A stretch of DNA of 51,730 bases from a virus, in the IMG/VR virus record IMGVR_UViG_3300022074_000065, positions 1 through 51,730 of that record, one strand, 5' to 3'. A program made the position numbers and the translations under genes. Below, piece after piece: positions 1 to 51,730 of this stretch; the stretch's first letter is position 1; the number at the start of each line of letters is the position of its first letter. The notes under the pieces were generated by a model, which had not been told where the DNA came from, searched no databases, and saw only the letters and a list, made by a program, of their open reading frames with translations.

Positions 1-309
1 GCAGACATAGTTCACAAAGATTATATTATTGATCTTAAGACAAGTGGGGACATCACTAAATTTAAAAATAGTATATACAATTACAATTATGATTCACAAG
101 GTTATATATATCGTGAACTCTTTGGTAAACCAATTCTATTTCTTGTTATCGACAAGTCGACAAAAGTTTTGGGAATGTTTGATTTATCTGAAGAGAGTTA
201 CGAAAGAGGTAAGTATAAAGTGGAGCAAGCTCTTGAGGTTTACCACAAATACTTTTCAGAAAACAAAACAGAAGATATCAAGTCACATTATCTACGACAT
301 ACTGTGTAG
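1..309 (+). CDS. RecB/RecE-like PD-(D/E)XK exonuclease, C-terminal part (5' end outside window)
   Basis: The gene is open in frame 1 from the first base to TAG at 307-309, so only the last 102 residues are present. They contain IIDLKTSG, which fits the D-x-K part of a PD-(D/E)XK site, and then SQGYIY, which fits the QxxxY motif of RecB-like and exonuclease VIII-like nucleases. A hydrophobic strand (PILFLVID) follows. This family resects double-stranded DNA ends for recombination and usually works beside a single-strand binding or annealing protein; an SSB-like gene starts at 453. The N-terminal part and first catalytic residues lie outside the window, so the exact subfamily is open. Confidence 0.7.
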   Translation, partial: ADIVHKDYIIDLKTSGDITKFKNSIYNYNYDSQGYIYRELFGKPILFLVIDKSTKVLGMFDLSEESYERGKYKVEQALEVYHKYFSENKTEDIKSHYLRHTV

Positions 310-310
310 G

Positions 311-466
311 TTGGTATATAAGTTTAAAAGAAAAAGGACACATTATGTTATTTACGTTCCATTGGAATATAATAATGTCCTCGATTACAACAAGTGTGTG
401 ATCCAAACTATAGAGCTGATGGAACAAAACTTAATAATTAAAAATAAAAATTATGGCACAAGCTGA
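311..466 (+). CDS. possible small ORF, unknown function
   Basis: The 143 bases between the nuclease stop and the SSB-like start are open in frame 2, from a TTG at 311 to TGA at 464-466. This would give 51 residues, basic at the N-terminus (YKFKRKRTHYV) and then mixed polar and hydrophobic. There is no ATG in this frame, so initiation is doubtful, and the end overlaps the next gene by 14 bases. The composition looks more protein-like than the other frames. It may also be untranslated spacer. Confidence 0.25.
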   Translation: MVYKFKRKRTHYVIYVPLEYNNVLDYNKCVIQTIELMEQNLIIKNKNYGTS

Positions 467-719
467 AGAAAAAATCTTTGCTGATGGATTCTCATTCAAA
501 CGTAGAGAAAATGCACCTGACTTTGTAGTAGGTAGAATCAATGTAAAAGTTGACGATGCAATTTCTTTCTTGAAAAAGAATCAAAAGAATGGTTGGGTAA
601 ACCTAAATTGTAATCAAGCTAAGAGTGGTAACTACTACTTAGAGCTAGATACTTTTGTTCCGAACACTAATCAGAACAAAACACAACAAGCCAAGGTCGA
701 AGCCGATCTTCCATTCTAA
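453..719 (+). CDS. putative single-stranded DNA-binding protein (SSB-like)
   Basis: This 88-residue protein starts at an ATG. Its body (residues about 8-70) is rich in alternating beta-type segments (FSFKRR, FVVGRINVKV, WVNLNC, YYLELDTFV), compatible with a small OB fold. A flexible linker follows, and the protein ends in EADLPF, which resembles the conserved acidic tip ending in DLPF or DIPF that bacterial and phage SSBs use to recruit partners. It follows a recombination nuclease and precedes the primase-helicase, a normal place for an SSB. The fold is inferred; the tail motif is seen directly. Confidence 0.55.
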   Translation: MAQAEEKIFADGFSFKRRENAPDFVVGRINVKVDDAISFLKKNQKNGWVNLNCNQAKSGNYYLELDTFVPNTNQNKTQQAKVEADLPF

Positions 720-725
720 TTAATT

Positions 726-781
726 AAGGGGAAGAATGTCAAGAATGTCAAGATTTTTGTTCCTTCTTCCCTTTTTTTATT
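726..781 (+). terminator. rho-independent terminator after the SSB-like gene
   Basis: Arms AAGGGGAAGAA (726-736) and TTCTTCCCTTT (764-774) pair over 11 positions with one G-T pair, enclose a 27-base loop, and run directly into a T-rich tract. The loop contains a short direct repeat (TGTCAAGA twice). The rest of 775-823 is almost pure A/T. The hairpin separates the nuclease/SSB unit from the primase-helicase unit. Confidence 0.75.
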
Positions 782-862
782 TTATTTTTTTTATTTTTAT
801 TTTATATATACGAGGCAAAAAAGTTAACATAGTTGACAACTCATTGATAATCAGCGAGAAAC

Positions 863-895
863 TTGACATAAAGTCGACATGAAGTCGACATAAAC
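863..895 (+). repeat. three tandem 11-bp repeats upstream of the primase-helicase (iteron or operator candidate)
   Basis: Three adjacent 11-base units are visible: TTGACATAAAG (863-873), TCGACATGAAG (874-884) and TCGACATAAAC (885-895). They end 10 bases before the primase-helicase ATG. Two degenerate half-units, TTAACATAG (824-832) and TTGACAAC (833-840), lie upstream. The 11-base spacing places each copy on the same DNA face. Such repeats are typical of iterons bound by a replication initiator or of operators bound by a repressor. The window encodes a possible binder (the DnaA domain-IV protein at 5699-6091), but the pairing is inference. Confidence 0.6.
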
Positions 896-904
896 ACTAC
901 AAAC

Positions 905-3325
905 ATGACATTAGAACAGAACATAACTATCTTTAAGAACATAAAAGAAACCGATACTCCGTTTCATAGACCAATAAAACATATACTACAAAGAATTAAG
1001 GATGGAGCTACTAAAGAATTAGTAAAACAAATCCGAGCAGAGAAAAGAAAGTCTGAAAGAAACGAACTAAAAAAATTATTGCCTGCCATATGTTTCTCAG
1101 GTATATTTAACAAGAGAAATGACAGTAGTCTTCAAGAGCATACAGGAATTATATGTCTTGACTTTGATGGGTATGAAAAAAACAAAGAGCTTTTACAGGA
1201 TAAAGAAAACTTAACTAAAGATAAATATGTTTTCTCTGTATTTATTTCTCCATCAGGTTTAGGCTTGAAGGTATTGGTTAAGATACCAAAGGATGCAGAG
1301 AATCATGTAAACTATTTCAACTCTTTGGCAAATCATTTTGATAACCAAAGGTTTGATGTGACATGCAAGAACTTATCTAGAGTATGTTATGAAAGCTATG
1401 ACCCTTTAATCTTTGTAAATGAAAACTCAAGTGAGTGGGATAAGATTGAAGAGAAAGTATATGAAGAGAAGCATTCGCTTAGAGACCTACCAACTCTACC
1501 AATCACAGATGAAAATAAAATAGTAGAGATACTAACTAAGTGGTGGGTAAAAAAATATCCAATGATCGAGGGTCAACGAAACAATAATACATTTGTTTTA
1601 GCTTCAGCATTTAATGACTTTGGTATCAACAAGTCTTTAGCAAGTTATGTTTTAAATAATTATCAAACCAAAGACTTTGGACAGAGAGAGATACAACAGA
1701 CTATAGATTCTGCTTATGCACAAACTCAAAACTTTGGGACGAAATACTATGAGGATGACGAAAGAATAAACAACATCAAGATTAAGTTAAGAAGAGGTAT
1801 TTCCAAAAAAGAAATCAAGTCTCAATTACTTGACTCCGAAATTAGTGAGAATGTAATTGACTCAGTACTTCAAAGGGTCGATGATGAAAACAAAGAGCAA
1901 AAGTTTTGGACTAAAAGTGACAAGGGTGTTATCAAAGTAGTGCACATTCTGTTCAAACAATTCTTAGAAGACAACGGATTCTATAAGTATTGTCCTGAAG
2001 GTAGCAAGAACTATGTGTTTGTTAAAGTGACTAACAACTTGATAGATCACACAGATGAAAAACAAATAAAAGATTTTGTACTAAATCAATTAATTGAATT
2101 GGATGATGCAAGTATATACAATTACTTTGCAGACAATACAAGGTTTTTTAAGGAAGAGTTTTTGTCTTTGCTATCTACAATAGACATTTACTTTATTGAA
2201 GATACAAAAAGTATCTCATACATTTACTTTAAAAATTGTGCAGTTAAGATCACCAAAGACTCTGTAAATATTTTAGACTACATAGATTTGGGTGGTTACG
2301 TTTGGAAAGACCATGTCATTGACAGAAAGTTCAATGTATGTGACACCAATTCTTCTGACTACAAGAAGTTTATATCTAACATCTGCAAGAACGAACAAGA
2401 CCGAGTAGAGTCAATGGAGTCTACTATAGGTTTCTTAATGCATGGACACAAGAACTTAAGCTATTGTCCTGCTGTGATTTTAAATGACGAGGTTATATCA
2501 GATAACCCTGAAGGTGGTACAGGCAAGGGAATATTTATGAATGCACTTAGCCAAATGAAAAAGGTTGTAACTATTGATGGTAAGTCTTTTACTTTTGAGC
2601 GTAGCTTTGCATACCAACTTGTATCTGCTGACACACAGATTCTTGTGTTCGATGATGTAAAAAAATACTTTGACTTTGAAAGATTGTTTAGTGTGGTTAC
2701 TGAAGGTCTTACATTGGAAAAGAAAAACAAAGATGCTATTAAGATTCCATTTAGCAAGTCACCAAAGATAGCGATCACAACTAACTACGCTATCAAAGGA
2801 GCGGGTAATTCTTTTGCTCGTAGAAAATGGGAGCTAGAGTTACACCAACATTACAATAAAAACTTCACACCACTTGATGAGTTTCAAAAACTTATGTTCG
2901 GTGATTGGGATGATAATGAGTGGTGCTTGTTCGATAATTATATGATCAGTTGCTTACAAACTTATTTAAATAAAGGTTTAGTTAAAAGTAAATTTGTAAA
3001 TTTAAAGATCAGACAACTATCAGCAGAAACTTGTCATGATTTTATTGAGTGGTGTGGAGTTATAAATGGATCTATAGCTAACGAAAGCTTAGCAGTAGAT
3101 ACTAAGATTCATCTTCAGGATTGTTACTACGATTTTATTTCAGAATATCCTGACTATGGACCGAAAGCAAAGCTAACGATAAGTAGAATAAAATTTAACA
3201 AGTGGATGAAGTCTTATGCTAATTATGTTTCAGGAGCAACTCCTGAAGAAGGCAGAGATACTCAAGGCAGATGGATGAGAATAAAAAGAAAAGATGAAAC
3301 AACCAATCAGACTAAATTAATATGA
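905..3325 (+). CDS. replicative primase-helicase (BT4734-like N-terminus, SF3 helicase C-terminus)
   Basis: The 806-residue protein has a primase-like front half and a helicase back half. Residues about 80-126 carry TGIICLDFDGY and SPSGLGLKVLVKI, the acidic and SG-G-K signatures of the BT4734/VirE N-terminal primase family common in Bacteroidota. Residues about 210-280 look like a primase C-terminal helical segment. Residues about 530-650 hold an SF3-type ATPase: Walker A PEGGTGKGIF (near 535), Walker B ILVFDDV, and motif C with KIAITTNYAI. It should make primers and unwind DNA at the phage fork. The 11-bp repeats lie just upstream, and the stop overlaps the next start (ATGA), so it leads a coupled operon. 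Confidence 0.82.
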   Translation: MTLEQNITIFKNIKETDTPFHRPIKHILQRIKDGATKELVKQIRAEKRKSERNELKKLLPAICFSGIFNKRNDSSLQEHTGIICLDFDGYEKNKELLQDKENLTKDKYVFSVFISPSGLGLKVLVKIPKDAENHVNYFNSLANHFDNQRFDVTCKNLSRVCYESYDPLIFVNENSSEWDKIEEKVYEEKHSLRDLPTLPITDENKIVEILTKWWVKKYPMIEGQRNNNTFVLASAFNDFGINKSLASYVLNNYQTKDFGQREIQQTIDSAYAQTQNFGTKYYEDDERINNIKIKLRRGISKKEIKSQLLDSEISENVIDSVLQRVDDENKEQKFWTKSDKGVIKVVHILFKQFLEDNGFYKYCPEGSKNYVFVKVTNNLIDHTDEKQIKDFVLNQLIELDDASIYNYFADNTRFFKEEFLSLLSTIDIYFIEDTKSISYIYFKNCAVKITKDSVNILDYIDLGGYVWKDHVIDRKFNVCDTNSSDYKKFISNICKNEQDRVESMESTIGFLMHGHKNLSYCPAVILNDEVISDNPEGGTGKGIFMNALSQMKKVVTIDGKSFTFERSFAYQLVSADTQILVFDDVKKYFDFERLFSVVTEGLTLEKKNKDAIKIPFSKSPKIAITTNYAIKGAGNSFARRKWELELHQHYNKNFTPLDEFQKLMFGDWDDNEWCLFDNYMISCLQTYLNKGLVKSKFVNLKIRQLSAETCHDFIEWCGVINGSIANESLAVDTKIHLQDCYYDFISEYPDYGPKAKLTISRIKFNKWMKSYANYVSGATPEEGRDTQGRWMRIKRKDETTNQTKLI

Positions 3326-3564
3326 GCTTTGACCCTGATGAATTTTTAGATACAGCTTTCAGAAATTCATACGATGTAATCATAAATAATAAATCTGCTC
3401 AAGATATGATTGAGTCGCATGTAGGATATTTTGTACATGATCCTTCTGCACCTGACTCAGCTACTGAAGCTTTGCTTGAAGAGATGAGGGAATATTTTAG
3501 CGACACAGAAGAATATGAAAAGTGTATAGAGATAAATAATTACATTTCAAATACATTTCTATGA
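3322..3564 (+). CDS. small acidic protein, unknown
   Basis: This is an 80-residue acidic protein starting at an ATG that overlaps the primase-helicase stop by 4 bases; its own stop overlaps the next start by 4 bases. It is mostly helical in appearance (TEALLEEMREYFSDTEEYEKC), with no recognisable catalytic motif or membrane segment. The tight coupling between two replication enzymes suggests an accessory or regulatory role in replication, but no function can be assigned from sequence alone. Confidence 0.6.
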   Translation: MSFDPDEFLDTAFRNSYDVIINNKSAQDMIESHVGYFVHDPSAPDSATEALLEEMREYFSDTEEYEKCIEINNYISNTFL

Positions 3565-3806
3565 ATATAATTAACTATGATCATCTATGTTATTCTGATG
3601 AGCAATGTTTAAAACAAGCAAACATACTCAAGAGAGTTATGTTTGAAATTGTGGAAATAAAAAAGGGTAGAGGTAAAAAAGCATATGTTATTAAGGAATA
3701 TATGTACAACTCAGAAGGTGATGATGAAGTGAGAGAGAAAATATTAAATACAATAAAACACTATGAAACTAAAATGGAGACCTTATCAAAGGAGGATAAT
3801 AAATAA
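3561..3806 (+). CDS. small protein upstream of the SF2 helicase, unknown
   Basis: This 81-residue protein is coupled by ATGA to the gene before it and overlaps the following helicase by 44 bases in another frame. It has two probable helices separated by a basic hairpin (KKGRGKKAYVIKEYMYN). No family was recognised. The long overlap with the helicase is unusual, but both frames look genuine: the helicase needs its N-terminal WRPYQ motif, which is encoded inside the overlap. Confidence 0.55.
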   Translation: MNIINYDHLCYSDEQCLKQANILKRVMFEIVEIKKGRGKKAYVIKEYMYNSEGDDEVREKILNTIKHYETKMETLSKEDNK

Positions 3807-4998
3807 AGCAAGAGAAGTAATAAATCAGTATGGGTTTGTTTATCTTGCTATGGAAGTTAGAACAGGCAAAACACTAACAGCTTTGGGCACAGCTCAAGCC
3901 TGTGGTTTCAGAAACATTGTATTTCTTACAAAGAAAAAAGCTATATCATCTATCGTAGCTGACTATCAACTGTTGAATCCAAGTTATAAATGTGATGTAA
4001 TTAACTATGAGTCCATGCACAAACTAGAGATTAGTCGTTGTGACTTTTTAGTATTGGATGAAGCTCATGGATTGGGTGCGTTTCCCAAGCCAAGCAACAG
4101 GGCAAAGAATGTAAAAGACTTTATTAGAAGACACAATTGTTGTGTTTGTTTGTTGTCAGGTACACCAACACCTGAGAGTTACAGTCAAATGTATCATCAG
4201 GTGTTTGGGATACCGGCAAATCCTTTTAATCATTTCAAAAACTTTTATGCTTTTGCCAAAGACTATGTCAAGATTACTAGAAAAAAAATAAACTCTATGT
4301 ACATCAATGATTATAGTGGTGGTAAACCAAGTATACTTAGAACTATGCAACCCTATACCATAAGCTACACACAAAAAGAAGCAGGGTTTAAAGTAGAAAC
4401 AACTGAAAGAGTATTAACTGTTGAGTTGAATCAATCAACATATGACATAGCCAAAAGACTAAAGCGACATAATGTTGTAGAAGGTAATGAAGAAACTATA
4501 TTGGGTGATACTCCTGCTAAGCTTATGAACAAACTGCATCAGCTTTATTCAGGTACGATTATATTTGAGTCTAATAATGGGACTATACTTGACTATAGTA
4601 AGGCAGAGTTTATAAAGAAACATTTTGATGGACAGAAGATAGGAATATTTTATAAGTTCAGACAAGAACTAAAAGCTATCAAAGAAATATTCGGAGATGA
4701 TATAACAACAGATCTTGATAAGTTTAATTCAACCGACAAGTCCATAGCATTACAGATAGTTAGTGGACGAGAGGGTATTAGTTTGCGTAAAGCAGAAGCT
4801 CTTGTTTATTATAACATAGACTTTTCTGCTACAAGTTATTGGCAATCAAGGGATAGGATGACCACCAAAGAGCGATTAAAGAATGATGTGTATTGGGTAT
4901 TTGCAAAAGATGGAATTGAAAATGACATCTATAAAACTGTAATTAAAAAGAAAGATTACACAGTAAATCACTTCAAGAAGGATTTATTATCTTTGTGA
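3763..4998 (+). CDS. SF2 (SNF2/DEAH-like) DNA helicase
   Basis: A compact 411-residue superfamily 2 helicase. WRPYQRR at residues 5-11 is a Q-like N-terminal motif; EVRTGKT (31-37) is Walker A; LDEAH (98-102) is motif II; LSGTP (131-135) is motif III; SGREGIS and YWQSRDRM near residues 330-367 match motifs V and VI of the second RecA lobe. Such phage helicases resemble T4 UvsW-type and SNF2-type enzymes that remodel forks or recombination intermediates. The VRR-NUC gene just downstream supports a recombination or fork-repair role. The start is set by the WRPYQ motif, which needs the ATG at 3763. Confidence 0.8.
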   Translation: MKLKWRPYQRRIINKAREVINQYGFVYLAMEVRTGKTLTALGTAQACGFRNIVFLTKKKAISSIVADYQLLNPSYKCDVINYESMHKLEISRCDFLVLDEAHGLGAFPKPSNRAKNVKDFIRRHNCCVCLLSGTPTPESYSQMYHQVFGIPANPFNHFKNFYAFAKDYVKITRKKINSMYINDYSGGKPSILRTMQPYTISYTQKEAGFKVETTERVLTVELNQSTYDIAKRLKRHNVVEGNEETILGDTPAKLMNKLHQLYSGTIIFESNNGTILDYSKAEFIKKHFDGQKIGIFYKFRQELKAIKEIFGDDITTDLDKFNSTDKSIALQIVSGREGISLRKAEALVYYNIDFSATSYWQSRDRMTTKERLKNDVYWVFAKDGIENDIYKTVIKKKDYTVNHFKKDLLSL

Positions 4999-4999
4999 T

Positions 5000-5206
5000 A
5001 TGAGGTTCATAAAGTTCTTGTTGGTATGGATAAGTCAGAACCTTGCTATTCCTTTTTGGGTGGTGGGTCACATTCATCTTTCTGTTCACAGCTTTCATAG
5101 TTTAGTTGAGTTACTAAGTTCAATAGGAATGAATCTCATAGTTGCTATTGGATTTTTAATTGACTATAATAATGACCGAACAAAGGATACAGAAGAAAAG
5201 AATTAA
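5000..5206 (+). CDS. small membrane protein, unknown
   Basis: A 68-residue protein starting one base after the helicase stop. It has two hydrophobic stretches, about residues 4-22 (FIKFLLVWISQNLAIPFWVV) and 38-53 (LLSSIGMNLIVAIGFL), and a charged tail DYNNDRTKDTEEKN. This predicts a two-pass inner-membrane protein with an acidic cytoplasmic end. Its end overlaps the VRR-NUC gene by 35 bases. A role in superinfection exclusion or membrane anchoring of replication is possible but not shown. Confidence 0.5.
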   Translation: MRFIKFLLVWISQNLAIPFWVVGHIHLSVHSFHSLVELLSSIGMNLIVAIGFLIDYNNDRTKDTEEKN

Positions 5207-5411
5207 ACAGTTGGAAGAGGATGGTTACTATGTAATTAAACTCACAGTCACTAACAAGAATGGTATACCTGATCTTATTGCTATCCCTAAAGATTCAAAT
5301 GTTTTATTTGTAGAATGTAAAACAAAGCAAGGAAAAGTTTCTGAGCTTCAGAAATATAGATTGAAAGAGTTAAAAGAATATGCTAAGACAGAAGTATACA
5401 GAGGTGATTAA
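5172..5411 (+). CDS. VRR-NUC domain nuclease (Holliday-junction resolvase-like)
   Basis: A 79-residue minimal VRR-NUC protein. GIPDLIAI (31-38) gives the catalytic Asp, and LFVECKTKQGK (45-55) gives the E-x-K pair, followed by Q60 and Y62; this is the full PD-(D/E)XK signature of the VRR-NUC family. Stand-alone phage members cut branched DNA and can act as junction resolvases. I chose the ATG at 5172 over an in-frame TTG at 5160. It follows an SF2 helicase, which fits a helicase-resolvase pair that clears recombination intermediates before packaging. Confidence 0.8.
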   Translation: MTEQRIQKKRIKQLEEDGYYVIKLTVTNKNGIPDLIAIPKDSNVLFVECKTKQGKVSELQKYRLKELKEYAKTEVYRGD

Positions 5412-5778
5412 GCATTACGAAGTTGATGAATATTTTGTAGAGAAGATAAAAGATCTTCCTATAGACATTGGTTTTGATATAGCAAAACAAATAGATGAAG
5501 TTGCATCTGATCTTCCCATTCATGATTTTTGGGAACAAAAGATAGCAGGAGTTTCAGACGCAATGTCAGAGCCTTACTTTTATTTGGTGGAGTTTATGAA
5601 TCAAGAAGACTTAACACCAATATTTTTAGACTTACATAGAATAGAAATGGACGATTACCTTGACTACTATATTCAAGGTAGAATAATTAAATTAAATAAT
5701 GACAACAAACGCACAAATGAAATACCTAGAGAAGGTAGTGAATACGGAACTTCAACTAGACATTCAGACGAATACTAG
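5380..5778 (+). CDS. conserved-looking acidic protein, unknown
   Basis: A 132-residue acidic protein with aromatic, helical character (EYFVEKIKDLPIDIGFDI; FYLVEFMNQ; DLHRIEMDDYLDYYIQGR). ATG 5380 overlaps the VRR-NUC gene by 32 bases; a GTG at 5404 would give a shorter overlap and may be the real start. Its last 80 bases overlap the DnaA-like gene in another frame, and there the encoded tail loses its compact hydrophobic pattern. No domain was recognised. Confidence 0.5.
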   Translation: MLRQKYTEVIKHYEVDEYFVEKIKDLPIDIGFDIAKQIDEVASDLPIHDFWEQKIAGVSDAMSEPYFYLVEFMNQEDLTPIFLDLHRIEMDDYLDYYIQGRIIKLNNDNKRTNEIPREGSEYGTSTRHSDEY

Positions 5779-6091
5779 AAAACAAGAATATGTAACCGGA
5801 AGATTAATTTTTTCTTACATCTTACATAACAGAGGTGTAGGATACCAACGAATAGGCAGGTACTTGAATAAAAATCATGCGACAATTATTAATTTGGTTA
5901 ACAAAGCAAAGCACTACATAAAGTACGAGCCTGATCTTTACAATCAATATTTAATTTGCTTACAAGTATTTGAAAAACAGAACCATCCTGTGTTCTATTG
6001 TAGTAAATCTGAACTGATAAAAGAATATTTATCATTAGAAAATTCGTATAACGAATTGGAAAAAAAATATTTATATTTAAAAAAAAGTTAA
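5699..6091 (+). CDS. stand-alone DnaA domain-IV-like DNA-binding protein
   Basis: A 130-residue protein. Residues about 13-75 align by eye with the C-terminal DNA-binding domain IV of DnaA: TRKQEYVTGRLIFSYIL corresponds to the helix with the R-x-x-x-A/G-R pattern, and IGRYLNKNHATIINLVNKA (52-70) corresponds to the DnaA signature IGr-f-grdHsTV-ha-kk that reads the DnaA box. The AAA+ ATPase domain is absent. The rest ends in a coiled-coil-like basic helix (YNELEKKYLYLKK). It may bind the phage origin, recruit or block host DnaA, or act as a regulator. ATG 5699 or 5720 could be the start; both keep the domain. Confidence 0.72.
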   Translation: MTTNAQMKYLEKVVNTELQLDIQTNTRKQEYVTGRLIFSYILHNRGVGYQRIGRYLNKNHATIINLVNKAKHYIKYEPDLYNQYLICLQVFEKQNHPVFYCSKSELIKEYLSLENSYNELEKKYLYLKKS

Positions 6092-6098
6092 AATTTAT

Positions 6099-6130
6099 TT
6101 TGAAATGTTAAAAAATTGTTGTTAACTTTA
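6099..6130 (+). promoter_or_regulatory. possible Bacteroidota-type promoter for the small-gene unit
   Basis: TTTG at 6099-6102 and TAACTTTA at 6123-6130 are 20 bases apart, near the spacing and sequence of the Bacteroidota -33 (TTTG) and -7 (TAnnTTTG) elements, with one mismatch in the -7 box. They lie in the 48-base gap before the ATG at 6140, the largest gap in this + strand run. Weak evidence, since A/T-rich DNA gives such matches by chance. Confidence 0.3.
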
Positions 6131-6139
6131 ACACAAGAT

Positions 6140-6370
6140 ATGGAATATACTATAAATGATATTGAAAAGATAGTAGATTTTAAAACTTGGAGCGTTAAGC
6201 AAAAGGTTGATGAACTTCTTAGATTGGATTGTAAACAATATACAAACCTAGGGATTGACTCTACCAAAACAGAAAGAGATGATGTGAAAAAAACTTCAAG
6301 AAAAATATATAGACTTATAAAAAAAGTAGATAAAGGTCTTGGAGACAAGCTCCTTCATTTTATGGATTAG
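6140..6370 (+). CDS. small conserved-type phage protein, unknown
   Basis: Starting from the ATG at 6140 this is 76 residues (MEYTINDIEKIVDFKTW...); a TTG at 6116 would add 8 residues but has no support. It is charged and helical with a basic middle (DSTKTERDDVKKTSRKIYRLIKK split over two helices). It looks like small phage proteins of unknown role that I have seen in other marine Bacteroidota phages, but no function is known to me. It is a possible nucleic-acid or protein binder given its basic helices. Confidence 0.6.
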   Translation: MEYTINDIEKIVDFKTWSVKQKVDELLRLDCKQYTNLGIDSTKTERDDVKKTSRKIYRLIKKVDKGLGDKLLHFMD

Positions 6371-6374
6371 AACT

Positions 6375-6560
6375 ATGATAACAGCTATGGAGCAGGAGAG
6401 AATAAACTACATCAATAATTTGATGCAGAGACTCCACTCCTTAAACGATATCATATATGAATCTCTTTGTGATAGAGAATACGCTGAAGCACAGGAAGCT
6501 ATTGCTGAATTACAAGCAGAAATAAAGTCCTTGAAAGACTCTTTACACGATGACCTCTAA
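6375..6560 (+). CDS. small coiled-coil protein, unknown
   Basis: 61 residues from ATG 6375; a second ATG at 6387 is equally possible. The sequence is a regular amphipathic helix (INYINNLMQRLHSLNDII; AQEAIAELQAEIKSLKDSL) predicting a helical hairpin or coiled coil. It starts 4 bases after the previous stop and overlaps the HNH gene by 11 bases. There is no catalytic motif. Confidence 0.5.
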   Translation: MITAMEQERINYINNLMQRLHSLNDIIYESLCDREYAEAQEAIAELQAEIKSLKDSLHDDL

Positions 6561-6963
6561 AAAATGTAGATGTTGTCATCAAGAAAAAGATTACACAGAA
6601 TTTTACAATTCAGGTAAAAAAACTATAGATGGAGTTTATATTAAAGACACTCTTTGTAAAACTTGTAAAAAGAAATACAAGAGGGATAGGGTAAGAGGTA
6701 TAAGAGATTTTATAAGAGACTATAAAAAAGATTTAAAATGTTCAAGCTGTGGATATTCAAAAGAAACTCATGAAAATTTTACACCAAGAGCTTTAGAGTT
6801 TCACCACACTAGCAACGATAAAGATTTTACAATTGGCAATGCAGCAAGTAAAGGCTTGTCGATAAACGTAATAAAAAAAGAAATTAATAAATGCATAGTA
6901 CTTTGTTCAAGATGCCATGCAGAACTACACTCTAATGAAGAAAAAAAAACACTTAGACGATAG
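6550..6963 (+). CDS. HNH endonuclease with zinc-ribbon N-terminus
   Basis: 137 residues. Two CxxC pairs at the N-terminus (C6/C9 and C36/C39) form a probable zinc knuckle; CSSC (64-67) with CSRCH (119-123) forms the structural zinc site around the HNH core. EFHH (83-86) supplies the catalytic histidines, and LCSRCHAELH (118-127) the C-terminal ligands. Phage HNH proteins nick DNA, as homing enzymes or as packaging cofactors. This one is in the early region, far from the terminase, so a homing or recombination role is more likely. It overlaps the small gene before it by 11 bases. Confidence 0.8.
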   Translation: MTSKKCRCCHQEKDYTEFYNSGKKTIDGVYIKDTLCKTCKKKYKRDRVRGIRDFIRDYKKDLKCSSCGYSKETHENFTPRALEFHHTSNDKDFTIGNAASKGLSINVIKKEINKCIVLCSRCHAELHSNEEKKTLRR

Positions 6964-7039
6964 GCTATTAAATTGTTTTATAGCATTTTTAGGAATTATA
7001 TTTATCTTAGTTTATCTTGCGGTAAAAAATAATCTATGA
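6935..7039 (+). CDS. 34-residue single-pass membrane protein
   Basis: A very short gene: ATG 6935, TGA 7037-7039. It has a basic start (MKKKKHLDDR), one hydrophobic segment (LLNCFIAFLGIIFILVYLAV) and a short tail KNNL. The start lies inside the HNH gene (29-base overlap), and the stop overlaps the next ATG by 4 bases (ATGA), which argues for real translation coupling. The topology fits an inner-membrane micro-protein of unknown role. Confidence 0.6.
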   Translation: MKKKKHLDDRLLNCFIAFLGIIFILVYLAVKNNL

Positions 7040-7449
7040 GGTTTGAGAACGAATCAGATTTAAGTAGAGAAAAAAAAGCTATAAGTTATTTTGTAAAAAG
7101 ATTCGAAGGTTCTTTTAAAAAATTAGGACCAAACGATATTGATTATAAAATATTTGACAAAGATGGTAAGCTGATTGCTTACGCTGAAGTTAAAGGTAGG
7201 TACAGAACTATAGCTAACTGCTATCCTCTTCCTGTAGCGGCACGAAAAGTTGTTAAGCTATGCGACAAAAGGTTAAACCCTGTAATGATATGGGCATGTG
7301 ACGATGGTATTGTTTATGGTCAGCCATCACAGATTGAAGGTAGTGTAAAGTGGGGTGGTCGAAAACCAAGAGAAGGTGCAGTCAATGACCAAGAGCTAAT
7401 GATATACTACGACAAACAAAAAACACTACGATACTTTAGATATTACTAA
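7036..7449 (+). CDS. PD-(D/E)XK-like nuclease-fold protein
   Basis: 137 residues. DYKIFDKDGKLIAYAEVKGRYR (split around residues 36-57) gives an Asp (D36) on one strand and E51-V-K53 on the next, the standard restriction-endonuclease-fold core. An N-terminal acidic helix and a C-terminal strand set follow. It could be a Holliday-junction resolvase, a host-DNA nuclease, or an inactive structural relative. It is the last + strand gene; its stop overlaps the stop of a minus-strand gene by 4 bases, marking the meeting point of early and late transcription. Confidence 0.6.
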   Translation: MRFENESDLSREKKAISYFVKRFEGSFKKLGPNDIDYKIFDKDGKLIAYAEVKGRYRTIANCYPLPVAARKVVKLCDKRLNPVMIWACDDGIVYGQPSQIEGSVKWGGRKPREGAVNDQELMIYYDKQKTLRYFRYY

Positions 7450-7601
7450 CTTCGATATCTTTTATTAGGTCTTAATCCTCTAGGTTTCTTTATATCTTTT
7501 TTGAAACCATCAGTTGCATAGTATAACTTTACTTGTTTCTCAGTAAATACTTTCCCACTTGGACTTTGATATTTATTATCTCCTATCTTTTTAAATGGCA
7601 T
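7446..7601 (-). CDS. 51-residue basic protein at the end of the late operon, unknown
   Basis: ATG at 7601 (minus strand), TAG at 7448-7446. The protein begins MPFKKIGDNKYQSPSGKVFT and ends in a strongly basic tail (KKPRGLRPNKRYRS). It starts 2 bases after the giant virion protein stops, so it is the last gene of that operon. SPSGKVFTEKQVKLYY suggests a compact beta-hairpin plus helix; small phage proteins of this pattern are familiar, but their role is not known to me. A basic virion or DNA-associated protein is possible. Confidence 0.65.
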   Translation of the reverse strand: MPFKKIGDNKYQSPSGKVFTEKQVKLYYATDGFKKDIKKPRGLRPNKRYRS

Positions 7602-7603
7602 AA

Positions 7604-10600
7604 CTATCTTCTTCTTGTGGGTCTTTCTCTACGTCCTTGTGTAGGTCTATCTCCTCTTTGAAAACCTAAGTTTTTAGATTGTCTTTTCTTTCGTTCTTGT
7701 TCTTTAAAATATTGTGCGTTCTGTTCTGCAGTAGATTTAGTTTTACTACTGCTCTTCTTTTTTGGTGGACCTTCTATCTGATAGTTGGAGAAATTTAAAA
7801 GTCTTAGAATGTCCTCACCCAATTGTCCTTCACCTACCTTTTCGTAGTTATCAATGAATCGTTTTAATGTAGGTGCAGGTAGCGAACTAAGTGTTAGAAT
7901 TTCAGCTATTAATTTTTCATAAGCCTCTTGTTTTTTCTTAGGGTCTTTAGTATTCTCATACCTTTTAGCAAGTTCCGTTATTCTAAAACCTATTTGTAAA
8001 ATACCAACTGTTCTTGCGTTATCACCTGCGTATGGTTTGTTAGTAAAGAAGTCTCCTGCTGCTTGGAATAGTTCGCCTAAAATAAACAATGCGTTTAGGT
8101 TACCAATCACAGCAGCTCTTATTAAATCCTCATCGTCATCATCTCTAAACGGTCTGAGTAATCCCGGTAATCCCATAGATACATATTGAAATACAGTAGG
8201 AGCAACTACATGATACATCAACATAGTTCTTATGTTCTCCGTAATTGTACCCTTACCTGCCTTAGCATCCATGGCTCTTATCTTTCTAAACAAATTACGA
8301 GTACCTTGAATTTCTTTTCTTAAATATTGCTTAGGTGTAGTCAAGAACATATTTAAACCTCTGATTACAGGATTAGATGTTTGGAACACATCTTTATCTT
8401 GTAAGTCCTGAGACTGCTGAGTTCTTTTAGTGTCTCTTTCAAACTTTCTTATTGCTATGTCTATAGCTTCTTGTTCCGTTTTACCATTCTTTAATGCTTG
8501 GTCTTTATAGTATGCGTAGTTTGGCATACCACCCAACATAATTGCAGCTCGGTCACCAAACTTGGTGGTAAACATCATGAAGTTTATATAAAATTGTTTA
8601 GTAGGACTTGGGATAAAGCTCTTCATTGCTCCATCGCTATAAGATTCAATTACTGTAAAGATGCTTTGATTCTTTCTGTCTTGCATGTAAACAGAGTTGT
8701 CTCTAATTTCCTTATATGTTTTTATAACATCAGGAATATTCTTCATGGCATACTTGGTGTAATTAACAAACCCTATATTATCTATATATGTAACCATTGA
8801 GGTTAACTGCTTGATAGTAATCACAGGAGACAATGCAATACGACCAATAATAAATGCTGTATTCATGCCATTTACTATTCTATCTGCTAGGGTGGTTCTC
8901 CCTCCTTTATTAGCAATCTTTTGAATAGCATTATCAATAAGACTCATAACTGTCTTTCCATGAATAGTTGTAATCGCATCTCTAACATACTTGTTGTTAA
9001 ACATCTTATTGATGTCTCGTATGTTTTCAGCGTAGGCTGCAAAGTATTCCATGTCTTTTAGGTAGGAAGCAAGTGCATCGGTACCATTCATTGGAGTAAT
9101 TTTAAGTGCATTGTCTACTCTTGCTTTAGTGGATGCTGCTCCTACTGAAGTGTTGTATACAGATTCATTTGACAATAAATCTAGAACTTCCATCTCTACA
9201 CCTTCTCTATAAATTCTACCTGCATAGAATTGATTCCATGGCATATTAGTTCTATAGATAGCTTTGTATACTTTGTTATAATATTTATATAGAGAAGGGA
9301 AGTATTCATTAACCTGCCAATCAGCAAAAGCTTTTACTTCAGGTTGAAGCTTAGCTTCCATTTCTTTCATGATTCGAGCATAGTCTTTGCCATACATATT
9401 TTCAAATGCCTTTCTATTTGCAGGGTCTTTGTATTGATTATACAAATAATACATTTGATTTTGACTGAGGTACAATTCATTATCTGCTAATGCTTTATCA
9501 AGAGCAGCTTTAGTTACTCCATTTTTATCTTTGTTGTAAGCGTCTTGAGCTTGTTGAACAGCAGAGGGATTTCTGTATATACCTGTAGACTCAATGTTGT
9601 TATGAGATCTAGCTTTGTCTGCCCACTTAGGACCATAGAACTCTTTCATTTTGTCTTTAATTATCTTTTCCTGTTGAAGCATTCGACTTTTGAAGTTTCT
9701 AGAAGATTCATCAACCTTATCGGTAACGTTTTCCTGAAGTCTACCTCCAAACATTTCTCCGGGAAGCGTAGATATTCTATCCATCAAACCATCAAGAGCT
9801 TCTGCACTAGCAAATACTCCAACCTCAATACGCTTAAGTATCTCCTTCATGCCTGTTCTAATTCTTTTATTAACCCTTTCTCTTGTCTTAGCGTTGTCCC
9901 TCTTAAATTGTTCTTCCTCTAATACCTTCTTAGCATCAAGGTCATTCATGTCAACTTTGTTTCCGGTAACTTCCTCGTAAGCTACAGAGGCATCGTCATT
10001 GTATTTAGTATGAGCTTCTTCAAGCTCTTGTTTCAATTCGCCTCTACCTTGCTGAATCATTTCCTCTAAAGCAGAAAAAGCCACATCAAGAGCACCGGTC
10101 TTATTAACATCGGTGTTCTCCATTTTCAAAGAGTTATTTAAATTAATAAGAACTTGTAAGTCTATCAGTCTATCAATGTCACCTTCTTGAAGAATAGTTT
10201 TTTCAGCTATATTATTAAACTCTTTATTTAGTGCTTCGTTCTCAGCGTCTATCTCCTTGGCTGAAGAGTTCTTACTTAGCCTGTCTTTTTTAATCTTATC
10301 TATCCTCTCTTTAATTCTTGAACTAATTTTAGCTGCTTTTACTTTACCTCCTACTCTAGTTTCATACTTACCATTAAGAAGGTTTTCAATTTTCTTTTCA
10401 AGTCTTATGTTATTTTTTACATTAACAAAATCAGTAACCTCAGCAAATATATTTTCTATATTAGATTCATTTGCAGTAGTTACTTTTCTTATTAGTTTCA
10501 TTACTTCACCACGAGTATATATATCTTTAGGTAAAGACTTTCTAATAAAATTTCGTATAGAAGATTTAACTTGTTGTAAATTTTTTGCACCACGCTTTCT

Positions 10601-13600
10601 TTGTTGAACCATTCTTCGAGCTTCCGTAAGTTTATCTTGCATGTTTTCACTTGCTCTAGTTCCAACGCTCTTCTGAAACTCTACTTGAAGCATAGCTTGT
10701 TTGGTCGTAAGAGATTTAGTTCCATCTCCTTCCTTCTTATACTCAGGTTGTTTTTGTAAGAACTCTATAGTTTGATCTGCTATTTGCTGTTCTGTAAGCT
10801 TAACCTTTTTTGTCTTGTTAGAGTTGATAAGCTTTTGTTCAAAAGCTTTTACTCTTTTATATAGTTTTAGTCCTGCTTCTACACCACCTTCTATGTTAGC
10901 AAAGCTCTTAGGAAGTGTCTTAAACAAGTCAACTTCAACTTCCATAATTTTATTAACTAACTTTGCAGGATATTTTTTAACTCTTACTAAGTAATCTTTT
11001 ATTACTTCATCTCTAAAGTTGTATTCTCTACCTTCGTTTACAATGTCAACTACTTCTTTTTGCTCTCTACCTTTTCTAGATGTAACCTCTCTTACTCCTG
11101 AACCATATGGTGCTACCTTTTGACTTGTTTGAGTTCTAGCTGCACCTTCCATTGACTCTCTCATTTCCGCAGGCATTAATTCAAACGCATCAATTTTTGT
11201 ATCAGGAACTCCAATAACTTCACCAAGAATGGTATTGCTATAAGTAGAATGATTTGATCCTTCCTTTGCTCCTGTTGGTTTTAACACCAACATCACATCA
11301 TTTTGTTGAAAATTATTTTCTCTATAGAATCCATCTCTCAAAGAATTAGGATCAATAAAACCATCTAGACTTTTAACTAACTTATGAAACTCTGTGTTTG
11401 GAGTATTAGCTTGTGCATTTAATGCAATTAAAAAGTTTTTTCTTACTGAGCCATCAGCTTCTTTTATCTCTTCCCAACTTTCATATTTATTTAAAACATC
11501 TCTAATGCCTTTTGTAGGATTTGTATTCAAAGCATTTTGTTTAAATGTATTATAATCACCAAGCTTTTGTATATACTTATCGTATACTTTTTTATTAAAC
11601 AAATGACTCTTACTAGGTGATCCACTAATAATAAAAATATAATCAGCGTTAGATATATTTTTTTTAAGTTTTGTTAGAGGAAAACTACTTGCCCAAATCT
11701 CTCCTTCTTTTTGAAAAGCAAAACTTGGACCTGCATCAATATCCATCTCTGCATCTAAGCCTAATTGGTCAGCTACCCAAAACCAAACCTTCTGACCTTT
11801 GGTTGCTATCTCGTCAACCAATGCATCAATGTTTATTTTATTAGCTGAACTTACTAAAGATAATGGATAAGAGTTTTTAAAATTTATTTTTTGTTCTCTT
11901 GATTTTGTTGGCTTTACAATAGTAGTTGGATTACCTACAGGGTTAGTTCCATTGTCTAGTTCTTCAAGTGTGGTAACATCAGTTTCTTCAATCACCTCAC
12001 CTGTTCTAACTCTATCTGCTAAAGTGTTTAAGAAGTTTACTACTTCTACATCTCCTTTATTTACTATGTCCCCTACATCAATACCTAATGCTTTTCCTAC
12101 TTGTTTAACAAATTTTATAATAGAATTTTGTGCAGGTGGCTGTAGTGTTTCATATCTTCCTGCCATTTCACCAAACAATTCTGCTAATCTTTCTTCGTTC
12201 TGAATACTATCTCCTTCTTCTTTATATAACTTAGCAAAGTTGTCAATCTTTTTATATAACAATGAGTTCTTATCTAAAGCTTTCATTGTACTTGTTGTAA
12301 GATTATTGACAGCAGCTGCAATATTCTTTTCTCCTAACCTTTCAAATAAGACTGAATGGAAAACTTCGTGTGCAATTGTACTTTCATTTGCTTTATTCAT
12401 ATCAATATGAATAGTCTTGTTATCAAAGTCATAGAATCCTCTACCTGTTCTGCCTGTGGCTTTGTTAAATTCATCTGAAGATTCATGTAATACTATTTTA
12501 GTATCAAAGTTTTTAGCCAAAGACTTGGCTGCATTTACAGCTTTATTGATAACCTTATTACGAATAGATATTTGTTCTTTATCTAATACAGCTTCAGGTT
12601 TCCCTTTACGATTAAAAAATAAATTTTCTTTTTCAGTTACAGTTTCTTCTGTTCCAAAGAGTTGTTCAATGTCTTGCTTCTCTTCAGTAGTTACAGTTGG
12701 ATCAACAGTAACTTCTTCTCCTACTTGTGTATCCGTTACTCCAAAATCAGGTATACTTTGTTCGGCTTCTTGTGCAGCCTCTTGTTCAGCAGCAGCTTGA
12801 GTTGTAATGTTAGTTAACTCTTCATTAATTTTAGATATTCTTTCTGTTTGATTAACAACTAACTCCGGTGCTTTACCTTCAATAGCAGATTCTAATTGTT
12901 GTTTTTCCATCAACAAGTTTAAAGCGTTACGTTGCTGTTCAATAGTAAAGTCAGCAGGAATCTTAGGAGCTAAACCTTCAATCTTATTAAAAGTTTGAAG
13001 CATTTTTGCAGCATCTTTCTGTGTAAGTTTATCATTAGGGTCAGCTACTCTTTGTTTTAAATTAGTAACAAACATCTTTTTGTACTGCGGATCTTTAATC
13101 ATTCCATTAAACATCTCGAATGCTTCATCAGTAACTAGGTTTAAATCCTGTGGATTAGAACCCATAACAGATATAGCTGTAGGTATAGCCATTATTTTAC
13201 CACCTAGCATTTCTAAATATCCTTGGTACATTACTTCACTTGCGAACTCGCTTATACTCTCAGGAGTATCAAACATTTTTTTATCTACTCCGTCAAAATA
13301 TTTTTTGTAGTTATTGTATAAAGCTTCGATACCAATCTCTCCTATAGATTGTAGTGCTCCTGTTTCAAACTCTGCAGCTCCACCGGCACCAACTGTTAAT
13401 CCAAACTTTACAGCTTTTGCTGTCTTACCGGACAATACTTTGTCTACATCTTTTCTTATAAAATCTGCAAATGTTTTGGAGCCAATTTTAGGGTTAGCAA
13501 CTTTTGCTCTTGAAAACTTTCCTATTGCTCTTGCTGCTAAACTGTTTACTAAACCACCTGAGTTTATAATGTTTCTAAAACCTAAGTCTTCTAAAACTGC

Positions 13601-15652
13601 AGTAGTAATTGCTACAGGAACAGCAACAGCTCTTTGCTCATCTAAATCCACACTATCAAAGTTTGGATTGTTAGCCATCTTATTCATCTGTGCTTCTGTA
13701 GATTGAGACATAAGTCTTATAATTCTTGAAGCCTTGTTAATATTTTTTCTATTCTTTAAATATTTTTCACCTAACTCTTTTCCGTATTTTGCAGTAAGCT
13801 GTGCGGCTTTTTTACCACCTGTTTTTACAACACCAACAAAAGCAGGTATAGAATATGCTACACCATGCATTGCTTTTTGTAGATCGTTACCATTGTTTTT
13901 TATTACTTTTCTGTAAGCAGCTTGAGCATCATCTTCTTGTCCTATATATCTATTAAAGACTGTTCTAACTTTATCACGAAGACCTTCTTCTAAATCCAAG
14001 TAATTTGTTCTACCTGTGTATATATTTTCTGAAAAGGCACCACCCATTGCGGCACTCTTGGCTTTTTGATATCTTGATATTTTTTCAGTAGCAATTATAT
14101 CAGGTCTGCCTTTTACATCAGTTTGTATTTCTGTTTCCTCATACTCTCTTACTGCTTTAGTAGAAACATCTTCAAAAAGACTTTCTGTTAACGAATGTAA
14201 AGTATTTCCATCAGGAGTTTTTATATTCTCCAATACCACTTGCAAATTTTTAGGACTAAAATCAGACAATAAAGATTTTAATTTTTTATCTTCTGTTACA
14301 TCTAGTTTTCCTTTAGCAAGAAGTTCTTTTATTTGTTGAAGTTCTTCAGATTGTTCACCTGCTAATATGCTTATGTCATCTAACTGATAACCGTCTGTGT
14401 TATTTAATACTTGAGCAACTGCATAATCCACATGCTCACCTGCGGCAAACTTACTTTCAGATGCATCAAAGTTCATTAGTTTAGGTGCAATAAAAGCAGC
14501 AATCTCTTCTGCTGCTGAAAGAAAAGCTCCACCTACACCTTCTAATAAACTGTTACCAAGTCTTTCTACAAACTGTCCTGCTCCGCCTTGTTGAGATTGC
14601 ATTAGAGTATATTCACCCACCATCTCATCAAGCTGTGCTCCTTTGGTTGCAAAGTTTTTTTGTCTGTTAACTAATTTTGTTCTAGCAGAATTTAAATTAT
14701 TAGTGGCTTCTACATATTCTTTGTAATATGGATTAGCCTCCAACTCTTCTGCTGTTTTACCTGCAAATGTGTTTTTATATATTTTACCAAGCCTAAGTTT
14801 TTCTGCAGAGAAATTTTTTACGTCTTCAGAAAACTTATCTACCTGAGTATTAAACAAAGTATTTAAAGCTACAAGCTCTTCTTTGTTTTGAATTTTGTTT
14901 AATTTTTTTTGTTCTTTAAGTGTGGCTTCAGTAAAAGATTTTTCAGATTCTTTTTTATTTTTTATTAAAAAATCTCTAAGGTTATTAGCTCTACTTTCAG
15001 CTCCCACTTCAAGCTTGTCCGTAAATGGTAATCCAAATGCATCTAAAGGAATAGATATTTCCTCTCCGTTAGCAGCCTTTACTTTCATCTTATCACCAAT
15101 ACCTGTCTCTTCAAAAGTAAAACCATATTGATTGAACTTGTAATTCATTTCAGGAACGACTTGCTCTTCTTCTCTATCGCCTGTAAGCTCAGGTGTTATA
15201 GAGTTAACACTAGCCATAAAAGAATTATCAGCTAAATCTTTATTAAATTGATCAGATAATATGCTGCCTGCAAAAGGATCGGTTTCGTCTACACTATCTT
15301 CTGTAAGAAATGATTCCGATGAAATACTTTGTGTATCCGATTCTGAAGGTAAAGCCAATTCTTCGGGTACTTTTGGCTCTTCTTGTAAGTCCGGCTCCGA
15401 CTCGAATGGATTTTTTTTTTCAGGGACACCTGAAGATACTACTTCTGTTTCATCAGGACTTGGGGTAGAATCAATTTTATATTTTAAATCAAATTCATTT
15501 TTAGATTTTGTATATAAACCTTGGTCACTAACCACATTATATACTTTATCTCTATAGCTTTGATCTTGGTATTGTTCTTTAAAAGCATCAAATGATTTTG
15601 TATATAATCCTTCAGAAATTAAAACATCATATAACTTTTGTAATTCATTCAT
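7604..15652 (-). CDS. giant internal-virion/polyvalent protein with zinc-protease motif
   Basis: 2682 residues, the largest gene. The N-terminus has two copies of a ~28-residue unit ending in GLYTKS (residues ~7-60), then an acidic low-complexity linker. Near residue 1095 AHEVFHSVLF gives the zincin HExxH, and EERLAELFGE, about 60 residues later, offers a third ligand. A segment with IFIISGSPSKS and RDGFYRENNF resembles domains of phage polyvalent proteins. Long coiled coils follow (~1500-1900), then a hydrophobic C-terminal domain (~2250-2520: IALSPVITIKQLTSMV; VVAPTVFQYVSMGLP) and an Arg/Lys-rich tail. It is last in a trio matching T7 gp14-gp15-gp16 by order and rising size. Likely carried in the capsid and ejected with the DNA; the peptidase may act on the host envelope or on host proteins. 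No RNA-polymerase DxDGD motif was seen. Confidence 0.7.
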   Translation of the reverse strand: MNELQKLYDVLISEGLYTKSFDAFKEQYQDQSYRDKVYNVVSDQGLYTKSKNEFDLKYKIDSTPSPDETEVVSSGVPEKKNPFESEPDLQEEPKVPEELALPSESDTQSISSESFLTEDSVDETDPFAGSILSDQFNKDLADNSFMASVNSITPELTGDREEEQVVPEMNYKFNQYGFTFEETGIGDKMKVKAANGEEISIPLDAFGLPFTDKLEVGAESRANNLRDFLIKNKKESEKSFTEATLKEQKKLNKIQNKEELVALNTLFNTQVDKFSEDVKNFSAEKLRLGKIYKNTFAGKTAEELEANPYYKEYVEATNNLNSARTKLVNRQKNFATKGAQLDEMVGEYTLMQSQQGGAGQFVERLGNSLLEGVGGAFLSAAEEIAAFIAPKLMNFDASESKFAAGEHVDYAVAQVLNNTDGYQLDDISILAGEQSEELQQIKELLAKGKLDVTEDKKLKSLLSDFSPKNLQVVLENIKTPDGNTLHSLTESLFEDVSTKAVREYEETEIQTDVKGRPDIIATEKISRYQKAKSAAMGGAFSENIYTGRTNYLDLEEGLRDKVRTVFNRYIGQEDDAQAAYRKVIKNNGNDLQKAMHGVAYSIPAFVGVVKTGGKKAAQLTAKYGKELGEKYLKNRKNINKASRIIRLMSQSTEAQMNKMANNPNFDSVDLDEQRAVAVPVAITTAVLEDLGFRNIINSGGLVNSLAARAIGKFSRAKVANPKIGSKTFADFIRKDVDKVLSGKTAKAVKFGLTVGAGGAAEFETGALQSIGEIGIEALYNNYKKYFDGVDKKMFDTPESISEFASEVMYQGYLEMLGGKIMAIPTAISVMGSNPQDLNLVTDEAFEMFNGMIKDPQYKKMFVTNLKQRVADPNDKLTQKDAAKMLQTFNKIEGLAPKIPADFTIEQQRNALNLLMEKQQLESAIEGKAPELVVNQTERISKINEELTNITTQAAAEQEAAQEAEQSIPDFGVTDTQVGEEVTVDPTVTTEEKQDIEQLFGTEETVTEKENLFFNRKGKPEAVLDKEQISIRNKVINKAVNAAKSLAKNFDTKIVLHESSDEFNKATGRTGRGFYDFDNKTIHIDMNKANESTIAHEVFHSVLFERLGEKNIAAAVNNLTTSTMKALDKNSLLYKKIDNFAKLYKEEGDSIQNEERLAELFGEMAGRYETLQPPAQNSIIKFVKQVGKALGIDVGDIVNKGDVEVVNFLNTLADRVRTGEVIEETDVTTLEELDNGTNPVGNPTTIVKPTKSREQKINFKNSYPLSLVSSANKINIDALVDEIATKGQKVWFWVADQLGLDAEMDIDAGPSFAFQKEGEIWASSFPLTKLKKNISNADYIFIISGSPSKSHLFNKKVYDKYIQKLGDYNTFKQNALNTNPTKGIRDVLNKYESWEEIKEADGSVRKNFLIALNAQANTPNTEFHKLVKSLDGFIDPNSLRDGFYRENNFQQNDVMLVLKPTGAKEGSNHSTYSNTILGEVIGVPDTKIDAFELMPAEMRESMEGAARTQTSQKVAPYGSGVREVTSRKGREQKEVVDIVNEGREYNFRDEVIKDYLVRVKKYPAKLVNKIMEVEVDLFKTLPKSFANIEGGVEAGLKLYKRVKAFEQKLINSNKTKKVKLTEQQIADQTIEFLQKQPEYKKEGDGTKSLTTKQAMLQVEFQKSVGTRASENMQDKLTEARRMVQQRKRGAKNLQQVKSSIRNFIRKSLPKDIYTRGEVMKLIRKVTTANESNIENIFAEVTDFVNVKNNIRLEKKIENLLNGKYETRVGGKVKAAKISSRIKERIDKIKKDRLSKNSSAKEIDAENEALNKEFNNIAEKTILQEGDIDRLIDLQVLINLNNSLKMENTDVNKTGALDVAFSALEEMIQQGRGELKQELEEAHTKYNDDASVAYEEVTGNKVDMNDLDAKKVLEEEQFKRDNAKTRERVNKRIRTGMKEILKRIEVGVFASAEALDGLMDRISTLPGEMFGGRLQENVTDKVDESSRNFKSRMLQQEKIIKDKMKEFYGPKWADKARSHNNIESTGIYRNPSAVQQAQDAYNKDKNGVTKAALDKALADNELYLSQNQMYYLYNQYKDPANRKAFENMYGKDYARIMKEMEAKLQPEVKAFADWQVNEYFPSLYKYYNKVYKAIYRTNMPWNQFYAGRIYREGVEMEVLDLLSNESVYNTSVGAASTKARVDNALKITPMNGTDALASYLKDMEYFAAYAENIRDINKMFNNKYVRDAITTIHGKTVMSLIDNAIQKIANKGGRTTLADRIVNGMNTAFIIGRIALSPVITIKQLTSMVTYIDNIGFVNYTKYAMKNIPDVIKTYKEIRDNSVYMQDRKNQSIFTVIESYSDGAMKSFIPSPTKQFYINFMMFTTKFGDRAAIMLGGMPNYAYYKDQALKNGKTEQEAIDIAIRKFERDTKRTQQSQDLQDKDVFQTSNPVIRGLNMFLTTPKQYLRKEIQGTRNLFRKIRAMDAKAGKGTITENIRTMLMYHVVAPTVFQYVSMGLPGLLRPFRDDDDEDLIRAAVIGNLNALFILGELFQAAGDFFTNKPYAGDNARTVGILQIGFRITELAKRYENTKDPKKKQEAYEKLIAEILTLSSLPAPTLKRFIDNYEKVGEGQLGEDILRLLNFSNYQIEGPPKKKSSSKTKSTAEQNAQYFKEQERKKRQSKNLGFQRGDRPTQGRRERPTRRR

Positions 15653-15664
15653 AGTTTAAAATTA

Positions 15665-17581
15665 TTAATCTAAAGGAGCTCCGCCACTACCGCCTTTAGT
15701 ACGTTGTCCTATTTTGTTAGTCAAAAATACTTGTTGTCCTTCTGCTTCTGCTGCTGAAGTATTTCCTTGTAAGAAGCTAAGTAATCTATTCAACTCCCCT
15801 TGTGCTGCTAACTCATCTTCATCGGTATTAACTTCTATTGAAAGATCACCCTTAGAAATTTTAAGAACATCAAATCCGCCCTTTATTTGGTCTATTGTAA
15901 ATCCAAAAGGAGAAATTAAAGGTAGTAACATTTGTTCCGCATCACCTTCACTTTGACCTGTAAATATATCTGCAGTAATTTCTTGATCGTAATATCTATT
16001 AACCTGCTCTTGCGGTGTTTCAGCCTGCGAAATTCCTGCTCCTGTACTTGTTTGTACAATAGATCCTAACTCATATTCTTGACCTACTTTATAAGGAGAT
16101 TTAAGAACATCACCTGCAATAGTTTCTACTCTTCCATCTTTAAATTCTACTTCATAGAAACCATCTCTATCACTTGATCTTACAGCAGATACTACACCTG
16201 TTCTTTTGCCGCCGGCTAAATCAACACTATCTTTAATGTTAGATATACCTGTAAGTAAAACAGCTGATTCAGCAAAATCCTCAAAGCCCATAAGATTACC
16301 TTGAGCATCTACCAATGGAACTTCTTTAGTTATTCCGTTTGTATTTGTCACAAATATAACATCTCCTTTTTTCTGAACTCTAGTAACATCATTAAAGTTA
16401 TCTCTAAAATAAGTTTCAGCTGCTCTAACTGCCGCTTCATCACCATAATAAAGGTCAGATAATTTGTTAAATGTAGCTTGATCATCCTTCTTAGTTTGTT
16501 TAAGTCTTCTAACATCTTGTGGTTCGTAAGGTACTCTAGAAGTTTTAACCTCTACCTTTTTATCTACTGAATCATTAAGTCTTTCTATAATTGCATCCTT
16601 AACTTTAGCTCTTTGTTCATCTGTGAATACAGGTTCACCACCTGCATTGTTAGTTCTGTCTAAATAAATTTCATTAGGCTTTCTTTTACTAGCATCAGGC
16701 TCATATGTAAAAGTATACTGCTCTCCATTAGAAGCTCTTAAGTTTTCGTTTGTTAAAATAGATGTTACATGAAATGGATTTGACATCATACCTTCAGCAG
16801 TATAACCTGCCCATTCAAAGTATTCTTTTAAAACTTTATCATCTCCGGAATACTTACCACCTTGAGATGATGTTTTAAATATTTTGTCAAGACCACCTTG
16901 TGCTGCATACTTTATATCTATTTCATCTATTATTCCTAAATCATCAACAGCTTGTTGTACGTCTTTTCTTACATCATAATAATCGTATTCTCCTACAAGA
17001 TTACCCATAAGCTCAGGTACAGTTGCATAAGAACCGGGATTTGTATCCATTTTACCATCTTTCCATAAACCAATTGAAACCATTCCATTGTTAGGATTAA
17101 TTAAAGCTTTGGTGTTTCTAAGATTATATAGACCTTCTGCCTGCTCCATTTTCCATTGCTCTAGTAATTGAGATCTAGTAGCAGGATCAGCAGAGTTCAT
17201 TCTTTCCATTTTCTTTTTGTAGGCTTCTTGATAAGCTTCTCCTAATTTAAACATTTGCTTATTAGAAGAATTTAAATTAGCTCTAACTACTGCATAATCA
17301 CGAGGTTTTAAAACTCCTTGTTTTAATAATCTGTCTTGAGTTAATAAAACTTGTGAAGCATCAGCTGCATAGTTTGCAATAAACTGATTACCATCTACAT
17401 ATTCTCCTGTAGGTGAATTTTGCAAAGTCTCTACCATCTCTCTTGATGCCCTGTCTAACTCAGCTTTTTGCTGAGCTCTTGACTTTGCTTCTTCTTGTAG
17501 TACTGATGTAAACTGTGAAGCTACTGCAGACCAATCTATTTGATTGGTTGCCTCTCTTCTGACGTATCCAAATTTTGTCAT
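15665..17581 (-). CDS. internal virion protein (gp15-like position)
   Basis: 638 residues, starting 3 bases after the upstream gene ends. The first ~140 residues are helical and rich in Gln/Ala/Lys (VLQEEAKSRAQQKAELDRAS); the middle is mixed; near residues 480-520 RTGVVSAVRSSDRDGFYEVEF and KDGRVETI suggest a small beta barrel; the end is Gly/Ser-rich. No enzyme motif. Its place between a short Ala/Gln-rich protein and a giant protein parallels T7 internal virion protein gp15. This is an assignment by order and size, not by sequence match. Confidence 0.55.
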   Translation of the reverse strand: MTKFGYVRREATNQIDWSAVASQFTSVLQEEAKSRAQQKAELDRASREMVETLQNSPTGEYVDGNQFIANYAADASQVLLTQDRLLKQGVLKPRDYAVVRANLNSSNKQMFKLGEAYQEAYKKKMERMNSADPATRSQLLEQWKMEQAEGLYNLRNTKALINPNNGMVSIGLWKDGKMDTNPGSYATVPELMGNLVGEYDYYDVRKDVQQAVDDLGIIDEIDIKYAAQGGLDKIFKTSSQGGKYSGDDKVLKEYFEWAGYTAEGMMSNPFHVTSILTNENLRASNGEQYTFTYEPDASKRKPNEIYLDRTNNAGGEPVFTDEQRAKVKDAIIERLNDSVDKKVEVKTSRVPYEPQDVRRLKQTKKDDQATFNKLSDLYYGDEAAVRAAETYFRDNFNDVTRVQKKGDVIFVTNTNGITKEVPLVDAQGNLMGFEDFAESAVLLTGISNIKDSVDLAGGKRTGVVSAVRSSDRDGFYEVEFKDGRVETIAGDVLKSPYKVGQEYELGSIVQTSTGAGISQAETPQEQVNRYYDQEITADIFTGQSEGDAEQMLLPLISPFGFTIDQIKGGFDVLKISKGDLSIEVNTDEDELAAQGELNRLLSFLQGNTSAAEAEGQQVFLTNKIGQRTKGGSGGAPLD

Positions 17582-17584
17582 ACC

Positions 17585-18517
17585 TTAATTATTAATTCCT
17601 ACGGTAATATTATTTAACTCCTGAAGTTCCATTGCAGTAATAGTACCTGCTGCTTGTTTAGCTTGAAGCTCTTGTATTCTTACTTGCTGTGGTGTTTGTG
17701 TTGATGAAAACGCATTAAGACCTGCTGTAGCTTGTGCCATATTAGCTTGAAACGCTTCGTTACCAAAAATTAACATTTGTTGTTGAGGTGTTAAAGCTCT
17801 TCTAAATTTTCTAAACTCAGCTTTACTTCCTGTAGCTAAGGCTGAAGGGTCAAAGTTTGTAAATCCTTCACCGGCTACACCCTGACCTTCAATGTTTCCA
17901 ATAGTTGAAAACTCTTCAGGTGTAAATTGAGTCTGTCCTAAAGCTGCCATTTGTGCATCAGTGTTTTGACGATATAAAGGAATCATTTGAATACCTTGTT
18001 GGACTGTGCTTATAGCTCCTTGTATACCTTGAGCAGTTTGTGCAGCTGCTCTTTGCTCTGCATCTGCTGCTGCTTGTTGAGCTCCTTGTATTTCTCCTAA
18101 ATCTAATTGAACATTTAAGTCTCTTAATCTTGCGTCCTCTTCTGCTACAGCTTTTTCTATAGCTTGAAGTTCTTGACCCATCTGTGTTCTTACTTGACCT
18201 TGAGCTTGAGTCTGAGCTTGTTGTAATCTACCTGCTGTTGCTGCGACACCTCTTTGACTTCCCTCCTGAGCTGCTGCTAAAGCTGTTGCTCCTTGTTGAA
18301 GCAATGCTTCTCTTTGAAGTTCATATGGTTCTTTCTTTATAGAAAGTTGTTCCATATAATTTATATCTAATCTTTTTCTTGCCTGACGCATCATCATTTC
18401 AGCTTTTGATTCTGCATCTCTTTTCTCCCGTCTTGATCTACCCGCTTGAGCAAAAGAAAAACCGGTTCCTATAGCTGATAATCCTAATCCTGCAATTGCA
18501 AATCCGAGTCCTGCCAT
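17585..18517 (-). CDS. internal virion protein (gp14-like), Ala/Gln-rich with hydrophobic N-terminus
   Basis: 310 residues. The N-terminal MAGLGFAIAGLGLSAIGTGF is a Gly/Ala-rich hydrophobic helix like those of phage ejection proteins that enter the outer membrane. Residues ~30-190 form a long Ala/Gln/Arg coiled coil (LAAAQEGSQRGVAATAGRLQ; GAQQAAADAEQRAAAQTA). The tail repeats ELQAKQAAGTITAMELQEL. The composition and place, first of three growing proteins, match T7 gp14-type proteins that form the outer end of the ejection channel. It overlaps the cupin gene by 34 bases. Confidence 0.6.
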   Translation of the reverse strand: MAGLGFAIAGLGLSAIGTGFSFAQAGRSRREKRDAESKAEMMMRQARKRLDINYMEQLSIKKEPYELQREALLQQGATALAAAQEGSQRGVAATAGRLQQAQTQAQGQVRTQMGQELQAIEKAVAEEDARLRDLNVQLDLGEIQGAQQAAADAEQRAAAQTAQGIQGAISTVQQGIQMIPLYRQNTDAQMAALGQTQFTPEEFSTIGNIEGQGVAGEGFTNFDPSALATGSKAEFRKFRRALTPQQQMLIFGNEAFQANMAQATAGLNAFSSTQTPQQVRIQELQAKQAAGTITAMELQELNNITVGINN

Positions 18518-19032
18518 AATTTTTTTATTTTGTTTATAACCTTTTTAGGAAGGTCTTTGTAATTATTTGTATACACATCTGCCTCTGCTTCTTCAAAAGT
18601 TTTAGCTTTTGTTTTATATACACAACACCAAGTAGTATCTTCATGAATGTATAACACTCTTTGCGTACCAATCTTAGTGAATATTTTATGTGGACCTTTT
18701 ACCGTTCTTACTACACCTTTATCATCTAAAAAAGATACCACACCTTTTAGCACAAAGGATGGGTGGTCTTGCTTATGTATCATGCTAATGACTACACTAC
18801 CCTTTGGCATAAATATTTCACGAGTATATAAACCTCCTTCTATATGTTGCTTTAATGGAAAAGTTTTTTGCAACTCTTCACATTGCTCATCACCTGCATT
18901 GTGGCTTATACCACCCTCGAATGTACTGAGTTTTTTCTGAAACTCTTCAATTTTTTCCCACATTATACCTGTTAATTGCGGGATACCACCTAGTACTCTC
19001 TCTGCTATAAGTGATTGTTGCTCATCAACCAT
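18484..19032 (-). CDS. cupin-fold protein
   Basis: 182 residues. The core (about 55-140) has cupin-type strands: EIFMPKGSVVISMIHKQDHPSFVLKGVVSFL and then GPHKIFTKIGTQRVLYIHEDTTWCCVY (each quoted in part from longer strands). H-x-H-like metal ligands are not clearly complete, so it may bind a ligand without catalysis. It leads the unit for the three internal virion proteins. A TATCTTTG box ends 4 bases upstream of the ATG at 19032, so the message may be nearly leaderless; Met24 (18963) is a possible alternative start. The role in the virion or infected cell is unknown. Confidence 0.6.
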   Translation of the reverse strand: MVDEQQSLIAERVLGGIPQLTGIMWEKIEEFQKKLSTFEGGISHNAGDEQCEELQKTFPLKQHIEGGLYTREIFMPKGSVVISMIHKQDHPSFVLKGVVSFLDDKGVVRTVKGPHKIFTKIGTQRVLYIHEDTTWCCVYKTKAKTFEEAEADVYTNNYKDLPKKVINKIKKLWQDSDLQLQD

Positions 19033-19036
19033 ATGA

Positions 19037-19044
19037 CAAAGATA
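19037..19044 (-). promoter_or_regulatory. TATCTTTG box (Bacteroidota -7 type) before the cupin/internal-virion unit
   Basis: On the minus strand TATCTTTG matches TAnnTTTG. The expected transcription start falls at about 19033, next to the ATG at 19032. It lies in the 19-base gap after the previous gene, the only gap in this stretch wide enough for a promoter. Confidence 0.55.
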
Positions 19045-19051
19045 CTAAATT

Positions 19052-19894
19052 TTAAGGAAAACTTTTCATCACCTCTGTCTCGACTGCAAACAGTTCGGAA
19101 GGCTCTGTAGTATTAAGTTCTAACTCAAATATACAATAGTGACCTAGTATTCCATGAGATTCTGCAATTGGATTTTTTATGAAGAACCAAAAACCATCTG
19201 AGGTAGGAATAAATGTTGGTTGTGGTGCTGCAGGAAAACCTCCTACAGATGCGTTTGTTGTATTAATTGTTATATTATTTATTGAACTTGGTAAGTTTAT
19301 ATTGACGCTTGTCAAAACACCTACAAATTGTGGTGTATCATAGTCAGGTCCTGCTGCGTAGTACATAAAGTCTCCTGCAGAAATAATACTACCTATGTTC
19401 AATGTAGTTGGGAATGTAACAATTACGTTGTCAGGTGCTGAAGAATCAATTGAATTATTTACACCGATACCATTTACACTTCTTAGTTCCCATTGTGTTT
19501 GGTTTGTAGCCGATCCTGTTGGTCCATTGTTTCTGATAAAAGCAAACCATGCTCCTTCTTTTAACTCAAAATAATTTACGTTTATTTCACCATCTAATTG
19601 CTGATCTGAAACCAACGTAGCATCCCAAGCATCATCACCTTCAAGAGCTATAGTTTTAAATATTTTATTCTGCAAAGGATTGGCATTGAATACACTCTGA
19701 ATAGTAGATGCATAATCAACATCGTAATATCTATTTCTATTTTCGTTTGTATTATGTCTCCATAAATTACCTCCTTTGAAAGTATACAAGTACTGATTCA
19801 TTCCTTTAATGAATTCAGCACAGTAACTGTAAAAAGATGGAAACCCTTTTGAATCTTCGCTATATGTTATCGTACATTTATTTGGCTTGCTCAT
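19052..19894 (-). CDS. tail/virion structural protein
   Basis: 280 residues from ATG 19894, coupled by ATGA to the upstream gene; an in-frame GTG at 19900 would add two residues. SFYSYCAEFIKGMNQYLYTF, GGNLWRHN and IFKTIALEGDDAW match a segment I know from the tail stabilisation or ring proteins of crAss-like and marine Bacteroidota phages, where it is often fused to the larger tail protein. Here it is a separate gene, followed by a beta-rich C-terminal half. Likely part of the tail hub or of the collar around it. Confidence 0.6.
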   Translation of the reverse strand: MSKPNKCTITYSEDSKGFPSFYSYCAEFIKGMNQYLYTFKGGNLWRHNTNENRNRYYDVDYASTIQSVFNANPLQNKIFKTIALEGDDAWDATLVSDQQLDGEINVNYFELKEGAWFAFIRNNGPTGSATNQTQWELRSVNGIGVNNSIDSSAPDNVIVTFPTTLNIGSIISAGDFMYYAAGPDYDTPQFVGVLTSVNINLPSSINNITINTTNASVGGFPAAPQPTFIPTSDGFWFFIKNPIAESHGILGHYCIFELELNTTEPSELFAVETEVMKSFP

Positions 19895-20826
19895 GGACAC
19901 ACAGTTATATTAGTTATTATTCCGTTTGCATCAACAGTAAATATTTTTTTACCTGATGGTGGATTCATTACATAAGTTCCTGCAGGTAGTTTATTTAAAG
20001 CATTAGGATCTGCAAAAACAAATTCATTTACTGACGGTTCACCTGCTGTATTACCCCTGTTTGGTGCATGATAAATAAAGTTTGGAAATGAAGTTACAGT
20101 ACAATCATCTCCTGACAAACTAGCAGGTACTGCAGGTAAAGCCACCGGACAATTTATTTCTAAATTCCAAGATGTTCCACAATATCCCACAATATCTATT
20201 TGACAATCTCCTGCATTTTGATTTGCTCTAGGAATCACAAGTGTACACCACCCCGGATCTCCTGCTGTTAGTTTAACATCTGCTGAAGTCCCTATTGCAA
20301 TTGCATTAGTATCGATTAAATCAAATGAACTTGTTGCGTTATTATATACATATCTATTTAATCCTGAGTATCCACCTGAATCTAATGTAGTTCCTATTGG
20401 TGGAGAACAATCATTTGAGGAATTACCTAGTACTGTATGATTGTTTGCATTTGGACTAGCTAAATAACCAAACAAATCACAAGTAAATTCATTATAAGTA
20501 ACGCTGTCAAATACAGCTTTACATCCATCCGGTACGCTAACAGGGTTGAAATAAATAATTATTGCTCCTAATTCACCACCGGTACTAAAAGTTAATTGAT
20601 AAACACCTTGACCACCGGTTTCATTGATTGTAGAATCACATGGTGCAAAACATCCCGGACATGGAATAGCTACTGTTAAAACACATCCTATCTGCTGTCT
20701 ACATACTGTACCGTCAGAATAAAATCCATCAGCTGCACAAATTGTAAGTTCTGAATCTGTATATACAGTTGTTGCTGTTGATAGAGTTGGTCCGTCTATA
20801 TAGTAATTTCCTAAAGTTGCTGCCAT
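19891..20826 (-). CDS. Cys-rich beta-structured tail or adhesin protein
   Basis: 311 residues. The N-terminal ~60 are Cys-rich (LTICAADGFYSDGTVCRQQ; PCPGCFAPCDS). The middle has GGQGVYQLTFSTGGELGAII and FNPVSVPDGCKAVF, a beta-sandwich-like domain I associate with marine Bacteroidota phage tail proteins and possibly host binding. A C-terminal beta domain ends in NGIITNITVCP. It sits 16 bases after the large stabilisation-type protein, whose C-terminus is Cys-rich in a similar way, so the two may form one tail substructure. Role inferred from place and composition. Confidence 0.55.
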   Translation of the reverse strand: MAATLGNYYIDGPTLSTATTVYTDSELTICAADGFYSDGTVCRQQIGCVLTVAIPCPGCFAPCDSTINETGGQGVYQLTFSTGGELGAIIIYFNPVSVPDGCKAVFDSVTYNEFTCDLFGYLASPNANNHTVLGNSSNDCSPPIGTTLDSGGYSGLNRYVYNNATSSFDLIDTNAIAIGTSADVKLTAGDPGWCTLVIPRANQNAGDCQIDIVGYCGTSWNLEINCPVALPAVPASLSGDDCTVTSFPNFIYHAPNRGNTAGEPSVNEFVFADPNALNKLPAGTYVMNPPSGKKIFTVDANGIITNITVCP

Positions 20827-20842
20827 ATTATATTATTAAATT

Positions 20843-23800
20843 TTAAACTACACATCCGCATGATTGAAATGTTACACTAAAGTTTGGTTGTGGTGTTGTA
20901 AAACTATACATACAAATTATTGTTACATCTGTTGGAAGTAACGTTACTGTTTGAGCGTTTCCTGAACAATCAGTATATGAGAATGTTTGAGAATTTACAC
21001 CATCTAAATTTTCTACAAAATAATTATTACAGACTGTATCACAAGTTCCTGCTACATCTGATCCTTTAGTTGCATTAGTAGGATTTGTAGTAGTACTTAT
21101 AATTTTGTAAACACAATTATTAAAAGGTCCTCCTGTTAGAGTAACTAAATCTCCAATAGAATTACTAGGAGAATAAGTTATTATTCTTTGATCAGGTGTT
21201 CCTGTTCCTGACTGCTGACATCTTTCAACTAAGAAGTTTAGATTACATCCACATCCATGAACTGCAGTAACATCTGTTAATGTTTGAAGTCTATCAGCAC
21301 ATATAATTACAGATTCATTATCTCCTAAACTTCCGTTTTGAAGAACTGCATTACAATCAAAATAAGTATAAGTTCCACCTGTCAATGGTGCTCCTGTTAA
21401 AACATATTGATCACACACTTGAGTACAGCTTGTAACTCCTGATAATATTGCTCCAACTGTGTCTGTTGCTGAAGCAGTAGTTGTAGATGTAACTTCATAA
21501 GTACAACCATTCAAAGCTCCTGTTGGATTAAAGAATGTTCCTACTGTTACTCCTGCTGTTGGTGGAATAATGATAGTTGTTGGAGATAATGTTGTTGCTT
21601 GTGGATCATAACACAATGCAGCCTCTAAATTATCAGTAGGCTCAGGAGTACTGTTACAATCACAACATGCTTCTGCACAAGATACATCTGAATAACATAA
21701 CTCTATTGCAGTAGGTTTTCTATAATCCCAAATCAAATATAAATATTCATCACTAGTATTTGGCATAGCAAACGTAGCATCATATGTCGGAGCAGCACCG
21801 TTTATAGGGCTTGCTTGAGTAGATACATTTAGTAATGTCTGAATGTTTGCCGGAGTATTAGTGTAAAGTGTTGCACTTCTATGGTATCTAAATTGGTTTA
21901 ATGCAGGGTTGAATACAAAGTCATCACCCAATGCTGCAATTTGATTACTAATTATTCTTACAGTAGCACCGTTTGCAGGAATTAAATTTCCGCCTTGTGG
22001 TGCTGTAGTAAGTGTGTATTGTGAAACTAGTAATCCTGAACCACTTTGAAACTCTACTTGTTCAGATTGTAAAGCACTTGTAAATACACCATCTGTCCAA
22101 CGATATTCGTCATGAATAAACTGACCTGCTTCATTATCAGATGTTATTGCTACTTGAATAACATTAATTTTAAGTGCATCAGGACATGTAACGGTAAGGT
22201 CTATATTAACTCTTTCACCACTAACAGCTGCACTATCTAGACTAAGAGTTAGTTCTTCTACTGAAACAATATTTTTATTAAAGGTAGCAGATATCAATCC
22301 ATTACCACTTATGCTACCACTAAATACCTGAGCTCCATTGTAAACTCCTTCATATGGTATAGGAGTACCACCATAGTTTGTGACTTGGAATGTAACAGTA
22401 ACATCTCCAACTAAATTGCCAAGCCTATAAATATATTCTTGGCTTTGTCCATTCCAAACTATACTTCTTGTAACTCCACAATTTATCTCTAGTGGTTCTT
22501 GAGGTATAAATAAATCAGAGTTTGTTAACACATACTCATCCATATACGGATCATATCCGCCTAGCTTAAAAGTATTGAAGTTATCTATAAAGTAATCTCT
22601 GAAGAAAGATCTCATACCAAATTCAGATACGACTTGTAATTGTTCAGATTGAGCTGAACTGCCTTTCAAATGAAGTACTGCACCTCGTTTAGCATCTGTA
22701 AAATATTTATCAGGACCCCAAACAGCGTAGCTTTCAGCATTATTACTATTACCATAATCTTCTATTCGTGCAATTTGAGTACCTAGAACTTCAGGAACTG
22801 AAGCAATTGATCCACCACCTGTTGAATCAGATAATAAATTTTTACCTTGAAGAACGTAAGAAATTTTATCTTCTTGTAAAACTAATATATCTGTTTCTCT
22901 ACCGTCTAACACAGTAATAGGTCCATAAGAATCCTCTAATGGTTTAAAGTTTAATAAACCTAAATTAAATTCGTTAAGCTTATTTAAGTTTGTTTCGTCA
23001 TTAATTACACCACTATAAGTAATGTCAGCAAATCTGTCTGCTTCTTTGTAATCTTGTTCTGATGTACTTGTAACTCTATTACCAAGAGTTAATGGTTTAC
23101 CAATAATAGAATCTTCAATTTTAAAACTCTCTACTCCATTACCAAAACAATAGCAATTAAAAAAATCTGTATCAATAATTGCAGGTAATGCATCTGTTTG
23201 GTTTTGTACATTTCCTTGATGAATTGCACCCGGTAAAGTTACATAGTCAATAGATACATTAGCTAAATCATCAGGAGGTGTTGTAGGACTAACTGCTGCT
23301 GATCCACAATCACCATATACTATTTCTGTTTCTCCGGGATTTACTGTTACACTAAATATTCTATCTTCAAAAGTATAATCAAATACCAATGGAGCAGATT
23401 CATCTGTGTCAACTTGAATTGTTATCTCGCACTCTGCATCAAATATTTGAAAAGTTGTAGGTGATTCATACCATAAATCAGGTAGTGCATCTTTAGGTTC
23501 AGTTTCAAATACAATTAATGTGTCTGTTCTTATTATTGTTATTTCAACTTTTAACCTAGATTTTCTGTTAGTACTACTTCCGCACCCTTCAGTACCTGTA
23601 AAACCTAAAAGTTGTTTTCCTGACAAGTCAGGATCAAAACCAATTGATGGATTATAATTCAAAAACTGTATATAGTTTACTCCAAAAGAAGTTGGAATAG
23701 TACTACCAATACCTCCAAAAACACCTTCTCCCCAAGACCCTATAGCAGAGTCATATTGAAATGTTGATGGGAGAGCAGAAGTATCTGTTCTACACTCTGC

Positions 23801-26344
23801 ATTACTTGTTAATCCACCTATATTATCTCCATCCCAAAATGCTTTCAAAGAAGAATAATCTTGAGATGCTATTGCTTCTGTTTCCCATATACATTCTCTT
23901 AATTCACATTTATTTCCCGGACCTCCATTTCTTTTATTAAAATAATTTATTCTAATTGTAGAGCCTTCAGGAATAGTAAAGCTTTGAAATGCAAATGTAG
24001 CAGGATCTAGTGGATCATATGACGAAGAATCATAGTCAGGATTTGGTAAAGAACAAACATTTAAATAAACTTCCGGTGAAGCATCATCACCACCTCTATC
24101 AGCATCACTATCTTCAATCACAGGATTTTCTCCTAGTTCGGTAGCAATTTGATTAGTTGCAACCCTCATGTAAGTTCCTGAAGGAACTATAGCTTCATTA
24201 CCTGCAGCATCAGATGGTGGAGGATTTATAAAATCTGCTTCTTTAGCTTCCTTGTCTAAAACAGTAACGGTAGTGCATCTTTGTACAGGACCGTTTGTAT
24301 CTGATTTTACTATTAGTTTATCACCAAGTTCTATTTTTTGAGAGTTTTCCCCACTAAGTAAAAACCATGTTGAACCAAGTGTAGCATCTCTAAAAAATAA
24401 ATTAGTATAAATAATATCGTAATCTTCTCTATCCGGTTTTATGCAAAACTTATAATACTTTGCCCAATCCGGCGGAAGTTGTGTAGTTGGTATAGTAACT
24501 CGAATAGAGTTTTGATCTACCAAGTTACCACATGGAACATACTGTGTATTGTTTTCACTTACAAGTGCTGTAGTTGCTCTTGAGTATTCATCCATATAGA
24601 TAATACCAATCTCATAACCTCTGTTACTATGTAAGCTTTTTGCATTTGCTATCTTAGTATACTCAGCCTCTGATAAACTTATAGTTAAATATTCATATGC
24701 TACATTAGCAGGATCAGTTTGATCAACGTATTGTAATGCATTTATTTGTATTTTTAAAATATTGGGATTAGCAGCATCTAATATAATATCAAAAGGTTGA
24801 TTTAATCCTGTAATACCACTTGCTGTTTTTTGATAATCTGTATCTAATATAAGCTGTGCTTCACAGTTTAATTCATCAGATAAAGATGTACCATCACAAG
24901 CATCTAAAAACACAGGTTCTAAAAGTTGTATAGCATCAATAAAATCTTGGTCTTGAGCTAGATCAAATAGAGTATTATAGTCTTGTCTTAATGTGTATTG
25001 AAAATTTAATTCAATCTGATTATTTACTTGTGTTAGTTGATCAAAACTTGCATCATAAGAATGATGAATTAAATCCAACTCTAAAGATATACCTGCACCT
25101 TGAACTAAATCTAAACCACCAAAGTTTATCTGCACAATTGATTGAGGTATACTTCTAGTAGTTCCTGATATTGTGTAATCCCCTGATTCATTTTCAATAG
25201 GTAAAACTCTAAATTCTACAGGTTCACTAACAAGTTCAGTTGTATATTCTAATTTTAAAGCTGAACCTGTGTAGTCTATTAAATCTCTTCCTTCTATGTA
25301 ATTACCATACATCAACCTATTGCCCATCAAAGTTTGTGCTTTAGCTTTTAATGGAACATTATCATACAGTCTTAAAATTTCTGTATCAGATAAGACAGTA
25401 AATATTTTACTATTACTAAAAGTATATGTTACTTCAGTATCATCCGGTATACCTAGATCTGATTTATTAAGTTTTTCTATAACCTTAATAGTGTTTAGAC
25501 TCATGTCTTTAAACAATAAATCTATACCTACTACTAATTCACCACCACTATTATATGTTATCTCACATATGTTTGTGGTGTTTAACATTCCTCTGTTGTT
25601 AGCTAAAGAAGAGCTATATCTAAATGGTCCCGGAATAAAAGATGGTGCACTAAAAGGAGATGTTGCAGAGTATTCATTATCTGCATATCTATATCTGTAT
25701 CCAAAACATACAAATCTATTTTCTAAATAATTGTTTTCTCCTGCACCTTTTTTAGGTACAATCAATGGAGATGTATAAGGTGGTCTTTTGATAACCAATA
25801 AGGCTTCCGCAGAAAATTGATCTATAAATGTTGCAGATGGGTTATCATAATTTCTTTCTACGTTTATAAATCTAGGAGCATTGTAGTTGTCTGTAAAAAA
25901 CAAAAGATCATTTACAAAATCTACTCCTAAAACTAATTCGTCTTTTTCAAAATTTAATGTAGTGTTAACTCCGCCACCATCATCTATACTTATTACATGA
26001 TACGTTATAGTTTCACTTTGTGTATTAAAGGACACTATCATATCACATTTTCCTGTGGCTCCTAAAGCAAATGCAGGGTCGTGTACAAACCAATACATAG
26101 TCTCTTGCTCTCCTAGAGCATAAGCACCAATACATCTAGCTTGAGATGATAAAACTTGTCCGTTATATTGTAGTGTAGTAAGTTGTTCATTACCTTTTGA
26201 GTTTTCCACAGCACCGATCTCTGAATCTTCAGTAGATCCCAAGCGAACATTAACAGCATCTATATACTGACCATTAGGCAAGAGTCTCTCATCAAGACTC
26301 TTATTCATTTTACCTGCTACAAAATTTCTTTGGATGTTTGCCAT
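20843..26344 (-). CDS. large tail stabilisation-type protein with duplicated Cys-rich C-terminus
   Basis: 1833 residues. The start NFVAGKMNKSLDERLLPNGQ with YIDAVNVRLGSTED matches the conserved N-terminus of the crAss-like phage stabilisation (stab) protein family, which sits at the portal-tail junction. The ~1000-residue centre is beta-rich; near 1130-1260 a segment with DGRETDILVLQEDKISYVL matches the same family. The last ~255 residues consist of two related Cys-rich units (about 1578-1705 and 1706-1833), each with C-x-x-Y, a T-Y-x-D/S-C strand and a final GCGC or CGC motif. It is much longer than a minimal stab protein and may also carry the adhesion part of the tail. Confidence 0.7.
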   Translation of the reverse strand: MANIQRNFVAGKMNKSLDERLLPNGQYIDAVNVRLGSTEDSEIGAVENSKGNEQLTTLQYNGQVLSSQARCIGAYALGEQETMYWFVHDPAFALGATGKCDMIVSFNTQSETITYHVISIDDGGGVNTTLNFEKDELVLGVDFVNDLLFFTDNYNAPRFINVERNYDNPSATFIDQFSAEALLVIKRPPYTSPLIVPKKGAGENNYLENRFVCFGYRYRYADNEYSATSPFSAPSFIPGPFRYSSSLANNRGMLNTTNICEITYNSGGELVVGIDLLFKDMSLNTIKVIEKLNKSDLGIPDDTEVTYTFSNSKIFTVLSDTEILRLYDNVPLKAKAQTLMGNRLMYGNYIEGRDLIDYTGSALKLEYTTELVSEPVEFRVLPIENESGDYTISGTTRSIPQSIVQINFGGLDLVQGAGISLELDLIHHSYDASFDQLTQVNNQIELNFQYTLRQDYNTLFDLAQDQDFIDAIQLLEPVFLDACDGTSLSDELNCEAQLILDTDYQKTASGITGLNQPFDIILDAANPNILKIQINALQYVDQTDPANVAYEYLTISLSEAEYTKIANAKSLHSNRGYEIGIIYMDEYSRATTALVSENNTQYVPCGNLVDQNSIRVTIPTTQLPPDWAKYYKFCIKPDREDYDIIYTNLFFRDATLGSTWFLLSGENSQKIELGDKLIVKSDTNGPVQRCTTVTVLDKEAKEADFINPPPSDAAGNEAIVPSGTYMRVATNQIATELGENPVIEDSDADRGGDDASPEVYLNVCSLPNPDYDSSSYDPLDPATFAFQSFTIPEGSTIRINYFNKRNGGPGNKCELRECIWETEAIASQDYSSLKAFWDGDNIGGLTSNAECRTDTSALPSTFQYDSAIGSWGEGVFGGIGSTIPTSFGVNYIQFLNYNPSIGFDPDLSGKQLLGFTGTEGCGSSTNRKSRLKVEITIIRTDTLIVFETEPKDALPDLWYESPTTFQIFDAECEITIQVDTDESAPLVFDYTFEDRIFSVTVNPGETEIVYGDCGSAAVSPTTPPDDLANVSIDYVTLPGAIHQGNVQNQTDALPAIIDTDFFNCYCFGNGVESFKIEDSIIGKPLTLGNRVTSTSEQDYKEADRFADITYSGVINDETNLNKLNEFNLGLLNFKPLEDSYGPITVLDGRETDILVLQEDKISYVLQGKNLLSDSTGGGSIASVPEVLGTQIARIEDYGNSNNAESYAVWGPDKYFTDAKRGAVLHLKGSSAQSEQLQVVSEFGMRSFFRDYFIDNFNTFKLGGYDPYMDEYVLTNSDLFIPQEPLEINCGVTRSIVWNGQSQEYIYRLGNLVGDVTVTFQVTNYGGTPIPYEGVYNGAQVFSGSISGNGLISATFNKNIVSVEELTLSLDSAAVSGERVNIDLTVTCPDALKINVIQVAITSDNEAGQFIHDEYRWTDGVFTSALQSEQVEFQSGSGLLVSQYTLTTAPQGGNLIPANGATVRIISNQIAALGDDFVFNPALNQFRYHRSATLYTNTPANIQTLLNVSTQASPINGAAPTYDATFAMPNTSDEYLYLIWDYRKPTAIELCYSDVSCAEACCDCNSTPEPTDNLEAALCYDPQATTLSPTTIIIPPTAGVTVGTFFNPTGALNGCTYEVTSTTTASATDTVGAILSGVTSCTQVCDQYVLTGAPLTGGTYTYFDCNAVLQNGSLGDNESVIICADRLQTLTDVTAVHGCGCNLNFLVERCQQSGTGTPDQRIITYSPSNSIGDLVTLTGGPFNNCVYKIISTTTNPTNATKGSDVAGTCDTVCNNYFVENLDGVNSQTFSYTDCSGNAQTVTLLPTDVTIICMYSFTTPQPNFSVTFQSCGCVV

Positions 26345-26345
26345 T

Positions 26346-27266
26346 CTATTTTATCCATTTATCTTTACCCCTCATGTTCATTAGTAATCTGCCGGGGTGA
26401 ATATTACTTATTCTAATTTTTGCGTTTCTTAATAAAGCTTGTTTCTTTCTCTTTACTCTATTAACAACGTACTCTTGTACTCCTAACTTGGAACTTAGAA
26501 TAGCATATTCGATATATGCATAAATGTATTCTTCAAATAATTTATTGACACTCACTTTAGAGTTATCACCATTTTCCATTCCATCAGAAATATATTCTAA
26601 TATACATTTCTCGTTAGCCATACCGGAGCTGAAGTTTATTACTCCACCTTTTTTGTTTATTGAGAATGTTGGATTCGCATTTGCAGTTTCAGTATTCAAA
26701 CCAAATCGTGTTCCAATTGCGTAATCAAAATACCAATAACCCTCATAGCACCAACCTTCACATCCATTGAATATACTATTTTTATTTAAATAAATACTCT
26801 TAAGACCACCTGTAATTCTGTCGTAATCGATGTCAGAGAATTGTGGTTTTAAAATGTTTCCATCTTGATCAAATAAAATTCTACAATTATTATCTTGTAG
26901 GTAAGCATCACTCCAATTGGTTTGGATATTTTCTGTTAAAGGATACAATAGACCGTTTTTAAAAACAGATATTCTTACCCAATTAACATAATCAGGAGGT
27001 AAAACAAATCTTAAAGTATTGCATACATCAAGCTCTAATATCTTTATTTCCTTGAATGCATCATAATTAAGTTCTTGTATGCCTCTCTTTGCATGAAACA
27101 GAATCTTATATCTTTCTTCATTATTAACCAAAGAATGATTTCCTGAGTACATCAATAGAAAGTTAGTAACAATATCCTCTAAGCTTACATATTGATACGA
27201 ACCCCAATTAGCATCTTCAGGTTGGTTACCTCCGTTTTCGTAATATTGATATGGTGTTATATACAT
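26346..27266 (-). CDS. ring/tail adaptor protein (crAss-like ring protein type)
   Basis: 306 residues. SLEDIVTNFLLMYSG, HAKRGIQELNYDAFKEIKI and VLPPDYVNWVRISVF are typical of a conserved ring/tubular protein of crAss-like phages. A C-terminal helical pair (EEYIYAYIEYAILSSKLG, then VVNRVKRKKQALLRNAKIR) ends in a basic tail. It sits between the other adaptor gene and the stabilisation protein, with 7-base and 1-base gaps. It should form a dodecameric ring below the portal. Confidence 0.68.
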   Translation of the reverse strand: MYITPYQYYENGGNQPEDANWGSYQYVSLEDIVTNFLLMYSGNHSLVNNEERYKILFHAKRGIQELNYDAFKEIKILELDVCNTLRFVLPPDYVNWVRISVFKNGLLYPLTENIQTNWSDAYLQDNNCRILFDQDGNILKPQFSDIDYDRITGGLKSIYLNKNSIFNGCEGWCYEGYWYFDYAIGTRFGLNTETANANPTFSINKKGGVINFSSGMANEKCILEYISDGMENGDNSKVSVNKLFEEYIYAYIEYAILSSKLGVQEYVVNRVKRKKQALLRNAKIRISNIHPGRLLMNMRGKDKWIK

Positions 27267-27273
27267 AAGCTAA

Positions 27274-28227
27274 TTATTTTTCTTGATTGTCTTCATACTG
27301 CTCTAGTCCTTGACCAAATTGAACAGCTTGTATTTCTCTTATTGACATTCCTGCAAATTGTAATATCTTCAAAACCAAAGTATACTCATCGTCTAATGGT
27401 AGCTCAAAGTCTTGATAAGATGGATTTGTAGCATTAAATACCGGCTCACCACCTGTAAGAGTTGTGTATGTCCATTGAGGATCACGAGGGTATCTTATAT
27501 ATTGACATAGCACAGCACCCAATCGATTAATGGTTGTAGGAAACAATGACAAGTTTGGTTCTGCTTGTGTGTATGCAGGATACAAATTTGATGGTTTAGT
27601 AAGCAAAGAATTGTTAAGCAATGTTATTTTACTGTGTGTTACCTTTTCAGCTTCTGCTATTATAGTAGAATCATATATTACATAACCCACACCGGTACCA
27701 AATGAAATAGTACTTCCTGTTTCATCGGTTACAACCATAGTAGTTGTAGTAATATTTGAAGTGAATCCTATTCTATTATTTGATAGGTTTACTGCAATAT
27801 CTCCATCCTTGATTCCTGCTGCTATAAAATCTGAATTTGCATTTGTTATACCTGTGCCATTAAAAGCAGTAGTATTTCCCACTCTCAAAACATTTGGATA
27901 AACAAGAACCTTATTTAATAAATAGTAGTCATCATTTGTAGTTGCAAGACTAGGTGTAAAGAATAAATTATTAGTATTGTGAAGTAAAAATTTTGTTTCT
28001 GAAAAAATATTTATTACTTCCTCATACCCCTTTGTAATATCAGCGTACTCTGTACCTGATAATCTTTTATTTTCTTTGTTCAGCTGATAGTTATACTGAT
28101 AAAAATAATCTTCAAAAATATCTATCTGTGCTTGTTTAGCAAATAGATTAAAATCTTGTGGGGAAATGTATCCGTAGTTATTTTTATTTAGAATAGCTAA
28201 TACTGTATTTCGTACTGAATTAATCAT
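27274..28227 (-). CDS. head-tail adaptor/ring protein
   Basis: 317 residues from ATG 28227; an in-frame TTG at 28230 is possible. SVRNTVLAILNKNNYGYISP and FAKQAQIDIFEDYFYQYNYQ match the N-terminus of a conserved ring protein in crAss-like phages. The protein then has a beta domain (~110-190) and ends in a helix. It is the first gene of the tail unit, with a TATCTTTG box 18 bases upstream and a terminator before that box. Confidence 0.65.
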   Translation of the reverse strand: MINSVRNTVLAILNKNNYGYISPQDFNLFAKQAQIDIFEDYFYQYNYQLNKENKRLSGTEYADITKGYEEVINIFSETKFLLHNTNNLFFTPSLATTNDDYYLLNKVLVYPNVLRVGNTTAFNGTGITNANSDFIAAGIKDGDIAVNLSNNRIGFTSNITTTTMVVTDETGSTISFGTGVGYVIYDSTIIAEAEKVTHSKITLLNNSLLTKPSNLYPAYTQAEPNLSLFPTTINRLGAVLCQYIRYPRDPQWTYTTLTGGEPVFNATNPSYQDFELPLDDEYTLVLKILQFAGMSIREIQAVQFGQGLEQYEDNQEK

Positions 28228-28244
28228 CAATAAATTATTTTATA

Positions 28245-28252
28245 CAAAGATA
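28245..28252 (-). promoter_or_regulatory. TATCTTTG box before the tail unit
   Basis: TATCTTTG followed by TATAAAAT on the minus strand matches TAnnTTTG and shares its downstream bases with the boxes at 31800-31807 and 41567-41574. The predicted start near 28241 gives a leader of about 14 bases before the ATG at 28227. It directly follows a terminator. Confidence 0.65.
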
Positions 28253-28289
28253 AACAAAAAAAAAGAGGGTTGTAAAACCAACCCCCTTT
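28253..28289 (-). terminator. rho-independent terminator between head and tail units
   Basis: On the minus strand, arms at 28289-28279 (AAAGGGGGTTG) and 28272-28262 (CAACCCTCTTT) pair over 11 positions with one G-T pair and a 6-base loop, followed by an unbroken T run to about 28256. It ends the unit carrying the 248-residue head protein; the tail promoter begins at the next base. Confidence 0.8.
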
Positions 28290-28315
28290 GTGAACACCTC
28301 GAATACATATGAAGA

Positions 28316-29062
28316 CTAATTCAACTGTTTTTCTAAATACTCAAGTTTTTCTACTCCTTCATCTGATTTAAAGTAAGATGCAATAACATGCATCGGATCC
28401 TCACCAAATGGTATTGTTAGTAATCTCTTTTTGTTTGAAGGTAGATTAAAGTATACATCTTTGTTTTTGTTTCTGTATGTTAATAATCTTTCATCAAAAC
28501 ATTTTTGAATTGTAGAGTATAACTTTAATGCAGGATCATTCAACGCTTGTAAAAAATCAGCAGGATAGTTACGAGCATAAACTAACATGTCTCGTTTTAA
28601 TTCTGCTGTTGACATTTTACTTGAGTCTCCTGCTAGTATTACTCTACCTAAAGATTCCATCTGCTCTAATCCCATAGCCTTAGCTGCAATTAATGCATCC
28701 ACTTCAACATTAAGTGCTTCAACTTCTTTAGCTGCATCTTTTGCAGTATCAATCTCTTCAAATTTTTTACCATTTAAAGGATGATAAGCTAAGAATTTTT
28801 GTAAAGCTTGGTTTTGTTTTGGAACTGTAAGTAATCCTGATTCAAAGATAATAGGAGTTACAATGGCATTGCCATCTTGCTCATCTTTAAAAGGACTCAT
28901 CTGATTTGTTGCGTATCGGATTTCTCTGTTCTCCCCTGTCTCTTCATCAAAATAAAGTAAGGGTCTACGCTTTGAACTTTTTGATGGAAGCATAAAACTC
29001 AATGGAGCTGCTCCTCTAGTCAAACGATATACTCGTGACTTGAACTCTTTTTTTTCTTTCAT
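28316..29062 (-). CDS. conserved virion-associated protein after the major capsid gene
   Basis: 248 residues. RRPLLYFDEETGENREIRYA, FAYHPLNGKKFEEID-type strands and a helical middle (AAKEVEALNVEVDALIAAKA) are familiar from marine Bacteroidota phages, where this gene follows the major capsid gene. The C-terminal half has SNKKRLLTIPFGEDPMHVIA. The exact role is unknown to me; capsid decoration or head completion fits its place. It lies between two hairpin terminators, so its level may be set apart from that of the capsid protein. Confidence 0.55.
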   Translation of the reverse strand: MKEKKEFKSRVYRLTRGAAPLSFMLPSKSSKRRPLLYFDEETGENREIRYATNQMSPFKDEQDGNAIVTPIIFESGLLTVPKQNQALQKFLAYHPLNGKKFEEIDTAKDAAKEVEALNVEVDALIAAKAMGLEQMESLGRVILAGDSSKMSTAELKRDMLVYARNYPADFLQALNDPALKLYSTIQKCFDERLLTYRNKNKDVYFNLPSNKKRLLTIPFGEDPMHVIASYFKSDEGVEKLEYLEKQLN

Positions 29063-29084
29063 TACATTAAAATTTAATTACAAT

Positions 29085-29135
29085 TAAAATAAATAAAGCT
29101 TAGGGGTCACTCTCACTTTGTGACCCCCTAGCTTT
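29085..29135 (-). terminator. hairpin terminator just after the major capsid gene
   Basis: Bases 29095-29110 and 29120-29135 (AAAGCT.. and GTGACCCCCTAGCTTT) pair at 14 of 16 positions, with two mismatches in the middle and a 9-base loop. On the minus strand the stem is followed by TATTTATTTTAATT, a broken T tract, so termination may be partial. The stem lies 10 bases after the capsid stop. Confidence 0.65.
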
Positions 29136-29144
29136 AAATGGGTA

Positions 29145-30626
29145 TTATTCTTCAAATAACACAAAGTTGTTAGCACCCATAACACAAACACATCTTTCTG
29201 ATAAGAAGTTAACCTTCATTTCATCAATGTCTGTAGTAGCTGCTCCACCTGCTGAACCTGTGATCCAAGTCTTGTAACGTCTGTCTTCAGTTTCTGAAGC
29301 TCTGTAACGTACATGAAGGAAAGGTCGCTTAGCGTTTTTACCAAGTACTTGGTCGTATACGCTTGTAGAACCTGCCGGTACTAATAAACCTGTGATAGCA
29401 CCTGAACCTGCAATAACAGGTGTGTTAGTTAAACCACCTCGCATTGTTGGGTCGTTTAAGTACTTCCAATCAGATTTGTAAAAATCATATCCTCTACGGA
29501 ATCCTGTGAATCCTAAGTTAAGAGCCATTTCCTCATCGTTGTCAAATAATCCATAAGATGAACCACCTGCACCGTAAGAGTTTTGAGCTGCTAACATATC
29601 ATCAATATCGAATCCGAATTGTCTGTTAACAAAAAGAACATTCTCTTCGATTGCTCCTTGCTTGTCTAATCTATCAATTACTGCATCAAAGTCAGCTAAT
29701 GCATCAGGGTTTCCACCACCCCACAAGTTACCTCTAGTTCCTACAGCATGGAATACACCTTCAGAACCTACAAGACCTGCAGCTGTTGCTCCTGAACCTG
29801 CTTCAGCAGGTACTGCTTCAATCATAGCTGTCTCTAAATAATCATCAAAACGTAAACGAGTTTCGTGCTCAGACTTTAAATACCATAGGTATCCTGATGC
29901 ACCATTCTCAGTTGTAACTTCGATCCATCCAATTTGAGCCATATCAGATCCATTTACTAAATATGTATCTTTTAAGATAATTGGATTGTTTTCAAATATA
30001 TAATCGTCAGACTCTAAAGAACCTTGCATTCCTGCAGTTCCTTTTTTGAATTCAGAACCATAGATAAATACAGTAACGTCAGATGCACCTAAACTTGTAC
30101 CTGATGTTACTAAACCTGCTCCTTCATAGAAAGCAACTGAAAACTGTAAGATGTTACCACCTACAGCAACTTCTGTTACTATACCTTTGTTCTCACCTGA
30201 ACCATCATTTTGACTTACTACAACAGTTTGTCCCACTCTAAGAGCCGGAGCACCTGATGCATCAAAAGGATTGCTTCCTGTAATTACTGTTCCTGCCGGG
30301 TTTGTCCCGATTGCCGGATCATTGATTTGGAATGTTGCATTATCATCACCTGCTGTTGCTGTTGTTCCAACGTTTACATATTTAATATGTAACCTTCCTT
30401 GTTCTGCCCATTTAATAAGGTCAGAATTTGAAGGCATCTCAGCTCCTACCATTCTTAGGAATGAGCTAAGTGTACGATTACCATATCTTTCGAATTCTTT
30501 CTCATATGTATCAGGAAGATACTGATTCAAGAAGTCAAAGTTAGTAATGTAATTTGACTCCAATGGAACTTTCTGAGCACTAGGCTGTAATGAAAATCCC
30601 GGAGTTCCTGCTAAACTACCTGCCAT
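29145..30626 (-). CDS. major capsid protein (HK97 fold, crAss-like type)
   Basis: 493 residues. NYITNFDFLNQYLPDTYEKE and GNRTLSSFLRMVGAEMPSNS at the N-terminus, and the C-terminal LSERCVCVMGANNFVLFEE, match the pattern of major capsid proteins of crAss-like and related Bacteroidota phages. Residues about 85-190 form a Gly/Val-rich beta insertion (VGQTVVVSQNDGSGENKGIV), probably the surface insertion domain. It follows portal and scaffold genes in normal order. There is no obvious N-terminal propeptide; a separate scaffold gene lies upstream. A hairpin right after the gene may raise its mRNA level relative to downstream genes. Confidence 0.8.
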   Translation of the reverse strand: MAGSLAGTPGFSLQPSAQKVPLESNYITNFDFLNQYLPDTYEKEFERYGNRTLSSFLRMVGAEMPSNSDLIKWAEQGRLHIKYVNVGTTATAGDDNATFQINDPAIGTNPAGTVITGSNPFDASGAPALRVGQTVVVSQNDGSGENKGIVTEVAVGGNILQFSVAFYEGAGLVTSGTSLGASDVTVFIYGSEFKKGTAGMQGSLESDDYIFENNPIILKDTYLVNGSDMAQIGWIEVTTENGASGYLWYLKSEHETRLRFDDYLETAMIEAVPAEAGSGATAAGLVGSEGVFHAVGTRGNLWGGGNPDALADFDAVIDRLDKQGAIEENVLFVNRQFGFDIDDMLAAQNSYGAGGSSYGLFDNDEEMALNLGFTGFRRGYDFYKSDWKYLNDPTMRGGLTNTPVIAGSGAITGLLVPAGSTSVYDQVLGKNAKRPFLHVRYRASETEDRRYKTWITGSAGGAATTDIDEMKVNFLSERCVCVMGANNFVLFEE

Positions 30627-30649
30627 TTTTTCTAATTTTTAAGTTTTTA

Positions 30650-31783
30650 TTATTTTTTATTACTTCTAATTTTGAGTCCTCTACCCTCACTTGGGTTGAT
30701 CGCTCTGATTGTCATACCATCCTTCTTAGCAACTTGAGGTGCATTCCTCGTAGACATATTAACATTCTTTATTTTTTTTGTCACATCTGTCGTTGCATCA
30801 GCTTGACCTTGTTCATAAAAGAACTTAGCAAACCTTTCAGGATTTTGAGCAATTGATAATGCTCTATGGTATCCTTGTGCGTCAGATACTAAACCTGTTT
30901 CATCATCAAGAAACTTCTTTACAAAGTTTGTTGAATCTGAATTCATACGTTTAATCTCAGACACATTCTTAGAAGGTAAAAAAGTAATCACTTTGTCTTC
31001 ACCAACTTTGAAGTCAAAACCTTTGAACTCCGGGTGGAAAACTTCCTCGGTTTTATCTAAAAACCAATCTCGTTTTCTTTTCGCCTCTTCTTCATAGGTC
31101 TGAGCATCTTGCACATATTTATTGTAAGCCTCTAGTTTTTCTTGTTGCTCTTGAGAAATAGATGCCGTACTTGACTCAAGTGGCTCCTTATACATTTCCT
31201 TTTGCTTCTCGAAATACTTTTTAGCTTTACCAATCTCTTTTTTAAAAGCTACTTTCTTTTTCTTAATTACGTTTTCCTCATCAATATCTGCATCATAACT
31301 AAAGTCATCCATCATGTAATCGATGTCTTCTGAGTCTAATGCTTCTTCTGTAGCAGCGTAATATTCTCTAAGAAGTTGCTTTTCGTCCATAGCATTAAAG
31401 TCTCTATTCAGTTTTGAATAGTCTTCATAACTACGTCCTGTTTCTTTTCTATACTCTAAATATGCAGCAACGTCTTCAGGTAATTCTCTGTTTGATTCTT
31501 TTTGCTCAAACAAATCTGAAACCGATGACACATCTTTATTGTATCTATTCTTAATAAATGAAAGAACGTCTTCCTCGTTTAACTCTGAGGATTGAGTTAT
31601 TTCTTCTTTAGGTGTTTCAACCGGAGCTTCCACACTTTCAGTTGTTTGTGGTGTAGTGTCTTCAACTACAGGCACTTGTTCAACTGCTTCTGTTTTTTCT
31701 GCAGCCTTGTCAAGAACTTCTTGTTCTTTTTCAGCCACAGACTTTTCTTCTGAAGACCCAAGGTCTCTTACTTTAATTTCCAT
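30650..31783 (-). CDS. capsid scaffolding protein candidate
   Basis: 377 residues. The first ~75 are Glu/Val/Pro/Thr-rich and disordered (EAVEQVPVVEDTTPQTTESV). The middle is strongly helical and charged (KKKKVAFKKEIGKAKKYFEK; QEQQEKLEAYNKYVQDAQTY), and the C-terminus is basic (GRGLKIRSNKK). Acidic helical proteins with a basic C-terminal hook directly before the major capsid gene are typical phage scaffolds. No protease motif was seen. It has its own TAACTTTG box, giving separate control of scaffold and capsid from the portal. Confidence 0.65.
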   Translation of the reverse strand: MEIKVRDLGSSEEKSVAEKEQEVLDKAAEKTEAVEQVPVVEDTTPQTTESVEAPVETPKEEITQSSELNEEDVLSFIKNRYNKDVSSVSDLFEQKESNRELPEDVAAYLEYRKETGRSYEDYSKLNRDFNAMDEKQLLREYYAATEEALDSEDIDYMMDDFSYDADIDEENVIKKKKVAFKKEIGKAKKYFEKQKEMYKEPLESSTASISQEQQEKLEAYNKYVQDAQTYEEEAKRKRDWFLDKTEEVFHPEFKGFDFKVGEDKVITFLPSKNVSEIKRMNSDSTNFVKKFLDDETGLVSDAQGYHRALSIAQNPERFAKFFYEQGQADATTDVTKKIKNVNMSTRNAPQVAKKDGMTIRAINPSEGRGLKIRSNKK

Positions 31784-31799
31784 TTGATTTAATTTTATA

Positions 31800-31827
31800 C
31801 AAAGTTAATAAATATATTTCGTTCAAA
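31800..31827 (-). promoter_or_regulatory. promoter before scaffold/capsid genes
   Basis: On the minus strand TTTG (31827-31824) and TAACTTTG (31807-31800) lie 16 bases apart, close to Bacteroidota -33/-7 spacing. TAACTTTG runs into TATAAAAT, as at 28252. The predicted start near 31796 gives a leader of about 12 bases. The site fills the 51-base gap between portal and scaffold. Confidence 0.65.
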
Positions 31828-31834
31828 TTATTCA

Positions 31835-34270
31835 CTATCTAGGTTCAAACTCTGCTAAGTCAAACCCATCTAAACTGTCTTCGTTTGATTCGAAATTTTG
31901 TGGTGGAAGATTATTCTTCCTTTGATTTATAAGCTTGGATTGTTCTGTGTTTTGCTGAGAGATTCTTTTTGCTTTTGCTTCTTCTCTAGCTCCTTCACGA
32001 AATGACAATGCTTCCTCTGAAACATTTCTTAGTTGTTGGTTGTAGTTAAATTCTTCAGCCATCAACTGAGATTTTAATTGAGCTTCATTTTGCATCTTCT
32101 CAATTTCAAAAGCAATCTCCGCTTGTTTTAATTGCATCTTAGCTTCAATCTCCATTTGTTGTTTCTGCATTTCTGCTTGAGACTTAGCCTGTACAAGTTG
32201 CATTTGTTGTTGTGCAGCCATTTGTTGTTTCTGCATTTCCAATTGCTCTTGTCTTTCTTGCTTTTGTTTTCTTTTTAATTTCAACAATTGATTAGCAAGT
32301 TTAATATTTTTCAGCTCTCTGATATCTATGGCATCTTCTAAGTTAATATCTTGTTTAGATAAAGCCATTTGAATATTTTGTTCAAGTTGAGCCTTTTGCT
32401 CTTCATCAGGTGCTACATCAATAAAGATTCCAAAATCATATATATATAAATCAGATATATCATTAAGTATACTTACGTTGTACTTACCGATTTTATTTAT
32501 AAAGTCATCTTTAAAATCTGCATATTCTAATATATCAGCTACTCTATATGTTAAAGCTTCAGATAATGTTCTGTATATATATAATGCACCATCTAGTATA
32601 TGTCTAGTAGCTACATTTGAATTTAATGCTGCTAGCTTTTGTAAACCAACTAAAGAGTTAGGATCAGGAGTAGAAGCATCTCTTGCTTCATTTAATCCTG
32701 TCACCTGTCTTATCATACCTAGGTAATGATTATAATTAGCAATCAATGTTTGGGTTTTGCTTGCTCCTGAGTTAGTAGTTAACTCTTTGATAGGAACTTT
32801 TCCTTGATTGAAATCTCCTTCTTGAGTATAACTTCTACCAATAACAGAACCTGTTTGGAAATATAATCTTAATGCATCTTCAGGATTATAAGATCCACCT
32901 GTTCCAAGGTCGACTTCATTTAATCCATCAGCATCTATATATACACCATCAGGTACAGTTCTAGCAATTACTTGCTGTAGCTTTAAGTGAGTCACTTGAA
33001 TTAAATCAGCAAAAGGAATCATTCTTCTTACTAAAGATTCAATAACTCCTTTGTACATTCTTGGTGCTACAGCTACATAGTTTGGTAATGCATGTTGACT
33101 TGATGACTTTGGACGAACCATGTTTTGAGATAACTCCCATTTCAATACAATGTTAGTACCCATAACCATTACTCCATCATACCATACATCAATAGTCTTT
33201 TCAATTTTTTCAAACTGACCATCCTCCATAACTTCAACAGGTGGATTGAATTGGTCATCTTTTTCAATAACCTTGCTTCCGCCTGTAGCCATTATTTTTT
33301 TCTTGTATACTATTTTTTTGGTTGTCTTGTAGTTAAAGTATAAAAGTGTGCAAGTATCTCTATAGAACATATCGTTCTCATAAAATTGAGCTACGTTATA
33401 ATAGTCATACCAATTTTGACTGTACTTGCTAATCTCTTCTAGATCCTCATTAGTTAACGAAGGATCTATTTTCATTAATTCAATAATAGGTAAAGTCTTA
33501 ACTTCTCCCCAATAAAAACAATCCTTGAAATGTGGATCTTCTGTATAGCTGTATACTATATTAGCAGGGTCCACATAAGAAACCTGAACGCCTGAGCCTA
33601 ATAAAAATTCATGCTTAGCTACAGATATACCAAGAACAGTTAAATCATAGTCTAATCTTTTTCTTAAATCAATATAATGATTCTCTTCAAAGATAGTATT
33701 GATTGCTTCTTCTTCAGCTATTTCAATAGAAGGTTTGTAGTTGATCTGCATATACAACGAAAGCTCTTCATCTGTTTGAGGAAGTTGTTCAGGTGATACC
33801 GTAAAGGGATCAAATCCTGATTGTTGTTGTAGATCTAACAAGAAATCTTTGGAAACCATTTGAGCCTCCACCATGTCTTGATACTTACTTCTTTTTGATT
33901 GTGACATTGCATCTTGTGCATATGCCTTTACTTTGAATAATCTATCAGACATCCCGTTTACTACTATGTCAACAAACTTAGGAATGATAGGAACCGGAGT
34001 CCAATCTAAATTTAAATAACTTAGATCGCCGTCAACGGCTAATTCATTCTTATATTTCGCAACTGACTGTTCACCCCTAGCGTATAAACGCAATCGGTGA
34101 AACTGACGGAATTGATCGTAGAACCTACAACTAACTCCATCTCTACGAAACCATTCATATTGTATTGCTTGACCTATTTGCAAGCCATACTCCATGGTTT
34201 CCTTTTCTGCGTCAGATACAAATTGACTTGGGAAAGCTGCAGATTTTATATTTACCTTTACATCTTTCAT
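31835..34270 (-). CDS. portal protein
   Basis: 811 residues, coupled by ATGA-type overlap to the terminase. The body has the usual portal mix of helices and strands (VPIIPKFVDIVVNGMSDRLF; FADLIQVTHLKLQQVIART). NHYLGMIRQVTGLNEARDAS, then DPNSLVGLQKLAALNS, is a known portal feature in this phage group. Residues ~660-760 form a Gln/Met/Lys coiled coil (QLEMQKQQMAAQQQMQLVQA), probably the inner crown helix. A TAACTTTG box inside the end of the terminase gene (34318-34311) may give extra transcription. Confidence 0.8.
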   Translation of the reverse strand: MKDVKVNIKSAAFPSQFVSDAEKETMEYGLQIGQAIQYEWFRRDGVSCRFYDQFRQFHRLRLYARGEQSVAKYKNELAVDGDLSYLNLDWTPVPIIPKFVDIVVNGMSDRLFKVKAYAQDAMSQSKRSKYQDMVEAQMVSKDFLLDLQQQSGFDPFTVSPEQLPQTDEELSLYMQINYKPSIEIAEEEAINTIFEENHYIDLRKRLDYDLTVLGISVAKHEFLLGSGVQVSYVDPANIVYSYTEDPHFKDCFYWGEVKTLPIIELMKIDPSLTNEDLEEISKYSQNWYDYYNVAQFYENDMFYRDTCTLLYFNYKTTKKIVYKKKIMATGGSKVIEKDDQFNPPVEVMEDGQFEKIEKTIDVWYDGVMVMGTNIVLKWELSQNMVRPKSSSQHALPNYVAVAPRMYKGVIESLVRRMIPFADLIQVTHLKLQQVIARTVPDGVYIDADGLNEVDLGTGGSYNPEDALRLYFQTGSVIGRSYTQEGDFNQGKVPIKELTTNSGASKTQTLIANYNHYLGMIRQVTGLNEARDASTPDPNSLVGLQKLAALNSNVATRHILDGALYIYRTLSEALTYRVADILEYADFKDDFINKIGKYNVSILNDISDLYIYDFGIFIDVAPDEEQKAQLEQNIQMALSKQDINLEDAIDIRELKNIKLANQLLKLKRKQKQERQEQLEMQKQQMAAQQQMQLVQAKSQAEMQKQQMEIEAKMQLKQAEIAFEIEKMQNEAQLKSQLMAEEFNYNQQLRNVSEEALSFREGAREEAKAKRISQQNTEQSKLINQRKNNLPPQNFESNEDSLDGFDLAEFEPR

Positions 34271-36489
34271 CTAATTATTTCGCTTTGTATGCCGGTATTA
34301 GTATACCTTGCAAAGTTAAGTTTTATTTTTGACTCTTTTCTTTCAGAAACATATAAGTGTTTTTGACAAGCCATGATGGCTAAACCGGAACTAATACTAG
34401 CATCAAACTTAGTTCTATTGCTTATATCAAACTTTGCCCAATCAATTAATGTTCTATTAAAAGGCATAGTTCCCATCTCATCTGAAGGTCTAAATACAGA
34501 CTCAAAATCTATACCTATATACTTTTCTATGTAAGATTCTATGGCTGAAGCATGAGCTTGTTTTACACCCTCACTTGTATTTGGAATACCTCCTAATTCT
34601 TTTTCAGTCTTTGACAATTTATTAAATTGTTTATCGGGTCTGTTCATACAGTATTTTCTGTAACCTCTGTTTTTAAAATGGTACAATAACCTTGGTTTGT
34701 TATTTTCTACTAATATAGGCATTCCATAAAAAACACAAGCCATAAGAACATCTTCAAAAAACATTTCAGCGGTTTGTGGTCTTGCTACATATTCTAGGAA
34801 AAACTCATTACTTGGTGCATCATCCATGTTAAATTTAGTTAGACCATGTAATGCTCCGTTAGATCCACCACCACCTACAACTCCTGATATATCATAACTG
34901 TCACAACCAAAAGCACCAATGTGTTCATTACCCGGATACTTCATTCCATTTTTCTGATGAGCATTGTTTTGTATATTAGCTGATGGCAACCAAGAAATAT
35001 TAAACCTGCCTTTCGAATCAGGAATCCATATAACCTTAGAATCTTTTATACCATTATCCCACACAAACTTACCTCTTGTTAAATAATGATCTTTAATCAT
35101 AGAATCATTATAATCTATTTGTTGGTAAAGTTTAGTTAGATTAAATAAAGACTGCTTACTTTCATCTCTAAATGCATGAGACTCAGTACGAGGAAACTGT
35201 CTATAGTATTCATTTAAAGCATCAGCATCTCCTTTTAAAGAATCAACTTCTGCATTCCAATAGTCAATAGCACCTTGATAAATCATCTCACCATCTATAC
35301 CTTCGATTTCATGAGAAGGGTTATTTAATACAGGCATTCCGTATCTATCTATAAATCCTTCCATATTCCATTCCATTGGGATGAAAAGTGAATACATACC
35401 ACTTTTAGTTTGACCATTTGCATTACGTCTTTTTACATCAGAGTCTTCGTATAGCTTTTTAAAATTATTACCACCTTTGTCCAAAGCATTTGATGTTGAA
35501 CCCATCATACATTTGCCAATAACTTTACTACCTAGTCGTAAACAAGTTTTTGTAACACGCCAATTATTTAAAATATTATTTGGCTTTATCCATTTACCAC
35601 TTTCATCATGTACTAGTAATAATAATTTTTCCCCATCATATGAGTTGTCATCTGTGTTCTTCCAATCAATAGTGGTATCTAAACCTTCCATGTCATCTTC
35701 AAACATCTCATGCATATTCTTTTTAGTAATCTTAGAGGCAGGTACTCGATAAGCTAATTCTGATTTAGGTTTATCCATACCATCCTGAATAGGTTTGAAA
35801 AAGAAAGGAAGTCGATTAGATATAGGCACAACCTTATCTGTAAACATTTTTTTTGCATCAGCACCTGTCTTAGATAGTATACCAACCCTTGCATCTTTTG
35901 CAAGAGTAGCTGTGTTTATACATTCAGCAGAACCCATAAATGAAAAACCTGAACGTCTTATCTTTAGGTATATCAAACCAAAACATCTAGAGTCTGCTTT
36001 ACAGGCTTCCCAATAAAGAAACAAAGCTCTGTTAGCCTCTCTGTAATCAGGATAACCAACATCTATTTTGGTCCATTGTAAATACATATAATGTGAACCA
36101 CTTATGTATGTAGGCACCCCTCTGTTCATAAACCAATAGCCTTGCTCTCTGCAATCAAATTCATTTTCAATATAATCAACATATTGATCCTTGAATGAGT
36201 TTGGCATTTCATTCCATTGAAAAATAGATTTTATCTTTTCTAAGTTTCTAGGAAGCTCTTTTCTTTCCCAATATTGTTTTAGTTTGTTTTCGTTTCTTTT
36301 ATAAACCTCTTTAGGTTTTTTTGGCAGGGCAATCTTTAAATTAGAGATCTCTATTATTTCACCTATCTGTCCACTCTTAGATATAATAACTACATCATAT
36401 TTTTTATTATAACCATACAACCAACTGCGACCTCTGTTTTTATTAGAGATTACATTTTTAGATATATGATTTTTTATTTGCTTGATCAT
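34267..36489 (-). CDS. terL: terminase large subunit
   Basis: 740 residues. YLKIRRSGFSFMGSAE (174-189) is the variant Walker A (RRSGFS) of terminase motors; EKLLLLVHDESGKW (287-300) carries Walker B with the D-E pair at 295-296; near residue 530 GAFGCDSYDISG gives the first Asp of the RNase H-like nuclease. A conserved N-terminal block (GVPTYISGSHYMYLQWTKID) precedes the ATPase. It cuts and pumps DNA into the head. The start overlaps the candidate small subunit stop by 4 bases, and its own stop overlaps the portal start. Confidence 0.88.
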   Translation of the reverse strand: MIKQIKNHISKNVISNKNRGRSWLYGYNKKYDVVIISKSGQIGEIIEISNLKIALPKKPKEVYKRNENKLKQYWERKELPRNLEKIKSIFQWNEMPNSFKDQYVDYIENEFDCREQGYWFMNRGVPTYISGSHYMYLQWTKIDVGYPDYREANRALFLYWEACKADSRCFGLIYLKIRRSGFSFMGSAECINTATLAKDARVGILSKTGADAKKMFTDKVVPISNRLPFFFKPIQDGMDKPKSELAYRVPASKITKKNMHEMFEDDMEGLDTTIDWKNTDDNSYDGEKLLLLVHDESGKWIKPNNILNNWRVTKTCLRLGSKVIGKCMMGSTSNALDKGGNNFKKLYEDSDVKRRNANGQTKSGMYSLFIPMEWNMEGFIDRYGMPVLNNPSHEIEGIDGEMIYQGAIDYWNAEVDSLKGDADALNEYYRQFPRTESHAFRDESKQSLFNLTKLYQQIDYNDSMIKDHYLTRGKFVWDNGIKDSKVIWIPDSKGRFNISWLPSANIQNNAHQKNGMKYPGNEHIGAFGCDSYDISGVVGGGGSNGALHGLTKFNMDDAPSNEFFLEYVARPQTAEMFFEDVLMACVFYGMPILVENNKPRLLYHFKNRGYRKYCMNRPDKQFNKLSKTEKELGGIPNTSEGVKQAHASAIESYIEKYIGIDFESVFRPSDEMGTMPFNRTLIDWAKFDISNRTKFDASISSGLAIMACQKHLYVSERKESKIKLNFARYTNTGIQSEIIR

Positions 36490-36758
36490 TTAGAACGTCT
36501 TTCTGCAAATCCTTGTTTTGTTATAGGTTTACTTGACCCCATTTCTAAAGCTTCTTTTTCTGCTTCTATCTTAGTAAGTATTTCAAACGCATCCATGATA
36601 CATAATTTTTTTGTAGCTGCAGCATTCTTAAGTCTATCTGCTGCTAGATCATCATCGAGGTCAGGTTTTATAATATCTTCTTTAGCAACTTTAATTAGTT
36701 GTTCTACTGCTCTGTAACCTGCAACAATTATTTTTTGTTTAGTTTCTTGGAGATTCAT
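36486..36758 (-). CDS. candidate terminase small subunit
   Basis: 90 residues from ATG 36758; an in-frame TTG at 36764 would add two. It is almost fully helical (RAVEQLIKVAKEDIIK; DDLAADRLKNAAATKKLCIM; EILTKIEAEKEALE) and ends in the conserved-looking GFAERRSK. It is coupled by ATGA to the large subunit. Small terminase subunits are short helical DNA binders placed exactly here, but no helix-turn-helix is obvious, so the call rests mainly on place and size. Confidence 0.5.
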   Translation of the reverse strand: MNLQETKQKIIVAGYRAVEQLIKVAKEDIIKPDLDDDLAADRLKNAAATKKLCIMDAFEILTKIEAEKEALEMGSSKPITKQGFAERRSK

Positions 36759-37314
36759 ATGCAATAATATTTTTAGATCTTATTCTATAAAGCTTTTCTT
36801 CATTGAATTTAAATTCATATTCTGAGTCAGGCATGAACGTAACTATATCTCCTTTTTTAATACCATGAGCATCAATAGAAGGACAAGTATATTTCATAAC
36901 ACCCATCAAGGGTTCATAAGTAAAAGGTTTGTATATGTAGCTTTCAGTTACAGGTAGTGGAGAAACAAAACAAAAAGGTTCAACAGCAAACCATTTATTA
37001 TTTTTTTTATACATATAATACTGAGTATCATCTATAAAAAATTTATCGTCTTTAAAAAAACTTTTTCCACTTTGCCTTCTGCCATGGATGTCGTTGTAAT
37101 ATTTAAAAACATTGTGATGAACTAACAAGCTATCTCCCTCTTCTATTGGTCCGTCATAATTAATAGGTATGCTTAATACAACAGCTTCACGATTAGAAAA
37201 GGAAGCTGATTCTTCAGAGGTGTCTATTATTATTTCTAGACCCTCTATTGTTTTGATATTGTCGTACCTTCTATTATTAGTCGGTGCAACTATAAATTGA
37301 TTAGGTGATTGCAT
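36739..37314 (-). CDS. GroES-like co-chaperonin
   Basis: 191 residues. Two blocks look like GroES beta-barrel strands: VVLSIPINYDGPIEEGDSLL with VHHNVF (45-70), and at the end GIKKGDIVTFMPDSEYEFKF, EEKLYRIRSKNIIAY (151-186), which follow the GroES C-terminal pattern GD-V-y-k-s-e-k-gee-lilre-dIlA. The long middle (75-140) is an insertion and may hold the mobile loop. Phage co-chaperonins such as T4 gp31 adapt host GroEL to fold the capsid protein. Its place at the head-gene border fits. Remote similarity only. Confidence 0.6.
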   Translation of the reverse strand: MQSPNQFIVAPTNNRRYDNIKTIEGLEIIIDTSEESASFSNREAVVLSIPINYDGPIEEGDSLLVHHNVFKYYNDIHGRRQSGKSFFKDDKFFIDDTQYYMYKKNNKWFAVEPFCFVSPLPVTESYIYKPFTYEPLMGVMKYTCPSIDAHGIKKGDIVTFMPDSEYEFKFNEEKLYRIRSKNIIAYESPRN

Positions 37315-37319
37315 TTAAT

Positions 37320-37550
37320 TTAAAAATTTATATTGTACTCCAAAGATATTGGCATTGTTGAATTAAATTGTTTCCACAATAAAATCTCTTGCTCATTAGA
37401 GTCTTCTATATAAATCTGATACGCTTCTTTCTCTGCATTAAATTTTATTAAATGTATAGTATAACTACCATTAAGAACATGTTGACCAACAAGATAATGC
37501 ATTCCCCCCGACTTATAATCAGGTCCTATTGAAATTTTTCTAATGTCCAT
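37320..37550 (-). CDS. small conserved-type protein, unknown, first gene of head unit
   Basis: 76 residues: MDIRKISIGPDYKSGGMHYL, a beta-rich middle (SYTIHLIKF, AYQIYIED) and SLEYNINF at the end. It looks like a small beta barrel. It lies 5 bases before the GroES-like gene and has its own TATCTTTG box 23 bases upstream. I recognise the pattern from related marine phages but know no function. A role with the neighbouring co-chaperonin is possible. Confidence 0.6.
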   Translation of the reverse strand: MDIRKISIGPDYKSGGMHYLVGQHVLNGSYTIHLIKFNAEKEAYQIYIEDSNEQEILLWKQFNSTMPISLEYNINF

Positions 37551-37572
37551 TTATTGTTAATTTGATTTACAA

Positions 37573-37580
37573 CAAAGATA
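37573..37580 (-). promoter_or_regulatory. TATCTTTG box before the head unit
   Basis: TATCTTTG on the minus strand, followed by TTGTAAAT. The predicted start near 37569 gives a leader of about 19 bases before the ATG at 37550. The box lies 2 bases after the T run of the lysis-unit terminator. Confidence 0.65.
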
Positions 37581-37582
37581 AT

Positions 37583-37612
37583 TAAAAAAAAATACCTCTT
37601 TCAAGAGGTATT
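37583..37612 (-). terminator. rho-independent terminator of the lysis unit
   Basis: Arms 37612-37603 (AATACCTCTT) and 37600-37591 (AAGAGGTATT) are a perfect inverted repeat, followed on the minus strand by nine or more T. It lies 13 bases after the 86-residue coiled-coil gene. Confidence 0.85.
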
Positions 37613-37624
37613 ATATTGTAGGTG

Positions 37625-37885
37625 CTATTCTGATTTTTTTGTAACAACTCCGGTTTTAATATTTATAACCGCATCTGTTCCGTATTTTTCAACAAAGCCT
37701 TCTTCTAATTTAGCAAAGTCTGCTTGAAGTAAATCTAGTTGTTTAAACAACCCTGCTTTCTTTACCTCGAAATCTCCTATTGTTACTTTAATTTTAGTCA
37801 GCTGATCGTTAGCTGCTTGTAGTTTTGATAATTCCTCTTCAGTTAATTTTACTTCTTCAGAGTTTAATTGTACTTCTTTACTCAT
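37625..37885 (-). CDS. small coiled-coil protein in the lysis unit, unknown
   Basis: 86 residues. Residues ~14-65 form a regular heptad-like helix (LTEEELSKLQAANDQLTKIK; LFKQLDLLQADFAKLEEGF) and the last 20 a beta-hairpin (TDAVINIKTGVVTKKSE). This pattern recurs in marine phages beside structural or lysis genes, with no known role. It has its own TATATTTG box and a strong terminator, so it can be made as a single-gene message. Confidence 0.65.
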   Translation of the reverse strand: MSKEVQLNSEEVKLTEEELSKLQAANDQLTKIKVTIGDFEVKKAGLFKQLDLLQADFAKLEEGFVEKYGTDAVINIKTGVVTKKSE

Positions 37886-37909
37886 TTTATTTAATTTAAA
37901 TTAATAATA

Positions 37910-37917
37910 CAAATATA
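37910..37917 (-). promoter_or_regulatory. TATATTTG box before the coiled-coil gene
   Basis: TATATTTG on the minus strand matches TAnnTTTG and continues into TATTATTAAT. The predicted start near 37906 gives a leader of about 20 bases before the ATG at 37885. It lies directly after the holin stop (TAG at 37920-37918). Confidence 0.5.
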
Positions 37918-38322
37918 CTATTTTTTACTATTTTTTTTTATTTTTTCAAAAGATCTCCCACCAAAATAAGCTGAGATCACAGTAATTAAAGTTATCTGTA
38001 AAAGATCAGTCCACTTATCTTCAACGTTAAATGTTATAAAACCTGCATCAATAAAAACCATAAGTACAGTAGATACCACTAGAAACAATAATACTAAAGG
38101 TCTTACATTCTGAGTAAGCCAAGAAGCTGAGTTATCAGACACCCATCTCTCAGTAATATTCTTTTCCATATCTGCTTCATGCTTCATAAACAACTCAGTC
38201 ATTTCTTTTTCAAAAGCATCTTTCTCTTCTTTAGTTCTTACAAACTTATCTACTATTCCGGCAAGTCCTTCAGCTACTCCTGTAGCAGCTCCACCAAAAA
38301 TCTTTTCTAATATTTTTTTCAT
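37918..38322 (-). CDS. holin (3TM superfamily type)
   Basis: 134 residues. A basic amphipathic N-terminus is followed by a charged helix, then SWLTQNVRPLVLLFLVVSTV (residues ~66-86), a second hydrophobic segment (LMVFIDAGFITF), and LLQITLITVISAYFGGRSFE near the end. The W-L-x-R-N-x-R-P-L pattern before the first membrane helix and the small C-terminal GGR-EK motif are typical of the 3TM holin superfamily. It opens the inner membrane for the amidase, whose gene overlaps its start by 4 bases. Confidence 0.75.
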   Translation of the reverse strand: MKKILEKIFGGAATGVAEGLAGIVDKFVRTKEEKDAFEKEMTELFMKHEADMEKNITERWVSDNSASWLTQNVRPLVLLFLVVSTVLMVFIDAGFITFNVEDKWTDLLQITLITVISAYFGGRSFEKIKKNSKK

Positions 38323-38732
38323 AATGTTGGGTATTCTTTTTTAACATCAAAACTAGGACATGCCTTAGCTGCAAACTCATTGTGTCCATGCAAAGTTGCT
38401 TCAGGAAACATTTTCTTTAATGTTTTTAAAAGCAACAATAAACTTTCTTTTTGCTCAGGTGTTCTAGTATCCTTTGGAGTTTTACCGTCTTTCTCAACTC
38501 CTCCTACATAACAAATGCCAATAGAAGAAAAGTTCATATTTTTTACATGAGCTCCAATCTCATCTATCATTCTACCGGTTTCAATTTTCCCATTAATTAA
38601 AACAACGTAATGATATCCACATCCTCTCCATCCTCTAGCTTTGTGCCACTTGTCTATAACAGCAGCATTTACAGAATCATCACACTCTCGTGTGGCAGAA
38701 CAATGTAATATAATTTTATCGATCTGTCTCAT
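38319..38732 (-). CDS. endolysin: N-acetylmuramoyl-L-alanine amidase (T7-lysozyme-like, Amidase_2)
   Basis: 137 residues, the usual length of a single-domain T7-type amidase. Zinc ligands fit H10 (IILHCSAT), H117 (LHGHNEF) and C125 (KACPSF); K123 lies two residues before the Cys as in T7 lysozyme, where the His-Cys spacing is also eight. YHYVV (40-44) and IGICYVGG (71-78) are further family motifs. It cleaves the amide bond between MurNAc and L-Ala in peptidoglycan. There is no signal peptide, so it depends on the holin. ATGA overlaps join it to genes on both sides. Confidence 0.92.
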   Translation of the reverse strand: MRQIDKIILHCSATRECDDSVNAAVIDKWHKARGWRGCGYHYVVLINGKIETGRMIDEIGAHVKNMNFSSIGICYVGGVEKDGKTPKDTRTPEQKESLLLLLKTLKKMFPEATLHGHNEFAAKACPSFDVKKEYPTL

Positions 38733-38854
38733 CTTCCTTGACCTCGATATTTTTGTTTGTATCCGGATTGACCTTTACTTGCATTTTTAGAATGTATGCC
38801 CGGTCTTTTTTTCTTATGACGAAAATTGTAAGTTGAAAGCGGAAGCTTTGCCAT
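38729..38854 (-). CDS. 41-residue basic protein in the lysis unit, unknown
   Basis: ATG 38854, TGA 38731-38729, overlapping the amidase start by 4 bases and the previous stop by 1 base (TAATG). The protein is Lys/Arg/Gly-rich (RHKKKRPGIHSKNASKGQSG; KQKYRGQGR). It resembles other tiny basic proteins of this genome and of marine phages. A nucleic-acid or virion-packing role is possible; its place between lysis genes may simply reflect shared timing. Confidence 0.65.
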   Translation of the reverse strand: MAKLPLSTYNFRHKKKRPGIHSKNASKGQSGYKQKYRGQGR

Positions 38855-39018
38855 TACTTTTTATCTTTATGATTTTTGAAGTTTACAAAAGTCTTGTGAA
38901 TTGTATAAACAATTGTGGCAATTAATAATATTATTTTTAATGTCGCTTCTATATGCGTAAATGAAAGTGCCATTACGCTTGTGTTTAACAGATATATTTT
39001 CAAATCTTCTAGAGTCAT
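38854..39018 (-). CDS. 54-residue single-pass membrane protein, second holin or spanin-like candidate
   Basis: ATG 39018, TAA 38856-38854. An N-terminal amphipathic part (MTLEDLKIYLLNTSVMALSF) is followed by one membrane helix (ATLKIILLIATIVYTI) and a basic tail (NFKNHKDKK), which predicts an N-out or N-in single pass with a cytoplasmic basic end. It is the first clear gene of the lysis unit and couples by TAATG to the next. It could be a small holin, an antiholin or a spanin part; it lacks a lipoprotein box. Confidence 0.55.
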   Translation of the reverse strand: MTLEDLKIYLLNTSVMALSFTHIEATLKIILLIATIVYTIHKTFVNFKNHKDKK

Positions 39019-39086
39019 TATTTTATACAATAAGTTATTCTTAAGTCTTCGATCATTAAAGTATTATTAGTAGTCCAATATTTCAT
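39018..39086 (-). CDS. 22-residue leader micro-ORF of the lysis unit
   Basis: ATG 39086 to TAA 39020-39018, encoding MKYWTTNNTLMIEDLRITYC and two more residues. The stop shares a base with the next ATG (TAATG), as in many true gene pairs here. The TACCTTTG box ends 5 bases upstream, so translation would start almost at the mRNA 5' end. It may be a coupling leader rather than a functional peptide. Confidence 0.35.
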   Translation of the reverse strand: MKYWTTNNTLMIEDLRITYCIK

Positions 39087-39091
39087 AGTCA

Positions 39092-39099
39092 CAAAGGTA
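39092..39099 (-). promoter_or_regulatory. TACCTTTG box before the lysis unit
   Basis: TACCTTTG on the minus strand matches TAnnTTTG, in the gap after the adhesin gene. The predicted start is near 39088. No good TTTG is seen about 20 bases upstream, where the sequence is pure A/T (39100-39120). Confidence 0.5.
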
Positions 39100-39122
39100 A
39101 CTAATTATTTTTAATTATTTTT

Positions 39123-40871
39123 CTATACTGCACCACCGTCTTGCAAGTTACCAAGATCATTTATTAGAGCGTTTCTGCCTGCCACTACAGCTGTATCAGT
39201 TCCTGTATATTTACTGTTTCCAAAAGTAAAATAATTATTTTGAAATTGTGGATTTAAAGGTATACGAGTATATGGAACTCTAGCTCCAAATGCTACCAAA
39301 GTAGCATCATAATTAGAAACACTTAATGTAGGATCATTTGGTGTTGGACCATTAAATGGATTATTCATAAAACCAAATACGACTCCTGTTTGTTTAAGAT
39401 CCCAAGATGACATATCAAAATCAACATTTGTGGCTCCCGCAAACATACCTGATACGGAACCTTGATTTGTTCCCGATCCCACAAAATGTGTACCTGTCAT
39501 GTCCCAAGAACCTAAATCTCTATTAAAAGCTTGTGCAGAGCCAAGGAAACCATCAAATCGACTTACATTAGAAACATTCCAAGAGCTTATATCATCATTA
39601 AAGTTCGTGCAAGCAGCAAACATACTTTGCATACTTACCCCTCTTCCCGAAGGTGATCCACTAGTTCCTGTTCTAAACACCCAATTACCTAAACCTCTAT
39701 CTGCTCCGGTCCCAAAAGATGTGCAACCGCTAAACATAAAATCAAACTCAAAATTATTGGAAACATCCCAACTACCTAGATATTGATCAAAACTACTTGC
39801 ATCTCTAAACATACTTTTTAATCCTCTATTGAAATCCGGGAATAAGCTATATTCTGCATTACTAACATCCCATGAATCAAGTGGTTGATTAAAAATAGTT
39901 GCTTGTTGGAACATAGAGGAAAAATTCTTACAATTACTAGTATTCCAAGAACTAATGTTTCCATTAAAATTTTCACACTCTCGAAACATTTGAAACATAG
40001 TAGTAACATTACTAACATTCCAAGATTCAACTTCAGGACCCAAAAGCGATATTTGTCTATAAAAAGTTTCTTTCATATTAGTTACATTGCTTACGTCCCA
40101 ATCATTTACTCCACTCCAATCTGCTCGTTGGGCAGCGGGAAGTTGAGCTGAATTGAACCCATAATTCAGTGAACATGTTTCTTGTAAACTTTGAACACCA
40201 CTAGTATCCCATTGACTTAAGTAGGGACATGTAAAAGGCTGTGTAGGAACTTGACCGTTTCGTGCTCTGTAGTCTCCGCTCCATAAACCTCTTAAAGATG
40301 TGCCACTAATATGTGGAGGAAAAGTGGGTTTCCATGCTACAGTATTTGATATAGCTGCAAAATAATTAGCTGTATCATAGTCTTCTTGATTTCCACTATC
40401 ACCAATAACATCGGCAGCAAAATCAAATATACCCCAATTTAAAACTCTTAAAAATTTATATGAATCATATGAATTATATACACTAGATGCACTACCATAA
40501 CTCCAACCCTTTAATGTATTTACTGTAGCTGCAGCGTTCATACTTATAGAAATTATTCTATTTATGGAAGTACCATATGTGTGAGTTATTTCAAAATCTG
40601 TAGTAGGAAAAGATGTGTATGAAGTTGTTTGACCATCTCCCCAATCAACATCAATTGCCCAACCTGCTGCAAGGCTAGCTTGTTTAGTAGCCACTATAGG
40701 TCTAAAAGGAAGTCTAATGGTATTATTTCCACTACCTCCATTACCTGTAGCATTTACGGCAACTTCAAATTGAAAAGGTGTAAAATCAGGAGTCCATGGA
40801 AATGGTGGTAAAGGCACTCCTGAAGATTGCATAAAAGGTGTTCCTATTCCTATTCCACATCCTGTTGGCAT
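39123..40871 (-). CDS. BspA-like/DUF285 repeat adhesin
   Basis: 582 residues. Residues ~30-110 form a beta domain with IDVDWGDGQTTSYTSF, a PKD-like WGDG strand. Residues ~200-510 hold at least seven copies of the DUF285 (BspA-type) repeat with the pattern M-F..C..FN..I..WnvSNVt, for example VSNVTTMFQMFRECENFNGN and SCTNFNDDISSWNVSNVSRF-like units. Such repeats form leucine-rich-repeat-like solenoids on the surface of Mycoplasma, Bacteroidota and anaerobes. In a phage the likely role is host attachment. It lies just after the fibre array and before lysis genes, and has no signal peptide, so it is probably a virion part. Confidence 0.78.
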   Translation of the reverse strand: MPTGCGIGIGTPFMQSSGVPLPPFPWTPDFTPFQFEVAVNATGNGGSGNNTIRLPFRPIVATKQASLAAGWAIDVDWGDGQTTSYTSFPTTDFEITHTYGTSINRIISISMNAAATVNTLKGWSYGSASSVYNSYDSYKFLRVLNWGIFDFAADVIGDSGNQEDYDTANYFAAISNTVAWKPTFPPHISGTSLRGLWSGDYRARNGQVPTQPFTCPYLSQWDTSGVQSLQETCSLNYGFNSAQLPAAQRADWSGVNDWDVSNVTNMKETFYRQISLLGPEVESWNVSNVTTMFQMFRECENFNGNISSWNTSNCKNFSSMFQQATIFNQPLDSWDVSNAEYSLFPDFNRGLKSMFRDASSFDQYLGSWDVSNNFEFDFMFSGCTSFGTGADRGLGNWVFRTGTSGSPSGRGVSMQSMFAACTNFNDDISSWNVSNVSRFDGFLGSAQAFNRDLGSWDMTGTHFVGSGTNQGSVSGMFAGATNVDFDMSSWDLKQTGVVFGFMNNPFNGPTPNDPTLSVSNYDATLVAFGARVPYTRIPLNPQFQNNYFTFGNSKYTGTDTAVVAGRNALINDLGNLQDGGAV

Positions 40872-40891
40872 AAATAGATATTTTTAAAATT

Positions 40892-41377
40892 TTAATATAG
40901 TGCTAAAATATCTTCAGCAGTAGTTCCTAGTCGAAAAACTTGAATAACATTAACAGGGATAAAAGATCCTCCTTGAACATTTATAAAACTTACTTCGTCA
41001 TTTCCTGCAGTTAATACTTTAACAGCTCCTGCAGTACCAACATAAAGAATTGCACCTCTATTATTCCCTCTATATACAATAATACCTTCTGCGTTATCTA
41101 ATTGAGGATCTCCATTAAGTATTAAAAAACTCATACCATTACTATCATATGCACCTACGACTATTGCTGACCTACCTGTATTAGTTCCAACAACAACATC
41201 ACCCGTTTTAACTCCCGCTTGTAGCATGTCAGGGTCAAAAACCAAAGCTGTATCTCCAAAGTAAACTGCATCTCCTCCCTGCACAGTAGCAACTTTTGAC
41301 ATAAAAACAGGTAATGGTGCAAGTTCACTCGGTGTAACAGTCCACGCTCTATTAGGGTTTAATTTTTGATAACTCAT
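40892..41377 (-). CDS. beta-rich virion protein, probable tail or decoration subunit
   Basis: 161 residues. After NRAWTVTPSELAPLPV the sequence is a run of short beta strands with small polar turns (TGDVVVGTNTGRSAIVVGAY; GAILYVGTAGAVKVLTAGND; GGSFIPVNVIQVFRLG). This is typical of phage decoration or fibre-tip proteins and resembles a beta-sandwich or spike domain. No enzyme motif. It starts 12 bases after the 56-residue gene and precedes the adhesin, and may join it to the virion. Confidence 0.5.
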   Translation of the reverse strand: MSYQKLNPNRAWTVTPSELAPLPVFMSKVATVQGGDAVYFGDTALVFDPDMLQAGVKTGDVVVGTNTGRSAIVVGAYDSNGMSFLILNGDPQLDNAEGIIVYRGNNRGAILYVGTAGAVKVLTAGNDEVSFINVQGGSFIPVNVIQVFRLGTTAEDILALY

Positions 41378-41389
41378 TTTTTTATATTA

Positions 41390-41560
41390 TTAATTTTTTT
41401 TATAAGGAAACATTCTATTTAATGAATCCCTTTTTTGACTACAACCACAATCTTTACCTGTAACTTTAGAAACAGTATCAACTACTTTTTTAATTCCTGT
41501 AGCTGTGGTAAATTTTTCTACCGTATCTCCAAATCCTCTAGAAGGTCTTCTTGGTTTCAT
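41390..41560 (-). CDS. 56-residue protein with DCGC...RR-type motif, unknown
   Basis: ATG 41560 to TAA 41392-41390. Basic start (MKPRRPSRGFGD), a helix (TATGIKKVVDTVSKVTG), then KDCGCSQKRDSLNRMFPY, a Cys-x-Cys followed by a basic helix and an aromatic end. Small phage proteins with this CGC...R...LN..FPY end are common in marine phages; I know no function. The two cysteines could bind zinc. It follows a TATCTTTG box. Confidence 0.65.
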   Translation of the reverse strand: MKPRRPSRGFGDTVEKFTTATGIKKVVDTVSKVTGKDCGCSQKRDSLNRMFPYKKN

Positions 41561-41566
41561 ATTATA

Positions 41567-41574
41567 CAAAGATA
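41567..41574 (-). promoter_or_regulatory. TATCTTTG box before the adhesin unit
   Basis: TATCTTTG followed by TATAATATG on the minus strand, very close to the sequences at 28245 and 31800. The predicted start near 41563 puts the ATG at 41560 within 3 bases, giving a nearly leaderless message. Confidence 0.6.
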
Positions 41575-41595
41575 ATAATTTTTTAGTTTAGTTTT

Positions 41596-41736
41596 TTATT
41601 TCTTACAAGTGCATAACTTGTTAGGACAAGTCTCTATATTAAAAAGCAATTTACTTACTAATACATTCCACTTGCATTGAAATTTACACCACACTCCCTG
41701 CATCCACAGACCTAGTTTTACTAATAACTTTCCCAT
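41596..41736 (-). CDS. 46-residue Cys-rich protein, unknown
   Basis: ATG 41736 to TAA 41598-41596; the start overlaps the previous stop by one base (TAATG). MGKLLVKLGLWMQGVWCKFQ is amphipathic and aromatic, and the end ETCPNKLCTCKK clusters three cysteines. Four or more Cys in 46 residues suggests metal binding, or disulfides if outside the cell. It could be a small membrane-active or virion protein. No family assignment. Confidence 0.6.
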   Translation of the reverse strand: MGKLLVKLGLWMQGVWCKFQCKWNVLVSKLLFNIETCPNKLCTCKK

Positions 41737-41948
41737 TACTTTTTGATAAGTGAGCTTAGGTGACCTTTTACGCTTGACGGGTATTTCTTATCTTCTTTCA
41801 TTGAATGATTACCTGCATAAGCATGTCCACTAATTTTTTTAGACATTCCTTTACTTTCATCTCTTCTATCTTTAAGAGATTGTTTGTGAGCACCTTTGTG
41901 CTTGCTTCCTAACGACTCATCGAGTCTATCGTTATATCCTTGTTTCAT
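41736..41948 (-). CDS. 70-residue basic protein, unknown
   Basis: Very hydrophilic and Lys/Ser/His/Gly-rich (DRLDESLGSKHKGAHKQSLK; SVKGHLSSLIKK), without a hydrophobic core until the last helix. Repeats of RLDES/RRDES are visible near residues 8-31. It follows the last gene of the fibre array after 6 bases. Probably disordered; a nucleic-acid or virion-packed role is possible. Confidence 0.55.
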   Translation of the reverse strand: MKQGYNDRLDESLGSKHKGAHKQSLKDRRDESKGMSKKISGHAYAGNHSMKEDKKYPSSVKGHLSSLIKK

Positions 41949-41954
41949 AATTAA

Positions 41955-42176
41955 TTATTTTTTACAAATTAAGTCTTTAATTTTTTTTGCCACCATTACT
42001 TCAGATTTTAAAACATTATCCGTATCATTTTCTAAAACAAAATCTATAAGTTCACATTCAGATAATGCAGGATAATTTTTTTTATTCCATCTTTTAAAAG
42101 CTTGAATAATAAGATCTAAAATTTCTTCTGAAAATTCTGTTGTTTCAAACCAATGTTTTTCTACTGTTTCTGCCAT
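41955..42176 (-). CDS. small helical protein after the fourth anchor-module gene
   Basis: 73 residues (MAETVEKHWFETTEFSEEIL; FKRWNKKNYPALSECELIDF; a final Lys-rich helix). It occupies the same place after the 163-residue anchor-module protein as the W..YxPTxxE partners do after the three large fibres, but lacks their PTxEE motif. It may be a different partner type or an unrelated gene. Confidence 0.5.
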   Translation of the reverse strand: MAETVEKHWFETTEFSEEILDLIIQAFKRWNKKNYPALSECELIDFVLENDTDNVLKSEVMVAKKIKDLICKK

Positions 42177-42187
42177 TTTTTTTTATT

Positions 42188-42679
42188 TTAAGGGGTTACT
42201 ACTATTCTTCTAATTATAAGGTATCCTGAGAAAGACGTTTCACTAGTAATACCTGATCCGTCTGCAGCAATTCTAGCTTCTCTCACATCAACCGTAGATG
42301 ATTGAAGTTGAGCTCCAAGAATTTGTAAATCACTTCCTGAAATAACAGAAGGACTACTACAAGTTCCCCAAGCATATATATCATTATTTAGATCAACTAA
42401 AGTTCCACCCGTTACGTCAGCATGAAGAGTTTGAGCATTAGTTGAGCTCCAAGTAAAAGTTAATCCTGTATCGTTAGATAATTCTTCAACTCTAAAAGTA
42501 GTCAAACTTCTATTTAGATAAAATACAGCCTCTTTATAAGCAGCACCACCAACAGTATCAATTATATCCTGCATAGTAAAGGCTTCTCTCTTAGCATTTA
42601 GCTGAGCAGACCCCTTATTGTCTGTGTCTACAGTAGAAGCTACTGTATGAAATTTTTGTCCGTTAGGTATTGTTGCCAT
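42188..42679 (-). CDS. short anchor-module tail protein (fibre array member 4)
   Basis: 163 residues. Residues 1-45 (MATIPNGQKFHTVASTVDTD then NKGSAQLNAKREAF, TMQDIIDTVGG) are nearly identical to the first 45 residues of the large fibres at 43015 and 44991. The rest is a compact beta domain (RVEELSNDTGLTFTWSSTNA; DVREARIAADGSGITSETSF) instead of the beta-helix. It is thus the shared anchor joined to another head. Likely a short tail spike or a plug for an unused fibre site. Confidence 0.6.
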   Translation of the reverse strand: MATIPNGQKFHTVASTVDTDNKGSAQLNAKREAFTMQDIIDTVGGAAYKEAVFYLNRSLTTFRVEELSNDTGLTFTWSSTNAQTLHADVTGGTLVDLNNDIYAWGTCSSPSVISGSDLQILGAQLQSSTVDVREARIAADGSGITSETSFSGYLIIRRIVVTP

Positions 42680-42689
42680 AGTTTATATT

Positions 42690-43013
42690 TTAAAATTTAA
42701 TATGCCTCATAGGTGTGTTCTCTGTAGAAAAAGATAAAACACCTTTTTTCTTTACACCATCTACTGTAACATGCATTTGCATACCTGTGGGTGTTACCTT
42801 AGGACCAATTAGTTTTAGATATAATTGGTCAAGCATTTCTACATCTTCAGCAGAAGGTTCTCCATAAAATTTTTTATTTATTTCTTTCATAGCTTCTGCT
42901 AACTCAGGAGTACTCCTAGGGTCATTATATATTGCTTTTTCTTCTTCAGTAGGTTGATAGTTTATTAATTCTATCCAATCTGATTCTATATTTTTTTTAG
43001 TAAAATTTTTCAT
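42690..43013 (-). CDS. fibre partner protein, W..YxPTxxE family (copy 3)
   Basis: 107 residues. SDWIELINYQPTEEEKAIYN aligns with DWKVKIPYKPTEQEQEI and SDWKLMFNYQPTEEENKLL in the proteins at 44633 and 46484. A helical middle (ELAEAMKEINKKFYGEPSAE) is followed by a variable beta end. It starts one base after the fibre at 43015 stops. Genes directly after phage fibres often encode tail-fibre assembly chaperones, so a dedicated chaperone or capping partner is proposed. No known family is recognised. Confidence 0.6.
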   Translation of the reverse strand: MKNFTKKNIESDWIELINYQPTEEEKAIYNDPRSTPELAEAMKEINKKFYGEPSAEDVEMLDQLYLKLIGPKVTPTGMQMHVTVDGVKKKGVLSFSTENTPMRHIKF

Positions 43014-43014
43014 G

Positions 43015-44613
43015 TTAACCTAAATTTATTATTGTGTTTGTATTATCTAAACAGTTTCTAACTTTTGCGTTTCCTGTAACTGCAAATGTTCCACCCGTAG
43101 CTCTACAGTTATATGCTACAGAATCAGTACCAAATGATCCAAAGGTTAATGCGATACAGTTATTAAGGGAAGCACTACCTGAAGATGGAATATTAAAACC
43201 TGAGAAATAAGTAGTAGTTTGACCTCCGAAATTTATAAATGTACTATGACAAACACAGAAATCGTATTTTGGTATTTCAGTAGTTGAACAACTAGTAGGT
43301 GAAAAAGAATCCGGTCCACCGGCACAGTTATTATAATAAGCAGAAACATTAGTTGAATTCGTTCCAAAAGAACTTTCTCCTGCTACACAACCAAAATATT
43401 GACCGCCTTCATCATCAGACTGAACACCAAACATATTCTCTGCTAAGTATCCCGGAGTAACAATACAATCTACAAAAGTTCCATAATTGTATATTGAGTT
43501 ATATGCAAAACTATCTTCAAAACCTCTATCTTGATTTTGACCTAACTCCATGGCAAAAGCAGTTGAATCAGGTGTGGCACCTATTATAAGTGAAGAAATA
43601 CCTATTGCACCGTTTCTTCCAAAACATCTTTTTTGTATTTTACAATCTTGATAAATTCCTGTAAGAACAGTTCCGGAGTATCCACCCCAACCATTTTGAC
43701 CTCCTGTACAATTTATAAAAGTACCGCCTAAGAATCCTGCAGCTGCACCTTCAATGCTATAAGCGTAGTAATCTAAAGACACTATGTTTTTATAAGTAAT
43801 CCAATTTAAATTACTTCCTATTTGAAACTCGCTACCTACCCCTCTTTGATTTTCTTGTCGTAGACCTTGTATTGTTATACCAACGCTTGGATTATCTGCT
43901 CCTGATCTTATTATAACATTAGCTCCTTGTATTTCTACATCAGCGATACCTGAAACAGAAGTAACATTCACATAATCATCTACAACAAAATCCTTACCTC
44001 CTAAGTCGTAACGACCTGATGCTATATAAAGAGTTGCAGGAATTACATCTACAAATTGAAAAGGAAAATTATTTGATCCGTCTGTAGGTAACCCACTAGT
44101 AATTTCAGTACCATCTGCTTCATAAAGTCTCATACTATAAACATATGTATCATAAAGCTCTCCACCGGGGTCAAGAACATAACCATCAACAACAAATGTA
44201 ATAGGTCTTACAGCTCCACCGGCTATATCTGTTTCATAAACCCAAGTTTGACCAAGTGTCGTAGGAGCGTAAGGCTTAGTTGAACTTGTGTATAATTGTA
44301 TCTGCCAACCATACTGAGCAGACCAACTATTATAATCGTAAGTTTGGTAGCTATATAATAGAATAGAGGTGTTGTCAACTATTTTTGTGACTGCCTCATC
44401 ATAAGCTTTTAATAATGTTGCTCCATTTTCCAAAGGGGTACCCCCTGAAGTTGCTAAAACTGAATGAGCTCCGTTTAAACCTCCAACTGATTCAGCAATA
44501 TCAGCCATAGTAAATGCTTGACGTTGTGCATTTAATTGAGCAGAGCCTTTATTCTCTGTATCTACAGCACCTGCGACTGTATGAAATTTTTGTGTGTTTG
44601 GGATTAATGCCAT
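43015..44613 (-). CDS. tail fibre with shared anchor module and beta-helix body (member 3)
   Basis: 532 residues. The anchor (1-45) starts MALIPNTQKFHTVAGAVDTE. A linker helix (ENGATLLKAYDEAVTKIVD) and a beta domain (~80-200) follow, then YVNVTSVSGIADVEIQGANV, the strand that opens the helix body in all three large members. Residues ~255-500 repeat a turn with F-I-N-C or Y-N-C (GGTFINCTGGQNGWGGYSG; GTFVDCIVTPGYLAENMFG), as in right-handed beta-helices. The end GNAKVRNCLDNTNTIINLG matches member 2. Probable receptor-binding spike. It may have depolymerase activity, but no catalytic set can be named. Confidence 0.7.
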   Translation of the reverse strand: MALIPNTQKFHTVAGAVDTENKGSAQLNAQRQAFTMADIAESVGGLNGAHSVLATSGGTPLENGATLLKAYDEAVTKIVDNTSILLYSYQTYDYNSWSAQYGWQIQLYTSSTKPYAPTTLGQTWVYETDIAGGAVRPITFVVDGYVLDPGGELYDTYVYSMRLYEADGTEITSGLPTDGSNNFPFQFVDVIPATLYIASGRYDLGGKDFVVDDYVNVTSVSGIADVEIQGANVIIRSGADNPSVGITIQGLRQENQRGVGSEFQIGSNLNWITYKNIVSLDYYAYSIEGAAAGFLGGTFINCTGGQNGWGGYSGTVLTGIYQDCKIQKRCFGRNGAIGISSLIIGATPDSTAFAMELGQNQDRGFEDSFAYNSIYNYGTFVDCIVTPGYLAENMFGVQSDDEGGQYFGCVAGESSFGTNSTNVSAYYNNCAGGPDSFSPTSCSTTEIPKYDFCVCHSTFINFGGQTTTYFSGFNIPSSGSASLNNCIALTFGSFGTDSVAYNCRATGGTFAVTGNAKVRNCLDNTNTIINLG

Positions 44614-44620
44614 GGTTTAT
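44576..44620. repeat. 45-bp exact repeat, copy A (5' end of fibre 3)
   Basis: Identical by eye to 46438-46482. It covers the first 13 codons of the fibre gene, its ATG and 7 bases upstream. A 19-base part also occurs at the start of member 4. Identity at DNA level beyond what the protein needs points to recent duplication or recombination between fibre genes. Confidence 0.85.
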
Positions 44621-44632
44621 ATTTTAAAGTTT

Positions 44633-44983
44633 TTAAAATCTTTTTTGAATTAAGTTGCTGCCTATATAATAATTAAAAATACCTGAATACTCTATACCTC
44701 TATCGCTTGTCACTTCTCTCATAACTTCAATAGCAGATAGATTGTAATAAGACAAATCCATTCCTTTTTTTAGCCTTACTTCTAGTGCATTTAACCAAGC
44801 AAGATCATCTTCCGTTGGATCTTCAATACTTTTACTAACTACATTTTTTATAGTGCTTTTCTTTAACTCTAAATCTTCTTGAGTATCAGGTACGCTGTTT
44901 ATAATTTCCTGTTCCTGTTCTGTTGGTTTATATGGAATTTTAACTTTCCAATCTCTTTTGTTTAACTTGTTAAATTTTTTCAT
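44633..44983 (-). CDS. fibre partner protein, W..YxPTxxE family (copy 2)
   Basis: 116 residues. RDWKVKIPYKPTEQEQEIIN carries the family motif. Helices with PTEDDLAWLNALEVRLKKG parallel PSAEDVEMLDQLYLKLIG in copy 3. The last 45 residues are a different beta-like end. It starts 7 bases after the fibre at 44991 ends. The conserved front and variable back suggest that the front docks to a common part of the fibre while the back matches its own fibre. Confidence 0.6.
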   Translation of the reverse strand: MKKFNKLNKRDWKVKIPYKPTEQEQEIINSVPDTQEDLELKKSTIKNVVSKSIEDPTEDDLAWLNALEVRLKKGMDLSYYNLSAIEVMREVTSDRGIEYSGIFNYYIGSNLIQKRF

Positions 44984-44990
44984 GTTACTT

Positions 44991-46475
44991 TTAGTTTAAA
45001 TTTATTGTATTGTAACTTCCATCAATAGAGTTTCTTATTATACCCGAGCCTGATGTAGCAAAGCTTCCGCCTGTTACACAATTAATGACAACACCATATG
45101 CTGTTGATCCAAAGCCATTACCCTCAGATATGCAGCCTATATAAGTTCCTCTAGATGATTGATTTGCAGTAGGTGAATACCCAAAATTATCATTACCTGC
45201 AGACGTACAGTAATAATATTTAGACTGATCTGTATCAGCATCAACTGAACTAGTGTTATTAGATCCAAAATTACTACCTGTGGTTCCACCTCCGTTAGAT
45301 ACGAAACCATGACAGTTAATAAAAGTACCACTGTTTTTGTCACTACCTGAACCAAAATTATTCTGTCCATAAGCACGACAGTTTTCAAAATAAGCAATAA
45401 CATCATCAGAATTGTGTCCAAAAGCATTATCTCCTGCAGTACAGTTAATAAACGTTCCTCCACATTGTGTAGTAAAAGACCCAAAACCACCATTTGCAGG
45501 AAAATCGCCTCCATCTATCGAGCAACCCTCAAAATAACCGGATGAAATTGAACCCGAACCGCCTGCAAAACCGTTACTTCCTATACAATTTATAAATGTT
45601 CCGGAAGCATTTTTACCGACACCTTGACCGAAGCTACCGCCATGGCAGTCAATAAAAGTACTTGACTGATTAGCTCCTCCTGCTTCAGAAGAAAAGGAAC
45701 TAAAATTCGTAGATTTTATGTTTTTAAAAGTTACAAGACTCAAACCTTCTTCAATATATAAATAATTATCATCACCTATAAGTAAATTAGCATAAAAAAT
45801 ATTATCAAAATTAGCCTCAGGTTTTATTATGACATTTGCTCCATAAATATGTACATCTCTTTCGCCTGTTAATGAAGTTATAGAAACCAAGTCTTCTACT
45901 ACAAGATTAGAGGGTATTTCGTAATCTCCCGGACCAATCATTAAATAAGAAAGTTTTGTTGTACCACCATAAACCGGGATTTGAGTGAAATCAAAAACTA
46001 GGTTGTCTTGGGGATTTCCGGAAGTATCTGTAATATATACAGCTAAAGCTCCACTTGAATTAACCATTTCTATTCTCCAAACAAGTGTTTGAGCCGGGAC
46101 AGTTCCATAGCTAACTGTGTAATTTACGTTTATAGCAACATCTGCAGGATTTACACCTACCGTATCAAAGATATAATACTGACCATTCCCTCTATCTACC
46201 TGTCTACCTGCTACATAATTAGTAATACCTCTAGTATCTATAGATTTTGATGCAGCGTCTGTATATGCTGCTAGCAACGCTACTCCGTTTTCTTGAGGTG
46301 TCCCATCAGCTTTTACATAAACTGAAACGCTGCTATCTACTCCGCCTACAGTATCAGCAATGTCTTGCATAGTGAATGCTTCTCGCTTAGCATTTAACTG
46401 AGCAGATCCTTTGTTTTCTGTGTCTACAGTAGAAGCTACTGTATGAAATTTTTGTGTGTTTGGGATTAATGCCAT
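44991..46475 (-). CDS. tail fibre with shared anchor module and beta-helix body (member 2)
   Basis: 494 residues. The anchor (1-45) begins MALIPNTQKFHTVASTVDTE. A middle beta domain includes LMIGPGDYEIPSNLVVEDLV and then VHIYGANVIIKPEANF. Residues ~225-450 are at least eight turns of ~25 residues with x-F-I-N-C or Y-x-x-C and F-G corners (SGTFINCIGSNGFAGGSGS; AYFENCRAYGQNNFGSGS), a clear parallel beta-helix. The tail GIIRNSIDGSYNTINLN matches member 3. Likely a trimeric receptor-binding spike. The gene is followed by its own partner gene. Confidence 0.7.
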   Translation of the reverse strand: MALIPNTQKFHTVASTVDTENKGSAQLNAKREAFTMQDIADTVGGVDSSVSVYVKADGTPQENGVALLAAYTDAASKSIDTRGITNYVAGRQVDRGNGQYYIFDTVGVNPADVAINVNYTVSYGTVPAQTLVWRIEMVNSSGALAVYITDTSGNPQDNLVFDFTQIPVYGGTTKLSYLMIGPGDYEIPSNLVVEDLVSITSLTGERDVHIYGANVIIKPEANFDNIFYANLLIGDDNYLYIEEGLSLVTFKNIKSTNFSSFSSEAGGANQSSTFIDCHGGSFGQGVGKNASGTFINCIGSNGFAGGSGSISSGYFEGCSIDGGDFPANGGFGSFTTQCGGTFINCTAGDNAFGHNSDDVIAYFENCRAYGQNNFGSGSDKNSGTFINCHGFVSNGGGTTGSNFGSNNTSSVDADTDQSKYYYCTSAGNDNFGYSPTANQSSRGTYIGCISEGNGFGSTAYGVVINCVTGGSFATSGSGIIRNSIDGSYNTINLN

Positions 46476-46482
46476 GGTTTAT
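46438..46482. repeat. 45-bp exact repeat, copy B (5' end of fibre 2)
   Basis: Second copy of the stretch at 44576-44620; the two are 1862 bases apart in the same orientation. Unequal recombination between them would delete exactly one fibre-partner pair (fibre 2 body plus partner 2), leaving a reading frame intact. Confidence 0.85.
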
Positions 46483-46483
46483 T

Positions 46484-46897
46484 TTATAATGTTATCTTTT
46501 TATATTCTGTTTCGTCTTTTTGTTTGTATAAAATTTCTGAATGAACTTCAGAACTAGTAGCAATTATTGAACCTTCAACATCTAATTCAGATGAATCAAT
46601 TCCATATAATTCCCACAAGATATTTAAATAAGTATTTACAACATTTAAATCTTTTTCTTCAAGTTCCAATCTGTATTTTAATTGAAGCTCTTTAAGTTTT
46701 AAACTTTCTTCTTGTGAAGGATTACCATTAATAAATAGTAATTTATTTTCTTCTTCAGTAGGTTGATAGTTGAACATTAACTTCCAATCTGAATTTATTT
46801 TTTCTTTAACAAAAACTTTTTTTTCTCCATCAGAAATGTGACTTAAAATTTCGCTTACATTTATTTCGCTATTTTTTCTTTTAAATAAGTTTTCCAT
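46484..46897 (-). CDS. fibre partner protein, W..YxPTxxE family (copy 1)
   Basis: 137 residues, with ~28 extra N-terminal residues compared with the other copies. SDWKLMFNYQPTEEENKLLF carries the motif; a helical middle (EESLKLKELQLKYRLELEEK, DLNVVNTYLNILWELYG) and a divergent C-terminus (VEGSIIATSSEVHSEILY) follow. It lies 20 bases after the fibre at 46918, within the same run. Same proposed role as the other copies. Confidence 0.58.
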   Translation of the reverse strand: MENLFKRKNSEINVSEILSHISDGEKKVFVKEKINSDWKLMFNYQPTEEENKLLFINGNPSQEESLKLKELQLKYRLELEEKDLNVVNTYLNILWELYGIDSSELDVEGSIIATSSEVHSEILYKQKDETEYKKITL

Positions 46898-46917
46898 TTT
46901 TTTATATTATAAAATTA

Positions 46918-48498
46918 TTAAGGTAATGTTACTGATGTCCAAGTAAATTTTGCCAAGCAATTTGTTAATTTTCCTGTTCCATTAACTGACCATTGTGATG
47001 CTACTGTATTAAAAACTAGTCCTCCATCTGTAACAGCGGTAACACCACCGCTTACGTCTAATATACAATTATAAAGTTCTTTATCTTCAATAGCTCCTGA
47101 TGCATTTATAAAGCTTTGGTCTTGCCCTTTACAATAATAATATTTAGGAGATGCACCTTGAGTACCTCCTGTAAAACATTGATTTGTTCCGTTACAGTAT
47201 TCATATCTTGGACATTCATTATTATAACAATTCGTTCCAAATGAAGAAGTACCTGCGTTACACGCATAGAATACAGCACTTGTTAAAATAGCATCTGCTG
47301 AATTAGCAAAACAAAATACATATCCTTTACAAAAATAGTACTCTGCTCTTACGCTTAAAGCTTGTCTACCAAATGAATATTGGTTTGCTTCACAGTTATA
47401 ATATTTTCCCCTTTCAATATTAATTTGATGACCAAAACTATAATCAAATCCTTTACATCTATAATGTCTAGCATAATTATTATTTCCGACTCCTTGACCA
47501 AAAGAGTAAAAACCACCTTCACAATCCATAATTTCATGAGTAAGCTGTCCTGTATTCCCCGGTTTAATAGAAAACGCATTCCATCCGTAAGATTTGCAAT
47601 TTGAAACAACAAGTCTTGTATTGTCGGCTCCTATAAATATAGAGAATAAACCGGTGTCTGTATAATCTTCATTACCGGGATTTGATGTTATTACTGTACT
47701 TAATCCATTTATATAAGTATTAAATTCATTGTTTACATTTCCTGCTTGAATATCTACGTTTGCACCTTGTATGATTACGTCAGATTGACCTGTTGATGAA
47801 GTTACATTTACATATTCTCCATCTAAAATCCAATCTTGCTCTATCTCATAGATTCCGGGTTCAATTATTAAATTTGCAGCTACAGGTGACAAAATAGGAA
47901 TAAGTCCTGCTGCAAAACCTCCTGTAGTATTGTTGGGAGGAAATGGAGCCGGAGAGCCTGATCCACCTGTGCCTACAAGCTCAGTTCCATCTTCCTTATA
48001 ATATCTTACTGACCAACCATCAGCAGATGGTGCAGGAATACCATTTCCACCGGCTTCTACTACAGCTGTAAGTACTATCATTTCATTAACACCTCCGTTA
48101 TCTATAATTGCAGTACCTTTATATGTATATCCTCCTTCAGGAATATAAGGCAACGGAAAGAATGGCAAAAATTTTCCTATACTCCAAACCCCGTATGGTA
48201 TACCTTGGTCAGTTCCTACCCATGTCGTTGTAGCAAGAACATATTGCGTTGACGATAGTATAGAGGATACTTTAGTTTTAGCTTCTTCATAACCTTTTAA
48301 TAAAGCTACTCCGTTTTCTTTTGGTGTACCGTCAGATGCAACATAAACATTGTTAGTTCCTGATAGCCCTGCGGTATCTATAATATCTTGCATGGTAAAA
48401 GATTTTCTATCTGCGTTAGCTAATCTTGAACCTTTATTAGAAGTATCCACATCACCTGATTGTGTGTGGAACTGTTGATTAAGTGGTATTAATGCCAT
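46918..48498 (-). CDS. tail fibre with diverged anchor module and beta-helix body (member 1)
   Basis: 526 residues. The anchor MALIPLNQQFHTQSGDVDTS, then NKGSRLANADRKSFTMQDII, is the most diverged of the large members. A Pro/Gly-rich segment (~85-200) is followed by LIIEPGIYEIEQDWILDGEY and DVIIQGANVDIQAGNV, as in members 2 and 3. The body (~270-470) repeats Y-x-C turns (NYARHYRCKGFDYSFGHQIN; RGKYYNCEANQYSFGRQ). The end is GTGKLTNCLAKFTWTSVTLP. First fibre after the TATCTTTG box at 48710. Confidence 0.7.
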   Translation of the reverse strand: MALIPLNQQFHTQSGDVDTSNKGSRLANADRKSFTMQDIIDTAGLSGTNNVYVASDGTPKENGVALLKGYEEAKTKVSSILSSTQYVLATTTWVGTDQGIPYGVWSIGKFLPFFPLPYIPEGGYTYKGTAIIDNGGVNEMIVLTAVVEAGGNGIPAPSADGWSVRYYKEDGTELVGTGGSGSPAPFPPNNTTGGFAAGLIPILSPVAANLIIEPGIYEIEQDWILDGEYVNVTSSTGQSDVIIQGANVDIQAGNVNNEFNTYINGLSTVITSNPGNEDYTDTGLFSIFIGADNTRLVVSNCKSYGWNAFSIKPGNTGQLTHEIMDCEGGFYSFGQGVGNNNYARHYRCKGFDYSFGHQINIERGKYYNCEANQYSFGRQALSVRAEYYFCKGYVFCFANSADAILTSAVFYACNAGTSSFGTNCYNNECPRYEYCNGTNQCFTGGTQGASPKYYYCKGQDQSFINASGAIEDKELYNCILDVSGGVTAVTDGGLVFNTVASQWSVNGTGKLTNCLAKFTWTSVTLP

Positions 48499-48506
48499 AT
48501 TACTTT

Positions 48507-48695
48507 TTATTTACTGCAGCCAAAGTTTTTTGCAAAATTTGCCATCTTGACCACACTTGGGTTGTATTTACTTTTTCTTTTCATTACAGCACTTGCTGCA
48601 CTACAGACAGATTTGTTAGGCATGTTTTTCTTTGCCCAAGCTGTAAATTTACCTGCGTTGGATTTTTTAATTTTTATGTCTGCCTTCTTTGCCAT
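48507..48695 (-). CDS. 62-residue basic protein, unknown
   Basis: MAKKADIKIKKSNAGKFTAW then AKKNMPNKSVCSAASAVMKR, ending MANFAKNFGCSK: Lys-rich, helical, with two cysteines. The pattern K-I-K...GKFT-A-K, then S-x-V-K-x-A-N-FAKN, is familiar from small proteins of many marine phages and is often found near structural genes; the function is unknown to me. First gene after the box at 48710, 8 bases before fibre 1. Probably a virion-packed DNA-associated protein. Confidence 0.6.
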   Translation of the reverse strand: MAKKADIKIKKSNAGKFTAWAKKNMPNKSVCSAASAVMKRKSKYNPSVVKMANFAKNFGCSK

Positions 48696-48709
48696 ATTAT
48701 TTTATCATA

Positions 48710-48717
48710 CAAAGATA
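48710..48717 (-). promoter_or_regulatory. TATCTTTG box before the fibre array
   Basis: TATCTTTG followed by TATGATAAAA on the minus strand, in the 22-base gap after the 96-residue gene. The predicted start near 48706 gives a leader of about 11 bases before the ATG at 48695. Confidence 0.62.
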
Positions 48718-49008
48718 CTAATATTTTCCTTGTCTATTTTTCGGAGATGACTTTGTGCTTCCTCCTTTTCCTGCCCATAATTTTTTACATGCCCAATAAC
48801 GAGCTGTAAGTTTAGATTTAGCAGTCCCACACTTGTGTCTAGCTCGGAACGATTTCCTAGCTGCTGCACTATAGTTATGACCATAACCTTTAGCACCAAA
48901 GTGAATTAGTTTTTCTTTTCCACCTTCACAAGCCTTAACCATTTTTTTCTTACCGGCTCTGTCTGAAGCAACAACTCTGTTGCATTTCATTTTACTTTTA
49001 TCTGCCAT
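48718..49008 (-). CDS. Cys/Lys-rich 96-residue protein of a widespread phage type
   Basis: MKCNRVVASDRAGKKKMVKA, CEGGKEKLIHFGAKGYGHNY and ARKSFRARHKCGTAKSKLTA followed by RYWACKKLW form one conserved pattern that I know from marine phages and some giant viruses, without a known function. Four cysteines and many basic residues suggest a zinc-bound nucleic-acid binder. The C-terminal GSTKSSPKNRQGKY is disordered. It lies in the cluster of small basic genes and ends one base before the fibre-unit promoter box. Confidence 0.65.
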   Translation of the reverse strand: MADKSKMKCNRVVASDRAGKKKMVKACEGGKEKLIHFGAKGYGHNYSAAARKSFRARHKCGTAKSKLTARYWACKKLWAGKGGSTKSSPKNRQGKY

Positions 49009-49013
49009 TTTTA

Positions 49014-49481
49014 TTATGAATAAATTCTAATTTCAAATGGAGCAGCCTCAAGAACATCATCACTAGCAGTACCGCTTGCTCCTGTTTCAACAGTAATTAA
49101 ATCAGGCTGCGACACTTTAGCCCTTGGTTGTTCTGCATTAGGGTTAGTTGGAAAACCATAATTGATCCATATCTGAACTTTAGTTGCAGGATCAAAAATT
49201 GGACTATCCGCTGTAAGGGTATATACACCCGGACTAACTCTTCTCCATGTAAGGGTTGCACCTGTGCTATTCTCAAACAAACTTACGACTTCAGGGTCTT
49301 GAGTAGATTGCTGAGTTAGTAATGCAGAATATACATTATAGCTCACAGTACCTCCACTTTGAATAGATCCTACCGTAATATTTTTAGTTGCATCATTATC
49401 TGATTTATCGGTTATAACAATCAAATCATCGCTTGATGCATTAACGATTGGATACGAACCTGTGTTGCTTATCTTTGCCAT
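49014..49481 (-). CDS. small tail or fibre-associated beta protein
   Basis: 155 residues. The N-terminus (ISNTGSYPIVNASSDDLIVI, TDKSDNDATKNITVGSIQ) follows the pattern of phage fibre N-terminal adaptor segments (K-I-S-x-L...DDLlvItD...TkniTv). A beta domain of ~100 residues follows (LTWRRVSPGVYTLTADSPIF; PFEIRIYS). Comparable to the short anchor-module proteins but with a different anchor, so it may occupy another tail site. Confidence 0.55.
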   Translation of the reverse strand: MAKISNTGSYPIVNASSDDLIVITDKSDNDATKNITVGSIQSGGTVSYNVYSALLTQQSTQDPEVVSLFENSTGATLTWRRVSPGVYTLTADSPIFDPATKVQIWINYGFPTNPNAEQPRAKVSQPDLITVETGASGTASDDVLEAAPFEIRIYS

Positions 49482-49484
49482 AGT

Positions 49485-49739
49485 TTATCTTTTTGTAAAT
49501 TTTTTTGTTACTCTTCCTGCCTTAGTATTTGCTACTACCGTTTTACCTTTACGACCTGCAGCTTTTTTCTTACGAGCTGTCTTTGCTCTTTCTGCTTTGG
49601 TCATGGACTTAGCTTTAGCTAATGGCAAACATCGATCAGGGTTCTTTTTATTTTTACTTGTACCACAAGCTCCTTTAATAGAACCGTCAAGTCCTATACG
49701 GACCCATTTCTCTTCACGCCATTTTTTAAGTTCACCCAT
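49485..49739 (-). CDS. 84-residue basic protein, DUF6321-like
   Basis: EKWVRIGLDGSIKGACGTSK with PDRCLPLAKAKSMTKAERAK matches the pattern W-x-K-W-V-R-I...GeCG-S...CLP-aKA-s, which I associate with DUF6321, seen in phages and giant viruses. The C-terminus is strongly basic (KKAAGRKGKTVVANTKAG; RVTKKFTKR). Two cysteines could bind metal with neighbours. Function unknown; its charge suggests DNA condensation or binding inside the virion. The start overlaps the previous stop by one base (TAATG). Confidence 0.62.
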   Translation of the reverse strand: MGELKKWREEKWVRIGLDGSIKGACGTSKNKKNPDRCLPLAKAKSMTKAERAKTARKKKAAGRKGKTVVANTKAGRVTKKFTKR

Positions 49740-49897
49740 TAATATCCTGAGGATTTAGTTTTCTTTTCCATCCCGTAATTAGGATTGTTCTTCATTTTAC
49801 CTCCGTACATCTTAGCACATGATGAGGCTTGAGCTTTCCCTACTGCATTGTAAGGAAATACTTTCTTTTTTCCGCTTGGTAATTTTACTGTTGGCAT
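49739..49897 (-). CDS. 52-residue basic protein, unknown
   Basis: ATG 49897 to TAA 49741-49739. MPTVKLPSGKKKVFPYNAVG, then KAQASSCAKMYGGKMKNNPN and a Lys/Ser tail. The first half looks like a beta-hairpin and the second is disordered and basic. TAATG coupling to the next gene supports real translation. No family recognised. Confidence 0.6.
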   Translation of the reverse strand: MPTVKLPSGKKKVFPYNAVGKAQASSCAKMYGGKMKNNPNYGMEKKTKSSGY

Positions 49898-49902
49898 AAT
49901 TA

Positions 49903-50046
49903 TTATTTTATAAATTTAGCTATACGGTCAGCTGCGGTTATCTTAGGATTATTATCTACTCCATGAATAACACTTTGCCTTCCGAGGTTATTACTCTTTC
50001 CACCGTTTTTTACTCTAGGACGGTTTCCTTTTTTTAACTTACTCAT
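49903..50046 (-). CDS. 47-residue basic protein, unknown
   Basis: ATG 50046 to TAA 49905-49903. MSKLKKGNRPRVKNGGKSNN followed by a helix ITAADRIAKFIK. Gly/Lys/Asn-rich and probably disordered. It lies 3 bases after the upstream membrane-protein gene and 5 bases before the next gene, in the same tightly packed run. Confidence 0.55.
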   Translation of the reverse strand: MSKLKKGNRPRVKNGGKSNNLGRQSVIHGVDNNPKITAADRIAKFIK

Positions 50047-50049
50047 TAG

Positions 50050-50460
50050 TTATTTCTTTTTACTTGCTGTTACTTTACTTTCACCTTTTGTTACTGTTAC
50101 ATCTGTATCGGTAACGTCAACTTGCATAGGGTCATCTTCTTTATCAGACAACTCTTTAATCAAGCTTTTAATTATTTCCAATTCAGGCTTCTCTTCTTTT
50201 TCTTTAGCTCCAACAATATGTTGTAGTATTCCTATCATAGCCATAGATGCTGTAGATACAAGACCTATAACCGCAGTCAATGCACCGCCTTCTAAAAATT
50301 GTGAACTAATAACCCCTATAACTACTAATATAGTTATATAGTTAATAGCGTTCTTGCCCAAATGTTTAGATGCAATTTCTTTAGCTGTACTATTAGCATG
50401 TATCTTATCTATCTCTATCTGAGCTAGAATCTCTTCTGTCATTTTTTCTTTTGTGCTCAT
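50050..50460 (-). CDS. two-pass membrane protein, holin-like candidate
   Basis: 136 residues. A charged N-terminal helix (residues 1-35), two membrane segments (YITILVVIGVISSQFL at ~41-56 and TAVIGLVSTASMAMIGIL at ~62-79) and a long acidic C-terminal tail with VDVTDTDVTVTKGESKVTAS. Two close membrane helices with charged ends suit a class II holin, but the long tail and distance from the amidase gene are unusual; a virion or membrane-docking protein is equally possible. Confidence 0.5.
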   Translation of the reverse strand: MSTKEKMTEEILAQIEIDKIHANSTAKEIASKHLGKNAINYITILVVIGVISSQFLEGGALTAVIGLVSTASMAMIGILQHIVGAKEKEEKPELEIIKSLIKELSDKEDDPMQVDVTDTDVTVTKGESKVTASKKK

Positions 50461-50622
50461 TTATTTCTTTTTACTGCCCTTAGCGTAATTAGGGTCTTTA
50501 CAATATTTACTTGCTGCCATATTCGCATACGCTGACGGATATGTATCAAAAGTTCTCTTTGCCCAAGCTATTCCTGCTGCACAAATTTTATTTCCTTTTT
50601 TCTTTGTTCTTCCTTTTGCCAT
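50461..50622 (-). CDS. 53-residue small protein, Cys/Lys-rich
   Basis: ATG 50622 to TAA 50463-50461, overlapping the previous stop by one base (TAATG). MAKGRTKKKGNKICAAGIAW, then AKRTFDTYPSAYANMAASKY and CKDPNYAK. The pattern C-x-x-G...AK..FD.YPSAYAN..ASK.C is common in small phage and giant-virus proteins of unknown function. Basic ends with two cysteines suggest a compact nucleic-acid-binding fold. Confidence 0.62.
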   Translation of the reverse strand: MAKGRTKKKGNKICAAGIAWAKRTFDTYPSAYANMAASKYCKDPNYAKGSKKK

Positions 50623-51086
50623 TATGTTGATTTAGCTTGTATTACTATCCATTGTGTTCCATCAGACCAAACTGCACATCCATTAAATGCTTTGTTGATT
50701 TCATATGTTGCACCTCCATCTATATTCTCACCAACAGGTGCGGCTAAGTCAATTTTAGTATTAGCACCTATTGTACTATTATTTACAAAACGAATCTTTC
50801 TGTAAGGTATAGCTGTAGCACTAGGAAGAGTATATGTATACGTTCCGGAGTTACCTACCCAATCAAAGTCAACTATGTTAACCATTTCAGTAAGTGTACC
50901 GGTTCCTCCCGGCGAGGCAGTCACAAACAACACAGGTTCTATTTTTATAATTCCCTCTGAACAAGAATCACATATTTCATCTATTGTGTATGCATCTCTC
51001 TTAGAGTTCAGACTTGCTGAACCTCTGTTAGACGTATCAACAGAAGGAGCTACTCCATGAAATTTTGTACCATCAGGTATTGACAT
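50622..51086 (-). CDS. anchor-module tail protein (distant member, 154 residues)
   Basis: Residues 1-42 (MSIPDGTKFHGVAPSVDTSN, then RGSASLNSKRDAYTIDEICD) are a diverged copy of the anchor module of the fibre array. The rest is a beta domain (VEPVLFVTASPGGTGTLTEM-like strands and TYTLPSATAIPYRKIRFVN) ending QWIVIQAKST, similar to small phage head-of-fibre domains. It stands 2.1 kb upstream of the main array and has no W..YxPTxxE partner. It shows that the anchor is a reusable docking module. Confidence 0.6.
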   Translation of the reverse strand: MSIPDGTKFHGVAPSVDTSNRGSASLNSKRDAYTIDEICDSCSEGIIKIEPVLFVTASPGGTGTLTEMVNIVDFDWVGNSGTYTYTLPSATAIPYRKIRFVNNSTIGANTKIDLAAPVGENIDGGATYEINKAFNGCAVWSDGTQWIVIQAKST

Positions 51087-51088
51087 AA

Positions 51089-51337
51089 CTACGACTTTTT
51101 CTTTGTTCCTTTAAATCCTTTGAAGCTAGCAAGTCCTGCTAAAGTATTACTCGCTGTCTGTCTTGAACGTTTTCTAATATTATTCTTGACATTGTTATTA
51201 CCTAGGATTACATTTTCAGCTTGTGCATTTTTAACTGCTAAATCTGCAACTTGTTTGAAACTCGCAAGGGATTTATTTAAATTAGCAGATAAGGGACTCG
51301 ACCCTATCTCTGTTTTATTTTCTTTATCTTTGCTCAT
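51089..51337 (-). CDS. 82-residue basic, Asn/Lys-rich protein, first gene of the late strand
   Basis: MSKDKENKTEIGSSPLSANL then a helix (SLASFKQVADLAVKNAQAEN) and a basic tail (IRKRSRQTASNTLAGLASFK; GFKGTKKKS). Probably partly disordered and able to bind DNA or RNA. It lies next to the TAACTTTG box, whose predicted start is one base before this ATG, and 2 bases before the next gene. No family recognised. Confidence 0.55.
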   Translation of the reverse strand: MSKDKENKTEIGSSPLSANLNKSLASFKQVADLAVKNAQAENVILGNNNVKNNIRKRSRQTASNTLAGLASFKGFKGTKKKS

Positions 51338-51341
51338 AGTG

Positions 51342-51349
51342 CAAAGTTA
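51342..51349 (-). promoter_or_regulatory. TAACTTTG box at the divergent early/late boundary
   Basis: TAACTTTG on the minus strand lies in the 30-base gap between the divergent genes starting at 51337 and 51368. The predicted transcription start is near 51338. The rest of the gap is A/T only, so a + strand promoter may overlap the same bases, and a regulator bound there could affect both directions. Confidence 0.5.
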
Positions 51350-51367
51350 ATTAAATTAAATTTATTA

Positions 51368-51730
51368 GTGGATTCGCAAAACTACCTTAAATATTGGAGA
51401 GTAGTAAGATACTACATCAAAAAGAAATACAACCTTACCACAGCTGAGTTAGAGGTTCTTTTGTTTTTAAAAAGTGAAGGACGATTCTCTCGTGATGACT
51501 TTCAAAAATTTAATGAAGTTGTTAGTTGGGACAAGAAACGTTTTGAGAAACTAAGACAAGAAGGGTGGATAGAAAAGTTTAGAAACAGAGTAGGCAAAAG
51601 AAGAGCTTTGTATCAACTGACCTACAAATCTAAAAGAGTCATAGCTTCAGTATATTCAAAACTAAACGGAGATGAAATACCTACATCTGTATTTCAAGAT
51701 AAAAGTTATATGGACAAAGTATATAGAAAC
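51368..51730 (+). CDS. MarR-like winged-helix regulator, N-terminal part (3' end outside window)
   Basis: Open from GTG 51368 to the window end, 121 residues; no ATG is available upstream. NYLKYWRVVRYYIKKKYNLT begins an alpha1 helix; AELEVLLFLKSEGRFSRDDF and WDKKRFEKLRQEGWIEKFRN look like helix-turn-helix and recognition helices; GKRRALYQLTYKSKRVIAS is a beta wing followed by the dimer helix. This is the MarR-type winged helix order. It is divergent from the late genes, so it is probably an early regulator that could control the shared 30-base promoter region. Confidence 0.65.
   Translation, partial: MDSQNYLKYWRVVRYYIKKKYNLTTAELEVLLFLKSEGRFSRDDFQKFNEVVSWDKKRFEKLRQEGWIEKFRNRVGKRRALYQLTYKSKRVIASVYSKLNGDEIPTSVFQDKSYMDKVYRN

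Follow-up and report, generated by a model that had tools for sequence, protein, structure and literature searches.

The minus strand of the window analyzed here, the whole 51,730-base virus record IMGVR_UViG_3300022074_000065, encodes a protein of 2682 residues that contains a HExxH sequence, which raises the question of what a peptidase housed in so large a phage protein would cut. A preliminary description of the locus had depicted a virion protein of polyvalent architecture and suggested its ejection into the host, where the peptidase could process the envelope, the ejection channel, or host defence proteins. The ORF was present as described, and the features recognized within and around it are listed in Table 1.

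Table 1. Coordinates of the giant protein, its predicted parts, and other genes in the window.
Feature	Residues	Position in the window	Strand	Basis or remark
Whole ORF, 2682 aa, ~302 kDa	1-2682	7604..15652	minus	ATG at 15652, stop at 7604
638-aa neighbour, probable second internal protein		15665..17581	minus	phrog_35506 (function unknown); elemo and N4 show a like gene order
310-aa neighbour, probable first internal protein		17585..18517	minus	phrog_13764 virion structural protein
N-part of the chassis	1-1000	12653..15652	minus	conserved in orthologs
Two N-terminal G[LF][YF]TKS repeats	15-50	15503..15610	minus	translation; same pair in close relatives
Predicted zincin domain	1005-1228	11969..12640	minus	alignment A4, model, fold matches
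HExxH	1095-1099	12356..12370	minus	H1095, E1096, H1099 invariant in 34 homologs
Glu-Glu, probable third zinc ligand (either Glu)	1153-1154	12191..12196	minus	invariant; helix after the HExxH helix
Joint 1, SREQK, candidate cleavage site	1251-1255	11888..11902	minus	follows a stretch of pLDDT <50 (model residues 234-251)
Cassette X1	1256-1527	11072..11887	minus	close orthologs carry a different sequence here
Joint 2, GREQK, candidate cleavage site	1528-1532	11057..11071	minus	joint-motif pattern and counts
C-part of the chassis, predicted all-helical	1533-2640	7733..11056	minus	alignment A6; phage polyvalent-protein matches
Portion of the C-part weakly like T7-type core proteins	1950-2328	8669..9805	minus	Z 4.3-4.9, below the reliable level
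Basic tail	2631-2682	7607..7762	minus	52 terminal residues with 19 K/R and 5 D/E
Five proteins with a shared N-terminus		46918-48498, 44991-46475, 43015-44613, 42188-42679, 50622-51086	minus
Small related proteins in three gaps between the shared-N-terminus genes		46484-46897, 44633-44983, 42690-43013	minus

Gene neighbourhood and the zincin domain

No Pfam model matched the 2682-aa protein, and a PHROG scan likewise gave no usable match. Its neighbours in the window match virion structural, portal, and terminase families, which places the gene in a late virion setting. It is the last of a series of genes encoding 310, 638, and 2682 residues, the other two lying upstream, and this order, together with the relatives, supported its earlier assignment as the last of three internal or ejection proteins. 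Since its relatives are annotated as structural proteins, the protein is presumably located in the virion, and gene order and the same annotations indicate that it probably enters the bacterium with the DNA by ejection. The polyvalent architecture was borne out by relatives that join the zincin with unrelated enzymatic domains. The protein is a polyvalent protein of a Bacteroidetes podovirus, a known kind.

The N-terminal repeats (EGLYTKS ending at residue 20 and QGLYTKS ending at residue 50) and the basic tail noted beforehand were both found, and the repeats recur in close relatives. Two further parts of the preliminary description held only partly. The C-terminal half is predicted to be all-helical (pLDDT 82, pTM 0.73; model of residues 1535-2645), which makes "long coiled coils" only roughly right. 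Likewise, the stretches behind the supposed hydrophobic domain are present but mild (best Kyte-Doolittle 19-mer, 1.53 at residue 2510).

Elsewhere in the window (minus strand, 42188-51086), an N-terminus resembling MALIPNTQKFHTVA..VDTENKGSAQLNA.R.AFTM.DI is common to five proteins, and small related proteins occupy three gaps between their genes. This region is probably an array of tail-fibre genes with their partners.

The HExxH sits in AHEVFHSVLF, and the Glu-Glu pair that probably provides the third zinc ligand lies in NEERLAELFGE. H1082, H1095, E1096, H1099, E1153, and E1154 were invariant in an alignment of 34 diverse rows. Because the HExxH and the Glu-Glu pair are invariant across such diverse homologs, the HExxH is not a chance occurrence. 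In a model of residues 1001-1535 (mean pLDDT 85, confident over most of the zincin), one helix and a sheet of three strands precede the HExxH helix, and a Glu-bearing helix comes later; the same order of elements is described for the zincins of polyvalent proteins (PMC5512222). The concern that the HExxH might lie in a coiled coil was thereby dispelled, since the structure prediction gives a zincin topology.

Among solved structures, the closest in fold were the catalytic domain of LF (Foldseek E, 6e-3; Z, 8.3; 164 residues aligned) and the PPEP peptidases (Z, 8.0). A profile of the domain found no convincing sequence relative in the PDB; when weak Pfam matches were tallied across the family, those to metallopeptidases were the most frequent. 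Based on the invariant residues, the predicted topology, and the LF and PPEP matches, the domain is confidently predicted to be a zincin metallopeptidase and would bind zinc, in agreement with the zinc-peptidase centre first recognized from the HExxH and the downstream EERLAELFGE. The HExxH was kept in nearly every full-length relative, with L093 as an exception. This 2756-aa ORF retains the N-part and has neither an HExxH nor a detected C-part; it is possibly a zincin-free variant that could be useful as a natural control.

A constant chassis with an exchangeable cassette bay

Relatives, both close and distant, were collected by IMG/VR scans with the whole protein, the C-part, the N-part, and the zincin as queries. 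The architecture consists of a constant N-part, the zincin, an exchangeable cassette bay, and a constant helical C-part of ~1100 aa. The bay between the zincin and the C-part differs among orthologs whose N and C parts are 53-76% identical, and its contents in relatives include ART-PolyVal, Kinase-PolyVal, GNAT, methyltransferase, LPD23, DUF3293, or a second metallopeptidase. Across the family, the zincin is combined with the first five of these, and in the window protein it is combined with X1. An acetyltransferase, considered as the identity of a cassette in L005, was not confirmed. A second HExxH was observed within the bay of L009, L159, L047, L178, and L189, that of L009 being SprT-like and similar to DUF6782; therefore, a peptidase can itself be cargo.

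X1 recurs at 45-81% identity in 17 proteins that diverge in their other parts. It is unclassified, as no library family matched it, and its profile retrieved no convincing sequence relative from the PDB. Its predicted fold weakly resembles PUA-like folds (YTHDF2: Z, 6.8; rmsd, 3.5; 125 residues aligned), and no match to YTH or ASCH (PUA-like) domains was found at the sequence level. Several of its segments are strongly conserved (WFW.ADQLG, DAGPSF, SGSP, HSTY) in a manner resembling an enzyme active site. A search of genome contigs gave 59 pattern matches, none of which passed tblastn, and X1 was seen only in viral contigs.

A peptide motif at the cassette joints

The joints on both sides of X1 read SREQK and GREQK, and similar peptides surround the unrelated cassettes of relatives; these sequences served as the discovery set from which R[EQ]Q[KR] was fixed as the pattern. 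Most cassette joints bear R-[E/Q]-Q-[K/R]. The following counts cover sequences sharing ancestry and are hence not independent. Among the 44 discovery proteins, the 22,653 aa of bay contained 43 copies of the motif, where composition predicts 0.8, and the 104,013 aa outside the bay contained six, an enrichment of ~30-fold. The enrichment persisted among 41 deduplicated proteins that had been held out: those with a detected C-part gave 34 copies in 11,951 aa of bay compared with one in 26,326 aa upstream and five in 27,305 aa downstream. Across 169,650 aa of other ORFs from these loci (minimum length, 400 aa), there were three matches, all near-copies of one site. Known effectors are bracketed by the motif, including a kinase (L189), a DUF3293 (L159), methyltransferases (L146 and L131), and a GNAT (L028).

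Of 322 residues shared between motif copies of the same gene, 118 are encoded by different codons (37%, compared with 45-60% for random pairs in the same genes), and the 18-base flanks of the copies are 35% identical. Since the codons differ between copies and the flanks are unrelated, it is the peptide, not the DNA, that is kept, and DNA-level repeats were rejected as the cause of the motif. On a rival explanation, the motif would not be cut and would instead serve within flexible linkers as a hinge or as a binding tag, assisting the unfolding, packing, or tail passage of the cassettes or easing their exchange. The predicted disordered stretch preceding joint 1 would suit such a function, as would the description of N4 gp50 as globular units connected through flexible linkers, in a study that also brings up passage through the narrow tail tube (PMC12633501). 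However, the codon differences and unrelated flanks speak against a DNA recombination site, proteins with the other zincin class would have to make the same passage without the motif, and we consider this explanation quite improbable.

The motif also varies. Lineages that lack the strict form often carry a replacement at more than one joint: at four joints in L008 and two in L054, [KR][FH]QLD takes its place, and other substitutes are EKNQK in L047 and L053, VRKQK in L173, and RKNKEQK, found twice in L056. The joints before and after X1 are alike within a protein, with a mean best 5-mer score of 18.1 compared with 14.4 between proteins (permutation p, 5e-5; n = 27, some close relatives included). 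In N4 gp50, the zincin (C1) domain (L196:17902-18657) starts with VGREHK directly behind the polymerase linker, which recalls GREQK; this is a single instance, and the likeness is possibly due to chance.

A FastTree phylogeny was built from 96 C-parts, and the 700 residues before each C-part were scored for the motif. The motif was present in 46 of the 74 proteins with the query type of zincin and in 0 of the 22 with the other type, whose HExxH lies ~130-200 residues before the C-part. Of the 28 proteins of the query class that lack the strict motif in this stretch, several, such as L006 and L085, showed no clear substitute. L026, L034, and L042 form a group with a C-part from within a motif-rich clade together with the other zincin, and no motif. 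As there are only 3-5 independent class switches and significance is not reached after phylogeny, the tie between the motif and the zincin class is suggestive.

This tie is relevant to which enzyme would act at the joints. Trypsin-like enzymes are suited by a motif ending in K/R, and another protease, of host or phage origin, might cut there while the zincin does something else. We hold this to be very unlikely, given that the presence of the motif seems to follow the type of zincin from phage to phage and that no second protease was seen among those structural genes of the window that were looked at.

LF and PPEP, the nearest folds, are enzymes that cut other proteins. By analogy, the zincin might itself be an effector whose targets after ejection are proteins of the host (defence proteins, regulators, or the envelope), the motif being no more than a linker, and such a role is allowed by the earlier survey of polyvalent proteins (PMC5512222). 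It would leave one shared joint motif, its in-step variation within a protein, and its class-linked absence unexplained. Moreover, the zincin persists from phage to phage as the cassettes are exchanged and so resembles a tool more than cargo, and an effector role is regarded as unlikely.

Proposed self-processing and known ejection systems

Our preferred explanation is that the zincin acts on the protein in which it resides. The envelope, the ejection channel, and host defence proteins, which had been put forward as substrates, found no support, and the cassettes and the class-linked joint motif point instead to the protein itself. Zincins are described as the most common domain of polyvalent proteins, for which a processing task has already been proposed without a defined substrate (PMC5512222). 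In the proposed mechanism, the constant N-part with the zincin and the constant helical C-part would form the carrier in a packaged and then ejected protein of a Bacteroidetes-infecting podovirus, and different phages would fill the bay with different effector cassettes, X1 in this case. The two joints SREQK and GREQK would serve as recognition sites of the resident zincin, which would cut them either while still inside the virion or immediately following ejection. The expected products are an acidic N-zincin part of ~139 kDa (pI 4.9), a free X1 effector of ~31 kDa (pI 7.0), and a basic C-part of ~132 kDa (pI 9.5).

Cleavage at the joints is what we infer from the sequences, and we consider it reasonably probable that the protein is an ejected polyvalent carrier whose zincin cleaves SREQK and GREQK and thereby frees the effectors of the bay. 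The case is evenly balanced for the broader proposal that the whole family may be a self-cutting delivery chassis, in which a portable tag changes with the resident zincin, brackets each cassette, and allows the effectors to be released separately. Among characterized proteins, P1 DdrB is processed before packaging, and N4 vRNAP, which also has a zincin, is packaged unprocessed (PMC5512222); the latter counts against self-processing.

In the literature searched, no report of a candidate cleavage site for polyvalent-protein zincins was found, and the joint motif, its maintenance at the peptide level, and its suggested tie to the zincin class have, as far as searched, not been described previously. 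If the proposed mechanism is true, the tag would be, as far as we found, the first candidate cleavage-site consensus for these zincins. The motif names candidate cut sites, so that the standing processing proposal becomes directly testable. Phages could then swap effectors freely, each being released in the host as a separate protein, and the motif would show where effectors begin and end in many phage proteins that lack annotation, exposing new domains like X1.

Compared with BFVD, the model of the C-part matched many polyvalent proteins of phages, and the C-part profile found no relative in the PDB. Among solved structures, three T7-type core or ejectosome chains matched the model at Z 4.3-4.9, below the reliable level, and no sequence match to T7-type core proteins was found; since the fold similarity is too weak, homology is not claimed. 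The three-gene order of the window resembles the order 14-15-16 of T7, and by this order the 2682-aa protein, like T7 gp16, is the last and largest of three internal proteins. However, it is much larger than gp16 and the podovirus core proteins and has the zincin and the cassettes.

N4 gp50 is similarly a giant ejected protein that follows a ~640-aa and a small virion protein, in the order gp52-gp51-gp50, and it likewise has an HExxH domain followed by a helical C-terminal domain of ~1100 aa. The cassettes of the window protein, in contrast, lie between the zincin and the C-part. The zincins of the two proteins have a weak sequence relation, N4 C2 and the C-part showed no sequence relation (hhalign probability, 0.1), and no RNA polymerase family matched the 2682-aa protein in the Pfam scan.

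Among phages of Bacteroidetes, the Flavobacterium elemo phages encode a 3694-aa "structural protein" as the giant last gene of the structural block, with a zincin 30% identical to that of the window protein but with other cassettes. Tenacibaculum phage Gundel_1 encodes a 2482-aa "structural protein" whose C-part is 21-22% identical, but it carries the other zincin type beside the C-part and no joint motif; the giant last structural genes of Cellulophaga phages are related to that of Gundel_1. The closest known kind is the polyvalent protein with a zincin-like MPTase domain, which is likewise a giant late-gene protein combining a zincin with unrelated enzymatic domains (PMC5512222). The window protein differs from these proteins in its constant chassis, its defined bay, a joint motif that appears to be linked to the zincin class, and the unclassified cassette X1.

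Follow-up and report, generated by a model that had tools for sequence, protein, structure and literature searches.

Spike bodies and small partner genes as a putative exchange unit in a tailspike-like array of a crAss-like phage

The window, the whole stretch of 51,730 nucleotides that was analysed, represents the structural half of a Crassvirales-type, crAss-like phage genome. The crAss-like portal was identified in a profile search of the window (phrog_6547, E 9.6e-142), a muzzle protein was also encoded (PF25731, E 3.6e-9), and the gene order terminase-portal-capsid-ring-muzzle is, like the portal and the muzzle, of Crassvirales type. The closest portal relatives were those of flavobacterial podoviruses. 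All of the open reading frames named in a first-pass annotation were present where it had placed them, on the minus strand. The genes and features of the array are as follows.

F1, 46918..48498, minus strand: tailspike-like protein of 526 aa in which an anchor module (about residues 1-45) precedes the beta-helix body.
C1, 46484..46897, minus strand: partner of F1, 137 aa, with about 26 additional N-terminal residues (partner-family HMM E 1e-30).
F2, 44991..46475, minus strand: tailspike-like protein of 494 aa, the spike that was modelled; best solved match the Sf6 tailspike.
C2, 44633..44983, minus strand: partner of F2, 116 aa (model pLDDT 93.8).
F3, 43015..44613, minus strand: tailspike-like protein of 532 aa.
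C3, 42690..43013, minus strand: partner of F3, 107 aa.
A4, 42188..42679, minus strand: 163 aa; anchor module as in F1-F3, C-terminal body unrelated to theirs, and no family partner behind it.
C4, 41955..42176, minus strand: gene of 73 aa after A4, outside the partner family; conserved, in the same position, in the related loci L005 and L006.
A5, 50622..51086, minus strand: 154 aa, fifth anchor-bearing protein (anchor E 1.6e-14 to A4).
45-nt block, 46437..46481, minus strand: lies at the F2 start and recurs without change at that of F3.

An N-terminal module of ~45 residues was common to five proteins, F1, F2, F3, A4 and A5. Identity within the module was 59-91% among F1-F3 and A4, the A4 anchor being 91% identical to that of F2, and each observed score lay above those of all 500 shuffles. 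The first-pass annotation had proposed several receptor-binding-type proteins with one common anchor, and this was supported; the four anchored proteins that it listed are real, but A5 had been missed, so there are five. It had also described the N-terminal module as the part shared by the large proteins. The module is real, but F1, F2 and F3 are paralogous over their full length, with ~31% identity and pairwise E values of about 1e-34 to 1e-54 (F1 body against F2 and F3, 5e-38 and 6e-34). The C-terminal part of A5 matched the baseplate-protein family phrog_20556 (E 7.7e-5). Related spikes carry "LPIV..K.TV" N-terminal modules; the idea that these correspond to residues 27-60 of crAss001 gp22 was rejected, the score being no better than that of shuffles.

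At the DNA level, the F2 anchor had the 45-nt block in common with F3 and an exact block of 39 nt in common with A4. For either pair, no shared block as long as the observed one arose in 2000 synonymous recodings, and both blocks probably reflect recent exchange within the anchor DNA by recombination or conversion. No tandem DNA repeats were found in the spikes of the window, versus 63-nt repeats in those of L088, and the sigma-70 promoter pattern was no more frequent in the array than in shuffles. The terminator pattern occurred 8 times in the array, with 4.0 +/- 2.1 expected; its two best matches were antisense readings of the anchor coding sequence.

C1, C2 and C3 belong to one family (mutual BLASTP 1e-7 to 6e-6; 0/500 shuffles as good) and follow their spikes after gaps of 20 nt (F1-C1), 7 nt (F2-C2) and 1 nt (F3-C3), which bears out the proposal that each large protein has its own small partner. 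The small gene noted behind A4, C4, is present as described but was rejected as a fourth partner, with shuffles scoring as well in 486/500 cases against C1, 8/500 against C2 and 11/500 against C3.

The large proteins of the array are predicted to be right-handed beta-helix tailspikes. In the AF2 model of F2 the beta-helix spans residues 175-494, pLDDT being about 90 for most of residues 175-300 and varying after that. The best solved match was the Sf6 tailspike (Z 25.7, rmsd 3.2 A, 325 residues, sequence identity 12%), followed by phi29 gp12 and other tailspikes, the best solved matches ranging from Z 25.7 to 19; CBA120 TSP2 and TSP3 and K64-1 S2-4 were among the fold matches. Polysaccharide lyases were, with tailspikes, the best structural matches of the body, and a plain Foldseek search of the model was weak (best E 0.011). 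The proteins first called fibres are better described as beta-helix tailspikes. In the alignment F2 stops at Sf6 residue ~554, about where the beta-helix of Sf6 terminates, and no additional C-terminal domain was seen. The spike bodies have coil repeats of 20-21 residues rich in cysteine and glycine. Pfam and PHROG scans of the spikes gave no usable family, and tblastn against 50,697 phage records returned nothing for F2 at E<=1 or for the L106 spike at E<=0.1. A PDB sequence search with the spike body found only a pentapeptide-repeat protein (E 0.01). One body of the family had a weak Phage_head_fibr match.

The most conserved part of the partners is a C-terminal hairpin, G-I-[LI]-N-x-R-x-N-x-E-H-x-Q-[IV]-R-F. 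Scans of the partners found no Pfam or PHROG family; for PF02413 (Tfa), none of 23 members matched at E<0.05. Neither tblastn of a main-clade partner against the 50,697 phage records (E<=0.1) nor a PDB sequence search gave a usable match. No sequence or profile similarity to Mu U was detected (hhalign probability 0.4%), and the hhalign probability was 0.1% each for T4 gp38 and V22 gp27, with a single sequence tested each. The confident partner model had no clear PDB or BFVD match, although absence from these lists does not exclude a gp38/V22-type fold; Foldseek and VIA gave only middling, unrelated matches, the best of which (chondroitin synthase, Z 7.9) is not a fold assignment. Searches of related loci were run with clade alignments. 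The other partners were found (E 1.6e-11 to 2.9e-5) even by an HMM restricted to partners of the window type (window, L004, L005), so the homology tying partners to bodies does not rest on iteration alone.

Partner-first scans yielded 49 distinct partners, 46 with readable upstream sequence. All 46 belonged to a beta-helix body (E <= 3e-29), which stood immediately before the partner in 42 cases (-28 to +27 nt) and was separated from it by one glycosyltransferase-type gene in the other 4. The body-first scan covered 50 distinct bodies: 44 were followed by a partner directly or after one gene, and of the six without one, two had a divergent look-alike gene. Strict pairing, as first described, holds for the three spikes of the window but is not absolute. 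L005, the nearest relative, has two spikes in succession, 10 nt apart, with one partner after the second, and an adjacent partner was absent beside its first spike and the L047, L107 and L093 bodies despite the same C-terminus, so the partner may not always be needed.

The first-pass annotation had joined the anchor and the partner family into one cassette, which holds in the window for three of the five anchored proteins. Among anchor proteins, however, a partner accompanied 0/76 without a beta-helix body versus 10/13 with one (Fisher p 6e-11), and partner-bearing bodies carried about 24 different, unrelated N-termini (clusters). The cassette is therefore body plus partner; the anchor-partner link fails by the refuting condition that the first-pass annotation itself had set, and that version is almost certainly wrong. 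Peptidase_S74, the intramolecular chaperone, was found at the end of three tested partnerless anchor proteins; L012 and L023 show it on other bodies that use the anchor without a partner.

Across 35 pairs, partner divergence correlated with that of the C-terminal 45 aa of the spike (Mantel r 0.84), of the proximal body (r 0.77) and, barely, of the anchor (r 0.23). In partial Mantel tests, the C-terminus kept r 0.65 when the proximal body was controlled for, and the proximal body r 0.43 when the C-terminus was. L004 is a natural swap: its anchor is F1-like (78%), whereas its C-terminal half resembles that of F2 (59%) and its partner resembles C2 (65%); C3 was 50% identical to the partner of the F3-like spike of L005. 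In L042/L043 and L087/L088 the partners were 97-98% identical and the anchors unrelated (20%), body and partner having been transferred together. L104 bears a body of the family on a T4 gp9/gp10-type baseplate N-terminus, and spike body and partner were found in crAss-like phages and at least one contractile-sheath phage. These comparisons show that the mobile unit is the spike body plus partner, joined to whichever anchor a phage uses.

The proteins are probably located on the tail. As head fibres, they would insert the ~45-residue module into a capsid pocket, like residues 1-38 of crAss001 gp21 or 1-58 of gp29. In crAss001, capsid and tail fibres both dock via short N-terminal segments (PMC10172136); a set of five anchored proteins that includes several short ones would suit many capsid sites, and the weak Phage_head_fibr match would fit. 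We consider this unlikely, as the body most closely resembles tailspikes and polysaccharide lyases in structure, the cultured Flavobacterium phage elemoA has the window module in a protein that carries the annotation "putative tail fiber", the L104 body uses a baseplate-type N-terminus, and the module had no detectable match among crAss001 ORFs, gp21 and gp22 included.

As to the partner, we regard it as somewhat probable that it is a non-virion, spike-specific, trans-acting folding or trimerisation chaperone acting at the distal end of the spike, and the T4-type analogy of the first-pass annotation was kept as the best available. The three paralogous spikes would dock on the virion via one N-terminal anchor, which two short proteins also have, and each would terminate in a right-handed beta-helix whose last coil is conserved. 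The partner would bind this distal C-terminal coil of the newly made spike and drive folding or trimerisation; in this it would be the trans-acting equivalent of Mu U, of T4 gp38 or of the intramolecular chaperone S74. Together, body and partner form one exchange unit that is joined to the anchor of the lineage, and recombination in anchor DNA would let one phage collect several spikes, which may serve different surface glycans. It is possible, but doubtful, that the partner is instead a permanent virion part, a separate tip or C-terminal cap that replaces the in-chain trimerisation domain of the Sf6 type and perhaps touches the receptor, like S16 gp38 on gp37. The end of F2 at about the Sf6 beta-helix end, the close tracking of the spike C-terminus by the partner and the conserved hairpin would all suit such a cap, and the Mu and Ur-lambda chaperones are reported as staying on virions (PMC9608196). 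However, most known downstream partners of this size are transient (T4 gp38, V22 gp27 and Pam3 gp25 are absent from virions), some spikes that share the C-terminus have no partner next to them, and no lectin- or adhesin-like fold match was found for the partner. That the partner is a stable subunit with a gene of its own, which caps the spike distally, completes the trimer and meets the receptor, is likewise rather doubtful; if so, Bacteroidota phages would use two-gene tailspikes with anchor, length (coil number) and tip each separately exchangeable, and the window phage would carry three of them on one virion. A further reading is a spike-linked accessory that takes no part in assembly, such as a regulator or an inhibitor that shields the producing cell; a glycosyltransferase gene can stand between spike and partner. 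The accessory reading is very improbable, given the one-to-one co-divergence with the spike C-terminal 45 residues and the translational-type spacing or overlap, both typical of assembly partners.

Crassvirales are reported as the most abundant human gut viruses, and the crAss001 structure left most tail appendages unresolved (PMC10172136). The partner family, unannotated in Pfam, PHROGs and the 50,697 phage records, marks a mobile spike module in crAss-like and other Bacteroidota phages, and provides a cutting point, anchor / body plus partner, for comparing spikes between phages. The chaperone reading predicts that soluble production of such spikes requires co-expression of the partner. Furthermore, a natural series of spikes differing almost only in coil number is on offer.

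A fibre-plus-cognate-helper layout is already known, and the partner family appears, from profile comparisons, to have no detectable relation to the Mu U and T4 gp38 families. In Mu S-U / S'-U' (Tfa, PF02413), as in the array, a constant N-terminal part is combined with alternative C-terminal parts, each moving with its own downstream assembly protein (Mu record). Unlike Mu, the array has beta-helix spikes in three complete pairs side by side, with no similarity of the partner to U and no invertase or inversion repeats noticed. T4 gp37-gp38 likewise has a small gene immediately downstream of the distal fibre gene; the array partner has no similarity to gp38, and gp37 is not, to our knowledge, a beta-helix spike. 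CBA120, phi92 and Klebsiella phage K64-1 also bear several different tailspikes per virion; their bodies differ more than in the array and form a branched complex, and we know of no partner gene of the array's family among them. The right-handed beta-helix body is shared with podoviral tailspikes of the Sf6 / P22 type, whereas the array spike has a partner gene instead of an in-chain C-terminal trimerisation domain. Peptidase_S74 (K1F endosialidase, T5 fibre) is part of the fibre chain and cleaved off, whereas the array partner is a separate gene. The fibres of Alteromonas phages V22 (gp26-gp27) and A5 (gp8-gp9) are knob-and-head fibres related to pyocins, in contrast to the beta-helix spikes of the array, and the array partner has no profile similarity to V22 gp27; as in the array, a fibre and its cognate chaperone occur in phages of differing tail morphology (PMC7289586, PMC10579305), and the chaperone caps are likewise small helical-plus-hairpin partners of marine phages.

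The 51.7 kb virus record encodes a primase of the PF08800 type and the following structural proteins:

31835-34270, crAss-like portal (phrog_6547, E 9.6e-142)
29145-30626, capsid protein
26346-27266, ring-type structural protein
20843-26344, muzzle protein (PF25731)

Among named portals, the closest was that of an uncultured podovirus (77%), ahead of those of Maribacter phage Panino (50%) and the Flavobacterium elemo phages (45%). Given the crAss-like portal, the structural genes and these portal relatives, we infer that the virus is crAss-like and infects Bacteroidota, most likely Flavobacteriia. The spike array lies on the minus strand, upstream of the terminase:

46918-48498 and 46484-46897, minus strand, tailspike-like protein F1 and its small partner C1
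44991-46475 and 44633-44983, minus strand, F2 and C2
43015-44613 and 42690-43013, minus strand, F3 and C3
42188-42679, minus strand, short anchored protein A4
41955-42176, small gene C4 following A4
50622-51086, minus strand, short anchored protein A5

A short way downstream of the array, a BspA-like DUF285 repeat protein was encoded (39123-40871, 582 aa), as in the related locus L005 (4624-6693, 689 aa). The number of 'WDVSNVTNM' repeats differed between the two, and this may be a second surface protein whose length varies. Relatives (L004 4395-6325, MT497065, PP540027 and MW202828) carried phage genes for GroEL and GroES, in L004 a short way upstream of the spike region.

All of the ORFs named in the first-pass annotation were present as described. 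The N-terminal anchor module of about 45 residues, which it had assigned to F1, F2, F3 and A4, was indeed common to these four, but A5 had been overlooked as a fifth bearer. F1, F2 and F3 were paralogues over their full length (30.6-31.6% identity, E 1e-34 to 1e-54), and C1, C2 and C3 formed a single small-protein family, as had been proposed (0 of 500 shuffles). C4 was ruled out as a family member by the same shuffle comparison. The C-terminal part of A5 resembled an archaeal virus protein, from the baseplate of Haloarcula californiae tailed virus 2 (33% identity, E 8e-3; phrog_20556, E 7.7e-5).

F2 and F3 shared an exact DNA block of 45 nt, beginning 7 nt before the ATG, and the anchors of F2 and A4 shared one of 39 nt; for both pairs, 0 of 2000 synonymous recodings matched the within-gene block length. 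Between F3 and A4, the shared anchor block was no longer than expected by chance from such recodings. Because of these exact patches, we infer that the anchor is a seam at which the array genes recombine or undergo gene conversion, a possible route of array growth. Ahead of their start codons, F2, F3 and A4 had an AT-rich leader in common (AAAATATAAACC/T or AAAATAAACC), and the anchor genes of the window lacked an evident Shine-Dalgarno sequence.

The AF2 model of F2 (24 homologues) showed a confident helix at residues 60-77 and a beta-helix from about residue 175 to the end, with low confidence for the anchor and residues 85-170. In VIA alignment the top match was the Sf6 tailspike (Z 25.7, rmsd 3.2 A, 325 residues, 12% identity), followed by phi29 gp12, Dettilon, CBA120 TSP3 and alginate-active enzymes, a likeness of fold and not a claim of enzymatic activity. 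A plain Foldseek search gave weak matches (best E 0.011), and the beta-helix assignment therefore rests on the VIA scores and the repeat logic, with coils of 20-21 residues ('F-x-N-C-x-G-G-x-x-S-F-G'). F2 ended near the end of the Sf6 beta-helix, and no separate C-terminal domain was seen in this comparison.

The first-pass annotation had taken anchor and partner to be the cassette, and this did not hold. A first pass with the anchor HMM gave 125 anchor ORFs at 51 distinct loci, with bodies that were short (150-200 aa), Peptidase_S74-ending (L012, L023), arranged in tandem short arrays (L051) or beta-helical. In L051, four short anchor-module proteins lay in tandem (3288-5534), their genes overlapping or abutting, with a fifth at 10001-10564. 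Among distinct anchor proteins whose downstream sequence extended for 450 nt or more, an adjacent partner was found for 0 of 76 without a beta-helix body versus 10 of 13 with one (Fisher p 6e-11). Partner-first scans gave 49 distinct partners, three at contig edges and 46 with upstream sequence; in 42 of the 46 the partner started -28 to +27 nt relative to the stop of a beta-helix spike, and in the other four a single gene was inserted (L086 5371-6087, L090 2504-3223, L103 6711-7466, L141 5322-5987). The three inserted genes examined were all glycosyltransferase-like (Anp1-like in L086 and L090, GT25 in L141), possibly for sugar modification of the spike or host surface. Starting from 50 bodies, the partner was adjacent in 40 and one gene away in four; L081 and L100 had a divergent partner-like small gene under the HMM threshold, and no partner was found for L047, L107, L093 and the first spike of L005. 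Partner-associated bodies occurred on about 24 N-terminal types, including the T4 gp9/gp10 N-terminal domain (L104). A short body, 'VY[ST]ALLTQ ... EIR[IV]Y', was present in the window (49014-49481), L083 (614-1282) and L091 (4936-5397) on N-terminal modules that differ among phages, adjoining a beta-helix spike in L083 and L091; it appears to be a second exchangeable body, without a partner.

Across 35 spike-partner pairs, partner distance correlated with the last 45 spike residues (Mantel r 0.84), the proximal body (0.77) and the first 40 residues (0.23); shared ancestry inflates all of these values but leaves the contrast with the anchor unaffected. Each controlled for the other, the partial correlation with the partner was 0.65 for the spike C-terminus and 0.43 for the proximal body. 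Between L042/L043 and L087/L088, partners were 97-98% and spike C-termini 89-96% identical, with anchors only 20% identical, and in L004 the anchor was F1-like (78%), whereas the C-terminal half resembled that of F2 (59%) and the partner resembled C2 (65%). These natural swaps agree with the Mantel result that the partner tracks the spike C-terminus rather than the anchor. Despite their closely similar partners and C-termini, coil number ranged from roughly 8 to 24 (331-665 aa) among L042 (6555-7691), L043 (1763-3151), L087 (1526-2521) and L088 (1074-3071), and in the L088 spike a 63-nt unit was repeated in tandem, with 22 copies. Spikes seem free to vary in length, and the coil-number differences among these four may instead reflect assembly collapse of repeats.

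A crAss-like portal was found on 14 of 31 partner-bearing viral contigs, and one of the 31, L136 (122 kb), lacked such a portal and encoded a contractile-tail sheath that passed the Pfam cut-off. The partner also occurred on two MAG contigs of bacteria, one labelled Flavobacterium and the other Paludibacter. Most viral contigs had one pair and L126 had two; the three pairs in the window were the highest count per genome, counts elsewhere being lower bounds from fragments. The close relative L004 had one pair at the same position, and behind it the 69-70-aa gene that in the window comes after C4.

The C2 model (23 homologues, pLDDT 93.8) comprised, from N- to C-terminus, small strands, three helices and a long antiparallel sheet, with no clear structural match in PDB and BFVD. 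Partner sequences had no match in Pfam, PHROGs and PDB, and the partner profile showed no similarity to Mu U, T4 gp38 and V22 gp27. Gene position, one-to-one pairing and distal-end co-divergence fit a spike-specific assembly partner. The closest functional precedents are Mu U, T4 gp38, V22 gp27 and Pam3 gp25, which fold or trimerise the distal fibre. These precedents differ in what follows: V22 gp27 comes off after folding and Pam3 gp25 is not in virions, but the Mu chaperone has been reported on virions (PMC9608196). For this reason we lean slightly, by analogy, towards a transient chaperone, and regard a retained tip or cap as rather unlikely. The anchor itself presumably sits on the tail. 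The capsid is a credible alternative site, since in crAss001 the head fibres and the tail fibres both dock via short N-terminal segments (PMC10172136).

With its helical part and hairpin, the partner resembles what has been described for the A5/V22 chaperones and for S74 domains (PMC10579305), a likeness by description only. Mu already has the layout of a variable distal part with its own chaperone under a constant anchor, and exchange of fibre-chaperone modules between unrelated phages is already known from A5/V22. What is new, within the databases searched, is a partner family without an annotated relative, its tie to beta-helix tailspikes, its occurrence on many different anchors, in crAss-like phages and also outside them, and the presence of three paralogous spike-partner pairs in a single genome.
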